A stretch of 43,624 nucleotides of DNA from a virus, in IMG/VR virus record IMGVR_UViG_3300018411_000036, positions 1 through 43,624 of that record, one strand, 5' to 3'. A model generated the notes under the pieces. The model searched no databases, was not told the origin of the DNA, and worked only from the letters and a program-made list of their open reading frames with translations. The position numbers were made by a program, and so were the translations under genes. The number at the start of each line of letters is the position of its first letter. The stretch's first letter is position 1. Below are positions 1-43,624 of the stretch, piece by piece.

Positions 1-20
1 CGACAATATCATTGAGATGA

Positions 21-353
21 GTGAGACTTATGAAGAAACATACGAAGCAGATTGGTGAAGAGAACAACAATGGCTGGACGGAACAGCAGCTAGTTGAGAT
101 GGTTGGCGACAACAGGTTAGACCAACTCGCGTTTGTTACCGGTTGCACAAAATCGCAATACACAGATCCCAGCCACCCAGAGTTGAGCGGTTATATTATC
201 AGCCGCGATACACTTGAAAAGTTTGCACGAGTGCTGATTGCGGAATGTGCATCGGTTGGGTTCAAAGCAGCATACCCGCACGCTGGCGTGAATGTGCTAA
301 CAGCAATCAAACAGCATTTTGATATGGATGACGCGTATGAAAGAACTGAGTGA
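21..353 (+). CDS. small conserved phage protein, FAxxLIAEC type
   Basis: Hypothetical protein of 110 residues from a GTG directly after a TGA that ends an upstream frame entering the window; an ATG at position 30 is an alternative start. It carries the segment LEKFARVLIAECASVG, a helix resembling the F-A-x-L-I-x-x-E-C motif that recurs in small T4-like phage proteins and again in the protein at 1295. No catalytic motif is visible. It heads an operon of seven overlapping small genes running to 1685 and shares a GTGA junction with the next gene, so translation is probably coupled. Function unknown. Confidence 0.6.
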   Translation: MRLMKKHTKQIGEENNNGWTEQQLVEMVGDNRLDQLAFVTGCTKSQYTDPSHPELSGYIISRDTLEKFARVLIAECASVGFKAAYPHAGVNVLTAIKQHFDMDDAYERTE

Positions 354-604
354 CAAAAAAACGATTGGAAGTTGCGAATGTTTGCTACGCCAATGTAGCA
401 GGCGAGTTTGCGATGTTCACAAATCCCAAATATCGTGGCGAGAGCTTTACTTGGGAATGGTGGGTCGATCATTGTGCGGAAAACGCTGATCTGTGGATGA
501 TGATTCACGATGTCCGTGGCGACAAAGAACAAGTAAACACGCTGGCAAAGCAATACGCACGCGAGATTGCTGAACGGCTGATTGATAGGGCAGGACTGCA
601 ATGA
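350..604 (+). CDS. hypothetical small phage protein
   Basis: Protein of 84 residues starting with GTG inside the stop of the previous gene (GTGA) and ending in an ATGA junction with the next. The middle is aromatic-rich (FTWEWWVDHCAEN) and the C-terminus is a charged amphipathic helix. No recognised domain. The tight overlaps on both sides are the main evidence that it is real. Function unknown. Confidence 0.6.
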   Translation: MTKKRLEVANVCYANVAGEFAMFTNPKYRGESFTWEWWVDHCAENADLWMMIHDVRGDKEQVNTLAKQYAREIAERLIDRAGLQ

Positions 605-876
605 ATGAACAAATCAAGCAGTTGGCTATGAAAGCTGAAGGGACAAAAAAGCACGTCCCTGCTGTATGGCAGTTCTACGATCACGAGTTGGAGAGCTTCG
701 TTCAGTTGGTTGTTGACCAACATGTTGCACTTCTGCAACAACGGTGGTACAATCTGAACAATCAACAGCCTGAACCAAACGAAACACCGCGTGATGTTGG
801 CATGCGAGTTGGCAGAAAAAGCGAATTGATTTCGATGATAGAGCTACTGAAAAACCACTACAAGGAACAACAATGA
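601..876 (+). CDS. hypothetical small phage protein, FAxxLIxxC-like
   Basis: Protein of 91 residues starting MNEQIKQLAMKAEG and containing LESFVQLVVDQHVALLQQ, a degenerate version of the helix in the genes at 21 and 1295. Start and stop overlap the neighbours by four bases. Probably a divergent member of the same early phage family. No enzyme motif seen. Confidence 0.6.
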   Translation: MNEQIKQLAMKAEGTKKHVPAVWQFYDHELESFVQLVVDQHVALLQQRWYNLNNQQPEPNETPRDVGMRVGRKSELISMIELLKNHYKEQQ

Positions 877-1136
877 CAGCATCTGTAAATTCAGCAATCG
901 TTGCTGACATTCTCACCCGCCCAGGATTGGAGCGTTTGCAGCAATGGGCTGAGATCGGTCCTGTGCAACGAGCTGCTGTTGAGCTGCTGGTTGAAAATGT
1001 GTTGACTGATGCTAAGGCAGCGTGTGCAGAGCACGATATGGAGTCATTTGGCATCCTGCCAATCCGTGCTGCGATCGTGACGAGCTCGTGCATCCAAAAT
1101 ATCGATAGGAAGTTCAGTGGACAGCAAGAAGATTGA
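873..1136 (+). CDS. hypothetical small phage protein
   Basis: Protein of 87 residues, mostly predicted helical, with two Cys in the C-terminal half. Its start overlaps the previous stop (ATGA) and its end overlaps the next gene by 20 bases. No family recognised; placement in the operon is the main support. Confidence 0.55.
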   Translation: MTASVNSAIVADILTRPGLERLQQWAEIGPVQRAAVELLVENVLTDAKAACAEHDMESFGILPIRAAIVTSSCIQNIDRKFSGQQED

Positions 1137-1305
1137 TCCAGCAGCTGTTGAACGAGCAAAGAGGGCGCTTGAACGGACCGTCGAGCTGTTTGAAGCATTT
1201 GCTGATTTTGAAGAGCCTGTGTGCTCAAAGTGCGGCAGAGTGATTTATTGTGGCGTAAACAAACTGTGTGGTGATAACGAGGGTGGACTGAAAAATGCTA
1301 AATGA
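1117..1305 (+). CDS. hypothetical small Cys-rich protein
   Basis: Protein of 62 residues from a GTG. The C-terminal third has a CSKC pair followed by two further Cys (YCGVNKLC), which could bind one zinc. The N-terminal two thirds is a charged helix (PAAVERAKRALERTVELFEA). It overlaps both neighbours. A small zinc-binding accessory protein is possible, but no function can be assigned. Confidence 0.5.
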   Translation: MDSKKIDPAAVERAKRALERTVELFEAFADFEEPVCSKCGRVIYCGVNKLCGDNEGGLKNAK

Positions 1306-1540
1306 TCGATTGAAGCGACAGATTTATTCATCGGGGCTGTACGACTGTCTGTGCGATCCGTACGACAAACACAACACCGGAGATCAGTATGGGTCAATCA
1401 TGGATGACCTCGACCGCTTTGCGCAGATGATTGCAGAAGAGTGTGCAAGCATTGCTTATAACACAGCCAAAGATGGCGACGCAGCTGCACAAGCGATCCT
1501 TTACGAGTTCGACGTCGATGGCGCAAGGAGCCAAAAGTGA
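1295..1540 (+). CDS. small conserved phage protein, FAxMIAEECA type
   Basis: Protein of 81 residues with LDRFAQMIAEECASIAYN, the same motif as the first gene of the operon (LEKFARVLIAECASVG), so the two are likely paralogues. ATG start overlaps the previous gene by 11 bases. Function unknown. Confidence 0.6.
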   Translation: MLNDRLKRQIYSSGLYDCLCDPYDKHNTGDQYGSIMDDLDRFAQMIAEECASIAYNTAKDGDAAAQAILYEFDVDGARSQK

Positions 1541-1685
1541 GCGATTGATCCAAGAATATCGCGGGTTTGAGATACGAAAACACATCGATGGATCGTTTGT
1601 TGCATATAAAGGTGATATGACGTATTGCAAAACAAACACAGCCTGGTCTGCGATCGTATACATCGACGAACTTTTATCACCTTGA
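1518..1685 (+). CDS. hypothetical small protein closing the operon
   Basis: The frame ends in RGFEIRKHIDGSFVAYKGDMTYCKTNTAW, which has a small beta-sheet character. The start is uncertain: ATG at 1518 has no good ribosome site, whereas an AAGGAG at 1525-1530 could serve TTG at 1545. It overlaps the previous gene and its stop lies just before the next promoter. Confidence 0.5.
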   Translation: MAQGAKSERLIQEYRGFEIRKHIDGSFVAYKGDMTYCKTNTAWSAIVYIDELLSP

Positions 1686-1689
1686 CATG

Positions 1690-1718
1690 TTGACTTTTAC
1701 CCTAAACTGTGTTATAGT
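1690..1718 (+). promoter_or_regulatory. sigma-70-type promoter
   Basis: TTGACT at 1690-1695, 17-bp spacer, TATAGT at 1713-1718. It directs the structured leader at 1733-1890 and the RNA ligase operon. Confidence 0.8.
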
Positions 1719-1732
1719 GGCCATTCATTAGT

Positions 1733-1890
1733 CAGTCTTCTTACTGGAAGCGCGGTCGGTAACCGATTCCGACTCGACGCGGCCGGCGGCGAAAGGTTTG
1801 GTCACCAAAGTAGCTGCTCCCCGACGTGACAAAGGAAGTCCCTCTGACCAAGGGCTGCTGGTGCAAACCCAGCCGCTTCCCGTAAGAAGA
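1733..1890 (+). ncRNA. structured leader RNA upstream of the RNA ligase
   Basis: A long-range helix closes this leader: TCTTCTTACTGGAAGCG near 1736 pairs with CGCTTCCCGTAAGAAGA near 1868, 17 positions with one mismatch. It encloses about 115 nt with several GC-rich hairpins and no reading frame. The ligase start follows within 30 nt of the closing strand. It may be a regulatory leader or a stable RNA processed from the transcript. No known riboswitch class is recognised. Confidence 0.6.
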
Positions 1891-1915
1891 TTGCATAACA
1901 GGTTTGGAGTACATT

Positions 1916-2806
1916 GTGGGAAAAGAGTTGTTTACCCGTAAGGAATCGAAGCGATATCCTGGGCTGTTTGTCAAGAAGTACACCCGCCGCGTGTTCTTTG
2001 ATAACTTGTGGCATGAGAATGATGACTTGTTGGAAGCTCGCGGACACGTTGAGCTGGAAGACGGAACCGTTGTTGTTCGTCCATTCACGAAAATCTTCAA
2101 CCGTGGAGAAAACGGTACAGACATCGATCGTGATCGCCGGGTGATTGCCGTTCGCAAAGTCAACGGGTTCATGGCATGTGCTACGTACGTGCCTGAAGTC
2201 AACGACGTTGTGATATCCACAACAGGATCTTTGGATTCTGACTTCGTTGGCTATGCTGCAGATTACATCAACGAGCATGTCCGCAAGGTGATTGCAGATC
2301 GGTTTGACACGTATGGTGGCAAAGCGCGCGAAACGTTCATGTTTGAGATCGTCCACAAAGACGATCCGCATATCGTTCCGGAGCAGTGTGGTGCATACCT
2401 GATCGGTGTTCGCCGAGTTGACGATGTTGCACCTTATGTGTCGAACGGAGTTCACGAAAACCAGCTGGATATGATTGCGCGCGTGATGGGCGTCATGCGT
2501 CCGCAGTGGGGCGAGTATAGGTTTGATGAAGTTGTCCAGTTTGCAAAGCAGTGCAAACACGAAGGGTATGTTGTGTACGATTTGTTTGACGGCAAATCGT
2601 TGAAAATCAAGTCGCCATACTACCTGGCGTTGAAAGCTGCTGCTCGCAAGAAAGACATCCTGGCGCTGGCAAAGGAACATATCGACGAAGAGTTCTATCC
2701 TCTGGTCGATCATTTGAAGTCGTTAGGCGAAGCTTTCTCTGCAAAAACAGAGCAGGAGCGCTTGGACTATATGAGAAACTGGTTGGTGGAGAACTATCGT
2801 GGATAA
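1916..2806 (+). CDS. RNA ligase, T4 Rnl1-like
   Basis: ATP-dependent RNA ligase of the covalent nucleotidyltransferase superfamily, which joins 3'-OH and 5'-phosphate RNA ends and in T4 repairs cleaved tRNA anticodon loops. Motif I is KVNG near residue 81 (the lysine that takes AMP), preceded by VVRPFTKIFNRGE as in Rnl1-type ligases; motif IV-like ETFMFEIV and motif V SLKIKSPYYLA follow. About 296 residues, so it lacks much of the T4 Rnl1 C-terminal domain. GTG at 1916 is preferred because GGAG lies six bases upstream. Its early promoter and structured leader, plus the large tRNA load of this genome, fit a tRNA repair or processing role. Confidence 0.85.
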   Translation: MGKELFTRKESKRYPGLFVKKYTRRVFFDNLWHENDDLLEARGHVELEDGTVVVRPFTKIFNRGENGTDIDRDRRVIAVRKVNGFMACATYVPEVNDVVISTTGSLDSDFVGYAADYINEHVRKVIADRFDTYGGKARETFMFEIVHKDDPHIVPEQCGAYLIGVRRVDDVAPYVSNGVHENQLDMIARVMGVMRPQWGEYRFDEVVQFAKQCKHEGYVVYDLFDGKSLKIKSPYYLALKAAARKKDILALAKEHIDEEFYPLVDHLKSLGEAFSAKTEQERLDYMRNWLVENYRG

Positions 2807-3041
2807 CAAACCATTGACAGCAACGCAGGTGATGGACCAGATCCAGAAAGCGAAGGAACTGCTTGAGGCGATGGAGCACGGCGACCAGTGGACGCTGATT
2901 GCTCCCAACGGTTTGGTCTTTCGCGGATCATTAGAACAATTAGAACAAATCATGCGAGAGTTGGCTGAACGGCAATGTCAAGCAATGATCAGACAGCCTG
3001 TTGACTTTGCCGCAGATTTCAAATACAATAACCGTACATAA
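2799..3041 (+). CDS. hypothetical small protein, helical
   Basis: Protein of 80 residues beginning at a GTG that overlaps the end of the RNA ligase gene. The first half is a charged helix (TATQVMDQIQKAKELLEAME), followed by WTLIAPNGLVFRGSLEQLEQIM, a pattern common in small T4-like phage proteins. No catalytic residues recognised; co-translated with the ligase. Confidence 0.6.
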   Translation: MDNKPLTATQVMDQIQKAKELLEAMEHGDQWTLIAPNGLVFRGSLEQLEQIMRELAERQCQAMIRQPVDFAADFKYNNRT

Positions 3042-3123
3042 ACAAACGTAAAGAGAGAAAGAAATGATTGTCAAGTTTCCTGAACGCTCAAGATAAAAAA
3101 ATCACTAAACTGAAACAGCAAAA

Positions 3124-3291
3124 ATGAGCAACTTGTGGTTCAACATTAGATTTGGCACCTACCACTGGCAGTGGGGGCCTGACGGTATGACGTTCCGTCA
3201 CAATCCTGCGCAACAACAGTGGCGTGAAACTGATCCAAAAACGTGGAAGTGGTTTGCTGTGTATTGCATATTTGGGAGACATCTATCGTGA
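3124..3291 (+). CDS. small Trp-rich conserved phage protein
   Basis: A 55-residue reading frame, MSNLWFNIRFGTYHWQWGPD onward, very rich in Trp and ending in KWFAVYCIFGRHLS. It has the NIRFG...WQWGPDG pattern I associate with small conserved proteins in T4-like phages. Its stop overlaps the next start (GTGA). The C-terminal hydrophobic stretch could associate with membrane. Function unknown. Confidence 0.6.
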   Translation: MSNLWFNIRFGTYHWQWGPDGMTFRHNPAQQQWRETDPKTWKWFAVYCIFGRHLS

Positions 3292-3662
3292 GCAAACTTG
3301 CTGCACAAATCAACGGAAAACTGACAGGTCAAGTCCGTGCAATGGACCGTGATCTCAAGCCTGCAAACTTCTACAGCGTGGATGTTGCTGTTGGCACAGC
3401 AGGCGCATATACACAAGTAACGAGCGGGTTTGCAAAGCAATGCAAGATCGGCGTGACGTTTGAAAAGTACACATGGTTGTATGGTGAACAAGAGTTCGGA
3501 CCAGCACTGTCTGACCTCAAGCGCGCAATGATCGAAGAAGTGTTTGGTGAGTTCCGCCCGATCATTCTTGAAATGCGAGCTGCAATCTACGACCGTGATG
3601 ATGCTCGGATGCGTAAACTGCTTGCCGAGCTCGAGAACCAAATGTTTGTTGATGGAGTGTGA
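3288..3662 (+). CDS. hypothetical phage protein
   Basis: Protein of 124 residues from a GTG overlapping the preceding stop (GTGA); the longer frame upstream is the other gene read out of phase. An N-terminal beta-rich part (FYSVDVAVGTAGAYTQVTSG) is followed by helices with many charged residues. No recognised family. Confidence 0.6.
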   Translation: MSKLAAQINGKLTGQVRAMDRDLKPANFYSVDVAVGTAGAYTQVTSGFAKQCKIGVTFEKYTWLYGEQEFGPALSDLKRAMIEEVFGEFRPIILEMRAAIYDRDDARMRKLLAELENQMFVDGV

Positions 3663-3663
3663 A

Positions 3664-3912
3664 GTGAGCTCCGCACGAAAGAAGTCCGCTATTCTCAAGG
3701 CTGAGCGCGAGGCGGACAGCGCACAACAGCAGCTGGTGATGCTGCGGTATCACAACGATTTGATCAGAGCGGCTGTTGACGTGATGATTGACATATACAC
3801 AGAACTGATTGACAGCGCGAAAGCAGTCTGTCAGTCACCGACCGCTGAAACAATAGAACGGCTCCAGTATGCTGTTAGTAAACTAGAAGATGCTGAACAC
3901 ATAGAACGTTAA
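3664..3912 (+). CDS. hypothetical coiled-coil protein
   Basis: Protein of 82 residues from GTG at 3664, with GGAG seven bases upstream. Strongly helical (ARKKSAILKAEREADSAQQQ onward), probably a short coiled coil. Starts two bases after the previous stop. No function can be assigned. Confidence 0.55.
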   Translation: MSSARKKSAILKAEREADSAQQQLVMLRYHNDLIRAAVDVMIDIYTELIDSAKAVCQSPTAETIERLQYAVSKLEDAEHIER

Positions 3913-3970
3913 TGTTTAACCGTTTGGCTATCACAACCACTGTAACAATTTAAAACACAAAGGAACAATA

Positions 3971-4348
3971 ATGGCAACACAAGAAATCATCACACGACTG
4001 CAAAACACAATAGACGGTAAGAAAGCGCTTGCGAAAGACATTCTCCGTCATATTCAACTGGAAACTAATCCACAGAGCTTGTTTCTGCTCAATGCGCAGC
4101 TTCAATTCCTTGAGTTAAACATCCACGAGCTGGATACAATCCGGTCCGATTTGGTAAAAGATGCAGAAGCTGTACAACCTACCACAACCAGCCCTACAGT
4201 CGTGTTATTGGATGATGCGATTGCGTTGGCTGACACATTGACAGAGAACACTGCAACAACAGCTGTACCAGACGACACACAATCAGTAACAGAAGAAAGT
4301 GTGCCTACCACCCCAACAGCAACCACAAAAACACGGAAAACAAAATGA
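3971..4348 (+). CDS. hypothetical protein with Thr-rich tail
   Basis: Protein of 125 residues with a clear AAAGGAACAATA ribosome site. Residues 1-70 are helical; the C-terminal 50 residues are low-complexity Thr/Ala/Val with a basic end (TTKTRKTK), probably unstructured. Shares an ATGA junction with the next gene. Confidence 0.65.
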   Translation: MATQEIITRLQNTIDGKKALAKDILRHIQLETNPQSLFLLNAQLQFLELNIHELDTIRSDLVKDAEAVQPTTTSPTVVLLDDAIALADTLTENTATTAVPDDTQSVTEESVPTTPTATTKTRKTK

Positions 4349-4566
4349 TTGTTCTCAATGGCTTGACTAAACGGCAAGCTGTAATCGCTCAGCTGCTGTG
4401 GACAGCGGAAACGTGGGAGCAGACAGAAGCGATTGTTCAGGCGTACGGAAAAGAAGCAAACACCGTACGATATCTGCTCGCTTTGGCATGCATTGACGAA
4501 GAAGTTCAAGATGAACATCATTGTGAGCAAGCGCGTGAGATGCTCACAAACGTTAGTAAAGGATAA
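4345..4566 (+). CDS. small conserved phage protein, LTKRQAVIAQLLW type
   Basis: Protein of 73 residues starting MIVLNGLTKRQAVIAQLLWT. The T-K-R-Q...LW start followed by an IDEEV segment matches a small protein common in T4-like cyanophages and relatives, of unknown function. ATGA overlap with the previous gene. Confidence 0.65.
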   Translation: MIVLNGLTKRQAVIAQLLWTAETWEQTEAIVQAYGKEANTVRYLLALACIDEEVQDEHHCEQAREMLTNVSKG

Positions 4567-4570
4567 CAAC

Positions 4571-4747
4571 ATGGCCGGACAAGGAACAATCGCTGTCTAC
4601 ACTTTCACTGTATCGCAACCGTTAACAGATGAGCAGATGGAGTACCTTAATGCAGCATTGCAGAAACTGCCCTGTGTGGACAAGGTTCACTATACAGACC
4701 TTCCCGACTGGGTTATGGACGTCGGACTTGCTGCAACAGGCTCATGA
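4571..4747 (+). CDS. hypothetical small protein
   Basis: A 58-residue frame from ATG 4571, chosen because GGATAA lies just upstream; the longer frame would overlap the previous gene by over 100 bases. Pattern AVYTFTVSQPLTDEQMEYLNAALQ suggests a small alpha/beta fold. ATGA junction with the next gene. Confidence 0.55.
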   Translation: MAGQGTIAVYTFTVSQPLTDEQMEYLNAALQKLPCVDKVHYTDLPDWVMDVGLAATGS

Positions 4748-5049
4748 TGACAAAACTATTCATTGATGATGAGCGGTTCCCTGTCACAGACGACTGGGTG
4801 ATCGTTCGGTCGAGCAAACAGGCAATCGCGTGGGTGCAAACTTATGGGATTCCAACACATATTTCGTTCGACCATGATCTTGGTGGTGATGACACCAGCC
4901 GTGTGTTTATTCAGTGGCTGACGGACCAACTGATTGACGAAAAACTGAAGTTCCCGCCAAACTTCTCATTCACCGTACACTCACAGAACCCGATCGGAGC
5001 ACGGTGGATCCAAGGCACTATGGACGGCTTGGTCAAAAACTTCGGTTGA
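4744..5049 (+). CDS. cyclic-phosphate processing receiver (cREC) domain protein
   Basis: Protein of 101 residues with the receiver-like pattern KLFIDDERFP at the start, then ISFDHDLGGDDTSRVFIQWL near residue 40. The acidic DDER and DHDLG pairs are typical of the cREC family described in RNA-repair contexts, where it is proposed to act on 2',3'-cyclic phosphate ends. Such ends arise when anticodon nucleases cut tRNA. With an RNA ligase 2 kb upstream and HAD proteins nearby, a role in RNA end healing is plausible; the reaction itself is inference. Confidence 0.65.
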   Translation: MMTKLFIDDERFPVTDDWVIVRSSKQAIAWVQTYGIPTHISFDHDLGGDDTSRVFIQWLTDQLIDEKLKFPPNFSFTVHSQNPIGARWIQGTMDGLVKNFG

Positions 5050-5074
5050 CCTTTTTATCGGTTGCGAGCATACT
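5046..5074 (+). promoter_or_regulatory. sigma-70-type promoter upstream of PRPP synthetase
   Basis: TTGACC at 5046-5051, 17-bp spacer, CATACT at 5069-5074. The -10 is weaker than the others in this window. The start codon of the PRPP synthetase gene follows 25 bases later. Confidence 0.5.
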
Positions 5075-5098
5075 TCTTGCACATTGATTGAGAACTAA

Positions 5099-5923
5099 AT
5101 GATTACCGTATACACAGAAGCAGGCAAAGTCCCCGTCAAGTGGTGGACGTTCCCTGCTGGCGAACGCTCGTGCAAGATTGAGGGCGAACTGGACACGGAA
5201 GTGTTGGTCAAAGTTGACTACCGCTCGAGCGATGACTTCGTTGACATGATGCTGGTTGTTAACGCAATCCGCAACGTTGAGTCGACGATTGTGATTGACG
5301 CGCTGATCCCGTACTTTCCTGCGGCCCGACAAGACCGTGTGATGACTGACGGTGAGCCGTTTGCATTGCAGGTGTTTGCACAGATGGTCAAGTTGTGCAA
5401 CTTCCGCCACGTTGAGGTGTGGGATCCGCACAGCGATGTTCTTGCCGGGATGTTCGATCCTGGTCAACTGCTGATTGTCCCACAGTGGGAACTGTTTGGT
5501 TTCTTAGGTGACGGCGGTGATCAGACAAACACATTCCTCGTCTCACCCGATGCTGGTGCTCTGAAGAAGATTTACAAACTCGCGCAGCGCGTGAACCTTC
5601 CTGTGATCGAGGCGATGAAGGTCCGTGATGTTGCAACCGGTGCAATCACTCATACTCGTGTTGACGTATCAACCAGGCCTGACGGTCCTGTCACTCTGTA
5701 TGTTGTCGATGACATTATTGACGGCGGCCGCACATTCGTTGAACTTGCTGCTGTGTTGCGTGAAGCATATGAGATTGAAGAACTCGTATTGTTTGCAACA
5801 CATGGAATCTTCAGCAAAGGTCTGGAAGTGCTTGAGTGCTATGACCGAATCTTCGTCGCGAACAACATGTCGGACCTCGACCTCGATAAATTCAACAACC
5901 GCAACGCTGTTGACCCTGAATAA
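5099..5923 (+). CDS. prs: ribose-phosphate pyrophosphokinase (PRPP synthetase)
   Basis: Makes 5-phosphoribosyl-1-pyrophosphate from ribose 5-phosphate and ATP. The phosphoribosyl-binding loop is seen in YVVDDIIDGGRTF near residue 210; DALIPYFPAARQDRV near residue 70 matches the ATP/ribose-binding part of the family. At 274 residues it is shorter than bacterial Prs (about 315), as in phage versions. The next gene uses PRPP to salvage nicotinamide, so the pair forms a two-step NAD+ salvage pathway in the host cytoplasm. Confidence 0.9.
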   Translation: MITVYTEAGKVPVKWWTFPAGERSCKIEGELDTEVLVKVDYRSSDDFVDMMLVVNAIRNVESTIVIDALIPYFPAARQDRVMTDGEPFALQVFAQMVKLCNFRHVEVWDPHSDVLAGMFDPGQLLIVPQWELFGFLGDGGDQTNTFLVSPDAGALKKIYKLAQRVNLPVIEAMKVRDVATGAITHTRVDVSTRPDGPVTLYVVDDIIDGGRTFVELAAVLREAYEIEELVLFATHGIFSKGLEVLECYDRIFVANNMSDLDLDKFNNRNAVDPE

Positions 5924-5938
5924 AAAATACTGTATAAT
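5910..5938 (+). promoter_or_regulatory. sigma-70-type promoter upstream of NAMPT
   Basis: TTGACC at 5910-5915 inside the end of prs, 17-bp spacer, TATAAT at 5933-5938. Allows separate expression of the NAMPT gene, whose AAGGAAACC ribosome site follows. Confidence 0.75.
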
Positions 5939-5969
5939 CAACACACGATAAACAACTGAAGGAAACCAA

Positions 5970-7604
5970 ATGTCTCGTTTTCAGCAAACTGCTCTGACCT
6001 CTTGTGACAGTTACAAACTCGGCCACGCTGACCAATATCCGCCTGGCACCACGAAAGTGTACAGCAACTTCACCCCTCGCTCGATTCGTCACTTGAACGT
6101 CCCCGATCAATACAAACCGACGGAGATTGTGTGGTTTGGTCTGCAAATCTTCCTGCAAGACCTCGTTGCTGTGTGGGATGAGACTTTCTTCAAGCAGCCG
6201 AAAGAAGCAGTGGTAGCAGAGTTCGTTGAGATCGCTGGTCCTTTCTGCGGCCCGAACGGCTTTGCTGGTAAGCGGTTGGAGCAACTGCATGATCTGGGCT
6301 ATCTGCCGCTGGAGATCCGTGCTCTGCCTGAAGGTTCGCTTGTCCCTGCAAACGTCCCTGTGTTGACGATCACAAACACAGTCCCTGAGGCATTCTGGCT
6401 GCCAAACTTCATGGAAGCGTGGATGTCTGCTGATCTGTGGAAGGCTTCAACCTCTGCCACGATCTCGTACGCATATCGCCAGATCATCAACAAGTACGCT
6501 GACCTCACAGGTGGCAGCAAAGAGTTCATTATGTGGCAAGGCCACGACTTCAGCCCTCGTGGTATGTCTGGGATTGCTGACGCTGCTCGTTCTGGCGCTG
6601 GACACTTGCTGTCGTTCGCTGGTACTGACAACATTCCTGCTGTCAAGTTGGTTCGTGATGTCTATGACGGCAAGGCAACTTTCATTGGCGGTTCTGTCCC
6701 CGCTACCGAGCACAGCGTGATGTGTGCTGGTGGCAAGGAAACCGAGATTGAGACGTTCCGCCGCCTGATCAAGACGTACCCGTCTGGCGTTCTGTCGATC
6801 GTCTCTGACACTTGGGACTTCTGGAATGTGATCACAAACATTGCTCAAGAACTGAAGCAAGAGATCCTCGACCGCACCCCTGACGAACTCGGTCTGGCAA
6901 AGGTTGTCTTCCGACCTGACAGTGGCGATCCTGTTCGGATTATTGCTGGCTATGAAGCACTCAATGTCTCATCTCTGGATGACGCTCAACTGTTCAAGGC
7001 GCTCGCTGATGAGCGGTTTGATGGTGTCGTTCGCTGCCAAGGGAAGTACTACACCGTTGAACGGATCGACGGCGAATGGTGCGATGAGGTTGAGGTGAAA
7101 GAGATTGCTGCTGCTGTTACAGAAGGTGCTGTCGTTACGCTATGGAAGGGATTTGGCGGCACCGCTAACGATCTCGGCTACAAGACGCTGAACCAGCGCG
7201 TTGGCCTGATCTACGGCGACAGCATCACGCCTGCTCGTGCTGATGAGATCCTTCGCCGGCTTGCTGCCAAAGGGTTCGCGTCTGACAACATTGTGTTTGG
7301 CATTGGGTCGTACACGTTCCAGTACAACACCCGCGATTCGCTAGGGTTTGCGATGAAGGCAACGTATGTTGAGATCGATGGCAAGCCTGTCGAAATCTTC
7401 AAGGACCCTGTGACCGACAACGGTACCAAAAAGTCTGCGAAGGGGTTGCTGCAGGTCGTCCGTCAAGGCAACCGTCTCGCATTGCGCGATCAAGTATCGT
7501 GGGCGGAAGAAAAGCAGGGCGAGATGCGTACCGTGTTCCTCAACGGCAAAATCACCGTTCAGGAATCGTTCGCTGACATTCGCTCACGACTTGGCATCAT
7601 GTAA
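5970..7604 (+). CDS. nadV: nicotinamide phosphoribosyltransferase (NAMPT/NadV)
   Basis: Converts nicotinamide and PRPP into nicotinamide mononucleotide, the rate-limiting salvage step to NAD+. Family signatures: N-terminal LTSCDSYKLGHADQYPPGT, GGSVPATEHSVM near residue 240, and the phosphoribosyl-binding VFRPDSGDPVRI near residue 310. The length (544) is slightly above the usual 460-500, with an insertion around residues 340-380. Phage prs-nadV pairs are known to rebuild NAD+ during infection, including where host defences deplete it. Confidence 0.93.
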   Translation: MSRFQQTALTSCDSYKLGHADQYPPGTTKVYSNFTPRSIRHLNVPDQYKPTEIVWFGLQIFLQDLVAVWDETFFKQPKEAVVAEFVEIAGPFCGPNGFAGKRLEQLHDLGYLPLEIRALPEGSLVPANVPVLTITNTVPEAFWLPNFMEAWMSADLWKASTSATISYAYRQIINKYADLTGGSKEFIMWQGHDFSPRGMSGIADAARSGAGHLLSFAGTDNIPAVKLVRDVYDGKATFIGGSVPATEHSVMCAGGKETEIETFRRLIKTYPSGVLSIVSDTWDFWNVITNIAQELKQEILDRTPDELGLAKVVFRPDSGDPVRIIAGYEALNVSSLDDAQLFKALADERFDGVVRCQGKYYTVERIDGEWCDEVEVKEIAAAVTEGAVVTLWKGFGGTANDLGYKTLNQRVGLIYGDSITPARADEILRRLAAKGFASDNIVFGIGSYTFQYNTRDSLGFAMKATYVEIDGKPVEIFKDPVTDNGTKKSAKGLLQVVRQGNRLALRDQVSWAEEKQGEMRTVFLNGKITVQESFADIRSRLGIM

Positions 7605-7616
7605 CCAAATCCGCTG

Positions 7617-7665
7617 TTGACCGATCGGGCTTCTTGGTGTATAATATCAAGAAGCCCTTTTTATT
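7617..7665 (+). promoter_or_regulatory. promoter nested in a terminator hairpin
   Basis: TTGACC at 7617-7622, 17-bp spacer, TATAAT at 7640-7645. The same stretch folds into GGGCTTCTTG / CAAGAAGCCC followed by TTTTTATT, an intrinsic terminator for nadV, with the -10 box in its loop. Initiation would begin after the left arm, so the promoter's own transcript lacks the full hairpin and is not terminated. Confidence 0.75.
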
Positions 7666-7677
7666 TGTGAGGAAACA

Positions 7678-8142
7678 ATGATTTACCTGGACTTGGATGG
7701 TGTATTTGCGGACTTTGGTAAAGCAATCAAGACGCATGCGCCTGGCAAAGACTACACTGATAACCCACAGGCTGTGTGGGGTGTTTTAGACAAAGTGCCG
7801 AACCTGTTTGGCAACTTGGATATTATCCCAGGCAGTCAATGGCTTTTCACACGGTTGACAGCCCACCACAACTGCCAGATGCTGACAGCACTGCCTTTAC
7901 CGTCTGAGCAGCTTGTTCATGCTCAACGTGATAAAGTTGACTGGGTCCACAAGTACTTGTCAAAAACGATCCAGGTGAACTGCGTGCAGGACTGGCGACA
8001 CAAAAAATACTTCTGCCGAAACAACACAGATGTGTTGATTGATGTTTCGCCACGAAACATCAACGAGTGGGTGCAAGCTGGCGGCATTGGGATTTTACAC
8101 ACAACACCTGAACGAACTTGGCAACAAATTGTATCTCGTTAA
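7678..8142 (+). CDS. HAD-like 5'-nucleotidase-type protein
   Basis: Protein of 154 residues starting MIYLDLDGVFADF: the DxDG motif I of the haloacid dehalogenase phosphatase fold, in the form seen in 5'(3')-deoxyribonucleotidases. The middle has a possible motif II Thr (MLTALPLPS) and a Lys (DKVDW); DVLIDVSPRNINEW near residue 120 fits motif IV. Likely a nucleotide or RNA-end phosphatase; the substrate is unknown. Expressed from the promoter embedded in the nadV terminator. Confidence 0.7.
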   Translation: MIYLDLDGVFADFGKAIKTHAPGKDYTDNPQAVWGVLDKVPNLFGNLDIIPGSQWLFTRLTAHHNCQMLTALPLPSEQLVHAQRDKVDWVHKYLSKTIQVNCVQDWRHKKYFCRNNTDVLIDVSPRNINEWVQAGGIGILHTTPERTWQQIVSR

Positions 8143-8236
8143 CATGACACAAGCAGAAATGGATGTTAGGATCATTATGGACTGATTACAATAGCAGTGA
8201 TCAATGTGGTGGCACAACTGACCGAGGAGAAATGAA

Positions 8237-8419
8237 ATGTTGTTGAGTGTTTTTGAGCGTGAGCATACTGTACAGTCGATTGTTGCTGAAGTGCACAATC
8301 ACGGTAGCCGCTTTGAGATGTGCGGGATGCTGGAAGGTGAACTGGTAGCATCGTCTCGTCATGATGACTTGCAAGCTGCAGAAGACGCGGCGGAAGACTT
8401 CATACTGTCATATGAATGA
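8237..8419 (+). CDS. hypothetical small acidic protein
   Basis: A 60-residue frame with a GAGGAGA ribosome site. Pattern MLLSVFEREHTVQSIVAEVH then an acidic C-terminus (AAEDAAEDFILSYE). No family recognised. Confidence 0.55.
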   Translation: MLLSVFEREHTVQSIVAEVHNHGSRFEMCGMLEGELVASSRHDDLQAAEDAAEDFILSYE

Positions 8420-8459
8420 GCAATGCTTTGAGGAATGAGTGCATAACAAGGAGCACAAT

Positions 8460-8597
8460 ATGCGTGCACGTCAGGGTGTAAATCAGAACTGTGTTATTCG
8501 CATAAAACAAAGCCTCGAAAGAAAAAGTGTGTCGTTGACATTGGGTGTTAGTTGTGGTATAGTGCTGTTCAACAATATAGGAGAAACCTGTGGCTGA
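8460..8597 (+). CDS. possible 45-residue leader frame
   Basis: A short frame with an AAGGAG ribosome site that starts MRARQGVNQNCVIRIKQSLE and runs through the next promoter into the start of the following gene. Translation is possible but the overlap with a promoter makes a functional product doubtful. Confidence 0.25.
   Translation: MRARQGVNQNCVIRIKQSLERKSVSLTLGVSCGIVLFNNIGETCG
8535..8563 (+). promoter_or_regulatory. sigma-70-type promoter
   Basis: TTGACA at 8535-8540, 17-bp spacer, TATAGT at 8558-8563. The downstream gene starts 27 bases after the -10 with AGGAGAAACC as ribosome site. Confidence 0.8.
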
Positions 8598-8808
8598 CAG
8601 ATTTGATTTGGAACAAGCAATCCTCGCGATGTGGTCAACGAAAGAAGACATTGATCTGTTGCTTGAGCAGTATCTTGATGGTCCAAAACCGATGACGGAA
8701 GATGAAGTGTCGAACTTCTTGATCGGTCTAGCAGCGATTCACGACGCGCGTAGCCAGCGAGCGTTTTCGATCTTTGAGAAACTGGTCACTGACCGTAAAG
8801 TGCTATGA
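8590..8808 (+). CDS. small conserved phage protein, MADRFDLEQAI type
   Basis: Protein of 72 residues from GTG. The start MADRFDLEQAILAMWSTKED and the later LIGLAAIHDARSQRAFSIFE match a small protein widespread in T4-like phages that is early and of unknown function. ATGA junction with the next gene. Confidence 0.7.
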   Translation: MADRFDLEQAILAMWSTKEDIDLLLEQYLDGPKPMTEDEVSNFLIGLAAIHDARSQRAFSIFEKLVTDRKVL

Positions 8809-9125
8809 TCATTGAAGCATTCAAGGAAGCATTAGCAACTGCCCGCAAGCGGAAGGCCGCTCGAGCGGAGGCTGACGAAAAGGCGTATATCGCCAAGGTG
8901 TTCAATGACCGCTACACATATCGCAAGCAGTATGTTGAGGGGCTAAAATACCTTCCTGGCTCTGCTTACGGTTTGCAGCCTCGTGCTGGGTATGCATGGA
9001 TGTGCTCATCTTGCAACAAAGTGCACCATCCTGTAGAATCATCCGTGTTTGACGGTTTGCATTACCCGAAGTGTTGTGACCACCCTGAAGGCAACCGGTT
9101 GTACGACAAGATACGGACGAAGTGA
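8805..9125 (+). CDS. hypothetical protein with zinc-ribbon-like centre
   Basis: Protein of 106 residues: a basic N-terminal helix (ATARKRKAARAEADEKAY), then WMCSSCNKVHHPVESS followed by a second Cys pair (KCCDH). The Cys/His arrangement suggests one bound metal. No catalytic role visible. Confidence 0.6.
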   Translation: MIIEAFKEALATARKRKAARAEADEKAYIAKVFNDRYTYRKQYVEGLKYLPGSAYGLQPRAGYAWMCSSCNKVHHPVESSVFDGLHYPKCCDHPEGNRLYDKIRTK

Positions 9126-9157
9126 CTCGTTAGATCATAGCGCATTGCGGTGTGCTA

Positions 9158-9424
9158 TCGTGTAGTGAGTGCTAGAAATAGCGATTGGAGCAGCCCGAAT
9201 ACCCAGGAGGTCAAGACTGCCCGATCAAAAGACGATGGACCATAGAAAGGTGTGCGAGGAGCCGATACCGCTACGCATTGAGCCGCACACTTGCCGCAAG
9301 GCTAGCCTGAATCAACAGGACCGTTGCATACCGCAGATGGCTGGGGTGTGACACGCGGAGTCTGAAGCCGAGACCCGAGGGCTCAAACTCGTCGATAAAG
9401 GTTGGAACCCCTACTCACTACACC
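9158..9424 (+). ncRNA. large structured noncoding RNA
   Basis: About 265 nt without a credible gene, closed by GTGTAGTGAGT near 9159 pairing with ACTCACTACAC near 9412 (11 bp perfect). The interior folds into many short helices, including GCTA-GAAA-TAGC at the 5' side. The sequence is more GC-rich than its neighbours and lies immediately upstream of the next promoter. It does not match RNase P RNA, tmRNA or a group I core by eye. A stable phage RNA or leader is inferred. Confidence 0.55.
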
Positions 9425-9426
9425 TG

Positions 9427-9455
9427 TTGACCCTAACCGAGTTTTGTGTTATAGT
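9427..9455 (+). promoter_or_regulatory. sigma-70-type promoter
   Basis: TTGACC at 9427-9432, 17-bp spacer, TATAGT at 9450-9455, heading the operon from 9490. Confidence 0.8.
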
Positions 9456-9489
9456 GTACACATCTAATCAACTGAACGAAAGTTACATA

Positions 9490-9864
9490 ATGGCTAAAAC
9501 CAATCCGTACATTCAAGCGATTGACCTGTTGACCGGTCCTGTCGAACTGAACTACAAGCAGATTGTTATTGAGTTGGCAAAGCGCCATCCAACAATCTTC
9601 GTCAAGTTGGCCGCTGGACCCGGATTTAAAGCAGAAAAATGGATGTACGCTGTTTATGACTGCATGATGGGTAACCGCAAGGATGAAGCAATCAAGACGC
9701 TTCGTGCCGCTACCGGAATGGGGCTGACAGAAGCAAAAGACATCTGCGACAACATTCAGAACCATCTATACCCGCATGCTGGTGTTGGGTATTACGTTGG
9801 CGCTGCTCGGCTGTCAGATGAACACAATGTGATCGCTCTGCGAATCGCTAAACTGAAAGGTTGA
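9490..9864 (+). CDS. protein with ribosomal L7/L12 C-terminal-like domain
   Basis: Protein of 124 residues. Residues 60-95, GNRKDEAIKTLRAATGMGLTEAKDICD in part, match the helix pattern of the ribosomal L7/L12 C-terminal domain (EAIK..R..TG.GL.EAK), the part that contacts translation factors. Phages carry stand-alone copies of unknown role; influence on ribosomes or simple reuse of the fold are both possible. ATG 9490 is chosen because the upstream part of the frame covers the promoter. Confidence 0.65.
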   Translation: MAKTNPYIQAIDLLTGPVELNYKQIVIELAKRHPTIFVKLAAGPGFKAEKWMYAVYDCMMGNRKDEAIKTLRAATGMGLTEAKDICDNIQNHLYPHAGVGYYVGAARLSDEHNVIALRIAKLKG

Positions 9865-9866
9865 AA

Positions 9867-10055
9867 ATGAAGGCTATTATCATTGCTGCACTTGCAGCAG
9901 TTGCATTGACTGGCTGTGGCTGGGTTGACCGTCAAGTCGCGTCCGTTACTGGTGGTGCTACGGAAACATGCGTTGGTGGTGTGTTGTACCTCCAGTTCAC
10001 TTCTGGTGCTTCTGTCGCATACAATCCTGACGGGACAATTAAGCAGTGCAAATGA
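9867..10055 (+). CDS. small lipoprotein
   Basis: A 62-residue protein with a classical type II signal: MKAIIIAALAAVALTGC, lipobox LTGC with Cys17 as the acylated residue. The mature part (about 45 residues) has two more Cys that may form a disulfide. It should sit in a membrane facing the periplasm, where such phage lipoproteins can act in superinfection exclusion or lysis; neither can be chosen here. ATGA junction with the next gene. Confidence 0.75.
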   Translation: MKAIIIAALAAVALTGCGWVDRQVASVTGGATETCVGGVLYLQFTSGASVAYNPDGTIKQCK

Positions 10056-10270
10056 GTGAACTTGAGCAACTTCGCGAGGAAAACACTCGTCTGAAAAACA
10101 TCATCCGCCACGCGGTGGCGGAGAAGACTGGTGTGTTTTTCGTTTGTGGAGAAGGCGGCGAAACAGGTCCAGATGGGCTTCCAAAACTGATTCTGATATG
10201 TCCCGCATATGGGCTCGATGGTTTTGCTGTATACACGAAAACAACCGACTATTCTGCACCGAGTTACTAA
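10052..10270 (+). CDS. hypothetical small protein
   Basis: Protein of 72 residues: a short leucine-rich coiled coil (MSELEQLREENTRLKNII) followed by a glycine-rich beta segment (FFVCGEGGETGPDGLPKLIL). Start overlaps the lipoprotein stop (ATGA). No family recognised. Confidence 0.55.
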   Translation: MSELEQLREENTRLKNIIRHAVAEKTGVFFVCGEGGETGPDGLPKLILICPAYGLDGFAVYTKTTDYSAPSY

Positions 10271-10271
10271 C

Positions 10272-10676
10272 ATGACAATGCACCTGTTGAACGTTCGAGA
10301 CCCTCAGAGCCGTAAAAAAACTAAGCCTACAAAGGCTATGGTTGCTGAGTGGCAGGCTGAATGTCATCAGCGAAACAAGTGGTTGAAAAGTCTTGGGTTG
10401 GCAAAACAAACGTTTGAACAGTTTCTTGACGAGAAGCACGGTAAAGTAAAAAAACAGCCTCAGAGATTCGAACCATTAAAACTACAACAGCAACAGACAC
10501 GTGAAACACCTTACCATCCGAGTCTGTCTACGATGTGTGGACCTTGTGTGAAAACACCACCAAAAGTTTACACTGGCACTGCAATGTTGGGGATAGGAAC
10601 GCTTCACAAAAGTAATAGCGTGCCTATTTTCAGCAAAGATGAAGCACAAGATATCGCAAAGATGCGTAGATCGTAA
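10272..10676 (+). CDS. conserved phage hypothetical protein (VYTGT...GIGTLHKSN type)
   Basis: Protein of 134 residues. The C-terminal region carries YHPSLSTMCGPCVKTPP, VYTGTAMLGIGTLHKSNSVP and EAQDIAKMRRS, which together match a very widespread but uncharacterised protein of phages and plasmids. The N-terminal half is basic (QSRKKTKPTKAMVAEW). No enzymatic motif is known. ATG 10272 begins two bases after the preceding stop. Confidence 0.75.
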   Translation: MTMHLLNVRDPQSRKKTKPTKAMVAEWQAECHQRNKWLKSLGLAKQTFEQFLDEKHGKVKKQPQRFEPLKLQQQQTRETPYHPSLSTMCGPCVKTPPKVYTGTAMLGIGTLHKSNSVPIFSKDEAQDIAKMRRS

Positions 10677-10680
10677 AGGA

Positions 10681-11127
10681 ATGATGATGATTAAGAAATT
10701 ATTAGTTGCTGCAGCACTTTGTTTGGTTGCTGTTCCCGCCTTACCACAAACTTGGGTTAAAATTACAGATTCTACTGGTGGACTCCGTCTTGTTGTTGAC
10801 TCATCAACAATTAAGGTTGACACTTATTCAAAGCGTGGAGCGGTTGCACATCGTGTTTCTGCCACAATGCAGTACACAGGTACCAGAATTCTTCCCCCAT
10901 TCATCGCAATCATTGACGCAGATGATTGCACAGAACGCGGCGGGGGCGTCCTCGTAAACGTATTGAACAATCAAGAATCAATAACCTATGTGTGGGACAA
11001 AGATGGACGAAAAATGTATGATGCACAAGGACAGTTTTTGTGTGGTTGGCTGCTGAGAAAAATTGAGTTGTATGAGAAAGAAAAACAGCAAAACCAGAAT
11101 GAGTTGAGCAATAGACCTTCTGCATAA
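10681..11127 (+). CDS. secreted or periplasmic hypothetical protein
   Basis: Protein of about 148 residues with a type I signal peptide (MMMIKKLLVAAALCLVAVPA, cleavage probably near residue 22). The mature domain is beta-rich with two Cys and ends in a charged helix (RKIELYEKEKQQNQNE). Three consecutive ATGs follow an AAAGGA site, so the exact start is ambiguous. It resembles small host-type exported proteins more than virion parts. Confidence 0.6.
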   Translation: MMMIKKLLVAAALCLVAVPALPQTWVKITDSTGGLRLVVDSSTIKVDTYSKRGAVAHRVSATMQYTGTRILPPFIAIIDADDCTERGGGVLVNVLNNQESITYVWDKDGRKMYDAQGQFLCGWLLRKIELYEKEKQQNQNELSNRPSA

Positions 11128-11142
11128 ACAAGCGTTAACAAC

Positions 11143-11907
11143 ATGAGAGTAGTTTCAAAGTTTCAGGATTTTTATGATGGCTGTCTTGCTTACGGGCACG
11201 ACGAAACCGTCGTGTACGTTCGGAATACTACTGAATACTCTTTCAGCGACAAAGATGCCAAACAACATCCGCAGATTATCCGCGATCTGTATGATCTGTT
11301 TAAAAAACTGAGATCAAAAGATGCAGACCAAGCGTTTGCTGATCATTCCTGGCGGCGGTGGTATAGCAGGTACGAAACAATCACAGGGTTTCAAACAAAA
11401 ACACACAATTTCACATTCAGCACGTTCGGCGTTCTGTTTTGTGGCAAGTATTATCCTGGTGTTAGATGTGAGCGTGCTCCAAAAGGACAGATGACTAAAG
11501 ATGCAACTTTCTGGTTCTATAAACCGGAAGAAATCATTGCGTTTATGGCTGAGCATGGTGTAGACGCAGAAAAGAAAACACTCGGCAAGTACACAAAAAG
11601 AACAACTGCTGACGTCGTTCGTGATTTCTTCGTCGTCAAACAGCCCGATGTCGATTGGCTGATTGAGCACAAGGTAACAAGCATTGTGTTTGATGCACGC
11701 GATGGTAATATCATCGTCAATCCGTGCTTGAAGAACTACGAGTTCTTCCGTGCTGTTGACCACTATGCTGCGTTCCAGGAACTGTCTGTTTGGTTGGGTG
11801 GTACTTTGGCGTGGCCCTTCAACATGACTGTTGAAGTTAGCGACAAATCAAAAGTGCTCAAACACGGATTTGACCCTAAATACGGGTTTCGTCACAGGCC
11901 AGAGTAA
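11143..11907 (+). CDS. conserved phage hypothetical protein, 3' end rebuilt by endonuclease insertion
   Basis: Protein of 254 residues starting [20 protein letters not shown]; no catalytic motif recognised. The last 40 residues ([16 protein letters not shown] ... KYGFRHRPE) recur in diverged form at 12649-12792, on the far side of a minus-strand GIY-YIG endonuclease gene whose 3' end overlaps this one by 32 bases. The simplest reading is that the endonuclease inserted into the original 3' end and brought a substitute C-terminus, keeping the protein whole. Confidence 0.7.
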
Positions 11908-12619
11908 TCTTGTATTTACAGTTATCGAAATGCCATTTGGTTGCATTCCCGGGGTCAGTTTGTTTCTTGCAGTGAGGACAGGTAAGTTTTTTCACTTTTG
12001 CTTTACCGTCACGCATGCGTTGCTTGGTGTCAGCGGACACGGTGTGAGACACTCCTTTGCGAATACCTACTAACTCCCCACTTGATAATCTGTGATCGTC
12101 TCGCATCACCCTGTGCGCTACTCCGTTTGCGTCTTTTGTCATTATCATACCTTGACAGGCCCTGGATATTTTTTCTCGCGTGACAGCGTCCCCTGCATTT
12201 ACACCGACGACTTCAGGCAGTTGCCATATGGGGTCAGTCTTGTGAACAATGAACCGTTCACCTGTTTTTGTGTTTAGGGCTGATATCATACCCTGCCTGT
12301 TGGCAGAGTGTATTTCTTTCCGCCTTGTTGTCCAACCCGTCAACCCGTCACCCCCGTCCGTTCGGTTCAGCAAAATGCCAGTGCCGTTGTCTTTTCTCCC
12401 CCACCATTTTATAAGTCTTCGTTCCAGTGCAAAAGCACCAACTTCTGTCAGGCCTGTTTCCAACACAATGATGCGCGACTTGTGCTTTGGCACAGGCACC
12501 GTCCCATGTTTTTCATACGCTCTGTTATTTTTACCCTTACCTATGTAGTACGGTGTACCCGCCTTACCGCTACTCGTGGTCCTCTCGCGTATGTACGCGT
12601 ATATGTAACAAGTTGACAT
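11876..12619 (-). CDS. GIY-YIG homing endonuclease
   Basis: Minus-strand protein of 247 residues. N-terminal GIY-YIG nuclease: [10 protein letters not shown] ... [17 protein letters not shown], then the catalytic-type [16 protein letters not shown] and LNRTDGGDG. Residues 110-200 carry repeated short helical DNA-binding motifs, and a C-terminal zinc finger (CPHCKKQ ... HFDNCK) ends the protein. The upstream region has ATAAATA, a late-promoter-like core, and AAAGGAG. It is the only convincing minus-strand gene in the window and sits between a protein gene and its duplicated C-terminus. Confidence 0.88.
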
Positions 12620-12648
12620 ATGATCTCCTTTGTAGTATAATAGTATTT

Positions 12649-12792
12649 ATGGTACCCACACAAGAACTGGACATGTGGATATCGGGGACGCTTGCCTGGC
12701 CACAAAACATGATGATTGAGATTGATGACAAGTACAGAATCATCGCGCACGGTTTCGACGAAAAATACGGCTTTAGAAAGAGACCACAATGA
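12649..12792 (+). pseudogene. displaced C-terminal remnant of the 11143 gene
   Basis: Encodes QELDMWISGTLAWPQNMM ... HGFDEKYGFRKRPQ, aligning with the last 43 residues of the protein ending at 11907 (about 60 percent identical by eye). No good ribosome site of its own. It is the original 3' end, cut off by the GIY-YIG insertion. Its stop forms an ATGA junction with the next gene, which shows the ancestral gene order. Confidence 0.75.
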
Positions 12793-12968
12793 TAATGACA
12801 CCTACACCAAAACTACGATTTGTTACTCGCGAAACGCCATACGAAAAAGACGGATGGATCAAGGTGAAGATCCTTCAGCAGTGGTGGGAACCGTCAATCA
12901 ATGTTGGTTGGGCTGACATCCCAACCGGCAACGGTGAATGGCGAGATGTTCCTCTGGAGGAAGAATGA
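12789..12968 (+). CDS. small conserved phage protein (LQQWW...GEWRDVP type)
   Basis: A 59-residue protein, MIMTPTPKLRFVTRETPYEK onward, with ILQQWWEPS and NGEWRDVPLEEE, a pattern seen in small conserved T4-like phage proteins. Overlaps the remnant upstream (ATGA) and the next gene. Function unknown. Confidence 0.65.
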   Translation: MIMTPTPKLRFVTRETPYEKDGWIKVKILQQWWEPSINVGWADIPTGNGEWRDVPLEEE

Positions 12969-13240
12969 TGTGGGACCGCATCCGTAAGTTTCTGTTGTCG
13001 CCGGCTGGGTACGCGTTGTACGACGTGATGGTTAACCGACCAGAAGAATTCAGCGTTCACGAGTACACGATCGTTCACGTCCCGTCAAAAACAACATTCT
13101 GGGTTGCAAACGGCGGCTGGTTCTTTGATGGAAAGGAGCACGCGAAACATTCGCTTGGTTCATTAGAAAGACACTACCTGTACCGAGTGTTCAAGAAGCA
13201 ACACAATCGTAGCACAGCAAAGCGGTTACAGATCAGTTGA
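12965..13240 (+). CDS. hypothetical phage protein
   Basis: Protein of about 91 residues beginning MMWDRIRKFLLSPAGYALYD, with aromatic-rich FWVANGGWFFDGKEHA in the middle and a basic C-terminus. GGAGGAAG precedes the ATG pair at 12965/12968. No family assigned. Confidence 0.6.
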   Translation: MMWDRIRKFLLSPAGYALYDVMVNRPEEFSVHEYTIVHVPSKTTFWVANGGWFFDGKEHAKHSLGSLERHYLYRVFKKQHNRSTAKRLQIS

Positions 13241-13265
13241 CCCAAAAGAGATTGTGTTGTATAGT
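13237..13265 (+). promoter_or_regulatory. sigma-70-type promoter
   Basis: TTGACC at 13237-13242, 17-bp spacer, TATAGT at 13260-13265; the Toprim gene starts nine bases later, leaving almost no leader. Confidence 0.75.
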
Positions 13266-13273
13266 GGTCAAAT

Positions 13274-13792
13274 ATGAGCACAATGCAACATCTTCTGTCG
13301 CGACACTTGAACCCAGCCTTGTACCACGTTTCTGTGGACGAGGCTGAATCTGTTGCTACGTTTTTGTTGTTCAACCTTTCCGGACAAGTTGTCGGCTACC
13401 AGCAGTACAGACCTGGTGCGGCGAAGGCGCAAAACAACGATCCCCGCGCAGGCAGGTACTTCACATACTCGCCGAAGCACTTGCTGGCGGTATTTGGGCT
13501 GGAAACATACCACTTCCGTACCGACTTGTTGTTCGTCACTGAAGGCGTGTTTGATGCGTGTCGTCTTCACAACCTCGGGCTGCCAGCAGTTGCAGTTCTG
13601 TCAAACAACCCAAAGGGGCTAGCAAACTTCTTGTTCACCGTTCCCCGTCGTGTTGTGGTGGTAGCGGACAATGATCCTGCTGGAAAAATGTTGATGGAAT
13701 ACGGTGACGAAGTTCTCGTCTGTGATGCTGGGAAGGACCTTGGTGATATGACTGACGGTGAGGTACAATCACTGTTGACAAGATACCTGTAA
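13274..13792 (+). CDS. Toprim-domain protein (primase-like)
   Basis: Protein of 172 residues with a Toprim fold: FVTEGVFDACRLHNLGLPAV (catalytic Glu) near residue 85 and RRVVVVADNDPAGKML (D-x-D pair) near residue 128, followed by KDLGDMTDGE. This metal-binding fold occurs in primases, topoisomerases and OLD nucleases. There is no zinc finger or helicase domain, so it is a stand-alone Toprim. It may act in priming or nucleic acid processing; the exact reaction is unknown. Confidence 0.75.
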   Translation: MSTMQHLLSRHLNPALYHVSVDEAESVATFLLFNLSGQVVGYQQYRPGAAKAQNNDPRAGRYFTYSPKHLLAVFGLETYHFRTDLLFVTEGVFDACRLHNLGLPAVAVLSNNPKGLANFLFTVPRRVVVVADNDPAGKMLMEYGDEVLVCDAGKDLGDMTDGEVQSLLTRYL

Positions 13793-13827
13793 TTATGTAT
13801 GATGATAAGAAACGATAGGAGTATACA

Positions 13828-14316
13828 ATGCTGAGAGTGGTGATTAACGACACATATGGCGGATTTGGACTGAGCCCTGAAGCACTGCTTTGGTTGTTGG
13901 AGCGAGGTTCCTCGCTGATCGTCAAAACAACGTTTGATGAGTACGGGATTGAAGAAACGCCAGAGCAGATTGATCAGATTGCCAGCGAAGATGGCTTCAA
14001 ATACAAACACATCAAAGACACTCTATATTCAACGTGGTACGGCTCTGCAGTCATTGACACAGCAACACAAACGGTGTACACAGCAAACATCATCAACTAT
14101 AACGATCAAGAAGACTGGGAGACACAAACGGTTAGAGTACGGACTCATCCTGATCTGTTTGCTGTGATTGATGCTCTTGGCGAACAAGCAAACGGTGATC
14201 ACGCTCGGTTGAAGATCGTCGAGATTACTGATGAAGATGTTACGATTGATCGTATCAAGATTAGCGAATATGATGGCAGTGAGTGGATTGCTGAACGACA
14301 CAGAACCTGGAGTTAA
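13828..14316 (+). CDS. widespread phage hypothetical protein (YGGFGLSPEA type)
   Basis: Protein of 162 residues starting MLRVVINDTYGGFGLSPEAL, then VRTHPDLFAVIDALGEQANG, ARLKIVEITDEDV and ISEYDGSEWIAERHRTW. These blocks match a common but uncharacterised phage protein. AGGAG lies upstream. No catalytic motif is established. Confidence 0.75.
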   Translation: MLRVVINDTYGGFGLSPEALLWLLERGSSLIVKTTFDEYGIEETPEQIDQIASEDGFKYKHIKDTLYSTWYGSAVIDTATQTVYTANIINYNDQEDWETQTVRVRTHPDLFAVIDALGEQANGDHARLKIVEITDEDVTIDRIKISEYDGSEWIAERHRTWS

Positions 14317-14317
14317 A

Positions 14318-14809
14318 ATGGCACAGAAGAAACAACAACCTGTTGAGCACGTTGATGTTGTCCTGCTAGACGAGAATACCGTCTGGCCGCAGGATTACGA
14401 TTGGCAAAAGTACTTTGCTCGTGTTGTTAATGGTGTTGATGGTCTAGTGACGGTTGAAGCAACGAAACTGCGTGGCGTTGTTCTTCAGTTGGTGGAGTTG
14501 AAACAACATGTAGCAGCACTGGCTGCTGAACGGACACGGCTGCTAAAAACTGTTGCAGCGTTAGCACACGAGAACGCTGAACTGCAAAAGCAAATGCCGA
14601 AGGAACCACGGAAGATTCAGACCGGCGATCGTGTGCAATCAACAATGAACGCTGGATTTCACAAAGGCGCTAAAGGAACTGTCCAGTTTGTTGAACCGTC
14701 TTACGAAAAGGTGTGGGTGCTCCGTGATGGTGCTTCTAGTCCTGTGTTCTACCATCCGGATGAGTTGGTGATTCTGGACGAGCAAGATGTGGTCACAGCT
14801 TCGGAGTAA
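14318..14809 (+). CDS. coiled-coil protein with SH3/KOW-like tail
   Basis: Protein of 163 residues. The centre is a long coiled coil (KQHVAALAAERTRLLKTVAA onward); the C-terminal part, KIQTGDRVQSTMNAGFHKGA then TVQFVEPSYEKVWVL, looks like a small beta-barrel of KOW/SH3 type. Start ATG 14318 follows GGAG and overlaps nothing. Function unknown. Confidence 0.6.
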   Translation: MAQKKQQPVEHVDVVLLDENTVWPQDYDWQKYFARVVNGVDGLVTVEATKLRGVVLQLVELKQHVAALAAERTRLLKTVAALAHENAELQKQMPKEPRKIQTGDRVQSTMNAGFHKGAKGTVQFVEPSYEKVWVLRDGASSPVFYHPDELVILDEQDVVTASE

Positions 14810-15098
14810 ACTGGCATCAACATGCCCGATACATGGCTGCGCTATCACTGTAACGAACACGAAGGAAATCTATTGCGGAGCGTGCAGATCTGAACAACTA
14901 AACAAGACAATCGCTACACAACAGTTCTTGATTGACCAGTTGAAGAGTGCACTTGCGCTGTCGATGACAAACAGTGGATGGAAGTTGGAAGACGCACAGC
15001 AACACGTCAATACTGAGTTTACTGTTGAGCGGGCGACCGAGATACTGGAAAACACAGATGAAAACAAAGACGATAACACTGCGGATAAAAGTTCCTGA
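14787..15098 (+). CDS. hypothetical protein with zinc-finger-like N-terminus
   Basis: Protein of 103 residues from GTG, overlapping the previous gene. N-terminal CPIHGCAIT then YCGACRSEQ gives four Cys in a zinc-ribbon spacing; the rest is a helix with an acidic end. No function assigned. Confidence 0.55.
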   Translation: MWSQLRSKLASTCPIHGCAITVTNTKEIYCGACRSEQLNKTIATQQFLIDQLKSALALSMTNSGWKLEDAQQHVNTEFTVERATEILENTDENKDDNTADKSS

Positions 15099-15705
15099 TT
15101 GGTTTCCAGGTCCGGCTTATTGGCACCGCGTCAATGTCACGTGGAAGACGCTGAAATTCAAGTTTCAACCGTTCTATTGCATTGATTGCGGGACGAAGAT
15201 TGACTTCAAGTTCCCTGAATATGAGCATCAGGGTGAGGGGAAGGATCGCTTGCTGCTTTCTCACCACGGTTACCATCTTACAAACGATGCTCGCGGGGGT
15301 GTATGCGGCCACTGTCTTGCTAACCGTATTCGCGGATTGTTTACACGCACGAAGCCAGCGCAGGGCCGTGGAACGAAGATGAGCACATCAAAGGTAACAT
15401 ACCACTACAAAAAGGTCTGTGACTGCTGCCACAAAGAAAAGAAAACGATTGATGTATCGTGGGATAACCAATGTGATATCAGGTTTGGCACACGGTGGTG
15501 GAACGGATTTTTTGTCTGTGAGGACTGTTTGACGGAAGCAGCAGAAAAAGGAATGCCACGATCAGGGATCTCTGCTTGGTTTGGCGGCAGAAGCTACCCA
15601 ATCAACTCGGTAGGTGCTGCAATCGGGCTAGATACGTGGTACAGATTGTTGCTGCCAATCAAAAAACAAAGGCTGAAAAATGAAGACAAGACAACAGTTA
15701 GTTGA
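15058..15705 (+). CDS. hypothetical protein with two Cys-pair metal sites
   Basis: Protein of 215 residues from ATG 15058. First metal site: CIDCG ... CGHC around residues 40-85. Second: CDCCHKEKK ... CEDC around residues 125-165. The C-terminal part contains GISAWFGGRSYPINSVGAA. Two treble-clef or ribbon zinc modules in series suggest nucleic acid or protein binding. No family name is secure. Confidence 0.6.
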   Translation: MKTKTITLRIKVPDWFPGPAYWHRVNVTWKTLKFKFQPFYCIDCGTKIDFKFPEYEHQGEGKDRLLLSHHGYHLTNDARGGVCGHCLANRIRGLFTRTKPAQGRGTKMSTSKVTYHYKKVCDCCHKEKKTIDVSWDNQCDIRFGTRWWNGFFVCEDCLTEAAEKGMPRSGISAWFGGRSYPINSVGAAIGLDTWYRLLLPIKKQRLKNEDKTTVS

Positions 15706-15889
15706 TGACATTGAGCAGAGTTGTCAGGATGTGCAGGAGTTTGTCAACAACGCGAGTTATAGTGGTGGAATGCATATGGAAGCGCGGATCAAACTGCTTG
15801 AAAACCGAGTAGAAGATTTGTATTGGTTTGTGCGACAGTTGATTCACCATGTCCCTGAACAGATACCAGAAGAGAAAAATGAAACCTAG
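15680..15889 (+). CDS. hypothetical small helical protein
   Basis: A 69-residue, mainly helical protein (MKTRQQLVDDIEQSCQDVQE onward), overlapping both neighbours. No recognised family. Confidence 0.5.
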   Translation: MKTRQQLVDDIEQSCQDVQEFVNNASYSGGMHMEARIKLLENRVEDLYWFVRQLIHHVPEQIPEEKNET

Positions 15890-16460
15890 CATCCTGTACG
15901 TGTTTGACATTGACGACACGCTGTTGTGGACATCAGCACGAACCATCGTCAAACATAACGGTGTCGTTGTTGCCCGCCTGACGTGCCGGCAGTACGCAGA
16001 GCACACGCTGCCTGCCGGTCATGAATACGACTACACAGAGTTCCGCAACGCTCAGATGTTCCACGATGAGTCTGTTCCTGTCGGTCCTGTAATGGAGAAG
16101 ATCAGACAACTCCAGCAGCAAATCGACGGAACAACATCAAAGATCATTATGAACACAGCTCGTGAGGACCTCGATGACAAGGACACGGTGCTTGCAACGT
16201 TTGAGAGGTTTGGTCTTGACATGAGCAAGATTCACGTTCACAGAGCAGGAAGCATGCCAGGTGATCTTCATATGGCAGAGAAGAAGATGGTGTTCATCAA
16301 GCGGTACTTGCACATCCATCCGTACGATGAGGTTCATATGTACGAAGACTCGTTGACCAATCTGAAAGTTTTTAGTAAGATGCCGGAACTGTTCCCAAAC
16401 ACAAAGTTCATCGGCTGGTTGGTTGATGAAAGCGGCAACGCAACAGTGTTTGAGCAGTGA
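15879..16460 (+). CDS. HAD-family phosphatase-like protein
   Basis: Protein of 193 residues. Motif I is YVFDIDDTLLW (nucleophile DxD) near residue 8; motif II IIMNTARED near residue 86; motif IV VHMYEDSLTNL near residue 150. A HAD phosphohydrolase, possibly acting on nucleotide or RNA 3'-phosphate ends as in phage polynucleotide kinase-phosphatases, but no kinase part is present. Last gene of the early block. Confidence 0.75.
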   Translation: MKPSILYVFDIDDTLLWTSARTIVKHNGVVVARLTCRQYAEHTLPAGHEYDYTEFRNAQMFHDESVPVGPVMEKIRQLQQQIDGTTSKIIMNTAREDLDDKDTVLATFERFGLDMSKIHVHRAGSMPGDLHMAEKKMVFIKRYLHIHPYDEVHMYEDSLTNLKVFSKMPELFPNTKFIGWLVDESGNATVFEQ

Positions 16461-16484
16461 TAAAAAAGATTGGTGACCAACCTG

Positions 16485-16512
16485 TTGACTTTTATAAATA
16501 AACAGGTATAGT
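16485..16512 (+). promoter_or_regulatory. overlapping early and late promoters
   Basis: TTGACT 16485-16490, 16-bp spacer, TATAGT 16507-16512. The spacer contains TATAAATA (16493-16500), the T4-type late core, so the site could serve both phases. Confidence 0.7.
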
Positions 16513-16567
16513 GACCAAACATTGAACGGCCAACAGGTGGCGAAACAAAAAAAGTTTCAAAAATCTG

Positions 16568-16596
16568 TTGACCTTCATGAATAAACGGTGTACAAT
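16568..16596 (+). promoter_or_regulatory. sigma-70-type promoter
   Basis: TTGACC 16568-16573, 17-bp spacer, TACAAT 16591-16596, followed by a short frame and a terminator. Confidence 0.75.
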
Positions 16597-16624
16597 GATG
16601 TACATCAAGTAAAGGATTTTTCAA

Positions 16625-16759
16625 GTGAACGCAACTTTTGCATCTTATAACCTGTTAGCAGCACCCGCGACCCTTTTGGGCCGTTGGCTGCCTGCCGCCC
16701 CAGGTTATATGCTGCCGCCAGGTGCGGGTTCTTGTTTTGAAGGAGATGGTCACGCGTAA
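16625..16759 (+). CDS. possible 44-residue hydrophobic protein
   Basis: GTG-initiated frame with AAAGGA upstream, encoding MNATFASYNLLAAPATLLGR then a Pro/Gly-rich tail. It sits between its own promoter and its own terminator, which supports expression, but the same DNA also folds strongly and could be a regulatory RNA instead. Confidence 0.4.
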   Translation: MNATFASYNLLAAPATLLGRWLPAAPGYMLPPGAGSCFEGDGHA

Positions 16760-16786
16760 AGCGACCTGAACCTCAAGTAACACAAG

Positions 16787-16820
16787 AACCCGGCAGATGA
16801 AAGTCTAGCCGGGTTTTTTA
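16787..16820 (+). terminator. intrinsic terminator
   Basis: AACCCGGC (16787-16794) pairs with GCCGGGTT (16808-16815), followed by TTTTAT. It separates the short transcription unit from the first tRNA block. Confidence 0.85.
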
Positions 16821-16877
16821 TTCGCCATCGTGCGACACAATGCTCATTAACAATTTGGATGATGTGAAGATTTAAGT

Positions 16878-16954
16878 AGGGGTGTAGTTCCAATTGGCAG
16901 AACATCGGATTCCAAATCCGAGTGTTGGGAGTTCGAATCTCTCCGCCCCTGCCA
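16878..16954 (+). tRNA. tRNA-Trp(CCA)
   Basis: Canonical cloverleaf; acceptor AGGGGTG/CGCCCCT, anticodon loop TTCCAAA, T arm with TTCGAAT, CCA encoded. Confidence 0.93.
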
Positions 16955-16970
16955 TTTTTAGTCTTCTTTG

Positions 16971-17060
16971 TCTGGGTGTAACTCAGTCTGGTCAGAGTGC
17001 CGGTTTTGGAAGCCGGAAGCCCGAAGTGGATCTCGCAGGTTCGAATCCTGTCACCCAGAC
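16971..17060 (+). tRNA. tRNA-Pro(TGG)-like with long variable region, no CCA
   Basis: Anticodon loop TTTGGAA reads TGG. The variable region is about 17 nt instead of 5, and no CCA is encoded. The acceptor stem continues outward into an unbroken helix (TCTTCTTTGTCTGGGT with its complement), so the ends are buried in an 16-18 bp stem. A canonical tRNA-Pro(TGG) follows at 17121, so this copy may be redundant or specialised. Confidence 0.6.
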
Positions 17061-17082
17061 AAAGAAGATTATCAACGATCTG

Positions 17083-17110
17083 TTGACTGCTTGTGAAAAA
17101 CAGGTATAAT
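17083..17110 (+). promoter_or_regulatory. sigma-70-type promoter
   Basis: TTGACT 17083-17088, 16-bp spacer, TATAAT 17105-17110, eleven bases before tRNA-Pro. Confidence 0.75.
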
Positions 17111-17120
17111 ACAGATATCT

Positions 17121-17197
17121 CGGAGTGTAGCTCAGCCAGGTAGAGCTCTGCGTTTGGGACGCAGTGGTCGCACGTTCGATTCGTGTCGCTCCGACCA
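17121..17197 (+). tRNA. tRNA-Pro(TGG)
   Basis: Canonical; acceptor CGGAGTG/CGCTCCG, anticodon loop TTTGGGA, T loop TTCGATT, CCA encoded. Confidence 0.92.
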
Positions 17198-17231
17198 ATT
17201 TTCACGTGATGTATCTCAGGGTGGGCCCCAG

Positions 17232-17257
17232 TATAAATACCGCAGGAGGTATTTGTA
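17232..17257 (+). promoter_or_regulatory. late promoter and ribosome-site hairpin of the endonuclease
   Basis: TATAAATA at 17232-17239. AAATACC before and GGTATTT after AGGAGG can pair and bury the ribosome site in transcripts that start further upstream. Late transcripts starting inside would lack the left arm. This is the arrangement known for T4 I-TevI. Confidence 0.65.
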
Positions 17258-17635
17258 ATGACCAAAACAGATCAGGGCAATATAGGGGAAGCGATAGCGA
17301 TATGTGAGCTAACAAAGTTGGGGTATGCAGTATCGGTTCCGCTTCAAAACAATCTACGATATGACTTAATTGTTGATTTAGGAGGACGGCTTTCGCGTGT
17401 GCAAGTAAAAACCACATCTGCTACAAAGCCGACAGGATGGGATGTGTTCATTGCAACATCTGGCGGCAATACCAAGCGACACACGCGAAAGAAATTTGAT
17501 GCCAGTGCGTGTGAGTTTCTTTTTGTTGTGGCGGATAATAAAAGATGTTGGCTAATCCCAACCGACCAAATATCTTCGAGTGAGTATATCACAGTTGGCA
17601 ACAAAAAATATAGTGAGTTTGAATTAGGCGGCTAG
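17258..17635 (+). CDS. PD-(D/E)XK homing endonuclease (group I intron-associated type)
   Basis: Protein of 125 residues. N-terminal IGEAIAICELTKLGYAVS supplies the conserved Glu; RYDLIVDLGGRLSRVQVKTT near residue 44 is the nuclease core (Asp, then Q-V-K); FLFVVADNKRCWLIP follows. This matches the small PD-(D/E)XK enzymes typified by I-Ssp6803I, which cut tRNA genes. It lies between tRNA-Pro and an isolated tRNA 3' fragment. The gene probably moved here with or into a tRNA. Confidence 0.85.
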   Translation: MTKTDQGNIGEAIAICELTKLGYAVSVPLQNNLRYDLIVDLGGRLSRVQVKTTSATKPTGWDVFIATSGGNTKRHTRKKFDASACEFLFVVADNKRCWLIPTDQISSSEYITVGNKKYSEFELGG

Positions 17636-17662
17636 TAGGTGCGAATCCTTCCACGTCCACCA
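17632..17662 (+). pseudogene. tRNA 3' fragment
   Basis: T-arm-like GTAGG-TGCGAAT-CCTTC, then CACGTCC, A and CCA. No matching 5' acceptor strand lies just upstream; the endonuclease gene ends inside the fragment. Read as the 3' half of a tRNA split by the endonuclease. Confidence 0.55.
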
Positions 17663-17668
17663 CATTTT

Positions 17669-17747
17669 AGGCTTTAGAGTGATTGGAAATCCTATCTCTT
17701 TCATCACAAGGAGATGTTGCGAGGTTTGAGTCCTCGATAGCCCACCA
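17669..17747 (+). tRNA. tRNA-like gene, CAT in an enlarged loop
   Basis: Good T arm (GCGAGG-TTTGAGT-CCTCG) and CCA; acceptor AGGCTTT/ATAGCCC pairs at five of seven positions. The anticodon-position stem ATCTC/GGAGAT closes an 11-nt loop containing CAT rather than 7 nt. Possibly a decayed or unusual tRNA-Met. Confidence 0.4.
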
Positions 17748-17752
17748 AATAT

Positions 17753-17843
17753 ATACGTCTAGCTTAATGCGGTGAGCGCACGCTGCAGGCAAAGTGGCTG
17801 TTCGCGACAGCAGATGGCGGTTCGAGTCCATCGGCGTATGCCA
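17753..17843 (+). tRNA. tRNA-like gene with extra arm
   Basis: Acceptor ATACGTC/GGCGTAT pairs fully, the D arm and T arm (TTCGAGT) are present and CCA is encoded. The anticodon region is expanded: a hairpin GCTG-TTCGCGA-CAGC would read CGC (Ala) but an extra 20 nt precedes it. Amino acid uncertain. Confidence 0.4.
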
Positions 17844-17850
17844 AGATAAT

Positions 17851-17973
17851 GTGCAAGTGCTGAAACGGGTAGACAGATAGGAGGCATCCTATGCAAAGGG
17901 TTCGAGTCCCTTGGAAGTCCGCAAGACTTTTAGTACGGTACTGCTGGTGGTTCAAATCCACCCTTGCACACCA
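17851..17973 (+). tRNA. tRNA-like gene with two T-arm motifs and nested acceptor helices
   Basis: Outer acceptor GTGCAAG/CTTGCAC plus A-CCA, a Leu-type D arm, and a T arm (TTCAAAT). Inside lies a second T arm (AAGGG-TTCGAGT-CCCTT) followed by GGAAGTC, a CGCAA linker and GACTTTT; those two strands pair completely with two G-T pairs. So one acceptor-like helix is nested in another. A 5-bp stem with loop GGCA follows the D arm. Confidence 0.45.
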
Positions 17974-17977
17974 AGAT

Positions 17978-18047
17978 GACGGGCGTTCACGGAGGGCATT
18001 CTCGTTAAACAGAATGTTCGGTGATTCGATAGCACCAGCGTCCACCA
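17978..18047 (+). tRNA. degenerate tRNA-like gene
   Basis: Ends in a T-arm-like GGTG-ATTCGATAG-CACC and CCA. CATTCT/AGAATG closes an 8-nt loop (CGTTAAAC). The acceptor pairs over only four positions. Decoding cannot be assigned. Nothing is recognised in 18048-18111. Confidence 0.3.
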
Positions 18048-18111
18048 AACAAATGGTTTTACGAGGTTTGCCGTGCAGTCATCGTATTGCAGAAAAACTG
18101 AGACAAATAAT

Positions 18112-18187
18112 GGGGGCAGTCAGTGGGCTGCGGAGATCCCTTGCAAGGATCTTGACTAGAAGGGTTCGATTCCCTCGGCCTCCACCA
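18112..18187 (+). tRNA. tRNA-Ala(TGC)
   Basis: Acceptor GGGGGCA/GGCCTCC, anticodon arm GATCC-CTTGCAA-GGATC, T loop TTCGATT, CCA encoded. Confidence 0.85.
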
Positions 18188-18324
18188 AGTTAAAGGAAGT
18201 TTACAGCAAACACTACTTTATAGGAACCGGCGACGAAAGTCTTGGAGGTGCAAGTCCTCCCCGATACGGAAACGGATCGGTGGCGAAATAGTAAACGCAC
18301 TGGTATAAGTAACAACTTCCTGAT
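18188..18324 (+). tRNA. circularly permuted tRNA-Leu(TAG) candidate
   Basis: The order is 3' half, linker, 5' half. From 18221: TAGGA, ACCGG, variable arm GAC-GAAA-GTC, T arm GGAGG-TGCAAGT-CCTCC, 3' acceptor CCGATAC (18261-18267), linker GGAAAC, 5' acceptor GGATCGG (18274-18280), a Leu-type D arm, CTGGT. Acceptor strands pair at six of seven positions. Joining the outer ends after ...CTGGTAT (18306) and before TAGGA (18221) gives loop ATTAGGA with U33 and anticodon TAG and a full CTGGT/ACCGG stem. The outer flanks GGAAGTT and AACTTCC pair, holding the two ends together. Confidence 0.65.
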
Positions 18325-18330
18325 ATTCAC

Positions 18331-18414
18331 GCCCCGGTGGTAAATGCAAATCTGGTACAGCTACGTCGCTCAGAACGACGACTTTTGCGGGTTCGAATCC
18401 CGCCTGGGGCACCA
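18331..18414 (+). tRNA. tRNA-Leu(CAG)
   Basis: Acceptor GCCCCGG/CTGGGGC, anticodon arm CGTCG-CTCAGAA-CGACG, T loop TTCGAAT, CCA encoded. Its first 40 bases recur almost unchanged at 23060 as the 5' half of a split tRNA. Confidence 0.9.
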
Positions 18415-18431
18415 AACAACAGAGGATAATG

Positions 18432-19037
18432 ATGGGACACAAAATTCTTTTTGCCGATTTTGACGGCCCGTTGTGGTCCGACAGGGTGATTAGATATCAC
18501 CCTGACAACACGAATGCAACGCACCCGAAGCGTGAAATCATTGCGGAAGCAATGCGTCAGAACGGCGACACGATGGCTGCTCACTGTCTGACATACTGGA
18601 AGATGGACGAGGTTGCTGTCGGGATGCTGAACTGGCTGATGGAATACGATCACTTCTACACTGTTGTGTCGAGCTCGTGGAGAGAGTTATGCACCCGTGA
18701 TACAATCGAGTGCATCTTTCGAATGAACGACCTACGGTTGGAGCTGCATGATGACTGGGCTACAGATGCCCACACCAGCAAATATGTTGGTGGTTGGTAT
18801 GGCACCAGTTCATCTAGCGACAATCGGCTAAAACAAATCGCTAGATGGGTTGACAAAAACAAAGAAATCGTGGATGATTATCTCATCTTGGATGATCCGA
18901 GTTCTGGTGGAAGTTTGATTGATGAAAATGCAGTGCGGTGGGCTAAATTAGACCCCTCGCGAGTTGTGATCGTTGATCCGTTCATTGGCATGGAGATCAG
19001 CCACTTTGAGCAGATGAAGCGAGTTTTTTGCGAATGA
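18432..19037 (+). CDS. HAD-domain protein of the Swiss-Army-Knife RNA-repair type
   Basis: Protein of 202 residues. Motif I ILFADFDGPLWSDRV near residue 5, motif II VVSSSWRELC near residue 77, a catalytic-type Lys, and DYLILDDPSSGG near residue 150. The DFDGPL, SSWR and ILDD combination fits the HAD family found in Swiss Army Knife RNA-repair proteins, where it is proposed to act on RNA ends. Two ATGs are adjacent; the second (18432) has better spacing from AGAGGA. Placement among tRNA genes supports a tRNA-related role. Confidence 0.75.
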   Translation: MGHKILFADFDGPLWSDRVIRYHPDNTNATHPKREIIAEAMRQNGDTMAAHCLTYWKMDEVAVGMLNWLMEYDHFYTVVSSSWRELCTRDTIECIFRMNDLRLELHDDWATDAHTSKYVGGWYGTSSSSDNRLKQIARWVDKNKEIVDDYLILDDPSSGGSLIDENAVRWAKLDPSRVVIVDPFIGMEISHFEQMKRVFCE

Positions 19038-19044
19038 GAATAAT

Positions 19045-19129
19045 GGAGGTGCGGCGAAGTTGGAGAGTCGCGGCGGACTGTAAATCCGTTCCTTCGGGTG
19101 AGTAGGTTCGAATCTTACCACCTCCACCA
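19045..19129 (+). tRNA. tRNA-Tyr(GTA)
   Basis: Class II; acceptor GGAGGTG/CACCTCC, anticodon arm CGGA-CTGTAAA-TCCG, variable arm CCTTCGGG region, T loop TTCGAAT, CCA encoded. Confidence 0.92.
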
Positions 19130-19216
19130 AGTTAAAGGATAGGTTCAGCAAGTCATACAACATGGCTGTCCGTTTGCTTTCCGGACTAAAATATAAGGAG
19201 CAAAACTATCCTGTTA
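19130..19216 (+). repeat. CAGCAA hairpin element (copy 2)
   Basis: Starts right after the tRNA-Tyr CCA: GTTAAAGGATAGG, TTCAGCAA, about 55 nt, then CTATCCTGTT. GGATAG pairs with CTATCC. Same design as elements at 18188, 36155, 36988 and 41293. The interior contains a smaller hairpin GTCCG/CGGAC. Confidence 0.6.
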
Positions 19217-19325
19217 TCCCTGCGTTGCAGTACCCTTGCTCATTCATCCGAGCGTAGGCAACCCAACGCAGTCACAGTCAAAGATGAGGCCCGGCTCTAT
19301 CGCGACTTAATACTCCGGGAATTTT
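19217..19325 (+). ncRNA. structured spacer
   Basis: No gene. CTGCGTT pairs with AACGCAG about 40 nt downstream, and CCCGG/CCGGG forms a second hairpin before tRNA-Leu. Confidence 0.4.
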
Positions 19326-19402
19326 GCACTGGTGACGGAATTGGCATACGTGTTGGTTTTAGGTACCAAATTTTGTGGGTTCGAGTCCCACCCGGTGCAC
19401 CA
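19326..19402 (+). tRNA. tRNA-Leu(TAG)
   Basis: Acceptor GCACTGG/CCGGTGC, Leu-type D arm, anticodon arm TTGGT-TTTAGGT-ACCAA, T loop TTCGAGT, CCA encoded. The variable region is short (about 5 nt) for a Leu tRNA. Confidence 0.8.
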
Positions 19403-20005
19403 TATTGAAATGCATTCATCACTGGTCGTTAGCCTTGAGAGGTTGGTAGCCTGGACTACACGACGAAGCAGCCTAACCAGCGCGGTGAAAAACCCTATTG
19501 GAGGGTGAGAGTGTATTTCAATATGGTAAGTACCTCTAGATCCTGATCGAACTAGGCTGCTAGTCACAGTAATAGCGAAAGGGGAATCGGAGAGAAGTCC
19601 TGACAATAGCCCTGACCGGCAGACGATAGGGACACCATATTGAAGAACATATCCTCCACTACTGTGGGCCCACGGTAGATTATTCGTGAAGGTTGTTGGT
19701 GATCAGATAAGCCAAGTGTTCTTCAATATGGTAACTGAGAAAGGCGTCACCACTAGAGCGACGATGCGCACTGTCTGTACGTTACGGTGACAGACTGAAT
19801 TAGACAGGTTCGTGCATCTGCCGTCCGGGAATTCTCAACCCGGTGTTCTTTACGATAACAAGAACGTATATTGAAGTGCATTGAGCATCCCACTATCGTG
19901 TAGCGACGGTAGATTGGAACAAGATGTCTCCGCAACCTACTCCACGCTACAAGGGGCAAGGGAGAACGCTAGATGTAGGGTGAGTCTAGTCAATGTGTTT
20001 CAATA

Positions 20006-20093
20006 TGGTAAGTGGTCTGTGCGAAAACGCCCGGTGAGGGCAGATCCGTGAAAGCGGGAGGCAAAAATTGCCGGTTCAAGTCCGGCGCCATAT
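20006..20093 (+). tRNA. tRNA-like module between cassettes
   Basis: Good T arm GCCGG-TTCAAGT-CCGGC followed by GCCATAT, which pairs with the upstream ATATGGT as an acceptor stem. The interior forms four small hairpins (for example GCCC-GGTGA-GGGC and GGCAA-AAA-TTGCC) rather than a normal D and anticodon arm. Confidence 0.35.
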
Positions 20094-20214
20094 TGAAGTA
20101 TTATCAACGAGTGGAAAGACGCAAGTCGAATGGTGATCTAGGAGTCCGGCTTAACGTTGGTTGGACATGCGATCTGCCTCTCCGGGCTGCAAGAGGGTTG
20201 ATAATACTTCAATA

Positions 20215-20314
20215 TGGTTTCTGATAAAATGATCGCCGATTGGCGCGATTGGTGGTTCGAGTCCACTCCTGTCCATTCCGGGCGGGTAGACAAACGGTAA
20301 AGTTGATGGAGCCA
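20215..20314 (+). tRNA. permuted tRNA-like module, class II
   Basis: Order: variable-type arm ATCGCC-GATT-GGCG, T arm GGTGG-TTCGAGT-CCACT, 3' acceptor CCTGTCC (20268-20274), linker ATTCC, 5' acceptor GGGCGGG (20280-20286), D arm starting TAGACAAACGGTAAAGT. The acceptor strands pair at all seven positions. The outer flanks GGAGCCATATTGAA and TTCAATATGGTTTC pair over 14 positions. The anticodon is not resolved. Confidence 0.5.
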
Positions 20315-20412
20315 TATTGAAGAGCATTAAAGACCAGGACCGGGAAGTCCATGGCATTTGACTTGTTCACGTGCCTAGTTTAAGATCCTCAAAACATTAG
20401 TGTTCTTCAATA

Positions 20413-20642
20413 TGGTATGCCGGTTGCGGTATATCAGAATGGTGCGTCCAGCATCGTATTGAGCATAAGTTGGATACTCGCAGTCGAAGCGATTGTAGGT
20501 ATGTGTTATCGGTGCCACTTAATATCTGGTGCTCCAGACGCAAGGTAACACTAGCTGCTTGCATAGCAAAGAGGGGCAGGAGGGGATGTAGCTACCCCGA
20601 TCGTTCCAAGACTGCAATAGTTGAAACGCCAACAACTGGACA
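20413..20642 (+). ncRNA. structured spacer inside the cassette array
   Basis: About 230 nt without a gene. A tRNA-like GGGGATGTAGCTACCCC hairpin is visible near 20582; no full cloverleaf could be built. Confidence 0.3.
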
Positions 20643-20961
20643 CTATATTCAACGACATTGTGGGAGCACTGTGTTGGATTGGGAAGGTTTGACCCCGACT
20701 CGCCATACCACTCAGTACCCAGCGGCCGCAGCAGTGTTGTTGAATATAGTTGAAGGGTGGTATGTATGTGGTTCCGGGTCCAGAGATAGTATCAAGGCGG
20801 GGGTTGGCTCCTAAAGGAGGACAAGCATCTTACCATATACAAATGCACTGTTTAGTTGTATTGATAGCGGCCTCTATTAACGATTCAATCTTAACGGGTT
20901 GAATATGGCAAGAGTAAGACGTGGACAACGGCGTCATAGTCGGCAGTGCATTTGTATATGG

Positions 20962-21089
20962 CAAGCATCTTGCCATTAACAATGGTTGCAACCAGGAATA
21001 AAGCCTGTCTTTGACAGTCAATCAAGGCTCTACCCCATCCGTTAAATGTGCTCAGGAGAGTGACACTATATTCGCGACCGTCACCTTTA
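20962..21089 (+). other. spacer with direct repeat flanking a cassette
   Basis: CAAGCATCTTGCCAT at 20962 repeats CAAGCATCTTACCAT at 20822, so the cassette at 20833-20961 is flanked by a 15-bp near-perfect direct repeat. No gene is seen in the remainder. Confidence 0.35.
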
Positions 21090-21132
21090 TTTATAACATA
21101 TGAAAACGTATTTCGTATTTTTTCATATGTTA
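21090..21132 (+). repeat. AT-rich perfect inverted repeat
   Basis: TATAACATATGAAAA pairs with TTTTCATATGTTATA (15 bp) around a 13-nt loop holding CGTATTTCGTATT. It could be a processing hairpin; it lacks a trailing T run. Confidence 0.6.
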
Positions 21133-21156
21133 TACAGAGTAATTAACTGTATGATA

Positions 21157-21310
21157 GAATCCGAGATCGTAACTCGGATGACCCGTGGTAGTTTAAGGTA
21201 AAACGCAGAGAGATGTTGGTTCGATGCCAACCTTGGGGTCCGCCCCGAGTAGCTTAAATGGACAAAGCGCGGCGCGATGAGGGTTTCGAAGTCCCTCCCA
21301 CAATGGGTCA
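21157..21310 (+). tRNA. scrambled tRNA-like modules with juxtaposed acceptor strands
   Basis: An isolated anticodon-arm-like hairpin ATCCGAG-ATCGTAA-CTCGGAT (would read CGT, Thr) is followed by a D arm, then T arm GTTGG-TTCGATG-CCAAC, 3' acceptor CTTGGGG (21232-21238), linker TCCG, 5' acceptor CCCCGAG (21243-21249), D arm TAGCTTAAATGGACAAAGC, and another T-like arm. The acceptor strands pair fully. TGACCC and GGGTCA close the whole. The D and T arms are separated by only about ten bases, so neither half has a normal anticodon arm in place. Confidence 0.45.
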
Positions 21311-21399
21311 CTATATTGAAGAATCTTGTGTAAGATGGAGTAGCTCTCCCGTTATTTGGTAGCACCGATAAGATCAGGATTCTTCAATATGGTTGCAGC

Positions 21400-21480
21400 A
21401 TTGGTGAAATAGGGGTTAGATTCCCCGGCGCCCGTAACAAGGCGCCAGCAGGTAGGGTTGAAATGCCCTGCAACCTACTA
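21400..21480 (+). ncRNA. tRNA-like module with facing GGCGCC strands
   Basis: T-arm-like GGGG-TTAGATT-CCCC, then GGCGCC, an eight-base linker and GGCGCC (self-complementary), then a second T-like hairpin AGGG-TTGAAAT-GCCCT. Resembles the other juxtaposed-acceptor loci but is less certain. Confidence 0.3.
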
Positions 21481-21492
21481 AATAGATTCATT

Positions 21493-21527
21493 GGGGGTGT
21501 AGCTCACCTGGGAGAGCGTAGAGAATA
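21493..21527 (+). pseudogene. 5' half of a split tRNA-Ala
   Basis: GGGGGTG acceptor strand and a canonical D arm (TAGCTCACCTGGGAGAGCG), then the sequence leaves tRNA form. Its acceptor strand pairs at all seven positions with TACCTCC at 22102-22108, 600 bp downstream, beyond an HNH gene and an intact tRNA-Ala. Confidence 0.75.
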
Positions 21528-21565
21528 CCTAAATCGCATAAATAAATGCGATAGCGGAGAACTCT

Positions 21566-22009
21566 ATGAATAACGGAAAATATTATACTCTAGAATATAA
21601 ACAAAAGCAAGAAGAAAAGGTTGACAGACTTTATGGTCCTATTTTAGAGCATAAGAAAGTTTGTCAATGCTGTGGCAAAGAGTTTATATTTGAAGGTAGA
21701 TTAAAAACTAAAAAGTATGAGGATGCAAAGTTCTGCTCAAGAAGTTGTGCTAATAATAGGCAAGCTTGGTGGAATGACAATGCTACTCATTACAAAACAA
21801 TAGCATTACAACATCATGATCATAAGTGTGTTGTGTGCGGATTTGATAAGATTGTTGCTATTCATCATATTGATGAGAATAAGAAAAACAACAATCCCTC
21901 TAATCTAATACCGTTATGTCCAAATCATCACGAGATGGTACATAGCAAATGGAAAGACGAAGTTATTCCATATATAATGGAATGGCAGGAACAATGGGCT
22001 GTTAGTTAA
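21566..22009 (+). CDS. HNH homing endonuclease in a tRNA-Ala gene
   Basis: Protein of 147 residues. Residues 33-60 form a zinc finger (VCQCCGKEFIFEG ... KFCSRSC); the HNH core is HKCVVCGFDKIVAIHHIDEN then NLIPLCPNHHEMVH. Much richer in A+T than its neighbours, a sign of recent transfer. Upstream, ATCGCAT/ATGCGAT forms a hairpin with AAATAA in the loop, before GGAG. The last codons lie inside the 5' end of an intact tRNA-Ala, and the gene plus that tRNA split another tRNA-Ala into halves. Confidence 0.88.
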   Translation: MNNGKYYTLEYKQKQEEKVDRLYGPILEHKKVCQCCGKEFIFEGRLKTKKYEDAKFCSRSCANNRQAWWNDNATHYKTIALQHHDHKCVVCGFDKIVAIHHIDENKKNNNPSNLIPLCPNHHEMVHSKWKDEVIPYIMEWQEQWAVS

Positions 22010-22069
22010 ATGGGATAACATCGGCTTTGCAAGCCGAGATTGAGAGTTCGATTCTCTCACGGTCCACCA
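21996..22069 (+). tRNA. tRNA-Ala(TGC), overlapping the endonuclease gene
   Basis: Acceptor GGGCTGT/ACGGTCC, D arm TTAGTTAAATGGGATAACA, anticodon arm TCGGC-TTTGCAA-GCCGA, T loop TTCGATT, CCA encoded. The first 14 bases are the 3' end of the HNH reading frame. Confidence 0.9.
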
Positions 22070-22084
22070 TATATTTGGAGTGCA

Positions 22085-22112
22085 TTCGGTTCGATCCCGT
22101 TTACCTCCACCA
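22085..22112 (+). pseudogene. 3' half of the split tRNA-Ala
   Basis: T arm CGG-TTCGATC-CCG, then TACCTCC, A, CCA. Complements the 5' half at 21493. Confidence 0.7.
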
Positions 22113-22132
22113 ATATACAAGAGGTGAGAACA

Positions 22133-22375
22133 ATGACACCAACAACAGAGATCATCGTCGACTTGGCACAACAGGTTGAAATCGGCGATCCGATTGATTT
22201 TGGTATGCTTAACATCAGTGAGCACGACGCGTATAACTTAATGGCAACGGGGCTGATGGAGCAGTATCATGCAACAGAACCTGCAAACCGCGAAGCAATG
22301 TTGCTTGCTGTTACAACGAAGCTGATTGTTGAGAACTTTGTGTTAAACCTCAAAATGCGACAGAATATGGGCTGA
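22133..22375 (+). CDS. small conserved phage protein (DPIDFGMLNI...VENFVLNLKM type)
   Basis: An 80-residue protein starting MTPTTEIIVDLAQQVEIGDP, with IDFGMLNISEHDAYNLMA and TKLIVENFVLNLKM, matching a small conserved protein of T4-like phages of unknown function. ATG 22133 follows GAGGTGAG. Its last seven bases are the 5' acceptor strand of tRNA-Ala at 22369. Confidence 0.7.
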   Translation: MTPTTEIIVDLAQQVEIGDPIDFGMLNISEHDAYNLMATGLMEQYHATEPANREAMLLAVTTKLIVENFVLNLKMRQNMG

Positions 22376-22443
22376 TAGTGATAACGGGAGCACAGTGGCT
22401 TTGCAAGCCTCGGGTCGGGGTTCGATTCCCCGTCGGTCCACCA
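22369..22443 (+). tRNA. tRNA-Ala(TGC), overlapping a protein gene
   Basis: Acceptor GGGCTGA/TCGGTCC (complete pairing), anticodon loop TTTGCAA, T loop TTCGATT, CCA encoded. The 5' strand includes the stop codon of the preceding gene. Confidence 0.85.
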
Positions 22444-22453
22444 TATACTGCGT

Positions 22454-22493
22454 TATAAATAAGTGTTGACATTTGGGTAAAATAATGTATACT
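22454..22493 (+). promoter_or_regulatory. late and early promoters in tandem
   Basis: TATAAATA at 22454-22461, then TTGACA 22466-22471, 16-bp spacer, TATACT 22488-22493. Confidence 0.75.
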
Positions 22494-22521
22494 GCCCATA
22501 ACAACACTAAGGATATACACC

Positions 22522-22707
22522 ATGGAACTGTTGAGGGAAATGCTTGCTCGAACCTGTAGGTTCGATTTACTGGAGCAATATGCAACTGACGAAGGGTGGG
22601 AGCAACGGTTTGAGATGATTGTTGAAAACGAACAATCTTCTGACATTACTGCATATGTGCAGAGAATGACCGCGCGCCTCAACGACAGGAGTGACTATGC
22701 TGTTTGA
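22522..22707 (+). CDS. hypothetical small protein
   Basis: A 61-residue helical protein (MELLREMLARTCRFDLLEQY onward) read from the promoters just upstream. Overlaps the next gene. No family recognised. Confidence 0.6.
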   Translation: MELLREMLARTCRFDLLEQYATDEGWEQRFEMIVENEQSSDITAYVQRMTARLNDRSDYAV

Positions 22708-23050
22708 AAGCCCGCAAAAATTTCTAGCTGCGATACGCAACACAGTGGAAAACAGAGAGTTTGCTAAACACGCTGCAGCAGATTTGCTAGGTCTCCATTA
22801 CATCATTGATGCACAGTACAAAAAGCCAAATTTTAGCACGATCAAGGCGATGGCTATGGAGTCCGATGAAGAGACACGAGCACGAATTAACAAAGTCCTG
22901 GCAGGAATTGATAAAGCAGAGTTGGAAAAATTTATTGCAGCATTCGGTAACCACAACTATGGCCAGGTCCGTGACATGGTGATACGAGCCGAACGCAGGC
23001 TGCAGTCTGTATACGATGAGTTTGAGTTGTTCAAACACCTTCAACAATAA
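22697..23050 (+). CDS. hypothetical phage protein
   Basis: Protein of 117 residues from ATG 22697, with AGGAG upstream (a GTG at 22691 is an alternative). Helical, with FAKHAAADLLGLHYIIDAQY and a C-terminal FELFKHLQQ. Possibly related to small S-adenosylmethionine-decarboxylase-linked phage proteins in style only; no function assigned. Confidence 0.6.
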   Translation: MLFESPQKFLAAIRNTVENREFAKHAAADLLGLHYIIDAQYKKPNFSTIKAMAMESDEETRARINKVLAGIDKAELEKFIAAFGNHNYGQVRDMVIRAERRLQSVYDEFELFKHLQQ

Positions 23051-23059
23051 ACAAACACC

Positions 23060-23100
23060 GCCCCGGTGGTAAATGCAAATCTGGTACAGCTACAACGTCA
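23060..23100 (+). pseudogene. 5' half of a split tRNA-Leu
   Basis: The first 35 or so bases match tRNA-Leu(CAG) at 18331 exactly, then the sequence diverges in the anticodon arm. The matching 3' half is at 23675. Confidence 0.8.
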
Positions 23101-23137
23101 GTACATAAATAGATGTACACAACACTTTGGAGCTGAT

Positions 23138-23596
23138 ATGTTTAAAAAATACACAAGGATATCCGACAAAGAATTGCAAGAAGTTGTTCGAGAGTGTGCA
23201 ACGTATTCGGAAGTTGTTAGGAAATTAGGACGAACGCCAACAGGTAGTAACATATCCAATATTTCGTTTCGGTGTAAAAAGCTAGGGATTGACGTATCAC
23301 ACATGACTGGCAAATCTCATGCACGTGGTAAGGAATCGAAGCGCAGGTTTGAACCACAAGATTGGCTTACAGTTCGCGATCCAAGTTCACGACGTGTTGA
23401 ACCACGAAATCTGCGAGACGCGTTGCTGGCGGTGGGTGTTCCATATGAATGTTGTAAATGCGGTATTAGCGAGTGGTGTAACAATCGATTAGTACTTGAA
23501 GTTGATCATATCAACGACATGTATTGGGACAACAGAGCAGAGAATCTACAGCTGTTGTGTCCTAACTGCCATTCGCAAAAAACTTTGGGAGCGTGA
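23138..23596 (+). CDS. HNH homing endonuclease in a tRNA-Leu gene
   Basis: Protein of 152 residues from ATG 23138 (GGAG seven bases upstream). N-terminal DNA-binding-like part (SDKELQEVVRECATYSEVVR), then an HNH/zinc core: YECCKCGISEW, LVLEVDHINDMYWDNRAENL, LLCPNCHSQK. A hairpin GTACAT/ATGTAC with AAATAG in the loop lies upstream. The stop codon lies inside the 5' end of an intact tRNA-Leu(GAG). Confidence 0.88.
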   Translation: MFKKYTRISDKELQEVVRECATYSEVVRKLGRTPTGSNISNISFRCKKLGIDVSHMTGKSHARGKESKRRFEPQDWLTVRDPSSRRVEPRNLRDALLAVGVPYECCKCGISEWCNNRLVLEVDHINDMYWDNRAENLQLLCPNCHSQKTLGA

Positions 23597-23667
23597 CGGG
23601 AATATTTGGTATACCTAGCTGAATGAGAGTCAGCTGAATGTGGGTTCGAGTCCCACCGCTCCTACCA
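23587..23667 (+). tRNA. tRNA-Leu(GAG), overlapping the endonuclease gene
   Basis: Acceptor GGGAGCG/CGCTCCT, Leu D arm, anticodon arm GCTGA-ATGAGAG-TCAGC, T loop TTCGAGT, CCA encoded. First ten bases are shared with the HNH gene. Confidence 0.85.
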
Positions 23668-23674
23668 ATATTTA

Positions 23675-23708
23675 ACTTTTGCGGGTTCGAATCCCGCTCG
23701 GGGCACCA
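23675..23708 (+). pseudogene. 3' half of the split tRNA-Leu
   Basis: T arm GCGGG-TTCGAAT-CCCGC and the acceptor plus CCA of a tRNA-Leu(CAG), nearly identical to the 3' end at 18384-18414. Confidence 0.8.
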
Positions 23709-23718
23709 CAACATCTAC

Positions 23719-23803
23719 ACCCTCGTGACTTAGGCGAATTGGTACAGCCAGTCGGCTTAAACCCGACGTCTTTTTGCAGGTTCGAATCCTGTCGGGGGTA
23801 CCA
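23719..23803 (+). tRNA. tRNA-Leu(TAA)
   Basis: Acceptor ACCCTCG/CGGGGGT, anticodon arm GTCGG-CTTAAAC-CCGAC, T loop TTCGAAT, CCA encoded. Confidence 0.88.
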
Positions 23804-23978
23804 GCAACGGTTTTTGACGCAGGATAGACGGCAGAATTGAGTCCCAGCAAGCGCTAACCTGTTGGCTGACAGGTGACAAAATAGTATGCGCTTGCAGGTT
23901 GCCAAAAACTCTTCTGTATGAGACAATCTGGCGAGGCTGAAAAGATAGCCAGGCGCCTGCGTTGATATTTTTACAATG
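23804..23978 (+). ncRNA. structured spacer RNA
   Basis: GTTTTTG/CAAAAAC and, inside it, GCAAGCGC/GCGCTTGC make a nested long hairpin directly after tRNA-Leu, similar in design to the cassettes at 19.4-21.4 kb. No gene. Confidence 0.5.
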
Positions 23979-24056
23979 CCCCTCTGGACAAATTTGGTAA
24001 AGTCGGCTCTCTCAAAAAGAGCAGTTCTCTCGGTTCGAATCCGAGGAGGGGTACCA
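23979..24056 (+). tRNA. tRNA-Leu(CAA)
   Basis: Acceptor GCCCCTC/GAGGGGT, anticodon arm GCTCT-CTCAAAA-AGAGC, T loop TTCGAAT, CCA encoded. Confidence 0.9.
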
Positions 24057-24071
24057 ATAAACAGACATCTT

Positions 24072-24578
24072 ATGATCACATCATCCGAATTGTTAGCATT
24101 TGCTTACCACCCCGTCGCGTACGAGCAACGGTTAGTCAACATCATCATTCCAGACGGCAGACAAGTTCTGCTGCTCAGCCCCAGCGAACTCGCGTCGCAC
24201 CCTCTAAACCCCACAAACGCCCCTGTTACGATTAAGATCGAGGGAATGGAGCGTTACAGCAACCAGCTGTGGGAGCAAGCTCAAGAACTTGCGTTTCGAT
24301 ACGGACACGACGGTCCTATCACCTGCCACGCGTTTATATCACCTGTAAACGGCGCCACTTTCGGTATCCATACCGATCCAGACAACGTGATCATCTATTG
24401 CGTTGAGGGAACAAAAACAATGGAGATTGGAGGCGACTTGTACCGCTTGCAGCCTGGTGAGTACGTCCACATTCCGTATGATACACCGCACCGCGCAATC
24501 AACGAGCACTCCTCTGTGATGTTGTCTTTTGGGCTCGAACGGTACTATAATGACAAAATGTCAAGCGAGGGTCGTTAA
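24072..24578 (+). CDS. cupin/JmjC-like protein, putative 2OG-Fe(II) hydroxylase
   Basis: Protein of 168 residues. Residues 85-160 carry a double-stranded beta-helix: NGATFGIHTDPDNVIIYCVE with the H-x-D pair, IGGDLYRLQPGEYVHIPYDT, then PHRAINEHSSVMLSFGLER with the distal His. This matches the iron-binding facial triad of JmjC-type hydroxylases, some of which modify ribosomal proteins and peptides. ATG 24072 is chosen because the longer frame would run through tRNA-Leu. First gene of the radical SAM operon; its stop overlaps the next start (ATGA). Substrate unknown; the Cys-His repeat protein two genes on is a candidate. Confidence 0.7.
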   Translation: MITSSELLAFAYHPVAYEQRLVNIIIPDGRQVLLLSPSELASHPLNPTNAPVTIKIEGMERYSNQLWEQAQELAFRYGHDGPITCHAFISPVNGATFGIHTDPDNVIIYCVEGTKTMEIGGDLYRLQPGEYVHIPYDTPHRAINEHSSVMLSFGLERYYNDKMSSEGR

Positions 24579-25648
24579 TGAACTGGATGTTCTATCTCAA
24601 AACCACGGAAACGTGTAACCTAAACTGCAAGCATTGTTTCACCAACGGCGTGAACGGTGCAAAAATCTATTGGGATCACCTCAAGGTTGCACAGTGGGTT
24701 GAGCACTTCGTTGATACACAGATGCACGAAGGCGACAGTCTGCATTGTGAGTTTCATGGTGGAGAACCGTTCCTTGCTGACATCAACCAGCTTCGTGGTG
24801 TTGTCGCAGCAGTCAAACCACACCACCCAAACATCACTTTCGGCATCACAACGAACCTTGTGATCAAGCTGACAGATGAGCACTTTGCGTTTATTGAGCA
24901 AGACCTCGGCAAACGAATTGGCACGTCGTGGGATCCAAAAATTCGCTTCGAGAACGACAAACAGCAAGCGTTGTGGTTGAAAAACGTCAAGACCTTGCTT
25001 GAGCGCGGCAACGTTGTTCGCCTATTCATCAGCGTCACAAAAGACACGATAGACATTGAGCCGATCATGCTGCTGTCATGGATCAAAGCGCTTGGCGTGC
25101 AGGAAGTGTCATTCGAACGGCTGACGCGAAACGGTAATGCAAACCTCCATCCAGACATCTTCCCGTCTAATGTTGAGCAGGACGCTTGGTTCTTGAAGAT
25201 GCACCAACAAAGCGAGCAGTACGACGCTCGTAGCTGGTTTGAAAACGACTTCCTCGAGACGGTCTACGCAAAATTCGAGACAGGATTCCGTTCAGGAGGC
25301 ACGTTCTGCCGTGATTGTGAGGAGAAGATTTTCACGCTGAATGCTGATGGTAAGATTTCAGGATGTCCTAACTCCGCTCCTGAGTTCTCGTATGGGACGA
25401 TTTATGACCCGCTCGATCAAATCCTCAACAGCCCAGTGCGTATAAATAACAGGGCTTGTGAAAAAAGTCGCAACCCTGTATGTTACACTTGCGAGGTTTT
25501 TCAATTTTGCGGAGGCGATTGCCACCAGCTGGCGTGGGACGGAGATATTTGCGGGGCACCGAAATCTTTGATGAAACACTTAGCAGGAGTTACAACACCG
25601 AAGCAGAAAACATGGATTATAAAGGACATTAGACATCATGCTCACTAA
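24578..25648 (+). CDS. radical SAM/SPASM protein 1
   Basis: Protein of 356 residues. N-terminal radical SAM cluster site TCNLNCKHC (Cys 13, 17, 20) and GGEP at 61-64, in a TIM-barrel-like order. C-terminal SPASM domain with many Cys: FCRDCEEK at 244/247, GCPNS at 263, CYTCEVFQFCGGDC at 302-315 and ICGAPK at 325, enough for two auxiliary 4Fe-4S clusters. SPASM enzymes modify peptides and proteins after translation (thioether, C-C, epimer formation). Directly upstream of and overlapping the gene for the CHxS-repeat protein, which makes that protein the likely substrate. Confidence 0.88.
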   Translation: MNWMFYLKTTETCNLNCKHCFTNGVNGAKIYWDHLKVAQWVEHFVDTQMHEGDSLHCEFHGGEPFLADINQLRGVVAAVKPHHPNITFGITTNLVIKLTDEHFAFIEQDLGKRIGTSWDPKIRFENDKQQALWLKNVKTLLERGNVVRLFISVTKDTIDIEPIMLLSWIKALGVQEVSFERLTRNGNANLHPDIFPSNVEQDAWFLKMHQQSEQYDARSWFENDFLETVYAKFETGFRSGGTFCRDCEEKIFTLNADGKISGCPNSAPEFSYGTIYDPLDQILNSPVRINNRACEKSRNPVCYTCEVFQFCGGDCHQLAWDGDICGAPKSLMKHLAGVTTPKQKTWIIKDIRHHAH

Positions 25649-26174
25649 CCCAATCAATAATGCAAACCTCGTTAATAGGTTTGCACAATACGTTCAGGCA
25701 ACAGCAAACAGTGGTATCAGCTGGGGGACAAACGCTGTGCCTTTTGCTGAATTTCCAGCTGGCCATTTCGGTGGCACCACAGCAGGTGCTGGTTTGTCAA
25801 TCAGCGGTCCGTCTGTCGGTGCAACAGGAACGCCTGTAACAGCAAGCACTATCTTTAACGTGTTGGTTGCAGAAACACGACTGTTTACAAACATTCGCTT
25901 GCTTCGCGCCCGCCGTAACGTTACTGGCATTGGTACTACTTACGACCAGACAGCTGTTGCGCATATGAACGTAAACCACCGCCAAGCTCTTGGTGCTACA
26001 GCAGCCCCCGGAATTGCTTCAGGGCAAACAATCACATCGAGCGGTCTGGAAACCTTCTTCAACAACCTACGTACAGCATACACCAACGCTAGAAACACTG
26101 TTGTACAAATTGATATTAACCTCTGCCACTCCAGCTGCCATGGCAGCTGCCACGGCTCACGCGCTAGGAGATAA
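25638..26174 (+). CDS. CHxS-repeat protein, probable substrate of the radical SAM system
   Basis: Protein of 178 residues. Residues 1-160 look like a folded, Gly/Ala/Thr-rich domain with no enzyme motif. The C-terminus ends CHSSCHGSCHGSRARR: three tandem Cys-His-x-Ser units (163-174) plus a basic tail. His-x-Ser and Cys-x-x-x repeats at the C-terminus of a protein beside SPASM enzymes are typical of ribosomally made, post-translationally modified peptides such as the His-Xaa-Ser systems. Whether this is a virion protein with a modified tip or a released peptide is unknown. The gene overlaps the SPASM gene by 11 bases. Confidence 0.75.
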   Translation: MLTNPINNANLVNRFAQYVQATANSGISWGTNAVPFAEFPAGHFGGTTAGAGLSISGPSVGATGTPVTASTIFNVLVAETRLFTNIRLLRARRNVTGIGTTYDQTAVAHMNVNHRQALGATAAPGIASGQTITSSGLETFFNNLRTAYTNARNTVVQIDINLCHSSCHGSCHGSRARR

Positions 26175-26175
26175 G

Positions 26176-26904
26176 ATGAAAACCGTAACGGTTACCGCCC
26201 CACTGTCGATTGATGACCTCAAGTTGTTTTATCTTGAGGACAAGAATGTTCTGTACATGATTGACTATGAGAAATCAACCCTAAAAGAGGGCAAGCTGAT
26301 TACATATCTGTCGAACCTCGATATTCCTGCTGACATCGACCTGTCCAATACTTGCGGACAGGATGTAGCACAACTGCTCGCTGCATACTTTCAGTCTGTA
26401 ACATTCTGCAACATTAACACACTCGAGCATTTGGCAATCGAAACGGTGTTGACAGCAGCTGGTGTTGTTACAACAGACAATCCTGCCGTTCAGCAAGTTG
26501 TTGATCAGCACAACGAACTGGTAATGAAGTGGGTGAAGATTCTACAAAGCCTGTCTGTGTACAACATGTCGATTGTTAAGGATGACAGCTTCAAGGAGTT
26601 CGCCAACTCATTCCCTGTTAATGACACGAAGTCGATCAATGGAATCAACTGGATCAGTCTGCTTAAACATCCACAGCTGTACCTGATTTTCTCAAAGATC
26701 GACCAGTCAACATTGGAATTCTATCCATACTATTTCAACGAGTACCTGTTCAAGTCTCACAGTCTGTATCACTACTGGGCGAACGAGAACAATCCATTGT
26801 TCTTGCTGACATACGGAATCGCAGAAGGGTTGATAAATACCGAAGAATATATTGACATGCGTAAGCAGTCAATTGAGGAGATTGATCGTGCTGCATCTAT
26901 TTAA
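26176..26904 (+). CDS. hypothetical protein of the radical SAM operon (A)
   Basis: Protein of 242 residues from ATG 26176, one base after the repeat protein's stop, with AGGAG upstream. Begins MKTVTVTAPLSIDDLKLFYL; the rest is mostly helical with a tyrosine-rich YYFNEYLFKSHSLYHYWANE near residue 195. No known domain. Position suggests a scaffold, recognition or partner protein for the repeat protein or its enzymes. Confidence 0.65.
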   Translation: MKTVTVTAPLSIDDLKLFYLEDKNVLYMIDYEKSTLKEGKLITYLSNLDIPADIDLSNTCGQDVAQLLAAYFQSVTFCNINTLEHLAIETVLTAAGVVTTDNPAVQQVVDQHNELVMKWVKILQSLSVYNMSIVKDDSFKEFANSFPVNDTKSINGINWISLLKHPQLYLIFSKIDQSTLEFYPYYFNEYLFKSHSLYHYWANENNPLFLLTYGIAEGLINTEEYIDMRKQSIEEIDRAASI

Positions 26905-27937
26905 ACGCGTATACGTCACAACCGACGCTGGTCTTGATATCACAAACAACCGCATTGTCATTTCGGCAGAGCACGGGTTCCCTATGTACCACCCTCTTGA
27001 GGAGTTCAAAGACGGCGGCAAGTTGCTCGGATACGGTCCTAACCTCGAGGGTGTGTACGAATCTATGCCTCGCGTGTCGAACTTCCCGCAGCTGATTGAA
27101 TTTCTGTACAATTATGACGATCGCGTTATCGTCTATGTTGACGGTCAGCAGTTTATGGAGTTCATGGCTCTGTGGCACAAAGCACTATTCAAGAACCCAA
27201 CGTCCTCGAGCACGTGGGACATTTTGAATGCTTACATTCGCAAACACGATCTGCAGCGCAACTGGAAGTTGAATGAATTCAGCGCAGGCGTTGCGTACAC
27301 GAATGTTAACGCCACAAGTTATGATGTTGTGTTCCAGCGTGCTGAAAAGCACGATCTGTCAGTTCTGGTGCAGTCTGCATATCAAGACCTCAGCTTTGAT
27401 ATCCTAATTGCTAACTACATCAACAACCCCACGAAGTTCACTGCACCAATGGCAGCCTGTATGCAGACTGTGTTGTTGAGAACCGTTGACGAAACGTTGA
27501 TTGAAGTCAAGCAAACATTCTACAAAGGACACACAAAGTCAGTGTTCCCGCGGTTTTCTGTTGGTTTGGAGTTTTTCGGCCAGTCTTCTCTGTACGTAGA
27601 AGAAGCGGTTGGTCAAGTGGGTTCAAAATCAAGCGTTGATATTCTGGGTGCTACTCAACAAGATGTGGATACCGCTATCCATATCGCAACAACGTTGTAT
27701 AGAGAGTGGGATCAGTTCAAAGACGATGCGACAATCATTTCTCGGCTCGACTTGGTCAACATCGTTCGCAACCCTCTAACACCGTCTGTCATTGACGCTG
27801 TATTGGAAATGGAGCGCTCAACTGGTTCCAACAACAGAATTTACGCGCCAACTGATGAAGAAAAATTGAACACGTTCTTCATTGATCTAGTTTTAGCAAC
27901 GCCGACTACAGAAATGGCAAAATATGAGATTGTCTGA
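26888..27937 (+). CDS. hypothetical protein of the radical SAM operon (B)
   Basis: Protein of 349 residues from a GTG with GAGGAG upstream, overlapping the previous gene by 17 bases. N-terminal beta-rich region (FKRVYVTTDAGLDITNNRIV, GYGPNLEGVYESM), then long helices. No metal or nucleotide site is recognised. Overlaps the oxygenase gene downstream. Role unknown; may bind the substrate or form part of the structure that is modified. Confidence 0.65.
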   Translation: MLHLFKRVYVTTDAGLDITNNRIVISAEHGFPMYHPLEEFKDGGKLLGYGPNLEGVYESMPRVSNFPQLIEFLYNYDDRVIVYVDGQQFMEFMALWHKALFKNPTSSSTWDILNAYIRKHDLQRNWKLNEFSAGVAYTNVNATSYDVVFQRAEKHDLSVLVQSAYQDLSFDILIANYINNPTKFTAPMAACMQTVLLRTVDETLIEVKQTFYKGHTKSVFPRFSVGLEFFGQSSLYVEEAVGQVGSKSSVDILGATQQDVDTAIHIATTLYREWDQFKDDATIISRLDLVNIVRNPLTPSVIDAVLEMERSTGSNNRIYAPTDEEKLNTFFIDLVLATPTTEMAKYEIV

Positions 27938-28580
27938 TGATTTGAAAGATCACAACGCTTTTTTTGATACTGGGTACTTTGTTGGAACAATAGATCCGTA
28001 TGTGATGAAGGCATTGTGGAGAGAAATCGAAATAACAAACTGGATTGAAGACCCTGATAACATATACAAGAAAATACCACACTGGTACTGCACTAACCTA
28101 ACAACGCCAATTGGTCAACTAGAGGCGTTTAGAGGTAAGTACGAGAAAGAGTTTGCAGAGCGAATTATGGAGAGAGCACCCCGATCGTTGATGGATGTTG
28201 CTAGTAAATTTTTTGCTTTTGATGAGAGATTTCAGTTCTTCAAGCGGTACTTTAACGATATTGAATTGACGAGTGTAGATTTGTGGAATGGTGCAGAAAA
28301 CATCGACTACCACTTTGACACAATCAACGGGTTCGATCTAGCGGTGTTGATTTACCTAACCGATCAACCGCAGTGGGATCCAAAATGGGGCGGTTCTTTG
28401 CGAATGAAGCGTGAATATCCACATCTTGGACTGCCAACTACAGATGAGATCGTCTATCCCACTTCTGGAACGTACGTACTATTTAACAACAAGACGCCGT
28501 TGTTGACACACAAGGTTGAGCCGTTGACAACCACCGACGTTAACAGGTATACTTTCACTTTCAACTATAACTTAAAATGA
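27924..28580 (+). CDS. 2OG-Fe(II) oxygenase A
   Basis: Protein of 218 residues with the 2-oxoglutarate/iron facial triad: H130-x-D132 in NIDYHFDTINGFDL, H196 in TPLLTHKVEP, and R208 in NRYTFTF for 2-oxoglutarate. The block WNGAEN ... YLTD ... W...WGGSL is shared with the C-terminal half of the protein at 29575, so the two are paralogues. Predicted to hydroxylate an amino acid side chain, in keeping with prolyl-hydroxylase-like phage enzymes. ATGA overlap with the next gene. Confidence 0.8.
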   Translation: MRLSDDLKDHNAFFDTGYFVGTIDPYVMKALWREIEITNWIEDPDNIYKKIPHWYCTNLTTPIGQLEAFRGKYEKEFAERIMERAPRSLMDVASKFFAFDERFQFFKRYFNDIELTSVDLWNGAENIDYHFDTINGFDLAVLIYLTDQPQWDPKWGGSLRMKREYPHLGLPTTDEIVYPTSGTYVLFNNKTPLLTHKVEPLTTTDVNRYTFTFNYNLK

Positions 28581-29578
28581 CGATAGCCCAACACATGCTG
28601 GACAATCACGATAAGCGCCCAGCCGCGGGTGAAATCATCGTGATCTTGTTCGAACAGTGCAATTTGTCGTGCTCGTTTTGTCACCAGAAACACGATGACA
28701 AGACAGGAATGGACTCGATCGTTGATAAGGTCGATCTTGTCAGACGAACAATTCCTATATTACGGAAGAAAGGCAAAACGCAATTTTCCGTTCACGTGAT
28801 GGGCGGCGAATTGTTTGCCGATGATATTCCTGACGAATTGTTTGAAAAGTACGACCGGTTTATTGATGATGTAAGAGAACTTCGGTCTGATGGCACTCAG
28901 GTTGACATATACTTCGTGTCAAACCTGATTTTTGATAACAGAGCAAGAATGGAGACATTTCTTGATAAACACCAAGACGTTCATCTTCTAACAAGTTTTG
29001 ACTTCGCTGGAAGGTTCAATGAAGCAAACAAGAAGATTTACTTTGACAACGTTCTCCATTTCGAAGACAGGATCGACAGCGTCAATGTGATCCTGTCAAA
29101 ACAGAACATTGAAAGGATGATCAAACAGCGCGATCCTGTGTTTGATTACCTGTATGACAAGGTTGAAGTGGTGTTTGATTACTATGGCCCTAAAGGTGCG
29201 AATGATCCTCACTTGCCAACAGATGTTCAGTTGAGACAGGGGCTGATTTACTTGTTCGACAACTACCCGAAAGTAATACCGGTAGCAAACTTCACATCTA
29301 AAACCAAGACTGTGATGAGCTGCATGGACACGTATACTGCCATGCCTAACGGCAAGGTTGGCGGATGTGGGATGTTTGAAAACACAACCAAAGTGATACC
29401 AATCAAACGTTCAATCGAACAAAAGTGGTTCGACAGCTACAATTGTTTTGAATGCGAACACTTTCAACGGTGCTCTTTCGGTTGCTTTATGAGCAACCAC
29501 ATAAATGATATGAGAACCCAGCAACAGTGCTGGCTAAAAGAAGTATATGACTACGTAGACGCAAAGGAAAAGGCATGA
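28577..29578 (+). CDS. radical SAM protein 2
   Basis: Protein of 333 residues. Cluster site QCNLSCSFC (Cys 28, 32, 35), MGGEL near 74, and a C-terminal Cys-rich region: SCMDTYTAMPNGKVGGCGMF, then NCFECEHFQRCSFGCFMSNH and a final Cys in QQQCWLKE. A SPASM-like or twitch-type auxiliary cluster is likely. Lies between the two paralogous oxygenases and overlaps both. Confidence 0.85.
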   Translation: MTIAQHMLDNHDKRPAAGEIIVILFEQCNLSCSFCHQKHDDKTGMDSIVDKVDLVRRTIPILRKKGKTQFSVHVMGGELFADDIPDELFEKYDRFIDDVRELRSDGTQVDIYFVSNLIFDNRARMETFLDKHQDVHLLTSFDFAGRFNEANKKIYFDNVLHFEDRIDSVNVILSKQNIERMIKQRDPVFDYLYDKVEVVFDYYGPKGANDPHLPTDVQLRQGLIYLFDNYPKVIPVANFTSKTKTVMSCMDTYTAMPNGKVGGCGMFENTTKVIPIKRSIEQKWFDSYNCFECEHFQRCSFGCFMSNHINDMRTQQQCWLKEVYDYVDAKEKA

Positions 29579-30684
29579 CAAAGCGACAAGTGTCTCTGAT
29601 TGAAGAGAACAAAGATTTTCTCGCCGATGAGGCGGTAACCTATTACAAAACAAAGTATCCAGACGTTGAATTTGACAAAGAATTCTGCCGCCGTGATGTT
29701 CATATGATTTGCGACATTATCTGCGGTGACCTTAACCTCGAAGGATTCGTCTCGTCAATCACGTTTGCTGCACCTGATGTAGAACATAACTATTATGCTC
29801 TGAACCGCTACAAAGGGTCGTTTCTTTGCCTAAGACAACAGAATGTTGTAACCTTTGATGTTGTTGCACACATTATCGGTATGATCAAAAAGGTTGCACA
29901 AAGTCAGCCTGTAGAGCCTGTGCTAGGCAAGCACGAACAGACGTTTGACCCTCAACGAAATCTTACTGCGGAACAGATTGCGGAGATTGGCGTGCTCGGC
30001 ACACTGATCGCAGGTAATGTTGGCAAAGGTAGGCCTCGTACTCAATACACTGTCATGATGGAGGATTACTTTGATAAGGGGTTCATCCACACAACGATCC
30101 CATCAGACATATACTCACGACTGTGGGAACAAGTGCACAAAACAAACTGGGTCGATGCTGTTCGGACAACATACAAGAAAAAACCCGACTGGTATTACGA
30201 GAACGAGAAGCACTATCTTGATCCTATGCTGCTTGATCGTCCAACACACGAGAAGCTATTTGCGAAAGAAACAATTTCGAACACACCGCCTGATCTGATC
30301 AAAATTGCTGAGGACCTGCTGAAAGATCCAATGTTTGATTACATCAAATTGTTCCGTCCGCCTAACCCTGTTGTGAAATGTGTGCACTTCTGGAACGGCA
30401 GCGAGAATAGCCCTCACCACAACGATGGTGTTGATGGCACAGACCTGATGATCTTCTGTTACCTGACCGACGAAGAAGGATGGGATGAGGAGTGGGGCGG
30501 TTACATCAACATGCTGAAGGAAGTTGGTGGTCAGTTCTACCACACAAAGAACATTATGCCGATTGACGGCACGATGGTTTGTGTCAACAACTCTGCACCA
30601 ATCTTCAAGCACGGCATTCGTGATTTAAAACGTAAAGACAAAAACCGCTACACATTTATTTTCCACTATACGTGGACGTTCTAA
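29575..30684 (+). CDS. 2OG-Fe(II) oxygenase B with extra N-terminal domain
   Basis: Protein of 369 residues. Residues 1-150 are a separate domain of unknown fold (CRRDVHMICDIICGDLNLEG and TFDVVAHIIGMIKK). Residues 160-369 are a 2OG-Fe(II) oxygenase: H282-x-D284 in NSPHHNDGVDGTDL, H346 in PIFKHGIRD, R358 in NRYTFIF. Paralogue of the gene at 27924. Two oxygenases plus a cupin suggest several hydroxylations of one or more substrates. Confidence 0.8.
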   Translation: MTKRQVSLIEENKDFLADEAVTYYKTKYPDVEFDKEFCRRDVHMICDIICGDLNLEGFVSSITFAAPDVEHNYYALNRYKGSFLCLRQQNVVTFDVVAHIIGMIKKVAQSQPVEPVLGKHEQTFDPQRNLTAEQIAEIGVLGTLIAGNVGKGRPRTQYTVMMEDYFDKGFIHTTIPSDIYSRLWEQVHKTNWVDAVRTTYKKKPDWYYENEKHYLDPMLLDRPTHEKLFAKETISNTPPDLIKIAEDLLKDPMFDYIKLFRPPNPVVKCVHFWNGSENSPHHNDGVDGTDLMIFCYLTDEEGWDEEWGGYINMLKEVGGQFYHTKNIMPIDGTMVCVNNSAPIFKHGIRDLKRKDKNRYTFIFHYTWTF

Positions 30685-30708
30685 CCCCACAGCTGTGAAG
30701 GGCTGACA

Positions 30709-31779
30709 ATGGATCTAATCATCAAGCCGACAGAGCGGTGCAACTTCAAGTGCACGTTCTGTTCGAGCACAAAGATTACTGACGACAACACCGTCGAACT
30801 TGATCACGAGTACATCTCCCAGTTCCTGAAAAGGTTTCCGGAGACGAAAACGATCATCGTCAACGGTGGCGATCCACTGATGATGCCTCCTGAATATTAC
30901 TGGAAGATCATCGAGCACCTTGACCTGATTGGGTCTAATGCTACGATCTCTTTCACATCCAACCTGTGGCCGTTTTACAAGAACCCTGAAAAGTGGGTTG
31001 ATCTGTTCAACCACCCACGGATGGGGATTGGCACATCATTTCAGTATGGTGGTGGGCGACTGAAAGGCGATCTAACGGAGTTTTCTGAAGAGGACTTCTG
31101 GAAAGTGTCCGACATGATGCTCGAACGTGTCGGTTATCGCCCCGACTTCATTTCTGTGATTACAGAAGAAAATGCTGATAGAGCGATTGAAAACGTGTTG
31201 TTGGCACAGAAAATGGGCGTGGTTTGCAAGCTAAATTACGCATTTTCGTCCGGTCCTCCGGTGAAATTTCGTGGAATTACGATGGGTCAGCAGGGCAAAC
31301 CATACATGCTCGCTGACATCTATGAAATCTATGTGGAGATCTGGAAGCGTGGGCTAACTGAGTGGGAATACAACACCAAACAGATGGTCAAACGGCTTCG
31401 TGGTGAAGGAACAACATGTCCGCAGAACCGCAAATGCGACGGAGGGATCCGGACGCTGCAACCATCTGGTGATTATTACAGCTGTGGTGCTTTTGGTGAT
31501 GATCGGATATACTCAATCGACTTCAAGCAAGAGATGTCTGGCGCGAAGGTGTTCCCGATCCGCAACGAGATGGAGCTGCAGTCACTGAAGCAGTCGTGCT
31601 TCACGTGCCCAATGTTTGAGATTTGTAACGGTTGTCGTAAAACGATCAAAGACTTGAAAGATCACGGAATGGTTGAGAAACACTGCTCAAAGATGAAAAC
31701 ACTTGCCGCTGACATCATTGAAGCAAACGGTCTGATAGGTGTGCTTCTTCCAACGCCTTATGTCAACGAACAAAAATGA
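30709..31779 (+). CDS. radical SAM/SPASM protein 3
   Basis: Protein of 356 residues. ERCNFKCTFC (Cys 11, 15, 18), NGGDP near 51, then a C-terminal SPASM-like region: GTTCPQNRKCDGG, YSCGAFGD, SCFTCPMFEICNGCRK and KHCSKM. A 24-base gap after the oxygenase gene is the largest internal gap of the operon. ATGA overlap with the next gene. Confidence 0.87.
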   Translation: MDLIIKPTERCNFKCTFCSSTKITDDNTVELDHEYISQFLKRFPETKTIIVNGGDPLMMPPEYYWKIIEHLDLIGSNATISFTSNLWPFYKNPEKWVDLFNHPRMGIGTSFQYGGGRLKGDLTEFSEEDFWKVSDMMLERVGYRPDFISVITEENADRAIENVLLAQKMGVVCKLNYAFSSGPPVKFRGITMGQQGKPYMLADIYEIYVEIWKRGLTEWEYNTKQMVKRLRGEGTTCPQNRKCDGGIRTLQPSGDYYSCGAFGDDRIYSIDFKQEMSGAKVFPIRNEMELQSLKQSCFTCPMFEICNGCRKTIKDLKDHGMVEKHCSKMKTLAADIIEANGLIGVLLPTPYVNEQK

Positions 31780-32264
31780 TGTCATACAACTTCAAAAACG
31801 ACAACGGTCGCATCAATCAGGGGAGACCAGGGCTGAATGTGTTGATACCCCCCACAGATCCATTATTTAACACACAAGTAGAGAGCGGTGTGCAAAATTG
31901 TGTTTTTGCATTAGGTTGTAAAGGGTATATAACTTTGGGCAGCTGTGAAGGACATCCTCCAGAAGCGGATCCAACAAACGACACCTATTGGCACATCAGC
32001 ATAGCGTATGATAGTGATAGAGTGTTTGAGGTGTTTCAGCGGGCGATGAAGTGGTCATTCGTCTATGTCAAACACGACAGCACTTATCCGGCTGACCTAG
32101 ATTGGTTCAACAGAGTGTTTGAGCAGCGGTTCAACCAGTTTAACATTCTAACAATATACACGTCATCCAACACCGTCAAACGCAACCAGCTTGCAAAACG
32201 GTGTTTTGCAAAACATTGCCTTGCTAGAATCAACAAATTGCCCCTAGCATCACAAATAACATGA
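31776..32264 (+). CDS. SCEGH-motif protein
   Basis: Protein of 162 residues containing GCKGYITLGSCEGHPPEAD near residue 48; an S-C-E/Q-G-H motif occurs in small uncharacterised bacterial proteins, where the Cys and His could be catalytic or bind metal. The C-terminus is basic with further Cys and His (KRCFAKHCLARIN). Overlaps radical SAM genes on both sides, so it probably acts with them. Confidence 0.6.
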   Translation: MMSYNFKNDNGRINQGRPGLNVLIPPTDPLFNTQVESGVQNCVFALGCKGYITLGSCEGHPPEADPTNDTYWHISIAYDSDRVFEVFQRAMKWSFVYVKHDSTYPADLDWFNRVFEQRFNQFNILTIYTSSNTVKRNQLAKRCFAKHCLARINKLPLASQIT

Positions 32265-33172
32265 ATATTTCCATCAACCCGAGTTACTTCTGCAACTTCC
32301 GCTGTGACTTTTGCTACTTAACAGAACAACAACTTGGCGACACGAGCAAGATTTCACTTGAGCGTTTGGATGACTTGTTGGGTCAGGTCAAACAGCATAC
32401 TGACATCGCATGGGTTGATCTGTATGGTGGTGAAATTGGTGCGCTGAAGCGTGATTATTTTGATGGTCTCCGACACACAATCCGTCGTCATTACCACGGC
32501 AAGATCAGCGTTATCACGAACTTCTCAATGCTGCATACAGGGTTCTTTGAGGATGACTTCGTTCTCAGCGTCAGTTATGACTTTGAGGCGCGTGAGAAAT
32601 CTGATCGTGTGTTCCAAAACATGCTGCAAAGCCCTGTGCCAATCGCTGTATTGATCCTCGCAAGTCCAAAAGTGCTGGCAACGGACGTCAACTACATGAT
32701 CACAATGCTGAATATGTGCACATCTGTGACAAGCGTTGAGATCAAGCCGTACAGCACAAACCAAGCGAACAGTCACAATGTCACACATAAGGACTTTGAG
32801 CAGTTCGTGATGAAATGGATTGACAGTCCTGTTGACAAGCGTTTCCGGTTCATCAATGAGGACAAAATCAATGTGTGCTTAGATGGAGAGTACAACGCGT
32901 TCAGCGACGATCACGTCTACATCACACCGAATGGTAAATTTGGTGTGTTAGAGTTTGACCTCAATGACCGTGAGTTCTTTCTTGAATTAGACAGTTGGAA
33001 CGACTATATAATGTGGACGGAGAAAGAAAAGAACACAATCAGCAACATATGCAAAAAATGTGAGTATTTCGGTCACTGTTTAACAGAGCACTATCGCCCT
33101 GTTTATGACCTAACAAATTCGTGTAACGGCTACAAAGGACTACTGAACTGGTATGCAAGAGTGGAAAATTAG
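32261..33172 (+). CDS. radical SAM protein 4
   Basis: Protein of 303 residues. YFCNFRCDFC (Cys 11, 15, 18), YGGE near 53, and a short C-terminal Cys set: NICKKCEYFGHCLTEHYRP then NSCNGYKG. The auxiliary region is smaller than in proteins 1 and 3. Overlaps the next gene by 20 bases. Confidence 0.85.
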   Translation: MNISINPSYFCNFRCDFCYLTEQQLGDTSKISLERLDDLLGQVKQHTDIAWVDLYGGEIGALKRDYFDGLRHTIRRHYHGKISVITNFSMLHTGFFEDDFVLSVSYDFEAREKSDRVFQNMLQSPVPIAVLILASPKVLATDVNYMITMLNMCTSVTSVEIKPYSTNQANSHNVTHKDFEQFVMKWIDSPVDKRFRFINEDKINVCLDGEYNAFSDDHVYITPNGKFGVLEFDLNDREFFLELDSWNDYIMWTEKEKNTISNICKKCEYFGHCLTEHYRPVYDLTNSCNGYKGLLNWYARVEN

Positions 33173-33572
33173 ACAAGATGTGTTCCACAGATTGAACACA
33201 GAACACGACGACGACCTGAAAACAAAAGAAGTGACATTCACTGACGAGATCGTTCGCGATGCTGTCCGGTACTTCACTGATAGAAACATTGGGTGGGTGT
33301 ATCCAAGCAAGAGTTATATGGTCGGGATATGCTACGCAAAGTGGCTGTCGGATGTGTGGGGCGGCAACCCGTACGATTACCTAGATGACCCCGAGTTGCT
33401 TCACAAAAACGATCCGTACTTCGTTCCTTATGAGGACGATAAGGAAACGTATGACGCAATCCTGTCGCAAATCAACGGATGGGATTTTGCGATGGAAACA
33501 GGGCTTGTGCTGGACGTTCACAAGTACTTCATAGCGGAGTTTATGCTTGAAGAAAATCCTGTTGACAAATAG
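33153..33572 (+). CDS. hypothetical protein, last gene of the radical SAM operon
   Basis: Protein of 139 residues, helical and aromatic-rich (GWVYPSKSYMVGICYAKWLS, DVWGGNPYDYLDDPELL), acidic overall. No recognised domain. The next promoter begins within its last codons. Confidence 0.6.
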   Translation: MQEWKIRQDVFHRLNTEHDDDLKTKEVTFTDEIVRDAVRYFTDRNIGWVYPSKSYMVGICYAKWLSDVWGGNPYDYLDDPELLHKNDPYFVPYEDDKETYDAILSQINGWDFAMETGLVLDVHKYFIAEFMLEENPVDK

Positions 33573-33590
33573 TCCAACTTGATATATAGT
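33562..33590 (+). promoter_or_regulatory. sigma-70-type promoter, small-RNA unit 1
   Basis: TTGACA 33562-33567, 17-bp spacer, TATAGT 33585-33590. Confidence 0.8.
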
Positions 33591-33599
33591 ACACATCAA

Positions 33600-33725
33600 C
33601 AGTTGTTTGATCAGCGCCTTGCACCGGAAGAAAGGGATAACCGGTGTGCATATTTAGGGACTGCTGTCAAAGACGATAAACACCACCCAGGTTTTGCAGG
33701 ACAATGGGGCGCTGTTCAAACAACT
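33600..33725 (+). ncRNA. inverted-repeat-bounded small RNA 1
   Basis: CAGTTGTTTGA-CAGCGCC on the left pairs with GGCGCTG-TCAAACAACTG on the right (about 18 bp with one bulge), enclosing about 85 nt with a GCACCGG/CCGGTGTGC hairpin. No reading frame. Starts ten bases after the promoter. Confidence 0.6.
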
Positions 33726-33726
33726 G

Positions 33727-33755
33727 TTGACTTTCAACACAAGATGTTGTAAAGT
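33727..33755 (+). promoter_or_regulatory. sigma-70-type promoter, small-RNA unit 2
   Basis: TTGACT 33727-33732, 17-bp spacer, TAAAGT 33750-33755. Confidence 0.7.
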
Positions 33756-33769
33756 GCACATCAAGTTGT

Positions 33770-33851
33770 TATTGAAACGCATTCTGCTGAAGTTGGTTCA
33801 GTTAGGCAGGGCGCATCCAACAGCCTATGTCCGTTAGAATGCGTTTCAATA
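33770..33851 (+). ncRNA. inverted-repeat-bounded small RNA 2
   Basis: TATTGAAACGCATTCT pairs with AGAATGCGTTTCAATA (16 bp perfect) around about 50 nt. Uses the same TATTGAA end as the 19.4-21.4 kb cassettes. Confidence 0.65.
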
Positions 33852-33868
33852 AAAATTTGATTACCCTG

Positions 33869-33897
33869 TTGACTACAAAAACAAAATGTGGTACAAT
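33869..33897 (+). promoter_or_regulatory. sigma-70-type promoter, small-RNA unit 3
   Basis: TTGACT 33869-33874, 17-bp spacer, TACAAT 33892-33897. Confidence 0.75.
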
Positions 33898-33927
33898 AGG
33901 GTCAAGCAAATCGTTCTTTAACAAGTA

Positions 33928-34112
33928 GTTGTGCATTTTAGGCTGATGGGCGGCAAACCGCCAGCAGTCTGCGTCTTCACTCAGCGACCCCCGTTGCCGC
34001 GGTGCTAAGTTGAAGTTCCAATAGGTTAACGGTAGACCAGCCGCCTTGTGGCGGAAAGTTCAGGTTCAAATCCTGGTTAGTGTTTATGAAGCGTCAGCCT
34101 AAAATGCACAAC
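33928..34112 (+). ncRNA. inverted-repeat-bounded RNA 3 containing a tRNA-like domain
   Basis: GTTGTGCATTTTAGGCTGA pairs with TCAGCCTAAAATGCACAAC (19 bp perfect). Inside, 34020-34083 has a canonical D arm (TAGGTTAACGGTAGACC), a 5-bp arm CCGCC-TTGT-GGCGG where the anticodon arm should be, a 5-nt variable region AAAGT and T arm TCAGG-TTCAAAT-CCTGG. There is no 7-nt anticodon loop and no CCA. Confidence 0.55.
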
Positions 34113-34117
34113 ACCTG

Positions 34118-34146
34118 TTGACATCTAACGAAAGTTGATGTACAAT
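34118..34146 (+). promoter_or_regulatory. sigma-70-type promoter
   Basis: TTGACA 34118-34123, 17-bp spacer, TACAAT 34141-34146. Confidence 0.75.
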
Positions 34147-34172
34147 GATTTGGACGGTAGTGTAAATTTCTG

Positions 34173-34211
34173 TTGACTGATTGGTCACTTTGATGTACAC
34201 TACTATAAATA
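34173..34211 (+). promoter_or_regulatory. early promoter with overlapping late promoter
   Basis: TTGACT 34173-34178, 17-bp spacer, TACACT 34196-34201; TATAAATA follows at 34204-34211. Confidence 0.7.
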
Positions 34212-34261
34212 GATTGACAAACGGTGCATGGGGCACCAAACGAAACAAAGGAAGAATTGAA

Positions 34262-34408
34262 ATGACACGTTTTGAACGCAAACATATGATGGAGCAGGGC
34301 TCACGCTTTACAAGCGTCGGGACAGGCTTCGTGCGTTCAGAGTGTGGCTTCAATAACTCCGATCGTATTAGCCAGATCAAGGCCTCTGTGGAGGGCTGTA
34401 CAGGATAA
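34262..34408 (+). CDS. 48-residue hypothetical protein
   Basis: MTRFERKHMMEQGSRFTSVG onward, with AAAGGAAGAATTGA as ribosome site, its own early and late promoters and a terminator 40 bases later. Short, basic and Ser/Gly-rich; no homologue recognised. The complete transcription unit argues that it is expressed. Confidence 0.6.
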   Translation: MTRFERKHMMEQGSRFTSVGTGFVRSECGFNNSDRISQIKASVEGCTG

Positions 34409-34445
34409 AAGCGCAAGCTAAAACTGAAACAGCAAACCCCCAAAG

Positions 34446-34475
34446 AGGCCTGAGATGAAAATCCAGGCCTTTTTG
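34446..34475 (+). terminator. intrinsic terminator
   Basis: AGGCCTG (34446-34452) pairs with CAGGCCT (34464-34470), followed by TTTTG. It ends the small-RNA and 48-residue gene region. Confidence 0.85.
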
Positions 34476-34718
34476 TTGGTCTGAAAGAAAGTAGGTTACG
34501 AAAATCGGTAGTCACATAAAACGAACACGAAAGTGGTAGCAGAGACCTAGGTCTAGTTCGCCCACTATAAACAAAATCGATGAGGGTCGCCCCTCAAAGA
34601 TGCGACAAACACGCTAGGGGGTTCTGGAGAGGGAAACCTCAATAGACAAGCCAACGATGTGTTGGCACATTTTTACAGAGCATTGGCAACAGTGTTCTGC
34701 AAAAATGTTAGATTACAC
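34476..34718 (+). other. noncoding spacer with hairpins
   Basis: No gene seen. GCCAAC/GTTGGC near 34652 and ACATTTTT-CAGA with TCTG-AAAAATGT near 34668-34710 form hairpins. Confidence 0.4.
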
Positions 34719-34793
34719 GGAGGATTATCCTGGCTGGGCTGGGCGCTGTCTTGAAAACAGATGGATCGGTGATGAGCCGGTTGGAGTTCGAAA
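34719..34793 (+). pseudogene. truncated tRNA-Ser(TGA)
   Basis: Has a GGAGGAT acceptor strand, D region, anticodon arm GCTGT-CTTGAAA-ACAG (TGA), a class II variable arm and the start of the T arm (TTGGAG-TTCGAA), then breaks off. An HNH gene and an intact tRNA-Ser(TGA) follow. Confidence 0.7.
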
Positions 34794-34810
34794 ACTTTTT
34801 GTGGTCGAAC

Positions 34811-34842
34811 TATAAATAATACATGCTGAGGAGGTGTGTATG
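34811..34842 (+). promoter_or_regulatory. late promoter and start-site hairpin of the HNH gene
   Basis: TATAAATA 34811-34818. ATACA and TGTAT flank GAGGAGG and can pair, covering the ribosome site and the ATG at 34840. Confidence 0.55.
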
Positions 34843-35253
34843 ATTAAAATGTGTTCCGCTTGCGGCAACGAAAAACATTTGTTTGAGTTTCGCAAAGACA
34901 AAAATCAAAAAGACGGCGTTCAGTCACGCTGTAAGGTTTGTGCGCGAGCAGCTATAAACGCCGCATATGAAACCAAATATGGCGAGAAAACACGAGCACG
35001 TAATCAAAAACGAGCGAGAATAGTGCTAGATAACCTAAAAGAATGTAGAGAAAACAGCGTTTGTGCGTGCTGTGGTGAGGATTGTGCTGCGTGTCTGGAC
35101 TTTCATCACACAGACCCGAGCACAAAATCGTTTTCTATAAGCAAGGCCGGAAACCGTAGTTGGGAGGCAGTACTTGCTGAAATCAAAAAATGTGTTGTTG
35201 TGTGCAAAAACTGCCACAGCAAGATACACAATGGGGTTTTGACGTTATTGTAA
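34840..35253 (+). CDS. HNH homing endonuclease next to tRNA-Ser
   Basis: Protein of 137 residues. Zinc finger MCSACGNEKHLFEFRKD ... RCKVCARAA at the start; HNH core VCACCGEDCAACLDFHHTDP, then WEAVLAEIKKCVVVCKNCHS KIH. ATG 34840 fits GAGGAGG better than the upstream GTG. Its stop is one base before an intact tRNA-Ser(TGA), and a truncated tRNA-Ser(TGA) lies upstream. Confidence 0.88.
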   Translation: MIKMCSACGNEKHLFEFRKDKNQKDGVQSRCKVCARAAINAAYETKYGEKTRARNQKRARIVLDNLKECRENSVCACCGEDCAACLDFHHTDPSTKSFSISKAGNRSWEAVLAEIKKCVVVCKNCHSKIHNGVLTLL

Positions 35254-35254
35254 T

Positions 35255-35345
35255 GGAAGGTCTACCGTATTGGCGAGCGGCACTGCCTTGAAAGCAGTTT
35301 GATCCAGAAATGGGTTTGGGGGTTCAAATCCGTCACCTTCCGCCA
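35255..35345 (+). tRNA. tRNA-Ser(TGA)
   Basis: Class II; acceptor GGAAGGT/ACCTTCC, anticodon arm ACTGC-CTTGAAA-GCAGT, T loop TTCAAAT, CCA encoded. Confidence 0.93.
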
Positions 35346-35355
35346 TATTTTCTGT

Positions 35356-35432
35356 TGGGGTGAGATGCGACGGGAAGCATACTGGACTTTGAATCCAGGT
35401 CTTAGTCGGTTCGAATCCGACCACCTCTGCCA
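35356..35432 (+). tRNA. tRNA-Gln(TTG)
   Basis: Anticodon arm CTGGA-CTTTGAA-TCCAG, acceptor GGGGTG/CACCTC, T loop TTCGAAT, CCA encoded. Confidence 0.85.
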
Positions 35433-35433
35433 C

Positions 35434-35519
35434 GGAAGATCAAGCTGACCGGGTCAGCCACTGTCTCGAAAACAGATGGATCCGCAAGGGTTGCAGTTCG
35501 ATTCTGCGTTCTTCCGCCA
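35434..35519 (+). tRNA. tRNA-Ser(CGA)
   Basis: Class II; anticodon arm CTGT-CTCGAAA-ACAG, acceptor GGAAGA/TCTTCC, T loop TTCGATT, CCA encoded. Confidence 0.92.
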
Positions 35520-35529
35520 TATTTTCTGT

Positions 35530-35606
35530 TGGAGATTCGCCAAGTTGGTTAAGGCATCGGATTTTGATTCCGACATTCATAGGTTCGAATCCTATATCTC
35601 CTGCCA
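35530..35606 (+). tRNA. tRNA-Gln(TTG), second copy
   Basis: Anticodon arm CGGA-TTTTGAT-TCCG, acceptor GGAGAT/ATCTCC, T loop TTCGAAT, CCA encoded. Sequence differs from the copy at 35356. Confidence 0.85.
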
Positions 35607-35613
35607 AAATAAT

Positions 35614-35715
35614 CCACTGCAGGCTTGGGCGCCCGGGACCGCATGCACCCCGAAGAGACGGTTCGATTCCGTCCGAGATGGTTTGCCTGGGTTCGATTCC
35701 TGGGGCAGTGGGCCA
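35614..35715 (+). tRNA. tRNA-like gene with two T-arm motifs
   Basis: Outer acceptor CCACTGC/GCAGTGG plus G-CCA and T arm CTGGG-TTCGATT-CCTGG. An internal GACGG-TTCGATT-CCGTC also has T-arm form; if read as an anticodon arm it would be CGA. Similar layout to 17851-17973. Confidence 0.4.
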
Positions 35716-35726
35716 AACAATTTAAT

Positions 35727-35802
35727 GCTGCTGTAGCTGATGTGGTCATAGCGGTGGACTGAAAATCCACAGAAACAGGTTCGATCCCTGTCGGCAGCGC
35801 CA
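35727..35802 (+). tRNA. tRNA-Phe(GAA)
   Basis: Acceptor GCTGCTG/CGGCAGC, anticodon arm GTGGA-CTGAAAA-TCCAC, T loop TTCGATC, CCA encoded. Confidence 0.93.
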
Positions 35803-35810
35803 AAACAGAT

Positions 35811-35885
35811 GCGGGTATGGTGCTAGTGGTAACACAAGACCTTGCCAAGGTTTAGTTGAGGGTTCGATTCCCTCTACCCGCTCCA
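35811..35885 (+). tRNA. tRNA-Gly(GCC)
   Basis: Acceptor GCGGGTA/TACCCGC, anticodon loop TTGCCAA, T loop TTCGATT, CCA encoded. Confidence 0.92.
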
Positions 35886-35893
35886 AATTTTAT

Positions 35894-35969
35894 ACCCCTG
35901 TGGTGAAATAGGAAATCATCAGACCCTGCGAAGGTCTAGTCCCAGGTTCGACTCCTGGTGGGGGTGCCA
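35894..35969 (+). tRNA. tRNA-Arg(GCG)
   Basis: Anticodon arm AGACC-CTGCGAA-GGTCT; acceptor ACCCCTG/TGGGGGT; T loop TTCGACT; CCA encoded. GCG is an uncommon bacterial Arg anticodon (ACG is usual). Confidence 0.85.
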
Positions 35970-35977
35970 GATTTAAA

Positions 35978-36066
35978 GGTGAGATGCGAGAGTTGGTCTA
36001 ATCGGCCTCCCTGGAAAGGAGTGCGTCGGAAACGGCACTAGGGTTCGAATCCCTATCTCACCGCCA
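35978..36066 (+). tRNA. tRNA-Ser(GGA)
   Basis: Class II; acceptor GGTGAGA/TCTCACC, anticodon arm CTCC-CTGGAAA-GGAG, T loop TTCGAAT, CCA encoded. Confidence 0.93.
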
Positions 36067-36077
36067 CAAAGATTTAT

Positions 36078-36154
36078 TGGCCAGTAGCTCAGTTGGTAGT
36101 AGCGGATGACTGTTAATCATCAGGTCGCGGGTTCGATCCCTGCCTGGCCAGCCA
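36078..36154 (+). tRNA. tRNA-Asn(GTT)
   Basis: Acceptor TGGCCAG/CTGGCCA, anticodon arm GATGA-CTGTTAA-TCATC, T loop TTCGATC, CCA encoded. Confidence 0.93.
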
Positions 36155-36222
36155 AGTTAAAGAATCCCTTCAGCAATCATTTATTCAACTTGTACTTGAA
36201 ACCAAAAGTGGATTCTGTTATT
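36155..36222 (+). repeat. CAGCAA hairpin element (copy 3)
   Basis: AGTTAAAGAATCC, CTTCAGCAA, then GGATTCTGTT 35 nt later; AGAATCC pairs with GGATTCT. Directly after a tRNA CCA. Confidence 0.6.
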
Positions 36223-36226
36223 CATA

Positions 36227-36300
36227 TTGCGTTCGACTTCTGGTGAGGTCACCAGGCTTTCATCCTGGCTAGGCGAGTTCGATCCTCGTACGCAATACCA
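36227..36300 (+). tRNA. tRNA-Glu(TTC)
   Basis: Acceptor ATTGCGT/ACGCAAT, anticodon arm CCAGG-CTTTCAT-CCTGG, T loop TTCGATC, CCA encoded. Confidence 0.9.
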
Positions 36301-36309
36301 AAGTTTTAT

Positions 36310-36400
36310 TGTCCAGTGACCGGAGTTTGGTAACGGCCCTGACTGTTAATCAGAGAGATGCGAGAGCATTACGCAGGTTCGATCCCTGCCTGGACAGCCA
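36310..36400 (+). tRNA. tRNA-Asn(GTT) with class II-like variable arm
   Basis: Acceptor TGTCCAG/CTGGACA, anticodon arm CTGA-CTGTTAA-TCAG, T loop TTCGATC, CCA encoded. The variable region contains an extra hairpin GATGC-GAGA-GCATT, unexpected for Asn. Confidence 0.8.
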
Positions 36401-36408
36401 AACATTTT

Positions 36409-36483
36409 GGAGCATTCGTCTATCGGTTAGGACGCTGCCCTTTCAAGGCGGAAAGAGGGGTTCAACTCCCCTATGCTCTACCA
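36409..36483 (+). tRNA. tRNA-Glu(TTC), second copy
   Basis: Anticodon loop CTTTCAA, acceptor GGAGCAT/ATGCTCT, T loop TTCAACT, CCA encoded. Confidence 0.88.
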
Positions 36484-36491
36484 AACAACAC

Positions 36492-36568
36492 GCTCCTGTC
36501 GTCTAGTTGGTTTAGGACGCCACTCTTTCAAGGTGGAAAGTCGGGTTCGAATCCCGATAGGAGCACCA
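36492..36568 (+). tRNA. tRNA-Glu(TTC), third copy
   Basis: Acceptor GCTCCTG/TAGGAGC, anticodon arm CCACT-CTTTCAA-GGTGG, T loop TTCGAAT, CCA encoded. Confidence 0.88.
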
Positions 36569-36574
36569 ATTTAT

Positions 36575-36650
36575 ACCGTAGAGGCCACCTGGGGGTGATA
36601 TCTCACTGTCTATGAGACTGCGGCGGGTTCGATTCCCGTCTACGGTGCCA
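36575..36650 (+). tRNA. tRNA-Asp(GTC) with U37
   Basis: Acceptor ACCGTAG/CTACGGT, anticodon arm TCTCA-CTGTCTA-TGAGA. Position 37 is T where a purine is expected. T loop TTCGATT, CCA encoded. Confidence 0.8.
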
Positions 36651-36659
36651 ATTTTCAAT

Positions 36660-36737
36660 GGTGTTGATAGTGTAGTGGTTCTGCACGGGTGTCTGTGAAA
36701 CACTCAGTGGCGGGTTCGATTCCCCCTCTTCACCCCA
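36660..36737 (+). tRNA. tRNA-His(GTG)
   Basis: Anticodon arm GTGT-CTGTGAA-ACAC, extra 5' G opposite C73 as in His tRNAs, T loop TTCGATT, CCA encoded. Two mismatches in the acceptor stem. Confidence 0.85.
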
Positions 36738-36744
36738 AACAAAT

Positions 36745-36820
36745 GGACCCGTAGCTCAATCGGGAGAGCGCATGCCTGTCACGCATGAGGTAGCGAGATC
36801 GAAACTCGTCGGGTCCGCCA
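36745..36820 (+). tRNA. tRNA-Asp(GTC)
   Basis: Acceptor GGACCCG/CGGGTCC, anticodon arm CATGC-CTGTCAC-GCATG, T loop ATCGAAA, CCA encoded. Confidence 0.9.
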
Positions 36821-36831
36821 GCATATATAAT

Positions 36832-36906
36832 GGTGATATGACGTAGATAGATGCGTAGCGGTTTCATAAGCCGACGAGGAAGGAGCATTACCTTCTATCA
36901 CCACCA
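36832..36906 (+). tRNA. tRNA-Met(CAT) with variant T loop
   Basis: Acceptor GGTGATA/TATCACC, anticodon arm GCGGT-TTCATAA-GCCGA, CCA encoded. T arm GAAGG-AGCATTA-CCTTC lacks the usual TTCRA. Could be elongator Met or an Ile tRNA with modified C34. Confidence 0.75.
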
Positions 36907-36913
36907 AAAATTT

Positions 36914-36987
36914 GCCTCGTTCGTCTAATGGTAGGGCCGCGCTTTTACACGGCGCAGACGGCAGTTCGATTCTGTCACGAGGTACCA
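36914..36987 (+). tRNA. tRNA-Val(TAC)
   Basis: Acceptor GCCTCGT/ACGAGGT, anticodon arm GCGCT-TTTACAC-GGCGC, T loop TTCGATT, CCA encoded. Confidence 0.9.
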
Positions 36988-37060
36988 AGTTAAAGGATGG
37001 TTCCAGCAACCAAAAAATGCACTTGACTTTTAATCAAACTAGCAAAAACCCATCCTGTCA
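36988..37060 (+). repeat. CAGCAA hairpin element (copy 4)
   Basis: AGTTAAAGGATGG, TTCCAGCAACC, then CCATCCTGTC about 40 nt later; GGATGG pairs with CCATCC. Confidence 0.6.
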
Positions 37061-37076
37061 ATTTTAGGAGATAATT

Positions 37077-37208
37077 GTGGCACATAAGCAACAAGGAAAC
37101 CTAACCCCTAGCCCTCAATGGTGGAAACACCTAAAGGACTGGAAACGCGTTTGGCATAAGCGTGAGCGCCAAGCATACAAACGAATGGTTGACAAACAAA
37201 CAAGTTGA
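37077..37208 (+). CDS. 43-residue basic protein
   Basis: GTG-initiated frame with TAGGAG upstream: MAHKQQGNLTPSPQWWKHLK then a strongly basic, Trp-containing helix (DWKRVWHKRERQAYKRM). It lies between tRNA genes and could bind nucleic acid; function unknown. Confidence 0.55.
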   Translation: MAHKQQGNLTPSPQWWKHLKDWKRVWHKRERQAYKRMVDKQTS

Positions 37209-37217
37209 CCGTATAAT
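37189..37217 (+). promoter_or_regulatory. sigma-70-type promoter
   Basis: TTGACA 37189-37194, 17-bp spacer, TATAAT 37212-37217, a near-consensus site. Confidence 0.8.
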
Positions 37218-37241
37218 ACATTTTCTTTCAAGGAGAACGGC

Positions 37242-37262
37242 ATGAAACGTGGTAAACGTTAG
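37242..37262 (+). CDS. six-codon leader frame MKRGKR
   Basis: ATG AAA CGT GGT AAA CGT stop, with an AAGGAGAACGG ribosome site of good strength and a near-consensus promoter upstream. A 16-bp hairpin follows at once, then two tRNA-Lys genes. It contains two AAA Lys codons. A leader peptide that senses charging or ribosome passage is possible. Confidence 0.4.
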   Translation: MKRGKR

Positions 37263-37301
37263 TGTCAACTCTGAATCCCGTAATTGGTTCAGGGTTGGCA
37301 C
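37262..37301 (+). promoter_or_regulatory. strong hairpin after the leader frame
   Basis: GTGTCAACTCTGAATCC pairs with GGTTCAGGGTTGGCAC over 16 positions including G-T pairs. No T run follows, so it is probably not a simple terminator. Confidence 0.55.
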
Positions 37302-37330
37302 GTAAAATCGAAATGAAATTACAAACCAAC

Positions 37331-37405
37331 CCTTGCTAAGCTTTGCTGGCGAAGTATCCGGCTCTTACCCGGAAAAACTCGGTTCGATTCCGAGAGCAAG
37401 GACCA
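37331..37405 (+). tRNA. tRNA-Lys(CTT)
   Basis: Acceptor CCTTGCT/AGCAAGG, anticodon arm TCCGG-CTCTTAC-CCGGA, T loop TTCGATT, CCA encoded. Confidence 0.9.
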
Positions 37406-37410
37406 ATTAC

Positions 37411-37485
37411 GGGAGTATAGCTCAATGGCAGAGCACTCGGCTTTTAACCGATAGGTTGTGGGTTCAAGTCCCACTGCTCCTACCA
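37411..37485 (+). tRNA. tRNA-Lys(TTT)
   Basis: Acceptor GGGAGTA/TGCTCCT, anticodon loop CTTTTAA, T loop TTCAAGT, CCA encoded. Confidence 0.92.
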
Positions 37486-37616
37486 AACAAAAACGCTCTA
37501 ATGTAGCTACACTGGAACGACTGAAATACTTGCCAATAACGTTTAGAGCAAGGACCAGCCAGGAAGAGTTAGGGCTATCACAGATTCAAGCACTGGTTAG
37601 AGTGTTTCTGTTTGGT
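37482..37616 (+). repeat. inverted-repeat cassette after tRNA-Lys
   Basis: ACCAAACAAAAACGCTCTAA, which includes the tRNA's own A-CCA, pairs with TTAGAGTGTTTCTGTTTGGT (20 positions, two G-T or mismatch). It encloses about 95 nt without a convincing gene. Same design as the 19.4-21.4 kb array. Confidence 0.65.
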
Positions 37617-37625
37617 AAGATTTTT

Positions 37626-37744
37626 GCGGTTGTGGTGTAATGGACAGCACATTATAAAGGTGAGCCTGTCAAGGTTACGTTCAGCAATTTTTAATTCTCC
37701 TGTCGAAGAGAAAGGACTCCGTTCGATTCGGAGCGACCGCACCA
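37626..37744 (+). tRNA. tRNA-like gene with about 44-nt insertion
   Basis: Acceptor GCGGTTG/CGACCGC, D arm TGGTGTAATGGACAGCA, T arm CTCCG-TTCGATT-CGGAG, CCA encoded. The anticodon/variable region is about 66 nt instead of 22 and contains the CAGCAA motif (GTTCAGCAA ... TTCTCCTGTC). CCTGTC occurs on both sides of the extra DNA. A loop ATTATAAAG would suggest TAT (Ile), not certain. Confidence 0.45.
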
Positions 37745-37751
37745 AACACAA

Positions 37752-37790
37752 TGCCCCTTTAGTTAAAAAGTATAACACCGTGCTGATCTG
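37752..37790 (+). pseudogene. 5' half of a split tRNA-Ile
   Basis: GCCCCTT acceptor strand, D arm TAGTTAAAAAGTATAACA and an anticodon arm beginning CGTG-CTGAT (GAT), then endonuclease sequence. The 3' half is at 38519-38551. Confidence 0.7.
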
Positions 37791-37794
37791 ATCT

Positions 37795-37819
37795 TATAAA
37801 TATAAGAAGGAGATCAAAA
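37795..37819 (+). promoter_or_regulatory. late promoter within a hairpin before the endonuclease gene
   Basis: TATAAATA 37795-37802 forms the loop region of TCTTATA/TATAAGA, with GATC on both sides enclosing AAGGAG. Transcripts from upstream could bury the ribosome site; late ones would not. Confidence 0.6.
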
Positions 37820-38461
37820 ATGAGAAAAACAAAACTTTGTTGTATCTGTGGCAGTGCGGTATCATTGTCTAACTTCTCAAAGCACGAAGGCAGTCGAAAA
37901 TGTTTATCGGGTGGAAAGCAGACGGCCAACCCCTCGAAAGAATGTAGATATTGTGATCGCCTGTTCGCCACCCCAACCGGTCGAGGAGTGCACGAGGTTC
38001 AGTGTGATATGAACCCTAATTACCGCAAGTTAAACGCGGGCAGGGTTGGATGGAATCGCGGGATGAGATCAAAGCCGGATACTCGCAACCCTGAATATGT
38101 CGGGAAGCTTGGAGGGTACAGACCTAACGCAGGACGGTCGAAGAAATTTAAAGTTAAAGATTCATACAACAACGAAGTTGTTTTACAAAGCACCTTTGAA
38201 CTCAGGTGTAGCGAAATACTAAACGCTCTGGGCATTAAATGGATTCGTCCAAAAGCTCTGAAATATGATAGACAGAATTACTTTGCCGACTTCTACTTGC
38301 CTGAACAAGATATTTGGCTTGACCCTAAAAACAACTACAAAGCAAAACAGGATAGAGAAAAGATTGATAAGGTGATACAACAGAATAATGTGAGGTTGTT
38401 TGTGATACTCGAACATCAACTCACGGAAGAATATATTGGGAGATTAGCTGAGATGGATTAG
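37820..38461 (+). CDS. homing endonuclease, Vsr/EDxHD-like nuclease with N-terminal zinc fingers
   Basis: Protein of 213 residues. N-terminal KLCCICGSAVSLSNFSKHEG and ECRYCDRLF ... GVHEVQC are two zinc-finger-like motifs. Residues 125-200, STFELRCSEILNALGIKWIR, YFADFYLPEQDIWLDPKNNY and NNVRLFVILEHQL, give a restriction-like core with Asp and D-P-K residues as in Vsr-type nucleases. It lies with an intact tRNA-Ile inside another tRNA-Ile; its last 24 bases are the 5' end of that tRNA. Confidence 0.82.
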   Translation: MRKTKLCCICGSAVSLSNFSKHEGSRKCLSGGKQTANPSKECRYCDRLFATPTGRGVHEVQCDMNPNYRKLNAGRVGWNRGMRSKPDTRNPEYVGKLGGYRPNAGRSKKFKVKDSYNNEVVLQSTFELRCSEILNALGIKWIRPKALKYDRQNYFADFYLPEQDIWLDPKNNYKAKQDREKIDKVIQQNNVRLFVILEHQLTEEYIGRLAEMD

Positions 38462-38512
38462 CAGTGTCTTGATAAGGCACAGAGAGTGGATCGTTACCAC
38501 TATCTCCTACCA
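38438..38512 (+). tRNA. tRNA-Ile(GAT), overlapping the endonuclease gene
   Basis: Acceptor GGGAGAT/ATCTCCT, anticodon arm GTGTC-TTGATAA-GGCAC, T arm GTGG-ATCGTTA-CCAC (variant loop), CCA encoded. Confidence 0.85.
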
Positions 38513-38518
38513 ACTTCC

Positions 38519-38551
38519 CTACAGCCGGAGCGTTACCTCCCAGGGGTACCA
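38519..38551 (+). pseudogene. 3' half of the split tRNA-Ile
   Basis: T-arm-like GGAG-CGTTAC-CTCC, acceptor CAGGGGT and A-CCA. Pairs with the acceptor strand at 37752 at six of seven positions. Confidence 0.65.
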
Positions 38552-38556
38552 ACAAT

Positions 38557-38632
38557 GCTGCTTTAGTATAATGGTTAATTACGCTGCCCTTGTAACGCAG
38601 ATATAACAGTTCGACTATGTTAGGCAGCTCCA
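38557..38632 (+). tRNA. tRNA-Thr(TGT)
   Basis: Acceptor GCTGCTT/AGGCAGC, anticodon loop CTTGTAA, T loop TTCGACT, CCA encoded. One mismatch in the anticodon stem. Confidence 0.82.
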
Positions 38633-38634
38633 AG

Positions 38635-38711
38635 ATTCAACAGAAGAGAAAGTCCGTACTATAGGTATTCGAGCATAGGAGAGACGGACAATGCGCAACA
38701 TGACGTTGAAC
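38635..38711 (+). ncRNA. inverted-repeat spacer
   Basis: TTCAAC/GTTGAA and, inside, GTCCGT/ACGGAC form nested helices directly after a tRNA. No gene to 38756. Confidence 0.45.
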
Positions 38712-38756
38712 AAACACCAGTGAGAGGTCTGGGTGTATAAAGTATTCCTCTCGCCT

Positions 38757-38833
38757 GCCTCCATAGCTCAGTTGGTTAGAGCAATGTGTTGATAACGCAT
38801 AGGTCCGTGGTTCGAGTCCACGTGGCGGCACCA
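38757..38833 (+). tRNA. tRNA-Ile(GAT)
   Basis: Anticodon arm ATGTG-TTGATAA-CGCAT, acceptor GCCTCCA/TGGCGGC (one mismatch), T loop TTCGAGT, CCA encoded. Confidence 0.9.
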
Positions 38834-38841
38834 AAAACAAT

Positions 38842-38920
38842 CGCGGAGTAGGGGAGTCCAGTCGTCCCCGCTAGTCTCATAAGCTAGAGATCGCAGGTGC
38901 GAATCCTGCCTCCGCAACCA
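38842..38920 (+). tRNA. initiator tRNA-fMet(CAT)
   Basis: Acceptor CGCGGAG/CTCCGCA leaves position 1-72 as a C-A mismatch, the bacterial initiator signature. Anticodon arm CTAGT-CTCATAA-GCTAG, T loop TGCGAAT, CCA encoded. The three G-C pairs usual in initiator anticodon stems are absent. Confidence 0.8.
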
Positions 38921-38925
38921 TTTAT

Positions 38926-39019
38926 GTCGGTAAGTGAAAGACGGCGACTACCTTCGGGTAAAGCCTTGTGGCTATCGTGCGAAATGACCCCGCACCGCTT
39001 CTGTTCTAGGAACACCGAC
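38926..39019 (+). ncRNA. inverted-repeat spacer
   Basis: GTCGGT (38926) pairs with ACCGAC (39014); inside, small GC hairpins such as ACC-TTCG-GGT. No gene. Confidence 0.45.
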
Positions 39020-39024
39020 GCCAG

Positions 39025-39065
39025 TTGACAACCAAGCAGTCTTTGTGTATAGTGTGCTATAAATA
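39025..39065 (+). promoter_or_regulatory. early and late promoters in tandem
   Basis: TTGACA 39025-39030, 17-bp spacer, TATAGT 39048-39053; TATAAATA at 39058-39065. Confidence 0.8.
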
Positions 39066-39084
39066 CATACGTGGCAACACATAT

Positions 39085-39160
39085 GCGGGTAAGGTGTTTA
39101 TGGATACACATCAGTCTTCCAAACTGAAGTAGACCGGCTCGATACCGGCTACCCGCTCCA
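39085..39160 (+). tRNA. tRNA-Gly(TCC)
   Basis: Acceptor GCGGGTA/TACCCGC, anticodon arm TCAGT-CTTCCAA-ACTGA, T loop CTCGATA, CCA encoded. Confidence 0.9.
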
Positions 39161-39188
39161 CACACTCACACACAAAGGAGCTACTGCT

Positions 39189-39374
39189 ATGTTTTTCAAA
39201 TCGAAAATAACACCTGACTTTTACATCAAGCGAGCAATCAAGGCGACTTCCGTTAAGGAACTCGTAGATGCGAACGTAGGGTTGTTTAACCTGTACAACA
39301 ATCACGCGCGCTACACAATCAACCAATGGTTCGAGCAAGTATCGAAGGTTGTGTTACAAAGCGTACAGAAGTAA
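39189..39374 (+). CDS. 61-residue hypothetical protein
   Basis: MFFKSKITPDFYIKRAIKAT onward, with AAAGGAG nine bases before ATG. Helical, basic, no recognised family. Embedded among tRNA genes and read from the same early/late promoters. Confidence 0.65.
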   Translation: MFFKSKITPDFYIKRAIKATSVKELVDANVGLFNLYNNHARYTINQWFEQVSKVVLQSVQK

Positions 39375-39381
39375 GAATTTT

Positions 39382-39471
39382 AGAGGATGGGCCGGACGGA
39401 AAGGCAGCTGCCTGCTAAGCAGTAGGTCGTAGAAATACGGCCAGTGGGTTCGACTCCCACATCCTCTGCCA
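39382..39471 (+). tRNA. tRNA-Ser(GCT)
   Basis: Class II; acceptor AGAGGAT/ATCCTCT, anticodon arm CTGC-CTGCTAA-GCAG, T loop TTCGACT, CCA encoded. Confidence 0.92.
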
Positions 39472-39481
39472 AAACCCACCT

Positions 39482-39575
39482 TAGGGCCGCTGACGTAGCG
39501 GTAGAGGGAGCAATCCCTCGGCGTCCGAGTAGTTGCCGTAAGCAACGGGCGCGATTGAACTGCTTGGCCTACATA
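39482..39575 (+). tRNA. tRNA-like RNA with tetraloop-capped arm
   Basis: TAGGGCC/GGCCTA ends, a D-arm-like GCTGACGTAGCGGTA, then GAGGGA-GCAA-TCCCTC where the anticodon arm should be, a variable arm GTTGC-CGTAA-GCAAC and a weak T arm. No CCA and no 7-nt anticodon loop. Confidence 0.35.
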
Positions 39576-39608
39576 ACTAAGCGCTGGATAAAGTAACCAG
39601 CACCTTTT

Positions 39609-39682
39609 GCCCTTGTCGTATATTGGTATTACACACCTTTGGTATGGGTGAGAATGCAGTCCGATTCTGCACTAGGGCACCA
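39609..39682 (+). tRNA. tRNA-Thr(GGT)
   Basis: Anticodon arm CACCT-TTGGTAT-GGGTG, acceptor GCCCTTG/CTAGGGC (one mismatch), T loop TCCGATT, CCA encoded. Confidence 0.82.
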
Positions 39683-39746
39683 CCATCAAAGTTTTTTTTG
39701 TTTGCTCGTAACAGATAAATACTCTCACACTTCGTAGAGGGCGAGC

Positions 39747-40763
39747 ATGGCATTACAATCATCAGGCGCGATATCAGCACTCCAAATTAACGCTGTGTTT
39801 GGTAGAGGCACAGATTTAAATACGTACAGAGGAACAACCCGTTTTAGGGCTGGGAGCACGATGAGTCCGTTCCCAACAGGGGCGATTGCATACGCTGATT
39901 TTTACGGAACCACTCCCAGAGCACCATTTCTGGCTGTTAATATTTTGGTGGTTGGCGGTGGGGGCGGTGGTGGCTCTTCGTCGGGCGCTGGTGGTACAGG
40001 CGGGGGTGGTGGCGGCGTGATCAATGCCACGTATAACGCCCTACCAGGCGGTTCCTATTCAGTGGTTGTTGGTGGCGGTGGTGGCACCAACAGCAGTGGG
40101 GGCACTTCGTCTCTATCTGGAGGTGGTGTGTCAATTGCAGCGGGCGGTGGCGGTGGTGGGCGCACAGGTGGGTCAGCAGCAGGCGGCGTGTCTGTTATAA
40201 CAAATACACTAACGCACTCTCGTGGTGGTTCACAAGGTGGTGGCGTCAACGCCGACTGGGCCGGTGTTGCTGGTGCAGGTGGCGGTGGAGCGACTACAGC
40301 AGGTAACACGTGGGGCGGCAGTAAACGCACCGTAAACCAAGGCGAGCGGGGAGGAAGAGGATATCGATGGTCTAACGGCTTGTGGTACTCTTCAGGCGGC
40401 GGTGGCGGCGGTTCAAACTTCAACAATGACGTGACTAACTCTGGTGGCTGGTCTGCAGGCGTCAACGGCGGCAACGGCAACGAAACATCAAACGCGCGGC
40501 CGGCTGATGGCTCTGATGTTGGGGGCAGAGGGGCTTCATCGTTTAGCTCACCCATCAACGCAACGCCAGCTCTTGCAAACCGCGGTGGCGGTGGTGGCGG
40601 TACTGGTGGGGGAGGCCGCGGGGCTCCATCGGCGGGAGGCAGCGGTGTTGTCGTCATCAGGTATGTGGGCTCTAGCGCCTTAGCATCTGGCGGCAACATC
40701 ACTATTCCAGGCGATGGTTACGTTTATCACACTTTTGCTTCTTCGGGAACATTCACTCTTTAA
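39747..40763 (+). CDS. glycine-rich tail adhesin / receptor-binding protein
   Basis: Protein of 338 residues. N-terminal MALQSSGAISALQINAVFGR ... SPFPTGAIAYADFYGT resembles the start of phage virion proteins that attach to the tail fibre or baseplate. Residues 75-310 are runs of glycine with short hydrophobic separators (VVGGGGGGGSSSGAGG and many more), the pattern of polyglycine-II sandwich domains found in T-even gp38-type adhesins. The C-terminus (YVYHTFASSGTFTL) closes the Gly-rich domain. GATAAATA upstream suggests late expression. It would sit at the fibre tip and bind the host surface. Confidence 0.8.
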   Translation: MALQSSGAISALQINAVFGRGTDLNTYRGTTRFRAGSTMSPFPTGAIAYADFYGTTPRAPFLAVNILVVGGGGGGGSSSGAGGTGGGGGGVINATYNALPGGSYSVVVGGGGGTNSSGGTSSLSGGGVSIAAGGGGGGRTGGSAAGGVSVITNTLTHSRGGSQGGGVNADWAGVAGAGGGGATTAGNTWGGSKRTVNQGERGGRGYRWSNGLWYSSGGGGGGSNFNNDVTNSGGWSAGVNGGNGNETSNARPADGSDVGGRGASSFSSPINATPALANRGGGGGGTGGGGRGAPSAGGSGVVVIRYVGSSALASGGNITIPGDGYVYHTFASSGTFTL

Positions 40764-40785
40764 CATTCACTCTTTAAGGATACAC

Positions 40786-41163
40786 ATGAGCCATTTTGCT
40801 TTCGTTAACAACGGTGTTGTTGAAAACGTTATCGTGTCTGAGCAAGACTTCATTGATTCAGGTGCTGTTGGTGATCCGTCAAAATGGATACAAACATCCT
40901 ATAACACACGTGGTGGCGTTCACCACGATCCCATCACAGGCTTGCCTGATGGCGGTACTGCGCTGAGAAAAAATTATGCTGGAATAGGTTTCACATACGA
41001 TGCAGACAGAGATGCGTTCATTCCACCGAGACCGTTTACAAGATGGGTGCTAGACGAATTTTCGTGCCTGTGGCAACCACCGTTCCCAGCACCAGATGAC
41101 GGTAAGCACTACGAGTGGAGTGACGATGCTAACAACTGGGTGGAGCTTGTGCCAAAAGAATGA
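40786..41163 (+). CDS. conserved tail-associated phage protein (TSYNTRGGVH type)
   Basis: Protein of 125 residues from ATG 40786 (AAGGA upstream), starting MSHFAFVNNGVVENVIVSEQ and containing WIQTSYNTRGGVH, LRKNYAGIGFTYDADRD and PFTRWVLDEFSCLWQPP. This family is widespread in marine and other T4-like phages near tail genes and has no proven function. Its position after the adhesin supports a virion or fibre-assembly role. Confidence 0.75.
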   Translation: MSHFAFVNNGVVENVIVSEQDFIDSGAVGDPSKWIQTSYNTRGGVHHDPITGLPDGGTALRKNYAGIGFTYDADRDAFIPPRPFTRWVLDEFSCLWQPPFPAPDDGKHYEWSDDANNWVELVPKE

Positions 41164-41217
41164 TTGGTCAGCCTGTTGACAAACAGGCATATATAGAAGA
41201 CAATGTGTTTAATGAAT

Positions 41218-41292
41218 GCCGGATTAGCACAGCGGTAGTGCAATCGCCTTGTAAGCGATAGGTCGTCTGTTCGATCCAGACATCCGGCACCA
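41218..41292 (+). tRNA. tRNA-Thr(TGT), second copy
   Basis: Acceptor GCCGGAT/ATCCGGC, anticodon arm TCGC-CTTGTAA-GCGA, T loop TTCGATC, CCA encoded. Confidence 0.92.
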
Positions 41293-41349
41293 AAATTCCG
41301 AAGGGTGCGTACAGCAATCAATTCTTATGGACCAAGAATTGCACCCTGA
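41293..41349 (+). repeat. CAGCAA hairpin element (copy 6)
   Basis: GGGTGC, GTACAGCAA, then GCACCCTGAA 30 nt later; GGGTGC pairs with GCACCC. Between two tRNA genes. Confidence 0.6.
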
Positions 41350-41353
41350 ATAT

Positions 41354-41427
41354 GCGGGTATGATGTAATGGTAACCTGAAACCTTGCCAAGGTTTATTCG
41401 CGAGTTCGATTCTCGCTACCCGCTCCA
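41354..41427 (+). tRNA. tRNA-Gly(GCC), second copy
   Basis: Acceptor GCGGGTA/TACCCGC, anticodon arm AAACC-TTGCCAA-GGTTT, T loop TTCGATT, CCA encoded. Confidence 0.92.
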
Positions 41428-41433
41428 AACATT

Positions 41434-41510
41434 GGGTCGTTAGCTAAGTGGTACAGCAGTGAGCACTCTAAACTCATCGATTATCGGTTCGATTCCGATA
41501 CGACCCACCA
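41434..41510 (+). tRNA. tRNA-like, possible Arg(TCT), 9-nt loop
   Basis: Acceptor GGGTCGT/ACGACCC and T arm (TTCGATT) are perfect and CCA is encoded. TGAG/CTCA closes a 9-nt loop CACTCTAAA with C rather than T before TCT. Decoding uncertain. Confidence 0.5.
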
Positions 41511-41526
41511 CACAAAGGAACCGTGT

Positions 41527-41682
41527 ATGAAGGGTCCAAAAGAGATGAAGCGGTATGTGGCTAAATACCGCGCCCATTTGAAAACATGCCACTGGGATGA
41601 CCTGGCAATATTCAAATGGGAGCGCTGCAAAAACTGGTTTAAGCGCGATAAGCGCATCACAAAAGAGGAGTTACAAGGATGA
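41527..41682 (+). CDS. 51-residue basic protein
   Basis: MKGPKEMKRYVAKYRAHLKT onward, then WDDLAIFKWERCKNWFKRDK. Ribosome site AAAGGAACC. Basic and aromatic, resembling the 43-residue protein at 37077 in style. Function unknown. Confidence 0.6.
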   Translation: MKGPKEMKRYVAKYRAHLKTCHWDDLAIFKWERCKNWFKRDKRITKEELQG

Positions 41683-41698
41683 GATCGCTGTAGATTCT

Positions 41699-41780
41699 TG
41701 CCTGATATCAGGCCTCCGTAAAGTTGTTGTTTGAGTCCAACACAAAACATCAAACAAACATTGCACAACTTTAAGGAGAA
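41699..41780 (+). other. spacer with two inverted repeats
   Basis: GCCTGATATCAGGC is a perfect 14-bp palindrome at 41699; AAAGTTGT/ACAACTTT closes a larger loop just before the next gene. Confidence 0.5.
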
Positions 41781-41785
41781 ACAAA

Positions 41786-42160
41786 ATGGAAAAGCAATAT
41801 TACATCACAAAAGAACAGTTCACTGCTATGCTCGCTGCTTGGAGGTCCAAGACGGAGCACACTGCCGGTCAGCATATCATCTATAACATCCTCAGAAGCA
41901 AACCTGCTAAGCTAGGATTTGCTGAGAAGCAAAAAAACATCCAGGGGAACGACCCGTGGTTTGCGTTTAAGCAAGCGCTGATTGAAGCAAAGCAAATTTG
42001 CAACAAGTCGCACCCTTGGGAAAAGTACCGAGGCAACCCAAACTACGCTTCAACCGTCGCTCATGCTGACGCAGCACTGGCAGAACGGAAGCAGCGTGCG
42101 ATGGAAATCTTCGGTTTTGATCTGCCAGACGATATTCACGAACGCCTGAACAAGGACTGA
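41786..42160 (+). CDS. hypothetical phage protein
   Basis: Protein of 124 residues, AAGGAGAAAC ribosome site. MEKQYYITKEQFTAMLAAWR then helices; C-terminal RAMEIFGFDLPDDIHERL. No recognised domain. Confidence 0.65.
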   Translation: MEKQYYITKEQFTAMLAAWRSKTEHTAGQHIIYNILRSKPAKLGFAEKQKNIQGNDPWFAFKQALIEAKQICNKSHPWEKYRGNPNYASTVAHADAALAERKQRAMEIFGFDLPDDIHERLNKD

Positions 42161-42164
42161 TACG

Positions 42165-42470
42165 ATGGAAACACCGTACGTGTATATGTTTGTACGAGAG
42201 GATCTATCGCATGCACAGCAGATCGTCCAAACCGCCCACGCGGTCGACGATCTGAACAAGCACTACCCGCACCAGAAGGGAAACTATATGGTGTTATGTG
42301 GTGCTTCATGCGAACAAGAGTTGATCTCGATCTCTGAGCAGTTGACGAACGAAGGAATTGTGCATACAATGTTCTATGAACCAGACGTCAGCTCATTCAC
42401 AGCGATAGCGACACAACCGCTTCGTGGTAAGCAACGTCAACCTTTGCGGCGGTACAAGCTGAAGAGGTGA
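42165..42470 (+). CDS. peptidyl-tRNA hydrolase II-like protein
   Basis: Protein of 101 residues. YVYMFVREDLSHAQQIVQTA HAVDDL has the R-x-D-L...Q..Q..HA pattern of Pth2, followed by YMVLCGASCEQELISISEQL and FYEPDVSSFTAIATQPL, which match the later strands of that fold. Pth2 releases peptides from peptidyl-tRNA; whether this short phage version is catalytic is unknown. Its place among tRNA genes fits. Confidence 0.65.
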   Translation: METPYVYMFVREDLSHAQQIVQTAHAVDDLNKHYPHQKGNYMVLCGASCEQELISISEQLTNEGIVHTMFYEPDVSSFTAIATQPLRGKQRQPLRRYKLKR

Positions 42471-42492
42471 TATCCCTGCCATCCTGAGTGTA

Positions 42493-42538
42493 GACCCGAG
42501 CTCGGTTAGAGGTAGGTGAGAAGGTGATCGGGTCACCA
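42493..42538 (+). tRNA. 46-nt tRNA-like minihelix with CCA
   Basis: GACCCGA/TCGGGTC acceptor plus A-CCA, enclosing only about 29 nt with a D-arm-like GCTC-GGTTA-GAGG. There is no anticodon or T arm. Confidence 0.4.
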
Positions 42539-42546
42539 AATTCTAT

Positions 42547-42621
42547 GTACGTGTGGTCTAAACAGATGGGCCCTGGATTGCAAACCCAGAGATACAGGCG
42601 CGATACCTGTCACGTACTCCA
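42547..42621 (+). tRNA. tRNA-Cys(GCA)
   Basis: Acceptor GTACGTG/CACGTAC, anticodon arm CTGG(A)-TTGCAAA-CCCAG with one mismatch, T arm ACAGG-CGCGATA-CCTGT, CCA encoded. Confidence 0.8.
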
Positions 42622-42626
42622 AACAT

Positions 42627-42706
42627 GCGCCTGTACGCCGCCTGGCTTCGAACCAGGAGAAAGCTAATGGATTACATGGAGGTTCGAGTCCTCTCAGGCG
42701 CTCCAG
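42627..42706 (+). tRNA. tRNA-Arg(TCG)-like without a D arm in place
   Basis: Acceptor GCGCCTG/CAGGCGC, anticodon arm CCTGG-CTTCGAA-CCAGG, T arm GGAGG-TTCGAGT-CCTCT, CCA encoded. Only seven bases separate acceptor and anticodon arm. A D-arm-like AAGCTAATGGATTACAT lies instead between the anticodon and T arms. Confidence 0.55.
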
Positions 42707-42712
42707 TCAATG

Positions 42713-42786
42713 GGCTCATCAGTTAAGAAAGCTACTGCCGTGTTTTCAGGCAGCAATGCCAGTATCGATTCTGGCTGAGTCCACCA
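42713..42786 (+). tRNA. tRNA-like with 9-nt anticodon loop
   Basis: Acceptor GGGCTCA/TGAGTCC, stem CTGCC/GGCAG around GTGTTTTCA, T arm GCCAG-TATCGATT-CTGGC, CCA encoded. The loop is two bases longer than normal, so the anticodon cannot be assigned. Confidence 0.45.
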
Positions 42787-42788
42787 AT

Positions 42789-42863
42789 GTCCCTGTAGTC
42801 TAATGGATAGGCACCTCCGTCCTAAGGAGTCACATGCACGTTCGAATCGTGTCAGGGACGCCA
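42789..42863 (+). tRNA. tRNA-Arg(CCT)
   Basis: Acceptor GTCCCTG/CAGGGAC, anticodon arm CCTCC-GTCCTAA-GGAGT, T loop TTCGAAT, CCA encoded. Confidence 0.88.
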
Positions 42864-42868
42864 AACAT

Positions 42869-42943
42869 GCTCTGCAAGTGTAGACAGCGACATACTGGTT
42901 TCGTAGTCCAGAGAGTACCGTGCGAGTCGGTAGCAGAGCACCA
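42869..42943 (+). tRNA. tRNA-Thr(CGT)
   Basis: Acceptor GCTCTGC/GCAGAGC, anticodon arm CTGG-TTTCGTAGT-CCAG (7-nt loop TTCGTAG with a T-T mismatch), T arm TACCG-TGCGAGT-CGGTA, CCA encoded. Confidence 0.75.
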
Positions 42944-42952
42944 AACATTTTT

Positions 42953-43047
42953 GCTCCTGTAGTTTAACGGTAGAACTCCGAGCTTATACCTCGGCATTGG
43001 CGCCAGATTAGCGCACGGTCCTGGTTCGAATCCGGGCGGGAGTACCA
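42953..43047 (+). tRNA. tRNA-Ile(TAT) with long variable arm
   Basis: Acceptor GCTCCTG/CGGGAGT, anticodon arm CCGAG-CTTATAC-CTCGG, T loop TTCGAAT, CCA encoded. The variable region is about 24 nt and contains GCGC...GCGC. Confidence 0.7.
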
Positions 43048-43052
43048 ATATT

Positions 43053-43130
43053 GCGGCTGTGGTCCAAGGGATGGGCACCTGTCTTCTAAACAGGCTTTTT
43101 ATGCAGGTTCGAATCCTGCCAGCCGCGCCA
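43053..43130 (+). tRNA. tRNA-Arg(TCT)
   Basis: Acceptor GCGGCTG/CAGCCGC, anticodon arm CCTGT-CTTCTAA-ACAGG, T loop TTCGAAT, CCA encoded. Confidence 0.92.
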
Positions 43131-43137
43131 TCTTTTC

Positions 43138-43211
43138 AGTCCCTTAGTATAAAAGTAGAACAGCTCATTGACATTGAGCAGGCGAAGGAGCGTTACCTTC
43201 AGGGACTACCA
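43138..43211 (+). tRNA. tRNA-Val(GAC) with variant T loop
   Basis: Acceptor AGTCCCT/AGGGACT, anticodon arm GCTCA-TTGACAT-TGAGC, T arm GAAGG-AGCGTTA-CCTTC, CCA encoded. Confidence 0.8.
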
Positions 43212-43287
43212 GTTGACTTTACCTCGGTTTCGGAGGGACAATAAATAGAGTTGTATTGCTGTATGAAGCAAAGACAAACTAAAGGCG

Positions 43288-43431
43288 GAATTGAGTAAGG
43301 TGCAAGTTCTCTGCGCTAATTGTCATCAGGTAAGGACGTATGAAGAAGGGCACCGCTCGATAAGGAAATGATAGTAAACTAGTTTTAAGAACGGTTGGCA
43401 AGACCCGGCTTCGAAGCCGGCAGCTCCACCA
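43288..43431 (+). ncRNA. large tRNA-ended RNA
   Basis: GGAATTG (43288) can pair with CAGCTCC near the 3' end at six of seven positions; a T-arm-like CCGGC-TTCGAAG-CCGG precedes it and CCA is encoded. About 110 nt of structured sequence, including a second T-like GGTGCAAGTTC, lies between. Possibly another expanded or interrupted tRNA. Confidence 0.35.
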
Positions 43432-43493
43432 AAAGCACATACATCTACAGATGATAGTAGTGAAGTAATATCTGCTTAATGTGTGCTTTTGAT
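43432..43493 (+). repeat. inverted-repeat cassette after the last CCA
   Basis: AAAAGCACAT pairs with ATGTGTGCTTTT; about 40 nt inside. Begins directly at a CCA, as in the main array. Nothing is recognised from 43494 to the end. Confidence 0.5.
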
Positions 43494-43624
43494 GGGGCTG
43501 ACATGGTGATCGATTGACAGACAAGTATTCTAACTGGCTATCCGGTAGGCGATGACCGTAAATCAAGCAAAAAAAGTAAACGCAGCTAATGATAGCCGCT
43601 TCGCTCTCGCAGCCTAAACTGTGA

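What the first reader, a model, noticed from the sequence alone, without database searches (positions are those of the whole stretch)
20215..21310. Further loci with T arm, 3' acceptor, short linker, 5' acceptor, D arm in that order
At 20268-20286 (CCTGTCC/GGGCGGG) and 21232-21249 (CTTGGGG/CCCCGAG) all seven positions pair, with T-arm motifs just before and D-arm motifs just after. A similar facing pair exists at 17851-17973 (GGAAGTC/GACTTTT). Three or four repeats of the same improbable arrangement argue against chance.
Basis: seen in the sequence. Interest (0 to 1): 0.82.

Follow-up and report, generated by a model that had tools for sequence, protein, structure and literature searches.

The report
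Phage RNA with two tRNA heads
Inside a phage's cluster of tRNA genes lies a conserved RNA in which a second, upside-down tRNA shape replaces the part that would read codons, so it looks like a tRNA impostor rather than a working tRNA.

Summary
The arrangement is real. At 21180-21309 it belongs to a conserved RNA family without a curated Rfam match: 18 distinct sequences in 21 public viral contigs, nearly all in phage tRNA arrays. The RNA is double-headed. An outer tRNA-like half (acceptor stem with a fixed AAU bulge, D arm, T arm) has its anticodon arm replaced by a second, inverted tRNA-like module (T arm, 3' acceptor strand, 3-10 nt cap, 5' acceptor strand, D arm). All seven inner acceptor positions vary with compensation (113 of 119 cells paired). 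A two-hairpin leader also covaries. Rfam matches the inner module only to YrlA, the bacterial Y RNA tRNA mimic, far below threshold; the Ro-binding stem and Rsr/Ro60 were not found. At 20216-20313 a single inverted, class II-like module sits on a short stem, with one relative (L141). At 17850-17973 no relative was found and a damaged class II tRNA is an equal reading. These are best read as capped tRNA mimics, not permuted tRNA genes: no cap carries CCA and the double-headed RNA has no anticodon loop. A decoy role against tRNA-binding or tRNA-cleaving factors is inferred, not shown.

The parts
21132..21152 (+). leader hairpin 1 (ATACAG...CTGTAT, loop AGTAATTAA)
   Evidence: covarying helix in 16 distinct leaders
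21159..21179 (+). leader hairpin 2 (ATCCGAG...CTCGGAT), abuts the core
   Evidence: covarying helix; other members have GGAAGTCATGACTCC or GGGAGTAATTAACCC here
21180..21309 (+). double-headed tRNA-like RNA, core
   Evidence: 17-sequence alignment, 96.3% of cells paired, 18 pairs with both sides changed; model R1 132.5 bits, members at least 113 bits, next best 35
21180..21187 (+). outer acceptor stem, 5' strand GACCCGTG
   Evidence: pairs with CAC + GGGTC
21191..21204 (+). outer D arm GTTTAAGGTAAAAC
   Evidence: 86.8% paired in the alignment
21205..21214 (+). joining strand J1 GCAGAGAGAT
   Evidence: takes the place of the 5' anticodon-stem strand; column pattern compatible with an antiparallel J1/J2 helix with tandem G.A pairs
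21215..21231 (+). inner T arm
   Evidence: 100% paired, 3 pairs changed on both sides
21232..21249 (+). inner acceptor stem CTTGGGG / cap TCCG / CCCCGAG
   Evidence: every position has double changes across relatives
21252..21268 (+). inner D arm GCTTAAATGGACAAAGC
   Evidence: 100% paired
21269..21278 (+). joining strand J2 GCGGCGCGAT
21279..21297 (+). outer T arm
   Evidence: 100% paired, 4 of 5 pairs changed on both sides
21299..21309 (+). outer acceptor stem, 3' strand CAC-AAT bulge-GGGTC
   Evidence: bulge AAT invariant in all 17 sequences
20216..20313 (+). single inverted tRNA-like module: stem GGTTTC/GGAGCC, hairpin, T arm 20251-20267, acceptor CCTGTCC/ATTCC/GGGCGGG 20268-20286, D arm 20289-20304
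   Evidence: sequence; relative in L141 with the same cap and acceptor but different T stem, hairpin and basal stem
17850..17973 (+). ambiguous: outer tRNA-Leu-like body with CCA around T-arm-like 17896-17912 and hairpin GGAAGTC/CGCAA/GACTTTT
   Evidence: sequence, fold; no relative found
18188..18321 (+). further inverted module (T arm GGAGGTGCAAGTCCTCC, acceptor-like hairpin CCGATACG-GAAA-CGGATCGG, D arm) inside a stem AGGAAGTT/AACTTCCT
   Evidence: sequence; model R1 15.2 bits

Best explanation
21180-21309 encodes a small structured RNA built from two tRNA elbows joined where an anticodon stem would be. The outer elbow carries the RNA's 5' and 3' ends on an acceptor-like stem with a fixed AAU bulge. 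The inner elbow is upside down and its acceptor stem is closed by a short cap, the same module order as in the bacterial Y RNA YrlA. Shown: secondary structure, covariation, two-hairpin leader, location in tRNA arrays, absence of an anticodon loop and of CCA in the caps. Inferred: it is cut out of the polycistronic tRNA transcript together with the neighbouring tRNAs, and its tRNA-like shape lets it occupy factors that grip the tRNA elbow and acceptor (modification enzymes, RNase P, PNPase-type exonucleases, or tRNA-cleaving defence nucleases), so that it acts as a non-cleavable tRNA decoy or adaptor during infection. 20216-20313 is a single-headed inverted module of the same building block. 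I put tRNA mimic rather than tRNA at about 0.85, and the decoy role specifically at about 0.3.
For: Seventeen sequences aligned: 33 pairs, 96.3% of cells paired, covariation score 0.481 against 0.181 for shuffles and at most 0.130 for slid partners; 18 pairs with both sides changed. RNAalifold recovers nearly all the same helices unprompted, all but the outer D arm. Inner acceptor: all seven positions change on both sides. Leader hairpins covary. Members score at least 113 bits and the next best locus 35. Rfam's only match to the inner module is YrlA RF02553, model 28-81, 27.3 bits here and 34.2 in L042. Caps: GTAA, GCAA (GNRA), TCCG, TACG (UNCG), none with CCA. Six distinct single-headed relatives keep the leader, AAU bulge, D and T arms but mostly have stub hairpins instead of a normal anticodon arm, so the anticodon side is dispensable. 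All annotated tRNAs within 1.5 kb are on the same strand, for the 15 distinct loci that have any. YrlA's tRNA-like domain is known to mimic D, T and acceptor arms and to be modified by TruB and DusA (PMC8394870), and has been proposed as a competitive inhibitor of an anticodon nuclease (PMC7790460).
Against: No expression data. No protein partner identified. TROVE/Ro60 absent from the 37 distinct records searched, though most are fragments. The YrlA match is far below Rfam's gathering score of 69. The decoy role rests on shape alone. Folding energy of the window's single sequence is unremarkable (z -0.98), although one relative reaches -2.7.
Confidence: 0.65

Rival explanations
1. Permuted tRNA genes: the inner linker is cut out by RNase P and a 3' nuclease, the anticodon side is joined by the phage RNA ligase, and working tRNAs result, as in red algae and some archaea.
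For: Order of parts is that of a permuted tRNA. The window encodes a T4 Rnl1-like RNA ligase at 1904-2806. In L141 the inverted module lies 3 nt after one tRNA's CCA and 4 nt before the next tRNA, and joining its ends would give a 7-nt loop GTATGTA on the stem GCCAA/TTGGC (my reading).
Against: No cap carries CCA, and caps include GNRA and UNCG tetraloops. The double-headed RNA has ten-nucleotide joining strands and no anticodon loop. The RNA ligase domain was found in only 1 of 23 records, the window itself. The joined L141 loop would have the anticodon ATG, which does not fit a leucine-type body.
Confidence: 0.12
2. Bona fide Y RNAs (YrlA) of a Ro60 ribonucleoprotein.
For: Same module order; Rfam YrlA is the only family that matches the inner module.
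Against: Only model positions 28-81 of 114 match in the window; no Ro-binding stem; no TROVE protein in the 37 distinct records searched; score far below the gathering cut-off.
Confidence: 0.08
3. RNA spacer with a processing role only: stable tRNA-like folds that recruit RNase P or other enzymes to separate tRNAs in the array.
For: Embedded in tRNA arrays between tRNAs and the CCATATTGAA...TTCAATATGG hairpins.
Against: Conservation of both heads, the AAU bulge and the leader loops is more than a spacer needs; many tRNAs in the same arrays have no such neighbour.
Confidence: 0.2
4. Chance juxtaposition of decayed tRNA pieces.
For: The array holds many tRNA fragments; 17850-17973 can be read as a damaged class II tRNA, with AAGGG-TTCGAGT-CCCTT as anticodon arm and GGAAGTC-CGCAA-GACTTTT as variable arm.
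Against: For 21180-21309 excluded by covariation in 17 sequences. For 20216-20313 unlikely because of L141. Open for 17850-17973.
Confidence: 0.03

Closest known systems
YrlA (Y RNA-like A), Rfam RF02553
   Same: inverted tRNA-like module: T arm, 3' acceptor strand, short cap, 5' acceptor strand, D arm; acceptor capped, anticodon side open
   Different: here the module sits in a second tRNA-like half rather than on a Ro-binding stem; no Rsr found; far below the gathering score
tRNA (RF00005)
   Same: outer half has acceptor stem, D arm with GG loop, T arm with TTCGA loop
   Different: AAU bulge in the acceptor stem, no anticodon arm, no conserved CCA; not called by ARAGORN at 21180-21309
permuted tRNA genes of algae and archaea
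   Same: order of the halves in the inner module
   Different: cap without CCA, no anticodon loop, nested in another tRNA-like fold
tmRNA (RF00023) and permuted tmRNA (RF04321)
   Same: tRNA-like domain without a normal anticodon arm
   Different: no match to either model at this locus at the gathering score, two elbows instead of one; a separate permuted tmRNA lies at 43370-43617

Membership tests
YrlA / bacterial Y RNA (RF02553) | tRNA-like module with T arm, capped acceptor stem and D arm | tested here: met
   window 21212-21268 aligns to model 28-81, E 0.007 in a 4 kb search; L042 34.2 bits
YrlA / bacterial Y RNA (RF02553) | score at or above the curated gathering cut-off of 69 bits | tested here: not met
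   27.3 bits
YrlA / bacterial Y RNA (RF02553) | long basal stem that binds Ro60/Rsr | tested here: not met
   model positions 1-27 and 82-114 are not matched in the window; an outer tRNA-like half lies there instead
YrlA / bacterial Y RNA (RF02553) | Rsr/Ro60 (TROVE) protein in the genome | tested here: inconclusive
   none in the 37 distinct records searched, but most are fragments and a host Rsr is possible
tRNA | anticodon arm with 7-nt loop | tested here: not met
   replaced by joining strands and the inverted module; mostly stub hairpins in the single-headed relatives
tRNA | found by tRNA gene finders | tested here: not met
   no ARAGORN call overlaps 21180-21309 or any of the distinct relatives; no Rfam tRNA match there at gathering score
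permuted tRNA gene | linker that holds a CCA end | tested here: not met
   0 of 17 caps contain CCA
permuted tRNA gene | circular intermediate joined at the anticodon | not testable with these tools
   needs RNA from infected cells
tmRNA | Rfam match to RF00023 or RF04321 at this locus | tested here: not met
   no match at the gathering score within 21180-21309, none listed there in the permissive search either

The most novel reading that the evidence does not exclude
A phage-specific RNA family in which two tRNA elbows are fused back to back into one molecule that lacks an anticodon and works as a bivalent tRNA mimic, for example holding two copies of a tRNA-binding host or defence protein at once. 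In the same kind of array, inverted single modules such as L141's may be circularised by RNA ligase.
Probability: 0.3. Interest if true: 0.88.

Novelty: new variant of a known kind. Interest (0 to 1): 0.72.

Why it matters
tRNA mimicry in bacteria is known from tmRNA and YrlA, each with one tRNA-like domain. A conserved RNA with two facing tRNA-like domains, found in 21 public phage contigs and without a curated Rfam match, would be a new architecture. It offers a ready test of whether phage tRNA arrays hold decoys for tRNA-targeting defences. It also shows that tRNA gene finders overlook structured RNAs in such arrays.

Tried and rejected
1) Y RNA proper: TROVE search negative in two sets. 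2) Isolate phages: blastn 'distant' of 21130-21312 against 50,697 phage records gave no match. 3) Bacterial genomes: the one hit of the family pattern in GTDB contigs (L140, Planctomycetota MAG) has no T arms and is chance. 4) Frame TTTTAGG-N6-TACAGCAA...CCTGTT seen around some inverted modules (L062, L064, L052): the strict pattern hit only two chance sequences, so its extent is unknown. 5) L142, found with the D-arm pattern of 20216-20313, is an ordinary class II tRNA. 6) RNA ligase as a correlate of the double-headed RNA: only the window has the Pfam domain. 7) Relatives of 17850-17973: none among the fetched loci. 8) The primary YrlA papers (Chen 2014, Wang 2018) are not held in the library, so YrlA features were taken from PMC8394870 and PMC7790460. 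9) Searches of held papers for phage tRNA-like noncoding RNAs and for permuted tRNA with phage listed nothing that by title or abstract describes this RNA; most were seen only as abstracts.

Full report
The window is a 43.6 kb fragment of a phage genome from a metagenome (virus record) with 42 tRNA genes called by ARAGORN and a permuted tmRNA at 43370-43617. A near-identical contig is public: IMGVR_UViG_3300018405_000038, 99.97% over 14.9 kb.

Observation. The three facing pairs are present and pair at seven of seven positions. Of 49 T arms on the + strand, three are followed by such a pair across a 3-5 nt linker, against 0.06 expected when downstream sequences are swapped among T arms. With wider linkers the excess is smaller (4 against 0.8). 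The count alone would not carry the claim, so comparative evidence was sought.

What 21180-21309 is. Reading outwards from the facing pair, the inner T arm, acceptor strands and D arm are themselves enclosed by an outer D arm on the left, an outer T arm on the right, and an outer stem GACCCGTG / CAC-AAT-GGGTC. A pattern for the outer part (CCGTGRTAGT, gap, CCACAATGGRTC) found 20 contigs among 2.9 million viral contigs, one of them the window's near-identical contig. L042 adds one with a different D arm. This gives 18 distinct sequences; 17 were aligned (core identity 59-99%, median 73%) and L122 is the eighteenth. In the alignment 33 pairs are formed in 96.3% of cells; 18 pairs change on both sides; the covariation score is 0.481, against 0.181 in shuffles and 0.130 at best for slid partners. 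RNAalifold finds the same helices unprompted, except the outer D arm. At the inner acceptor every position changes on both sides somewhere, for example CTTGGGG/CCCCGAG, CTGCTCC/GGGGCAG, CCGGTCT/AGGCCGG, ACGTCAG/CTGGCGT and CCCGTCC/GGGCGGG; 113 of 119 cells pair, against at most 96 in 2000 whole-strand shuffles. A covariance model separates members (113-142 bits) from everything else in 0.95 Mb (35 bits and below); the members scored there were among those it was built from.

Further anatomy. Upstream lie two hairpins that also covary (94.2% of cells paired, 11 pairs with double changes). Their loops resemble each other (AGTAATTAA, AGTCATGA). The AAU bulge in the outer stem is invariant. Between D arm and T arm on either side lie strands of about ten nucleotides with the same consensus, GCAGNGARAU. 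Their columns fit an antiparallel junction with C/U-G, G-C or A.C, and tandem G.A pairs, but this is a reading of columns, not a test. The caps of the inner acceptor are 3-10 nt long, include GNRA and UNCG tetraloops and never contain CCA. Fifteen of the 17 distinct loci have annotated tRNAs within 1.5 kb, all on the same strand. Most are flanked by the hairpin CCATATTGAA...TTCAATATGG, which the window shares with more than a hundred other stretches of viral contigs, nearly all in tRNA arrays.

Single-headed relatives. Six distinct loci (L013, L028/L121, L091, L117, L144, L145) keep leader hairpins, the outer stem with the AAU bulge, the D arm and the T arm, but have only a short hairpin in place of the inverted module, mostly without a seven-nucleotide loop. 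The outer half is therefore a tRNA-like RNA in its own right, and the anticodon side is where the inverted module was gained or lost. Direction of change is not known.

The other two places. 20216-20313 holds one inverted module with a class II flavour: an extra hairpin in the place of a long variable arm, and a D arm TAGACAAACGGTAAAGT that also occurs in an ordinary class II tRNA in L142. L141 holds a relative with the same acceptor and cap but a different basal stem (TTGGC/GCCAA), hairpin and T stem, placed 3 nt after one tRNA's CCA and 4 nt before the next tRNA. 17850-17973 has a complete tRNA-Leu-like outer body ending in CCA. Its inside can be read either as an inverted module or as an anticodon arm followed by a long variable arm with insertions. 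Without relatives this cannot be decided. A further inverted module lies at 18188-18321.

Comparison with what is known. Only YrlA in Rfam 15 matches the inner module, and only its tRNA-like part (model 28-81 of 114, 27.3 bits, cut-off 69). One locus elsewhere, L062, aligns over the full YrlA model at 29.3 bits. YrlA is described as a stem that tethers Rsr plus a domain resembling the D, T and acceptor arms that is modified by TruB and DusA (PMC8394870). It has been suggested to inhibit an anticodon nuclease competitively (PMC7790460). The present RNA resembles YrlA's tRNA-like domain in shape but is not filed as a YrlA: the Ro-binding stem is not there, the score is far below the cut-off, and no TROVE protein was found in 37 distinct records. 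Some jumbo phages do carry TROVE proteins (PMC7824862).

Mechanism. Shown: fold, conservation, setting. Inferred: the RNA is released from the tRNA transcript and, having elbows and acceptor-like stems but no anticodon, engages factors that recognise tRNA by those parts. Phage tRNAs that evade tRNA-cleaving defences are established (PMC11455837 and references there), which makes a decoy plausible, but nothing here tests it. Rivals are permuted tRNA genes, a processing spacer, and true Y RNAs; each has a stated refuting experiment.

Limits. Homologues come from contigs that are mostly fragments. Literature was searched only in the held open-access library. No transcript data were available.

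Noticed in passing
19400-21392: Array of eight hairpins with arms like CCATATTGAAG/CTTCAATATGG separating tRNA-like segments. The same hairpin (consensus CCATATTGAARCACAYT...ARTGTGYTTCAATATGG) occurs in at least 119 stretches of viral contigs, nearly all in tRNA arrays. Several interiors (E1, E3, E5, E6, E8) have relatives of about 80% identity in other contigs.
   Followed up: partly
19743-19865: Segment of about 124 nt between two hairpins that is 92% identical in L133 and is not called as a tRNA; unknown conserved element.
   Followed up: no
18188-18321 and 19131-19217: Frame AGGNNNNN(U)NCAGCAA...NNNNNCCTG, also in L050, L052, L062, L064 and L122, sometimes with an inverted tRNA-like module inside. 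No Rfam family named for the frame.
   Followed up: partly
L141, about 7050-7140 (-): Inverted class II-like module lying exactly between two tRNAs; joining its ends would give a 7-nt anticodon-like loop on a 5-bp stem.
   Followed up: partly
43370-43617: Permuted tmRNA (RF04321, 105.8 bits) in a phage contig.
   Followed up: no
24578-33172: Four paralogous radical SAM proteins (phrog_1802) interspersed with other genes, one of them 2OG-Fe(II) oxygenase-like.
   Followed up: no
21490-22069: HNH endonuclease gene next to the 5' part of a tRNA (GGGGGTGTAGCTCACCTGGGAGAGC), possibly a homing insertion in a tRNA gene.
   Followed up: no
1904-2806 and 18429-19037: T4 Rnl1-like RNA ligase and a HAD_SAK_2 RNA-repair-type protein in the same contig.
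   Followed up: partly
21092-21134: A+T-rich inverted repeat TATAACATATGAAAA...TTTTCATATGTTATA just upstream of the leader, where other members have the CCATATTGAA-type hairpin.
   Followed up: no

Follow-up and report, generated by a model that had tools for sequence, protein, structure and literature searches.

Gene content of the cassette

Positions 24072-33572 of the window (the whole 43,624-nucleotide stretch of viral DNA that was analysed) hold twelve genes. Four are for radical SAM (rSAM) proteins, two for 2OG oxygenases and one for a cupin; another encodes a 178-amino acid protein that bears a C-terminal tag, and the products of the remaining four are of unknown function (Table 1). A preliminary description made from the sequence alone had counted eleven; the overlapping or near-abutting layout of the genes and all of the other features that it listed were recovered on re-examination. 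The cupin gene begins at ATG 24072 directly 3' of a tRNA-Leu, U4 begins at ATG 26176, and the start of U5 is most likely GTG 26888. In the window the cassette is flanked by tRNA arrays, and baseplate genes are not adjacent.

Table 1. Features of the cassette, with their occurrence among 41 full loci (those with 10 kb on each side)
Feature	Position (strand)	Description	Motif or profile match	Full loci
P0001	24072..24578 (+)	Cupin/JmjC_2-like putative Fe(II) oxygenase	Cupin_2 2.3e-11; JmjC_2 1.4e-4	39/41
rSAM1 (P0002)	24578..25648 (+)	Radical SAM/SPASM protein 1; class nearest the tagged gene	CNLNCKHC	41/41
TAIL (P0003)	25638..26174 (+)	Tagged protein; folded N-domain and C-terminal tag		41/41
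C-terminal tag	26124..26171 (+)	CHSSCHGSCHGSRARR; presumed modification site	C/H/R invariant in 81/81 rSAM1-fetched loci	
U4	26176..26904 (+)	Conserved; candidate substrate-binding or scaffold factor	phrog_20767 (unknown)	41/41
U5	26888..27937 (+)	Conserved		39/41
P0006	27924..28580 (+)	2OG-Fe(II) oxygenase 1	2OG-FeII_Oxy_3 5.3e-10, 40.6 bits (cut-off 27)	
rSAM2 (P0007)	28577..29578 (+)	Radical SAM protein	CNLSCSFC; phrog_1802 2.8e-41	40/41
P0008	29575..30684 (+)	2OG-Fe(II) oxygenase 2, with N-terminal extension	2OG-FeII_Oxy_4 0.0076; HxD...H...R	
rSAM3 (P0009)	30709..31779 (+)	Radical SAM protein; its class includes both phage and predator members	CNFKCTFC; Radical_SAM 1.8e-9 (above cut-off)	37/41
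U10	31776..32264 (+)	Accessory		12/41
rSAM4 (P0011)	32261..33172 (+)	Radical SAM protein	CNFRCDFC; phrog_1802 3.4e-29	37/41
U12	33153..33572 (+)	Small conserved protein, last of the cassette	phrog_20737 4.1e-54	

The tagged protein

The tagged protein ends in CHSS-CHGS-CHGS-RARR, which confirms the three CHxS units noted previously. Its relatives were reached by a search with rSAM1 followed by a DNA pattern for the tag, and the consensus of the end of the downstream ORF is CHxSCHx[SN]CHx[SN]RxRR-stop; the remainder of the protein diverges, with an identity to the window's tagged protein that is often just 27-55% outside the tag. A tblastn search with the tagged protein alone gave no match among 50,697 phage records, as conservation is confined to the tag. 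The tag is not a product of chance, since the probability of a spaced C3H3R3 tag calculated from composition is ~1e-18 per C-terminus and a reversed control pattern gave 0 matches in all 23 phage records. Some phages (e.g. G021) encode several tagged proteins at separate loci, as would be expected if the tag is a recognised module. Variants also exist: the Photobacterium form keeps mainly His-x-Asn/Ser units and that of pMPPla107 has Cys-Tyr units. Haem c attachment by the tag was rejected, as the spacing is CX3CH and no maturation genes were seen.

AF2 modelling of TAIL (pLDDT 89.5) gave values mostly >93 for the N-terminal domain and 55-67 for the tag, which is thus predicted to be a disordered appendage on a confidently predicted domain; the U4 model reached 93.3. 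Foldseek searches of TAIL and of U4 against the PDB found no match at E < 0.001, and PDB profile searches with TAIL, U4, U5 and U12 found chance matches only. The matches to TAIL are all unnamed viral proteins, among them the Atu_ph07 protein and three from Myoviridae sp. ctijX18 that are larger. NCBIfam searches with P0003 returned nothing beyond a chance match at 0.15, and the curated HxsA-type repeat model was not matched.

The enzymes and their relatives

Each of the four CxxxCxxC sites is present, and all four rSAM proteins match phrog_1802; against the Pfam radical SAM cut-off, P0009 lies above, P0002 just below and P0007 well below. Of these enzymes, to which SPASM-like cysteines had been ascribed, only P0002 exceeds the curated SPASM cut-off (33.2 bits against 27 for TIGR04085); P0009 lies just below it (25.8 bits), P0007 scores 12.7 bits and P0011 has no match. 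The iron-oxygenase residue sets were also found, as HxD...H in P0001 and HxD...H...R in P0008, the latter still visible although the 2OG-FeII_Oxy_4 match is under the cut-off, and P0006 exceeds the cut-off for its family. P0001 resembles the JmjC_2/ribosomal oxygenase type of 2OG enzyme in its HxD...H residues and a weak JmjC_2 match, but it is a short single-domain cupin and scores 21.8 against a cut-off of 22.

The best NCBIfam match of rSAM1 is PapB (1.7e-14; 53.8 bits, below the cut-off of 340), and it also resembles CbpB (4e-14), DynA, the CXXX-repeat maturase TIGR04115 (1.8e-8; 34.3 bits, below the cut-off of 350) and, weakly, a quinohemoprotein maturase model (2.1e-8). It further matches the structure 5wgg (radical SAM domain protein; 1.6e-7), which we take to be CteB. 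Like the SPASM maturases of RiPPs (PapB, CbpB, CteB/SCIFF, TIGR04115), the cassette combines a CxxxCxxC core with SPASM-type cysteines, and in formal terms the tag has the pattern of a CXXX repeat. Of the general features of SPASM peptide maturation, an rSAM core, a SPASM match above the cut-off (P0002) and a linked, conserved putative substrate with repeats are found here. The differences are that modification would fall on the tail of a folded, 120-360-amino acid protein and not on a short precursor peptide, that several rSAM classes occur together, and that the phage cassette has no peptidase or exporter.

A second likeness is to the Hxs system, in which HxsA, with C-terminal repeats of the His-x-Ser type, is encoded beside at least two rSAM proteins (HxsB and HxsC). 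HxsB is the best NCBIfam match of rSAM2 (1.9e-4; 20.3 bits against a cut-off of 370), rSAM3 matches HxsC (6.4e-7; 28.5 bits against 267.9), and the highest HxsB score belongs to rSAM1 (37.7 bits, again below 370). Here, in contrast, the units are Cys-His-x-Ser/Asn and end in RxRR, the number of rSAM proteins is 3-7, and phage copies add the cupin, 2OG, U4, U5 and U12 proteins. By curated models no known family fits, in agreement with the initial impression that the set matched no nameable system.

A literature search found no paper on the tag or the system. Clusters of rSAM genes have been noted in the jumbo phages S13/SURPRISE13, FLC6, RP12/RP31 and Aeromonas 332-Vera, the structural cluster of the last containing eight such genes and being termed 'highly unusual' (PMC12390700), and cupin, rSAM and 2OG genes are listed elsewhere (PMC11898562; PMC8066314). 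The available portions of these reports list the enzymes; substrate, tag, conserved cassette and the link to plasmids and predators are not recognised in them.

Conservation among phages

Homology to rSAM1 alone retrieved 79 IMG/VR loci together with isolate jumbo phages, rSAM1 being found in 8 phage records. Every testable IMG/VR locus (74/74) has a nearby downstream ORF that bears the tag, as do all five of the isolate loci examined. Tagged proteins without an rSAM neighbour, which the preliminary description had named as evidence against a link, were also sought: 20 records appeared at first to be of this kind, 19 of which have an rSAM gene elsewhere on the contig, and the remaining one is an 18-kb fragment. 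The conserved order is cupin-rSAM1-tagged protein-U4-U5-rSAM2/3/4 (plus 2OG, with at least one such gene in 35 of the 41 full loci), and the isolate phages with U12 are those that have U4 and rSAM1. Dihydrofolate reductase genes lie inside the cassettes of Burkholderia phages.

The cassette usually adjoins baseplate genes. Upstream in most relatives are a T4 gp8-like baseplate wedge and a giant DUF4815 protein, or a central spike, and in DT01 a central-spike gene lies near the cassette. In Atu_ph07, a cluster of virion proteins defined by mass spectrometry is given as 'CDS 170-215' (PMC6102473); the tagged protein is gp170, the first CDS of this cluster (numbering checked), and this position at the cluster edge suggests that gp170 is present in virions.

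Predatory bacteria and megaplasmids

The system had been described as a phage operon, a frame that holds for the window but is too narrow, as Bdellovibrionota chromosomes and megaplasmid pilus regions also carry it. On Bdellovibrionota chromosomes the tag and rSAM genes are sporadically distributed, no obvious signal peptide is present on the tagged proteins, and one copy (L227) is adjoined by an ABC exporter pair. A prophage origin was rejected for these copies, which are flanked by genes for a thiolase, cbb3 oxidase, copper-type ATPase, MetRS, peroxidase and GH14. The tag also occurs with rSAM genes on megaplasmids of Pseudomonas and Rhizobium, the annotated ones adjoining prepilin/type IV pilus genes; the megaplasmid set consists of three related rSAM proteins and a signal-peptide protein ending in CHTACHGACHGACHGSRGWR. 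Among sequenced plasmids the tag is present in at least 129 records, 128 of them from Pseudomonas; many come from clinical isolates. The plasmid version lacks the 2OG, cupin and U proteins, which are thus not needed for every form of the system. In a phylogenetic tree the rSAM proteins form four classes, each of which mixes phage and predator enzymes, and the plasmid enzymes fall in classes 1 and 3. Three of 19 genome matches (Frankia, Pseudoalteromonas and Bordetella) were discarded as chance or out-of-frame.

A proposed modification system

We propose, with a probability of roughly two in three, that in this operon several enzymes together modify, in a RiPP-like manner, a C-terminal tag on envelope-contacting machines. 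To judge from the sequences, it is very probable that the tag is modified. SPASM enzymes typically cross-link Cys, His or Ser/Asn residues through thioether or carbon-carbon bonds, and rSAM1, with rSAM2-4, would most likely act on each CHx[S/N] unit of the small folded protein. The cupin and 2OG oxygenases would hydroxylate side chains, and U4, U5 and U12 may be substrate carriers or assembly factors. The earlier proposal that several enzymes target the repeats stands in so far as tag and rSAM genes are linked; the modification itself we infer. The folded domain would display a modified, rigid or metal-binding tag on the outside of the machine, which in phages would be a virion component near the baseplate, on megaplasmids an exported protein encoded in the region of the conjugative type IV pilus and in Bdellovibrionota, as a guess, a piece of the predation apparatus. 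Points that weigh against the proposal are the tRNA-flanked setting of the cassette in the window, the lack of 2OG, cupin and U proteins in the plasmid version, the lack of obvious signal peptides on the predator proteins and the failure of the tagged domain to match any fold in the PDB.

The preliminary description had offered a virion tip or a released effector. The baseplate genes nearby and the virion cluster of Atu_ph07 favour the tip, and although a location there is suggested by them, such a role is put forward tentatively. In the case of release, the tagged protein would be a precursor whose modified C-terminus is cut off as a peptide or effector with the host or rivals as its target, in the manner of sactipeptides, ranthipeptides or darobactins. 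This would fit the resemblance of rSAM1 to PapB, CbpB and DynA, the exporter pair beside one predator copy and the exported appearance of the plasmid versions, but it is unlikely given that the N-terminal part is predicted with confidence to fold, as a domain of 150-300 amino acids, and is not a short leader, that the phage cassette lacks dedicated export and peptidase genes, and that an invariant RxRR stands at the extreme C-terminus; the virion-related evidence in phages also argues against it.

The strictly invariant, periodic Cys and His residues could alternatively form a metal site or a protein-derived redox cofactor, analogous to the cross-links of quinohemoproteins or the iron-binding histidines at the tips of phage spikes, and both the weak quinohemoprotein maturase match of rSAM1 and the central-spike gene of DT01 are consistent with this. 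Such a centre is rather improbable, however, as there is no redox partner and the Photobacterium and pMPPla107 variants depart from the Cys-His pattern. A last possibility is that the enzymes leave the tag alone: the tag would serve in assembly or packaging, and the rSAM/2OG genes would belong to nucleotide, tRNA or cofactor metabolism and merely be clustered with it. This is most improbable despite the flanking tRNA arrays and the dihydrofolate reductase genes, as the tag and the same enzyme classes go together in phages, predators and plasmids even though the proteins that carry the tag are entirely different, and the enzymes look like maturases of peptides and not like enzymes that act on tRNA (a resemblance on which a role for the rSAM proteins as tRNA modifiers was rejected).

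Significance

Under the proposed modification system, the occurrence of the same tail with related enzymes in phages, predators and megaplasmids suggests a chemical component, as yet without a name, of machines for touching or entering other bacteria. Jumbo-phage virions, megaplasmid conjugative pili and the Bdellovibrionota predation apparatus might share a modified Cys-His tip, in which differing proteins carry the same C-terminal tag matured by orthologous rSAM enzymes, plus 2OG oxygenases in phages and predators; we regard this as possible but somewhat doubtful. The invariant tag sequence provides an immediate handle on the system and suggests a function for hypothetical genes on the plasmid records, and the enzymes may be a source of new chemistry for cross-linking or hydroxylating peptides on folded proteins. 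If the proposal is true, virion proteins become substrates of radical SAM and 2OG enzymes, and phages, conjugative plasmids and predatory bacteria would have a post-translational chemistry in common with which they contact or cross the Gram-negative envelope.

The cassette and its tagged protein

The window, which is 43,624 bases long and classed as a virus record, is a phage fragment carrying 42 predicted tRNA genes. Its cassette is a tightly packed run of twelve genes, one more than the eleven counted in the preliminary description. The cupin, two 2OG-Fe(II) oxygenases (2OG) and four radical SAM proteins (rSAMs) claimed there were recovered using Pfam and NCBIfam, one 2OG scoring above the cut-off and the other recognized by a weak score and visible residues only; among the four rSAMs, the SPASM cut-off was passed by rSAM1 (P0002). 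The 178-aa protein said to end in a Cys-His-x-Ser-type repeat (here termed the tag) was also found. AlphaFold2 predicts a confident N-domain (a helix, strands, then two long helices and strands) followed by a disordered terminal tag. Neither this model nor that of U4, a cassette protein of unknown family (pLDDT 93), had a fold match in the PDB, and the fold of the tagged domain matches viral proteins only, including that of Atu_ph07. The same fold lies inside three larger proteins, 504–660 aa, of Myoviridae sp. ctijX18 (A0A8S5USJ7, A0A8S5USJ8, A0A8S5USV2).

The tRNA genes form two arrays, one on either side of the cassette, where most relatives have baseplate genes, not tRNA arrays, upstream. 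Close to the arrays is an NAD and RNA-repair gene set, and small ORFs with HNH-type motifs, the downstream one without a Pfam match, flank the cassette as possible homing endonucleases.

Coordinates of features in the window and at related loci
Record	Feature	Position	Details
Window	Cassette	24072-33572	+ strand
Window	Tagged protein	25638-26174	C-terminus CHSSCHGSCHGSRARR
Window	tRNA arrays	16878-24056; 34014-43130	
Window	RNA ligase-like gene	1904-2806	
Window	PRPP-synthetase-like gene	5099-5923	
Window	NAPRTase gene	5970-7604	
Window	HAD_SAK_2 gene	18429-19037	
Window	HNH-motif ORFs	23066-23596; 34834-35253	
L002, L006 (Burkholderia phages)	Dihydrofolate reductase-like genes	about 18.3-19.6 kb	two, amid rSAM genes
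L227 (Bacteriovorax assembly)	ABC exporter pair	11393-14792	adjoins rSAM genes
NZ_CP018048.1 (L242), NZ_CP125985.1 (L243), NZ_MF344570.1 (L244), NZ_CP140867.1 (L247)	Putative exported tagged protein		with three rSAM genes

Conservation among phages

Matches to rSAM1 at 40–49% identity were found by tblastn in eight phage records, seven of which represent six isolate jumbo phages: Burkholderia SURPRISE13, FLC6 and FLC8, Sinorhizobium Phosso, Agrobacterium Atu_ph07 and Pseudomonas DT01. At the five isolate loci examined a cupin gene precedes rSAM1 and a ‘hypothetical protein’ of 178–306 aa, ending in the tag, follows it. Scanning IMG/VR gave 79 loci with rSAM1, five of which stop inside or soon after that gene; in all 74 that reach further, CHxSCHx[SN]CHx[SN]RxRR-stop ends a downstream ORF, mostly the next, a figure that is unbiased because the loci were not chosen by tag. 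Within the family the C, H and R of the tag are invariant, whilst the remainder falls to 27–55% identity.

Iterated profiles run on six-frame ORFs gave the order cupin, rSAM1, tagged protein, U4, U5, rSAM2, rSAM3, rSAM4, U12 (U5 and U12 also being of unknown family), with 2OG genes varying in position between loci. Across 41 loci flanked by 10 kb in both directions, rSAM1, the tagged protein and U4 were present in every case, rSAM2 in 40, the cupin and U5 in 39 each, and rSAM3 and rSAM4 in 37 each; 35 of these loci have one or more 2OG genes. One locus (IMGVR_UViG_3300028797_000096) has a four-repeat tag, CHSNCHSNCHSNCHTNRSRR, and at least seven rSAM-like genes, all on the same strand. The dihydrofolate reductase-like genes of Burkholderia phage cassettes are possibly reductases of the same pathway.

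A DNA-pattern scan for the tag itself added at least 119 stretches, amongst them a second tagged family of tandem pairs (about 127 aa, with an LRTFDK-like sequence). Where the retrieved piece held no rSAM genes, they lay elsewhere on the record in 19 of 20 cases. One 151-kb contig carries a tagged gene inside the cassette and two others 18 kb distant, and thus one enzyme set probably acts on several proteins that have only the tag in common.

Possible link to the virion

Upstream of the cassette, most relatives carry virion genes. These encode either a T4 gp8-like baseplate wedge together with a giant DUF4815 protein, or proteins with structural or tail-fibre matches; eight of the upstream proteins were classified and the others assigned from their position and size. 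The neighbour is a gene for a central spike or for baseplate assembly in DT01 and SURPRISE13. The proteomic study of Atu_ph07 places most virion proteins in clusters CDS 31-76, 170-215 and 284-329 (PMC6102473). Genes are numbered there as in RefSeq (portal gp198, prohead core gp204), and hence the second cluster starts exactly at gp170, the tagged gene, an edge which suggests, short of proof, that gp170 was detected among virion proteins. The numbers of gp171 and gp172, the rSAM and cupin genes, also fall within this cluster. Infection by SURPRISE13 (phage S13) requires host flagella (PMC11898562).

Relatives outside phages

Among 84,980 bacterial and archaeal genomes, 19 stretches had the tag pattern; three are chance or spurious, several are phage-like contigs, and eight or nine come from Bdellovibrionota assemblies, with rSAM1, U4, U5, further rSAMs and 2OG genes and, where examined, ordinary chromosomal genes on the flanks. 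A single contig could be a MAG chimera, but chimerism is an unlikely cause of eight. The exact tag occurs in 5/129 and 3/144 species of two Bdellovibrionota classes, and the trait is therefore sporadic there; it is far rarer elsewhere among the genomes scanned. In Bacteriovorax the tagged protein may leave the cell through the ABC exporter pair.

Plasmids also carry rSAM1 homologues, distant ones at about 25% identity; these were found in 138 records, of which 130 are from Pseudomonas. At the annotated megaplasmid loci examined, three rSAM genes stand after or amid type IV pilus and prepilin genes, beside a small protein whose start, judged by eye, resembles a signal peptide. Its C-terminus is GYCHTACHGACHGACHGSRGWR in P. 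aeruginosa, CYSNCHDACHGACHGSRGWR in Rhizobium leguminosarum (from a record without annotation), CYSNCYSNCHGSRSWR in pMPPla107 and WCHNNHSNHSKHHHWKSW in Photobacterium; the Pseudomonas form is found in 129 plasmid records. Pilus genes adjoin the tagged gene and rSAMs at the three annotated loci of the four tabulated. No U4, U5, U12, cupin or 2OG homologues were detected at megaplasmid loci, so the smallest set shared by all settings comprises the tag and about three rSAMs.

A tree of 108 rSAMs was computed by a quick maximum-likelihood method, which together with long branches leaves its details unsure. It gave four classes, each with phage and predator enzymes, and three plasmid clades, of which one joins class 3 (SH-aLRT 96) and one class 1 (90). 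The rSAMs of phages, predators and plasmids look orthologous, beyond mere similarity.

Interpretation

A tag-specific modification system is the simplest account of the cassette: the tag is taken as substrate because its Cys-His spacing is strictly periodic, the enzymes are SPASM-type and all other sequence constraint is lost. Against it stand the alternatives that a peptide is released, that the tag forms a metal or redox centre, or that nothing is modified at all. Modification of the tag would, judging by enzyme families, involve thioether or C–C cross-links and hydroxylation. The nearest known kinds are the Hxs system and SPASM RiPP maturases, yet the cassette proteins fall far below every curated cut-off for these families (Hxs, CXXX-repeat, PapB). 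Published phage papers list such enzymes, one terming eight rSAM genes ‘highly unusual’ (PMC12390700); none of those found names a substrate or the tag. We infer that the baseplate, pilus and predator settings share a common theme, namely that another Gram-negative cell is touched or entered.
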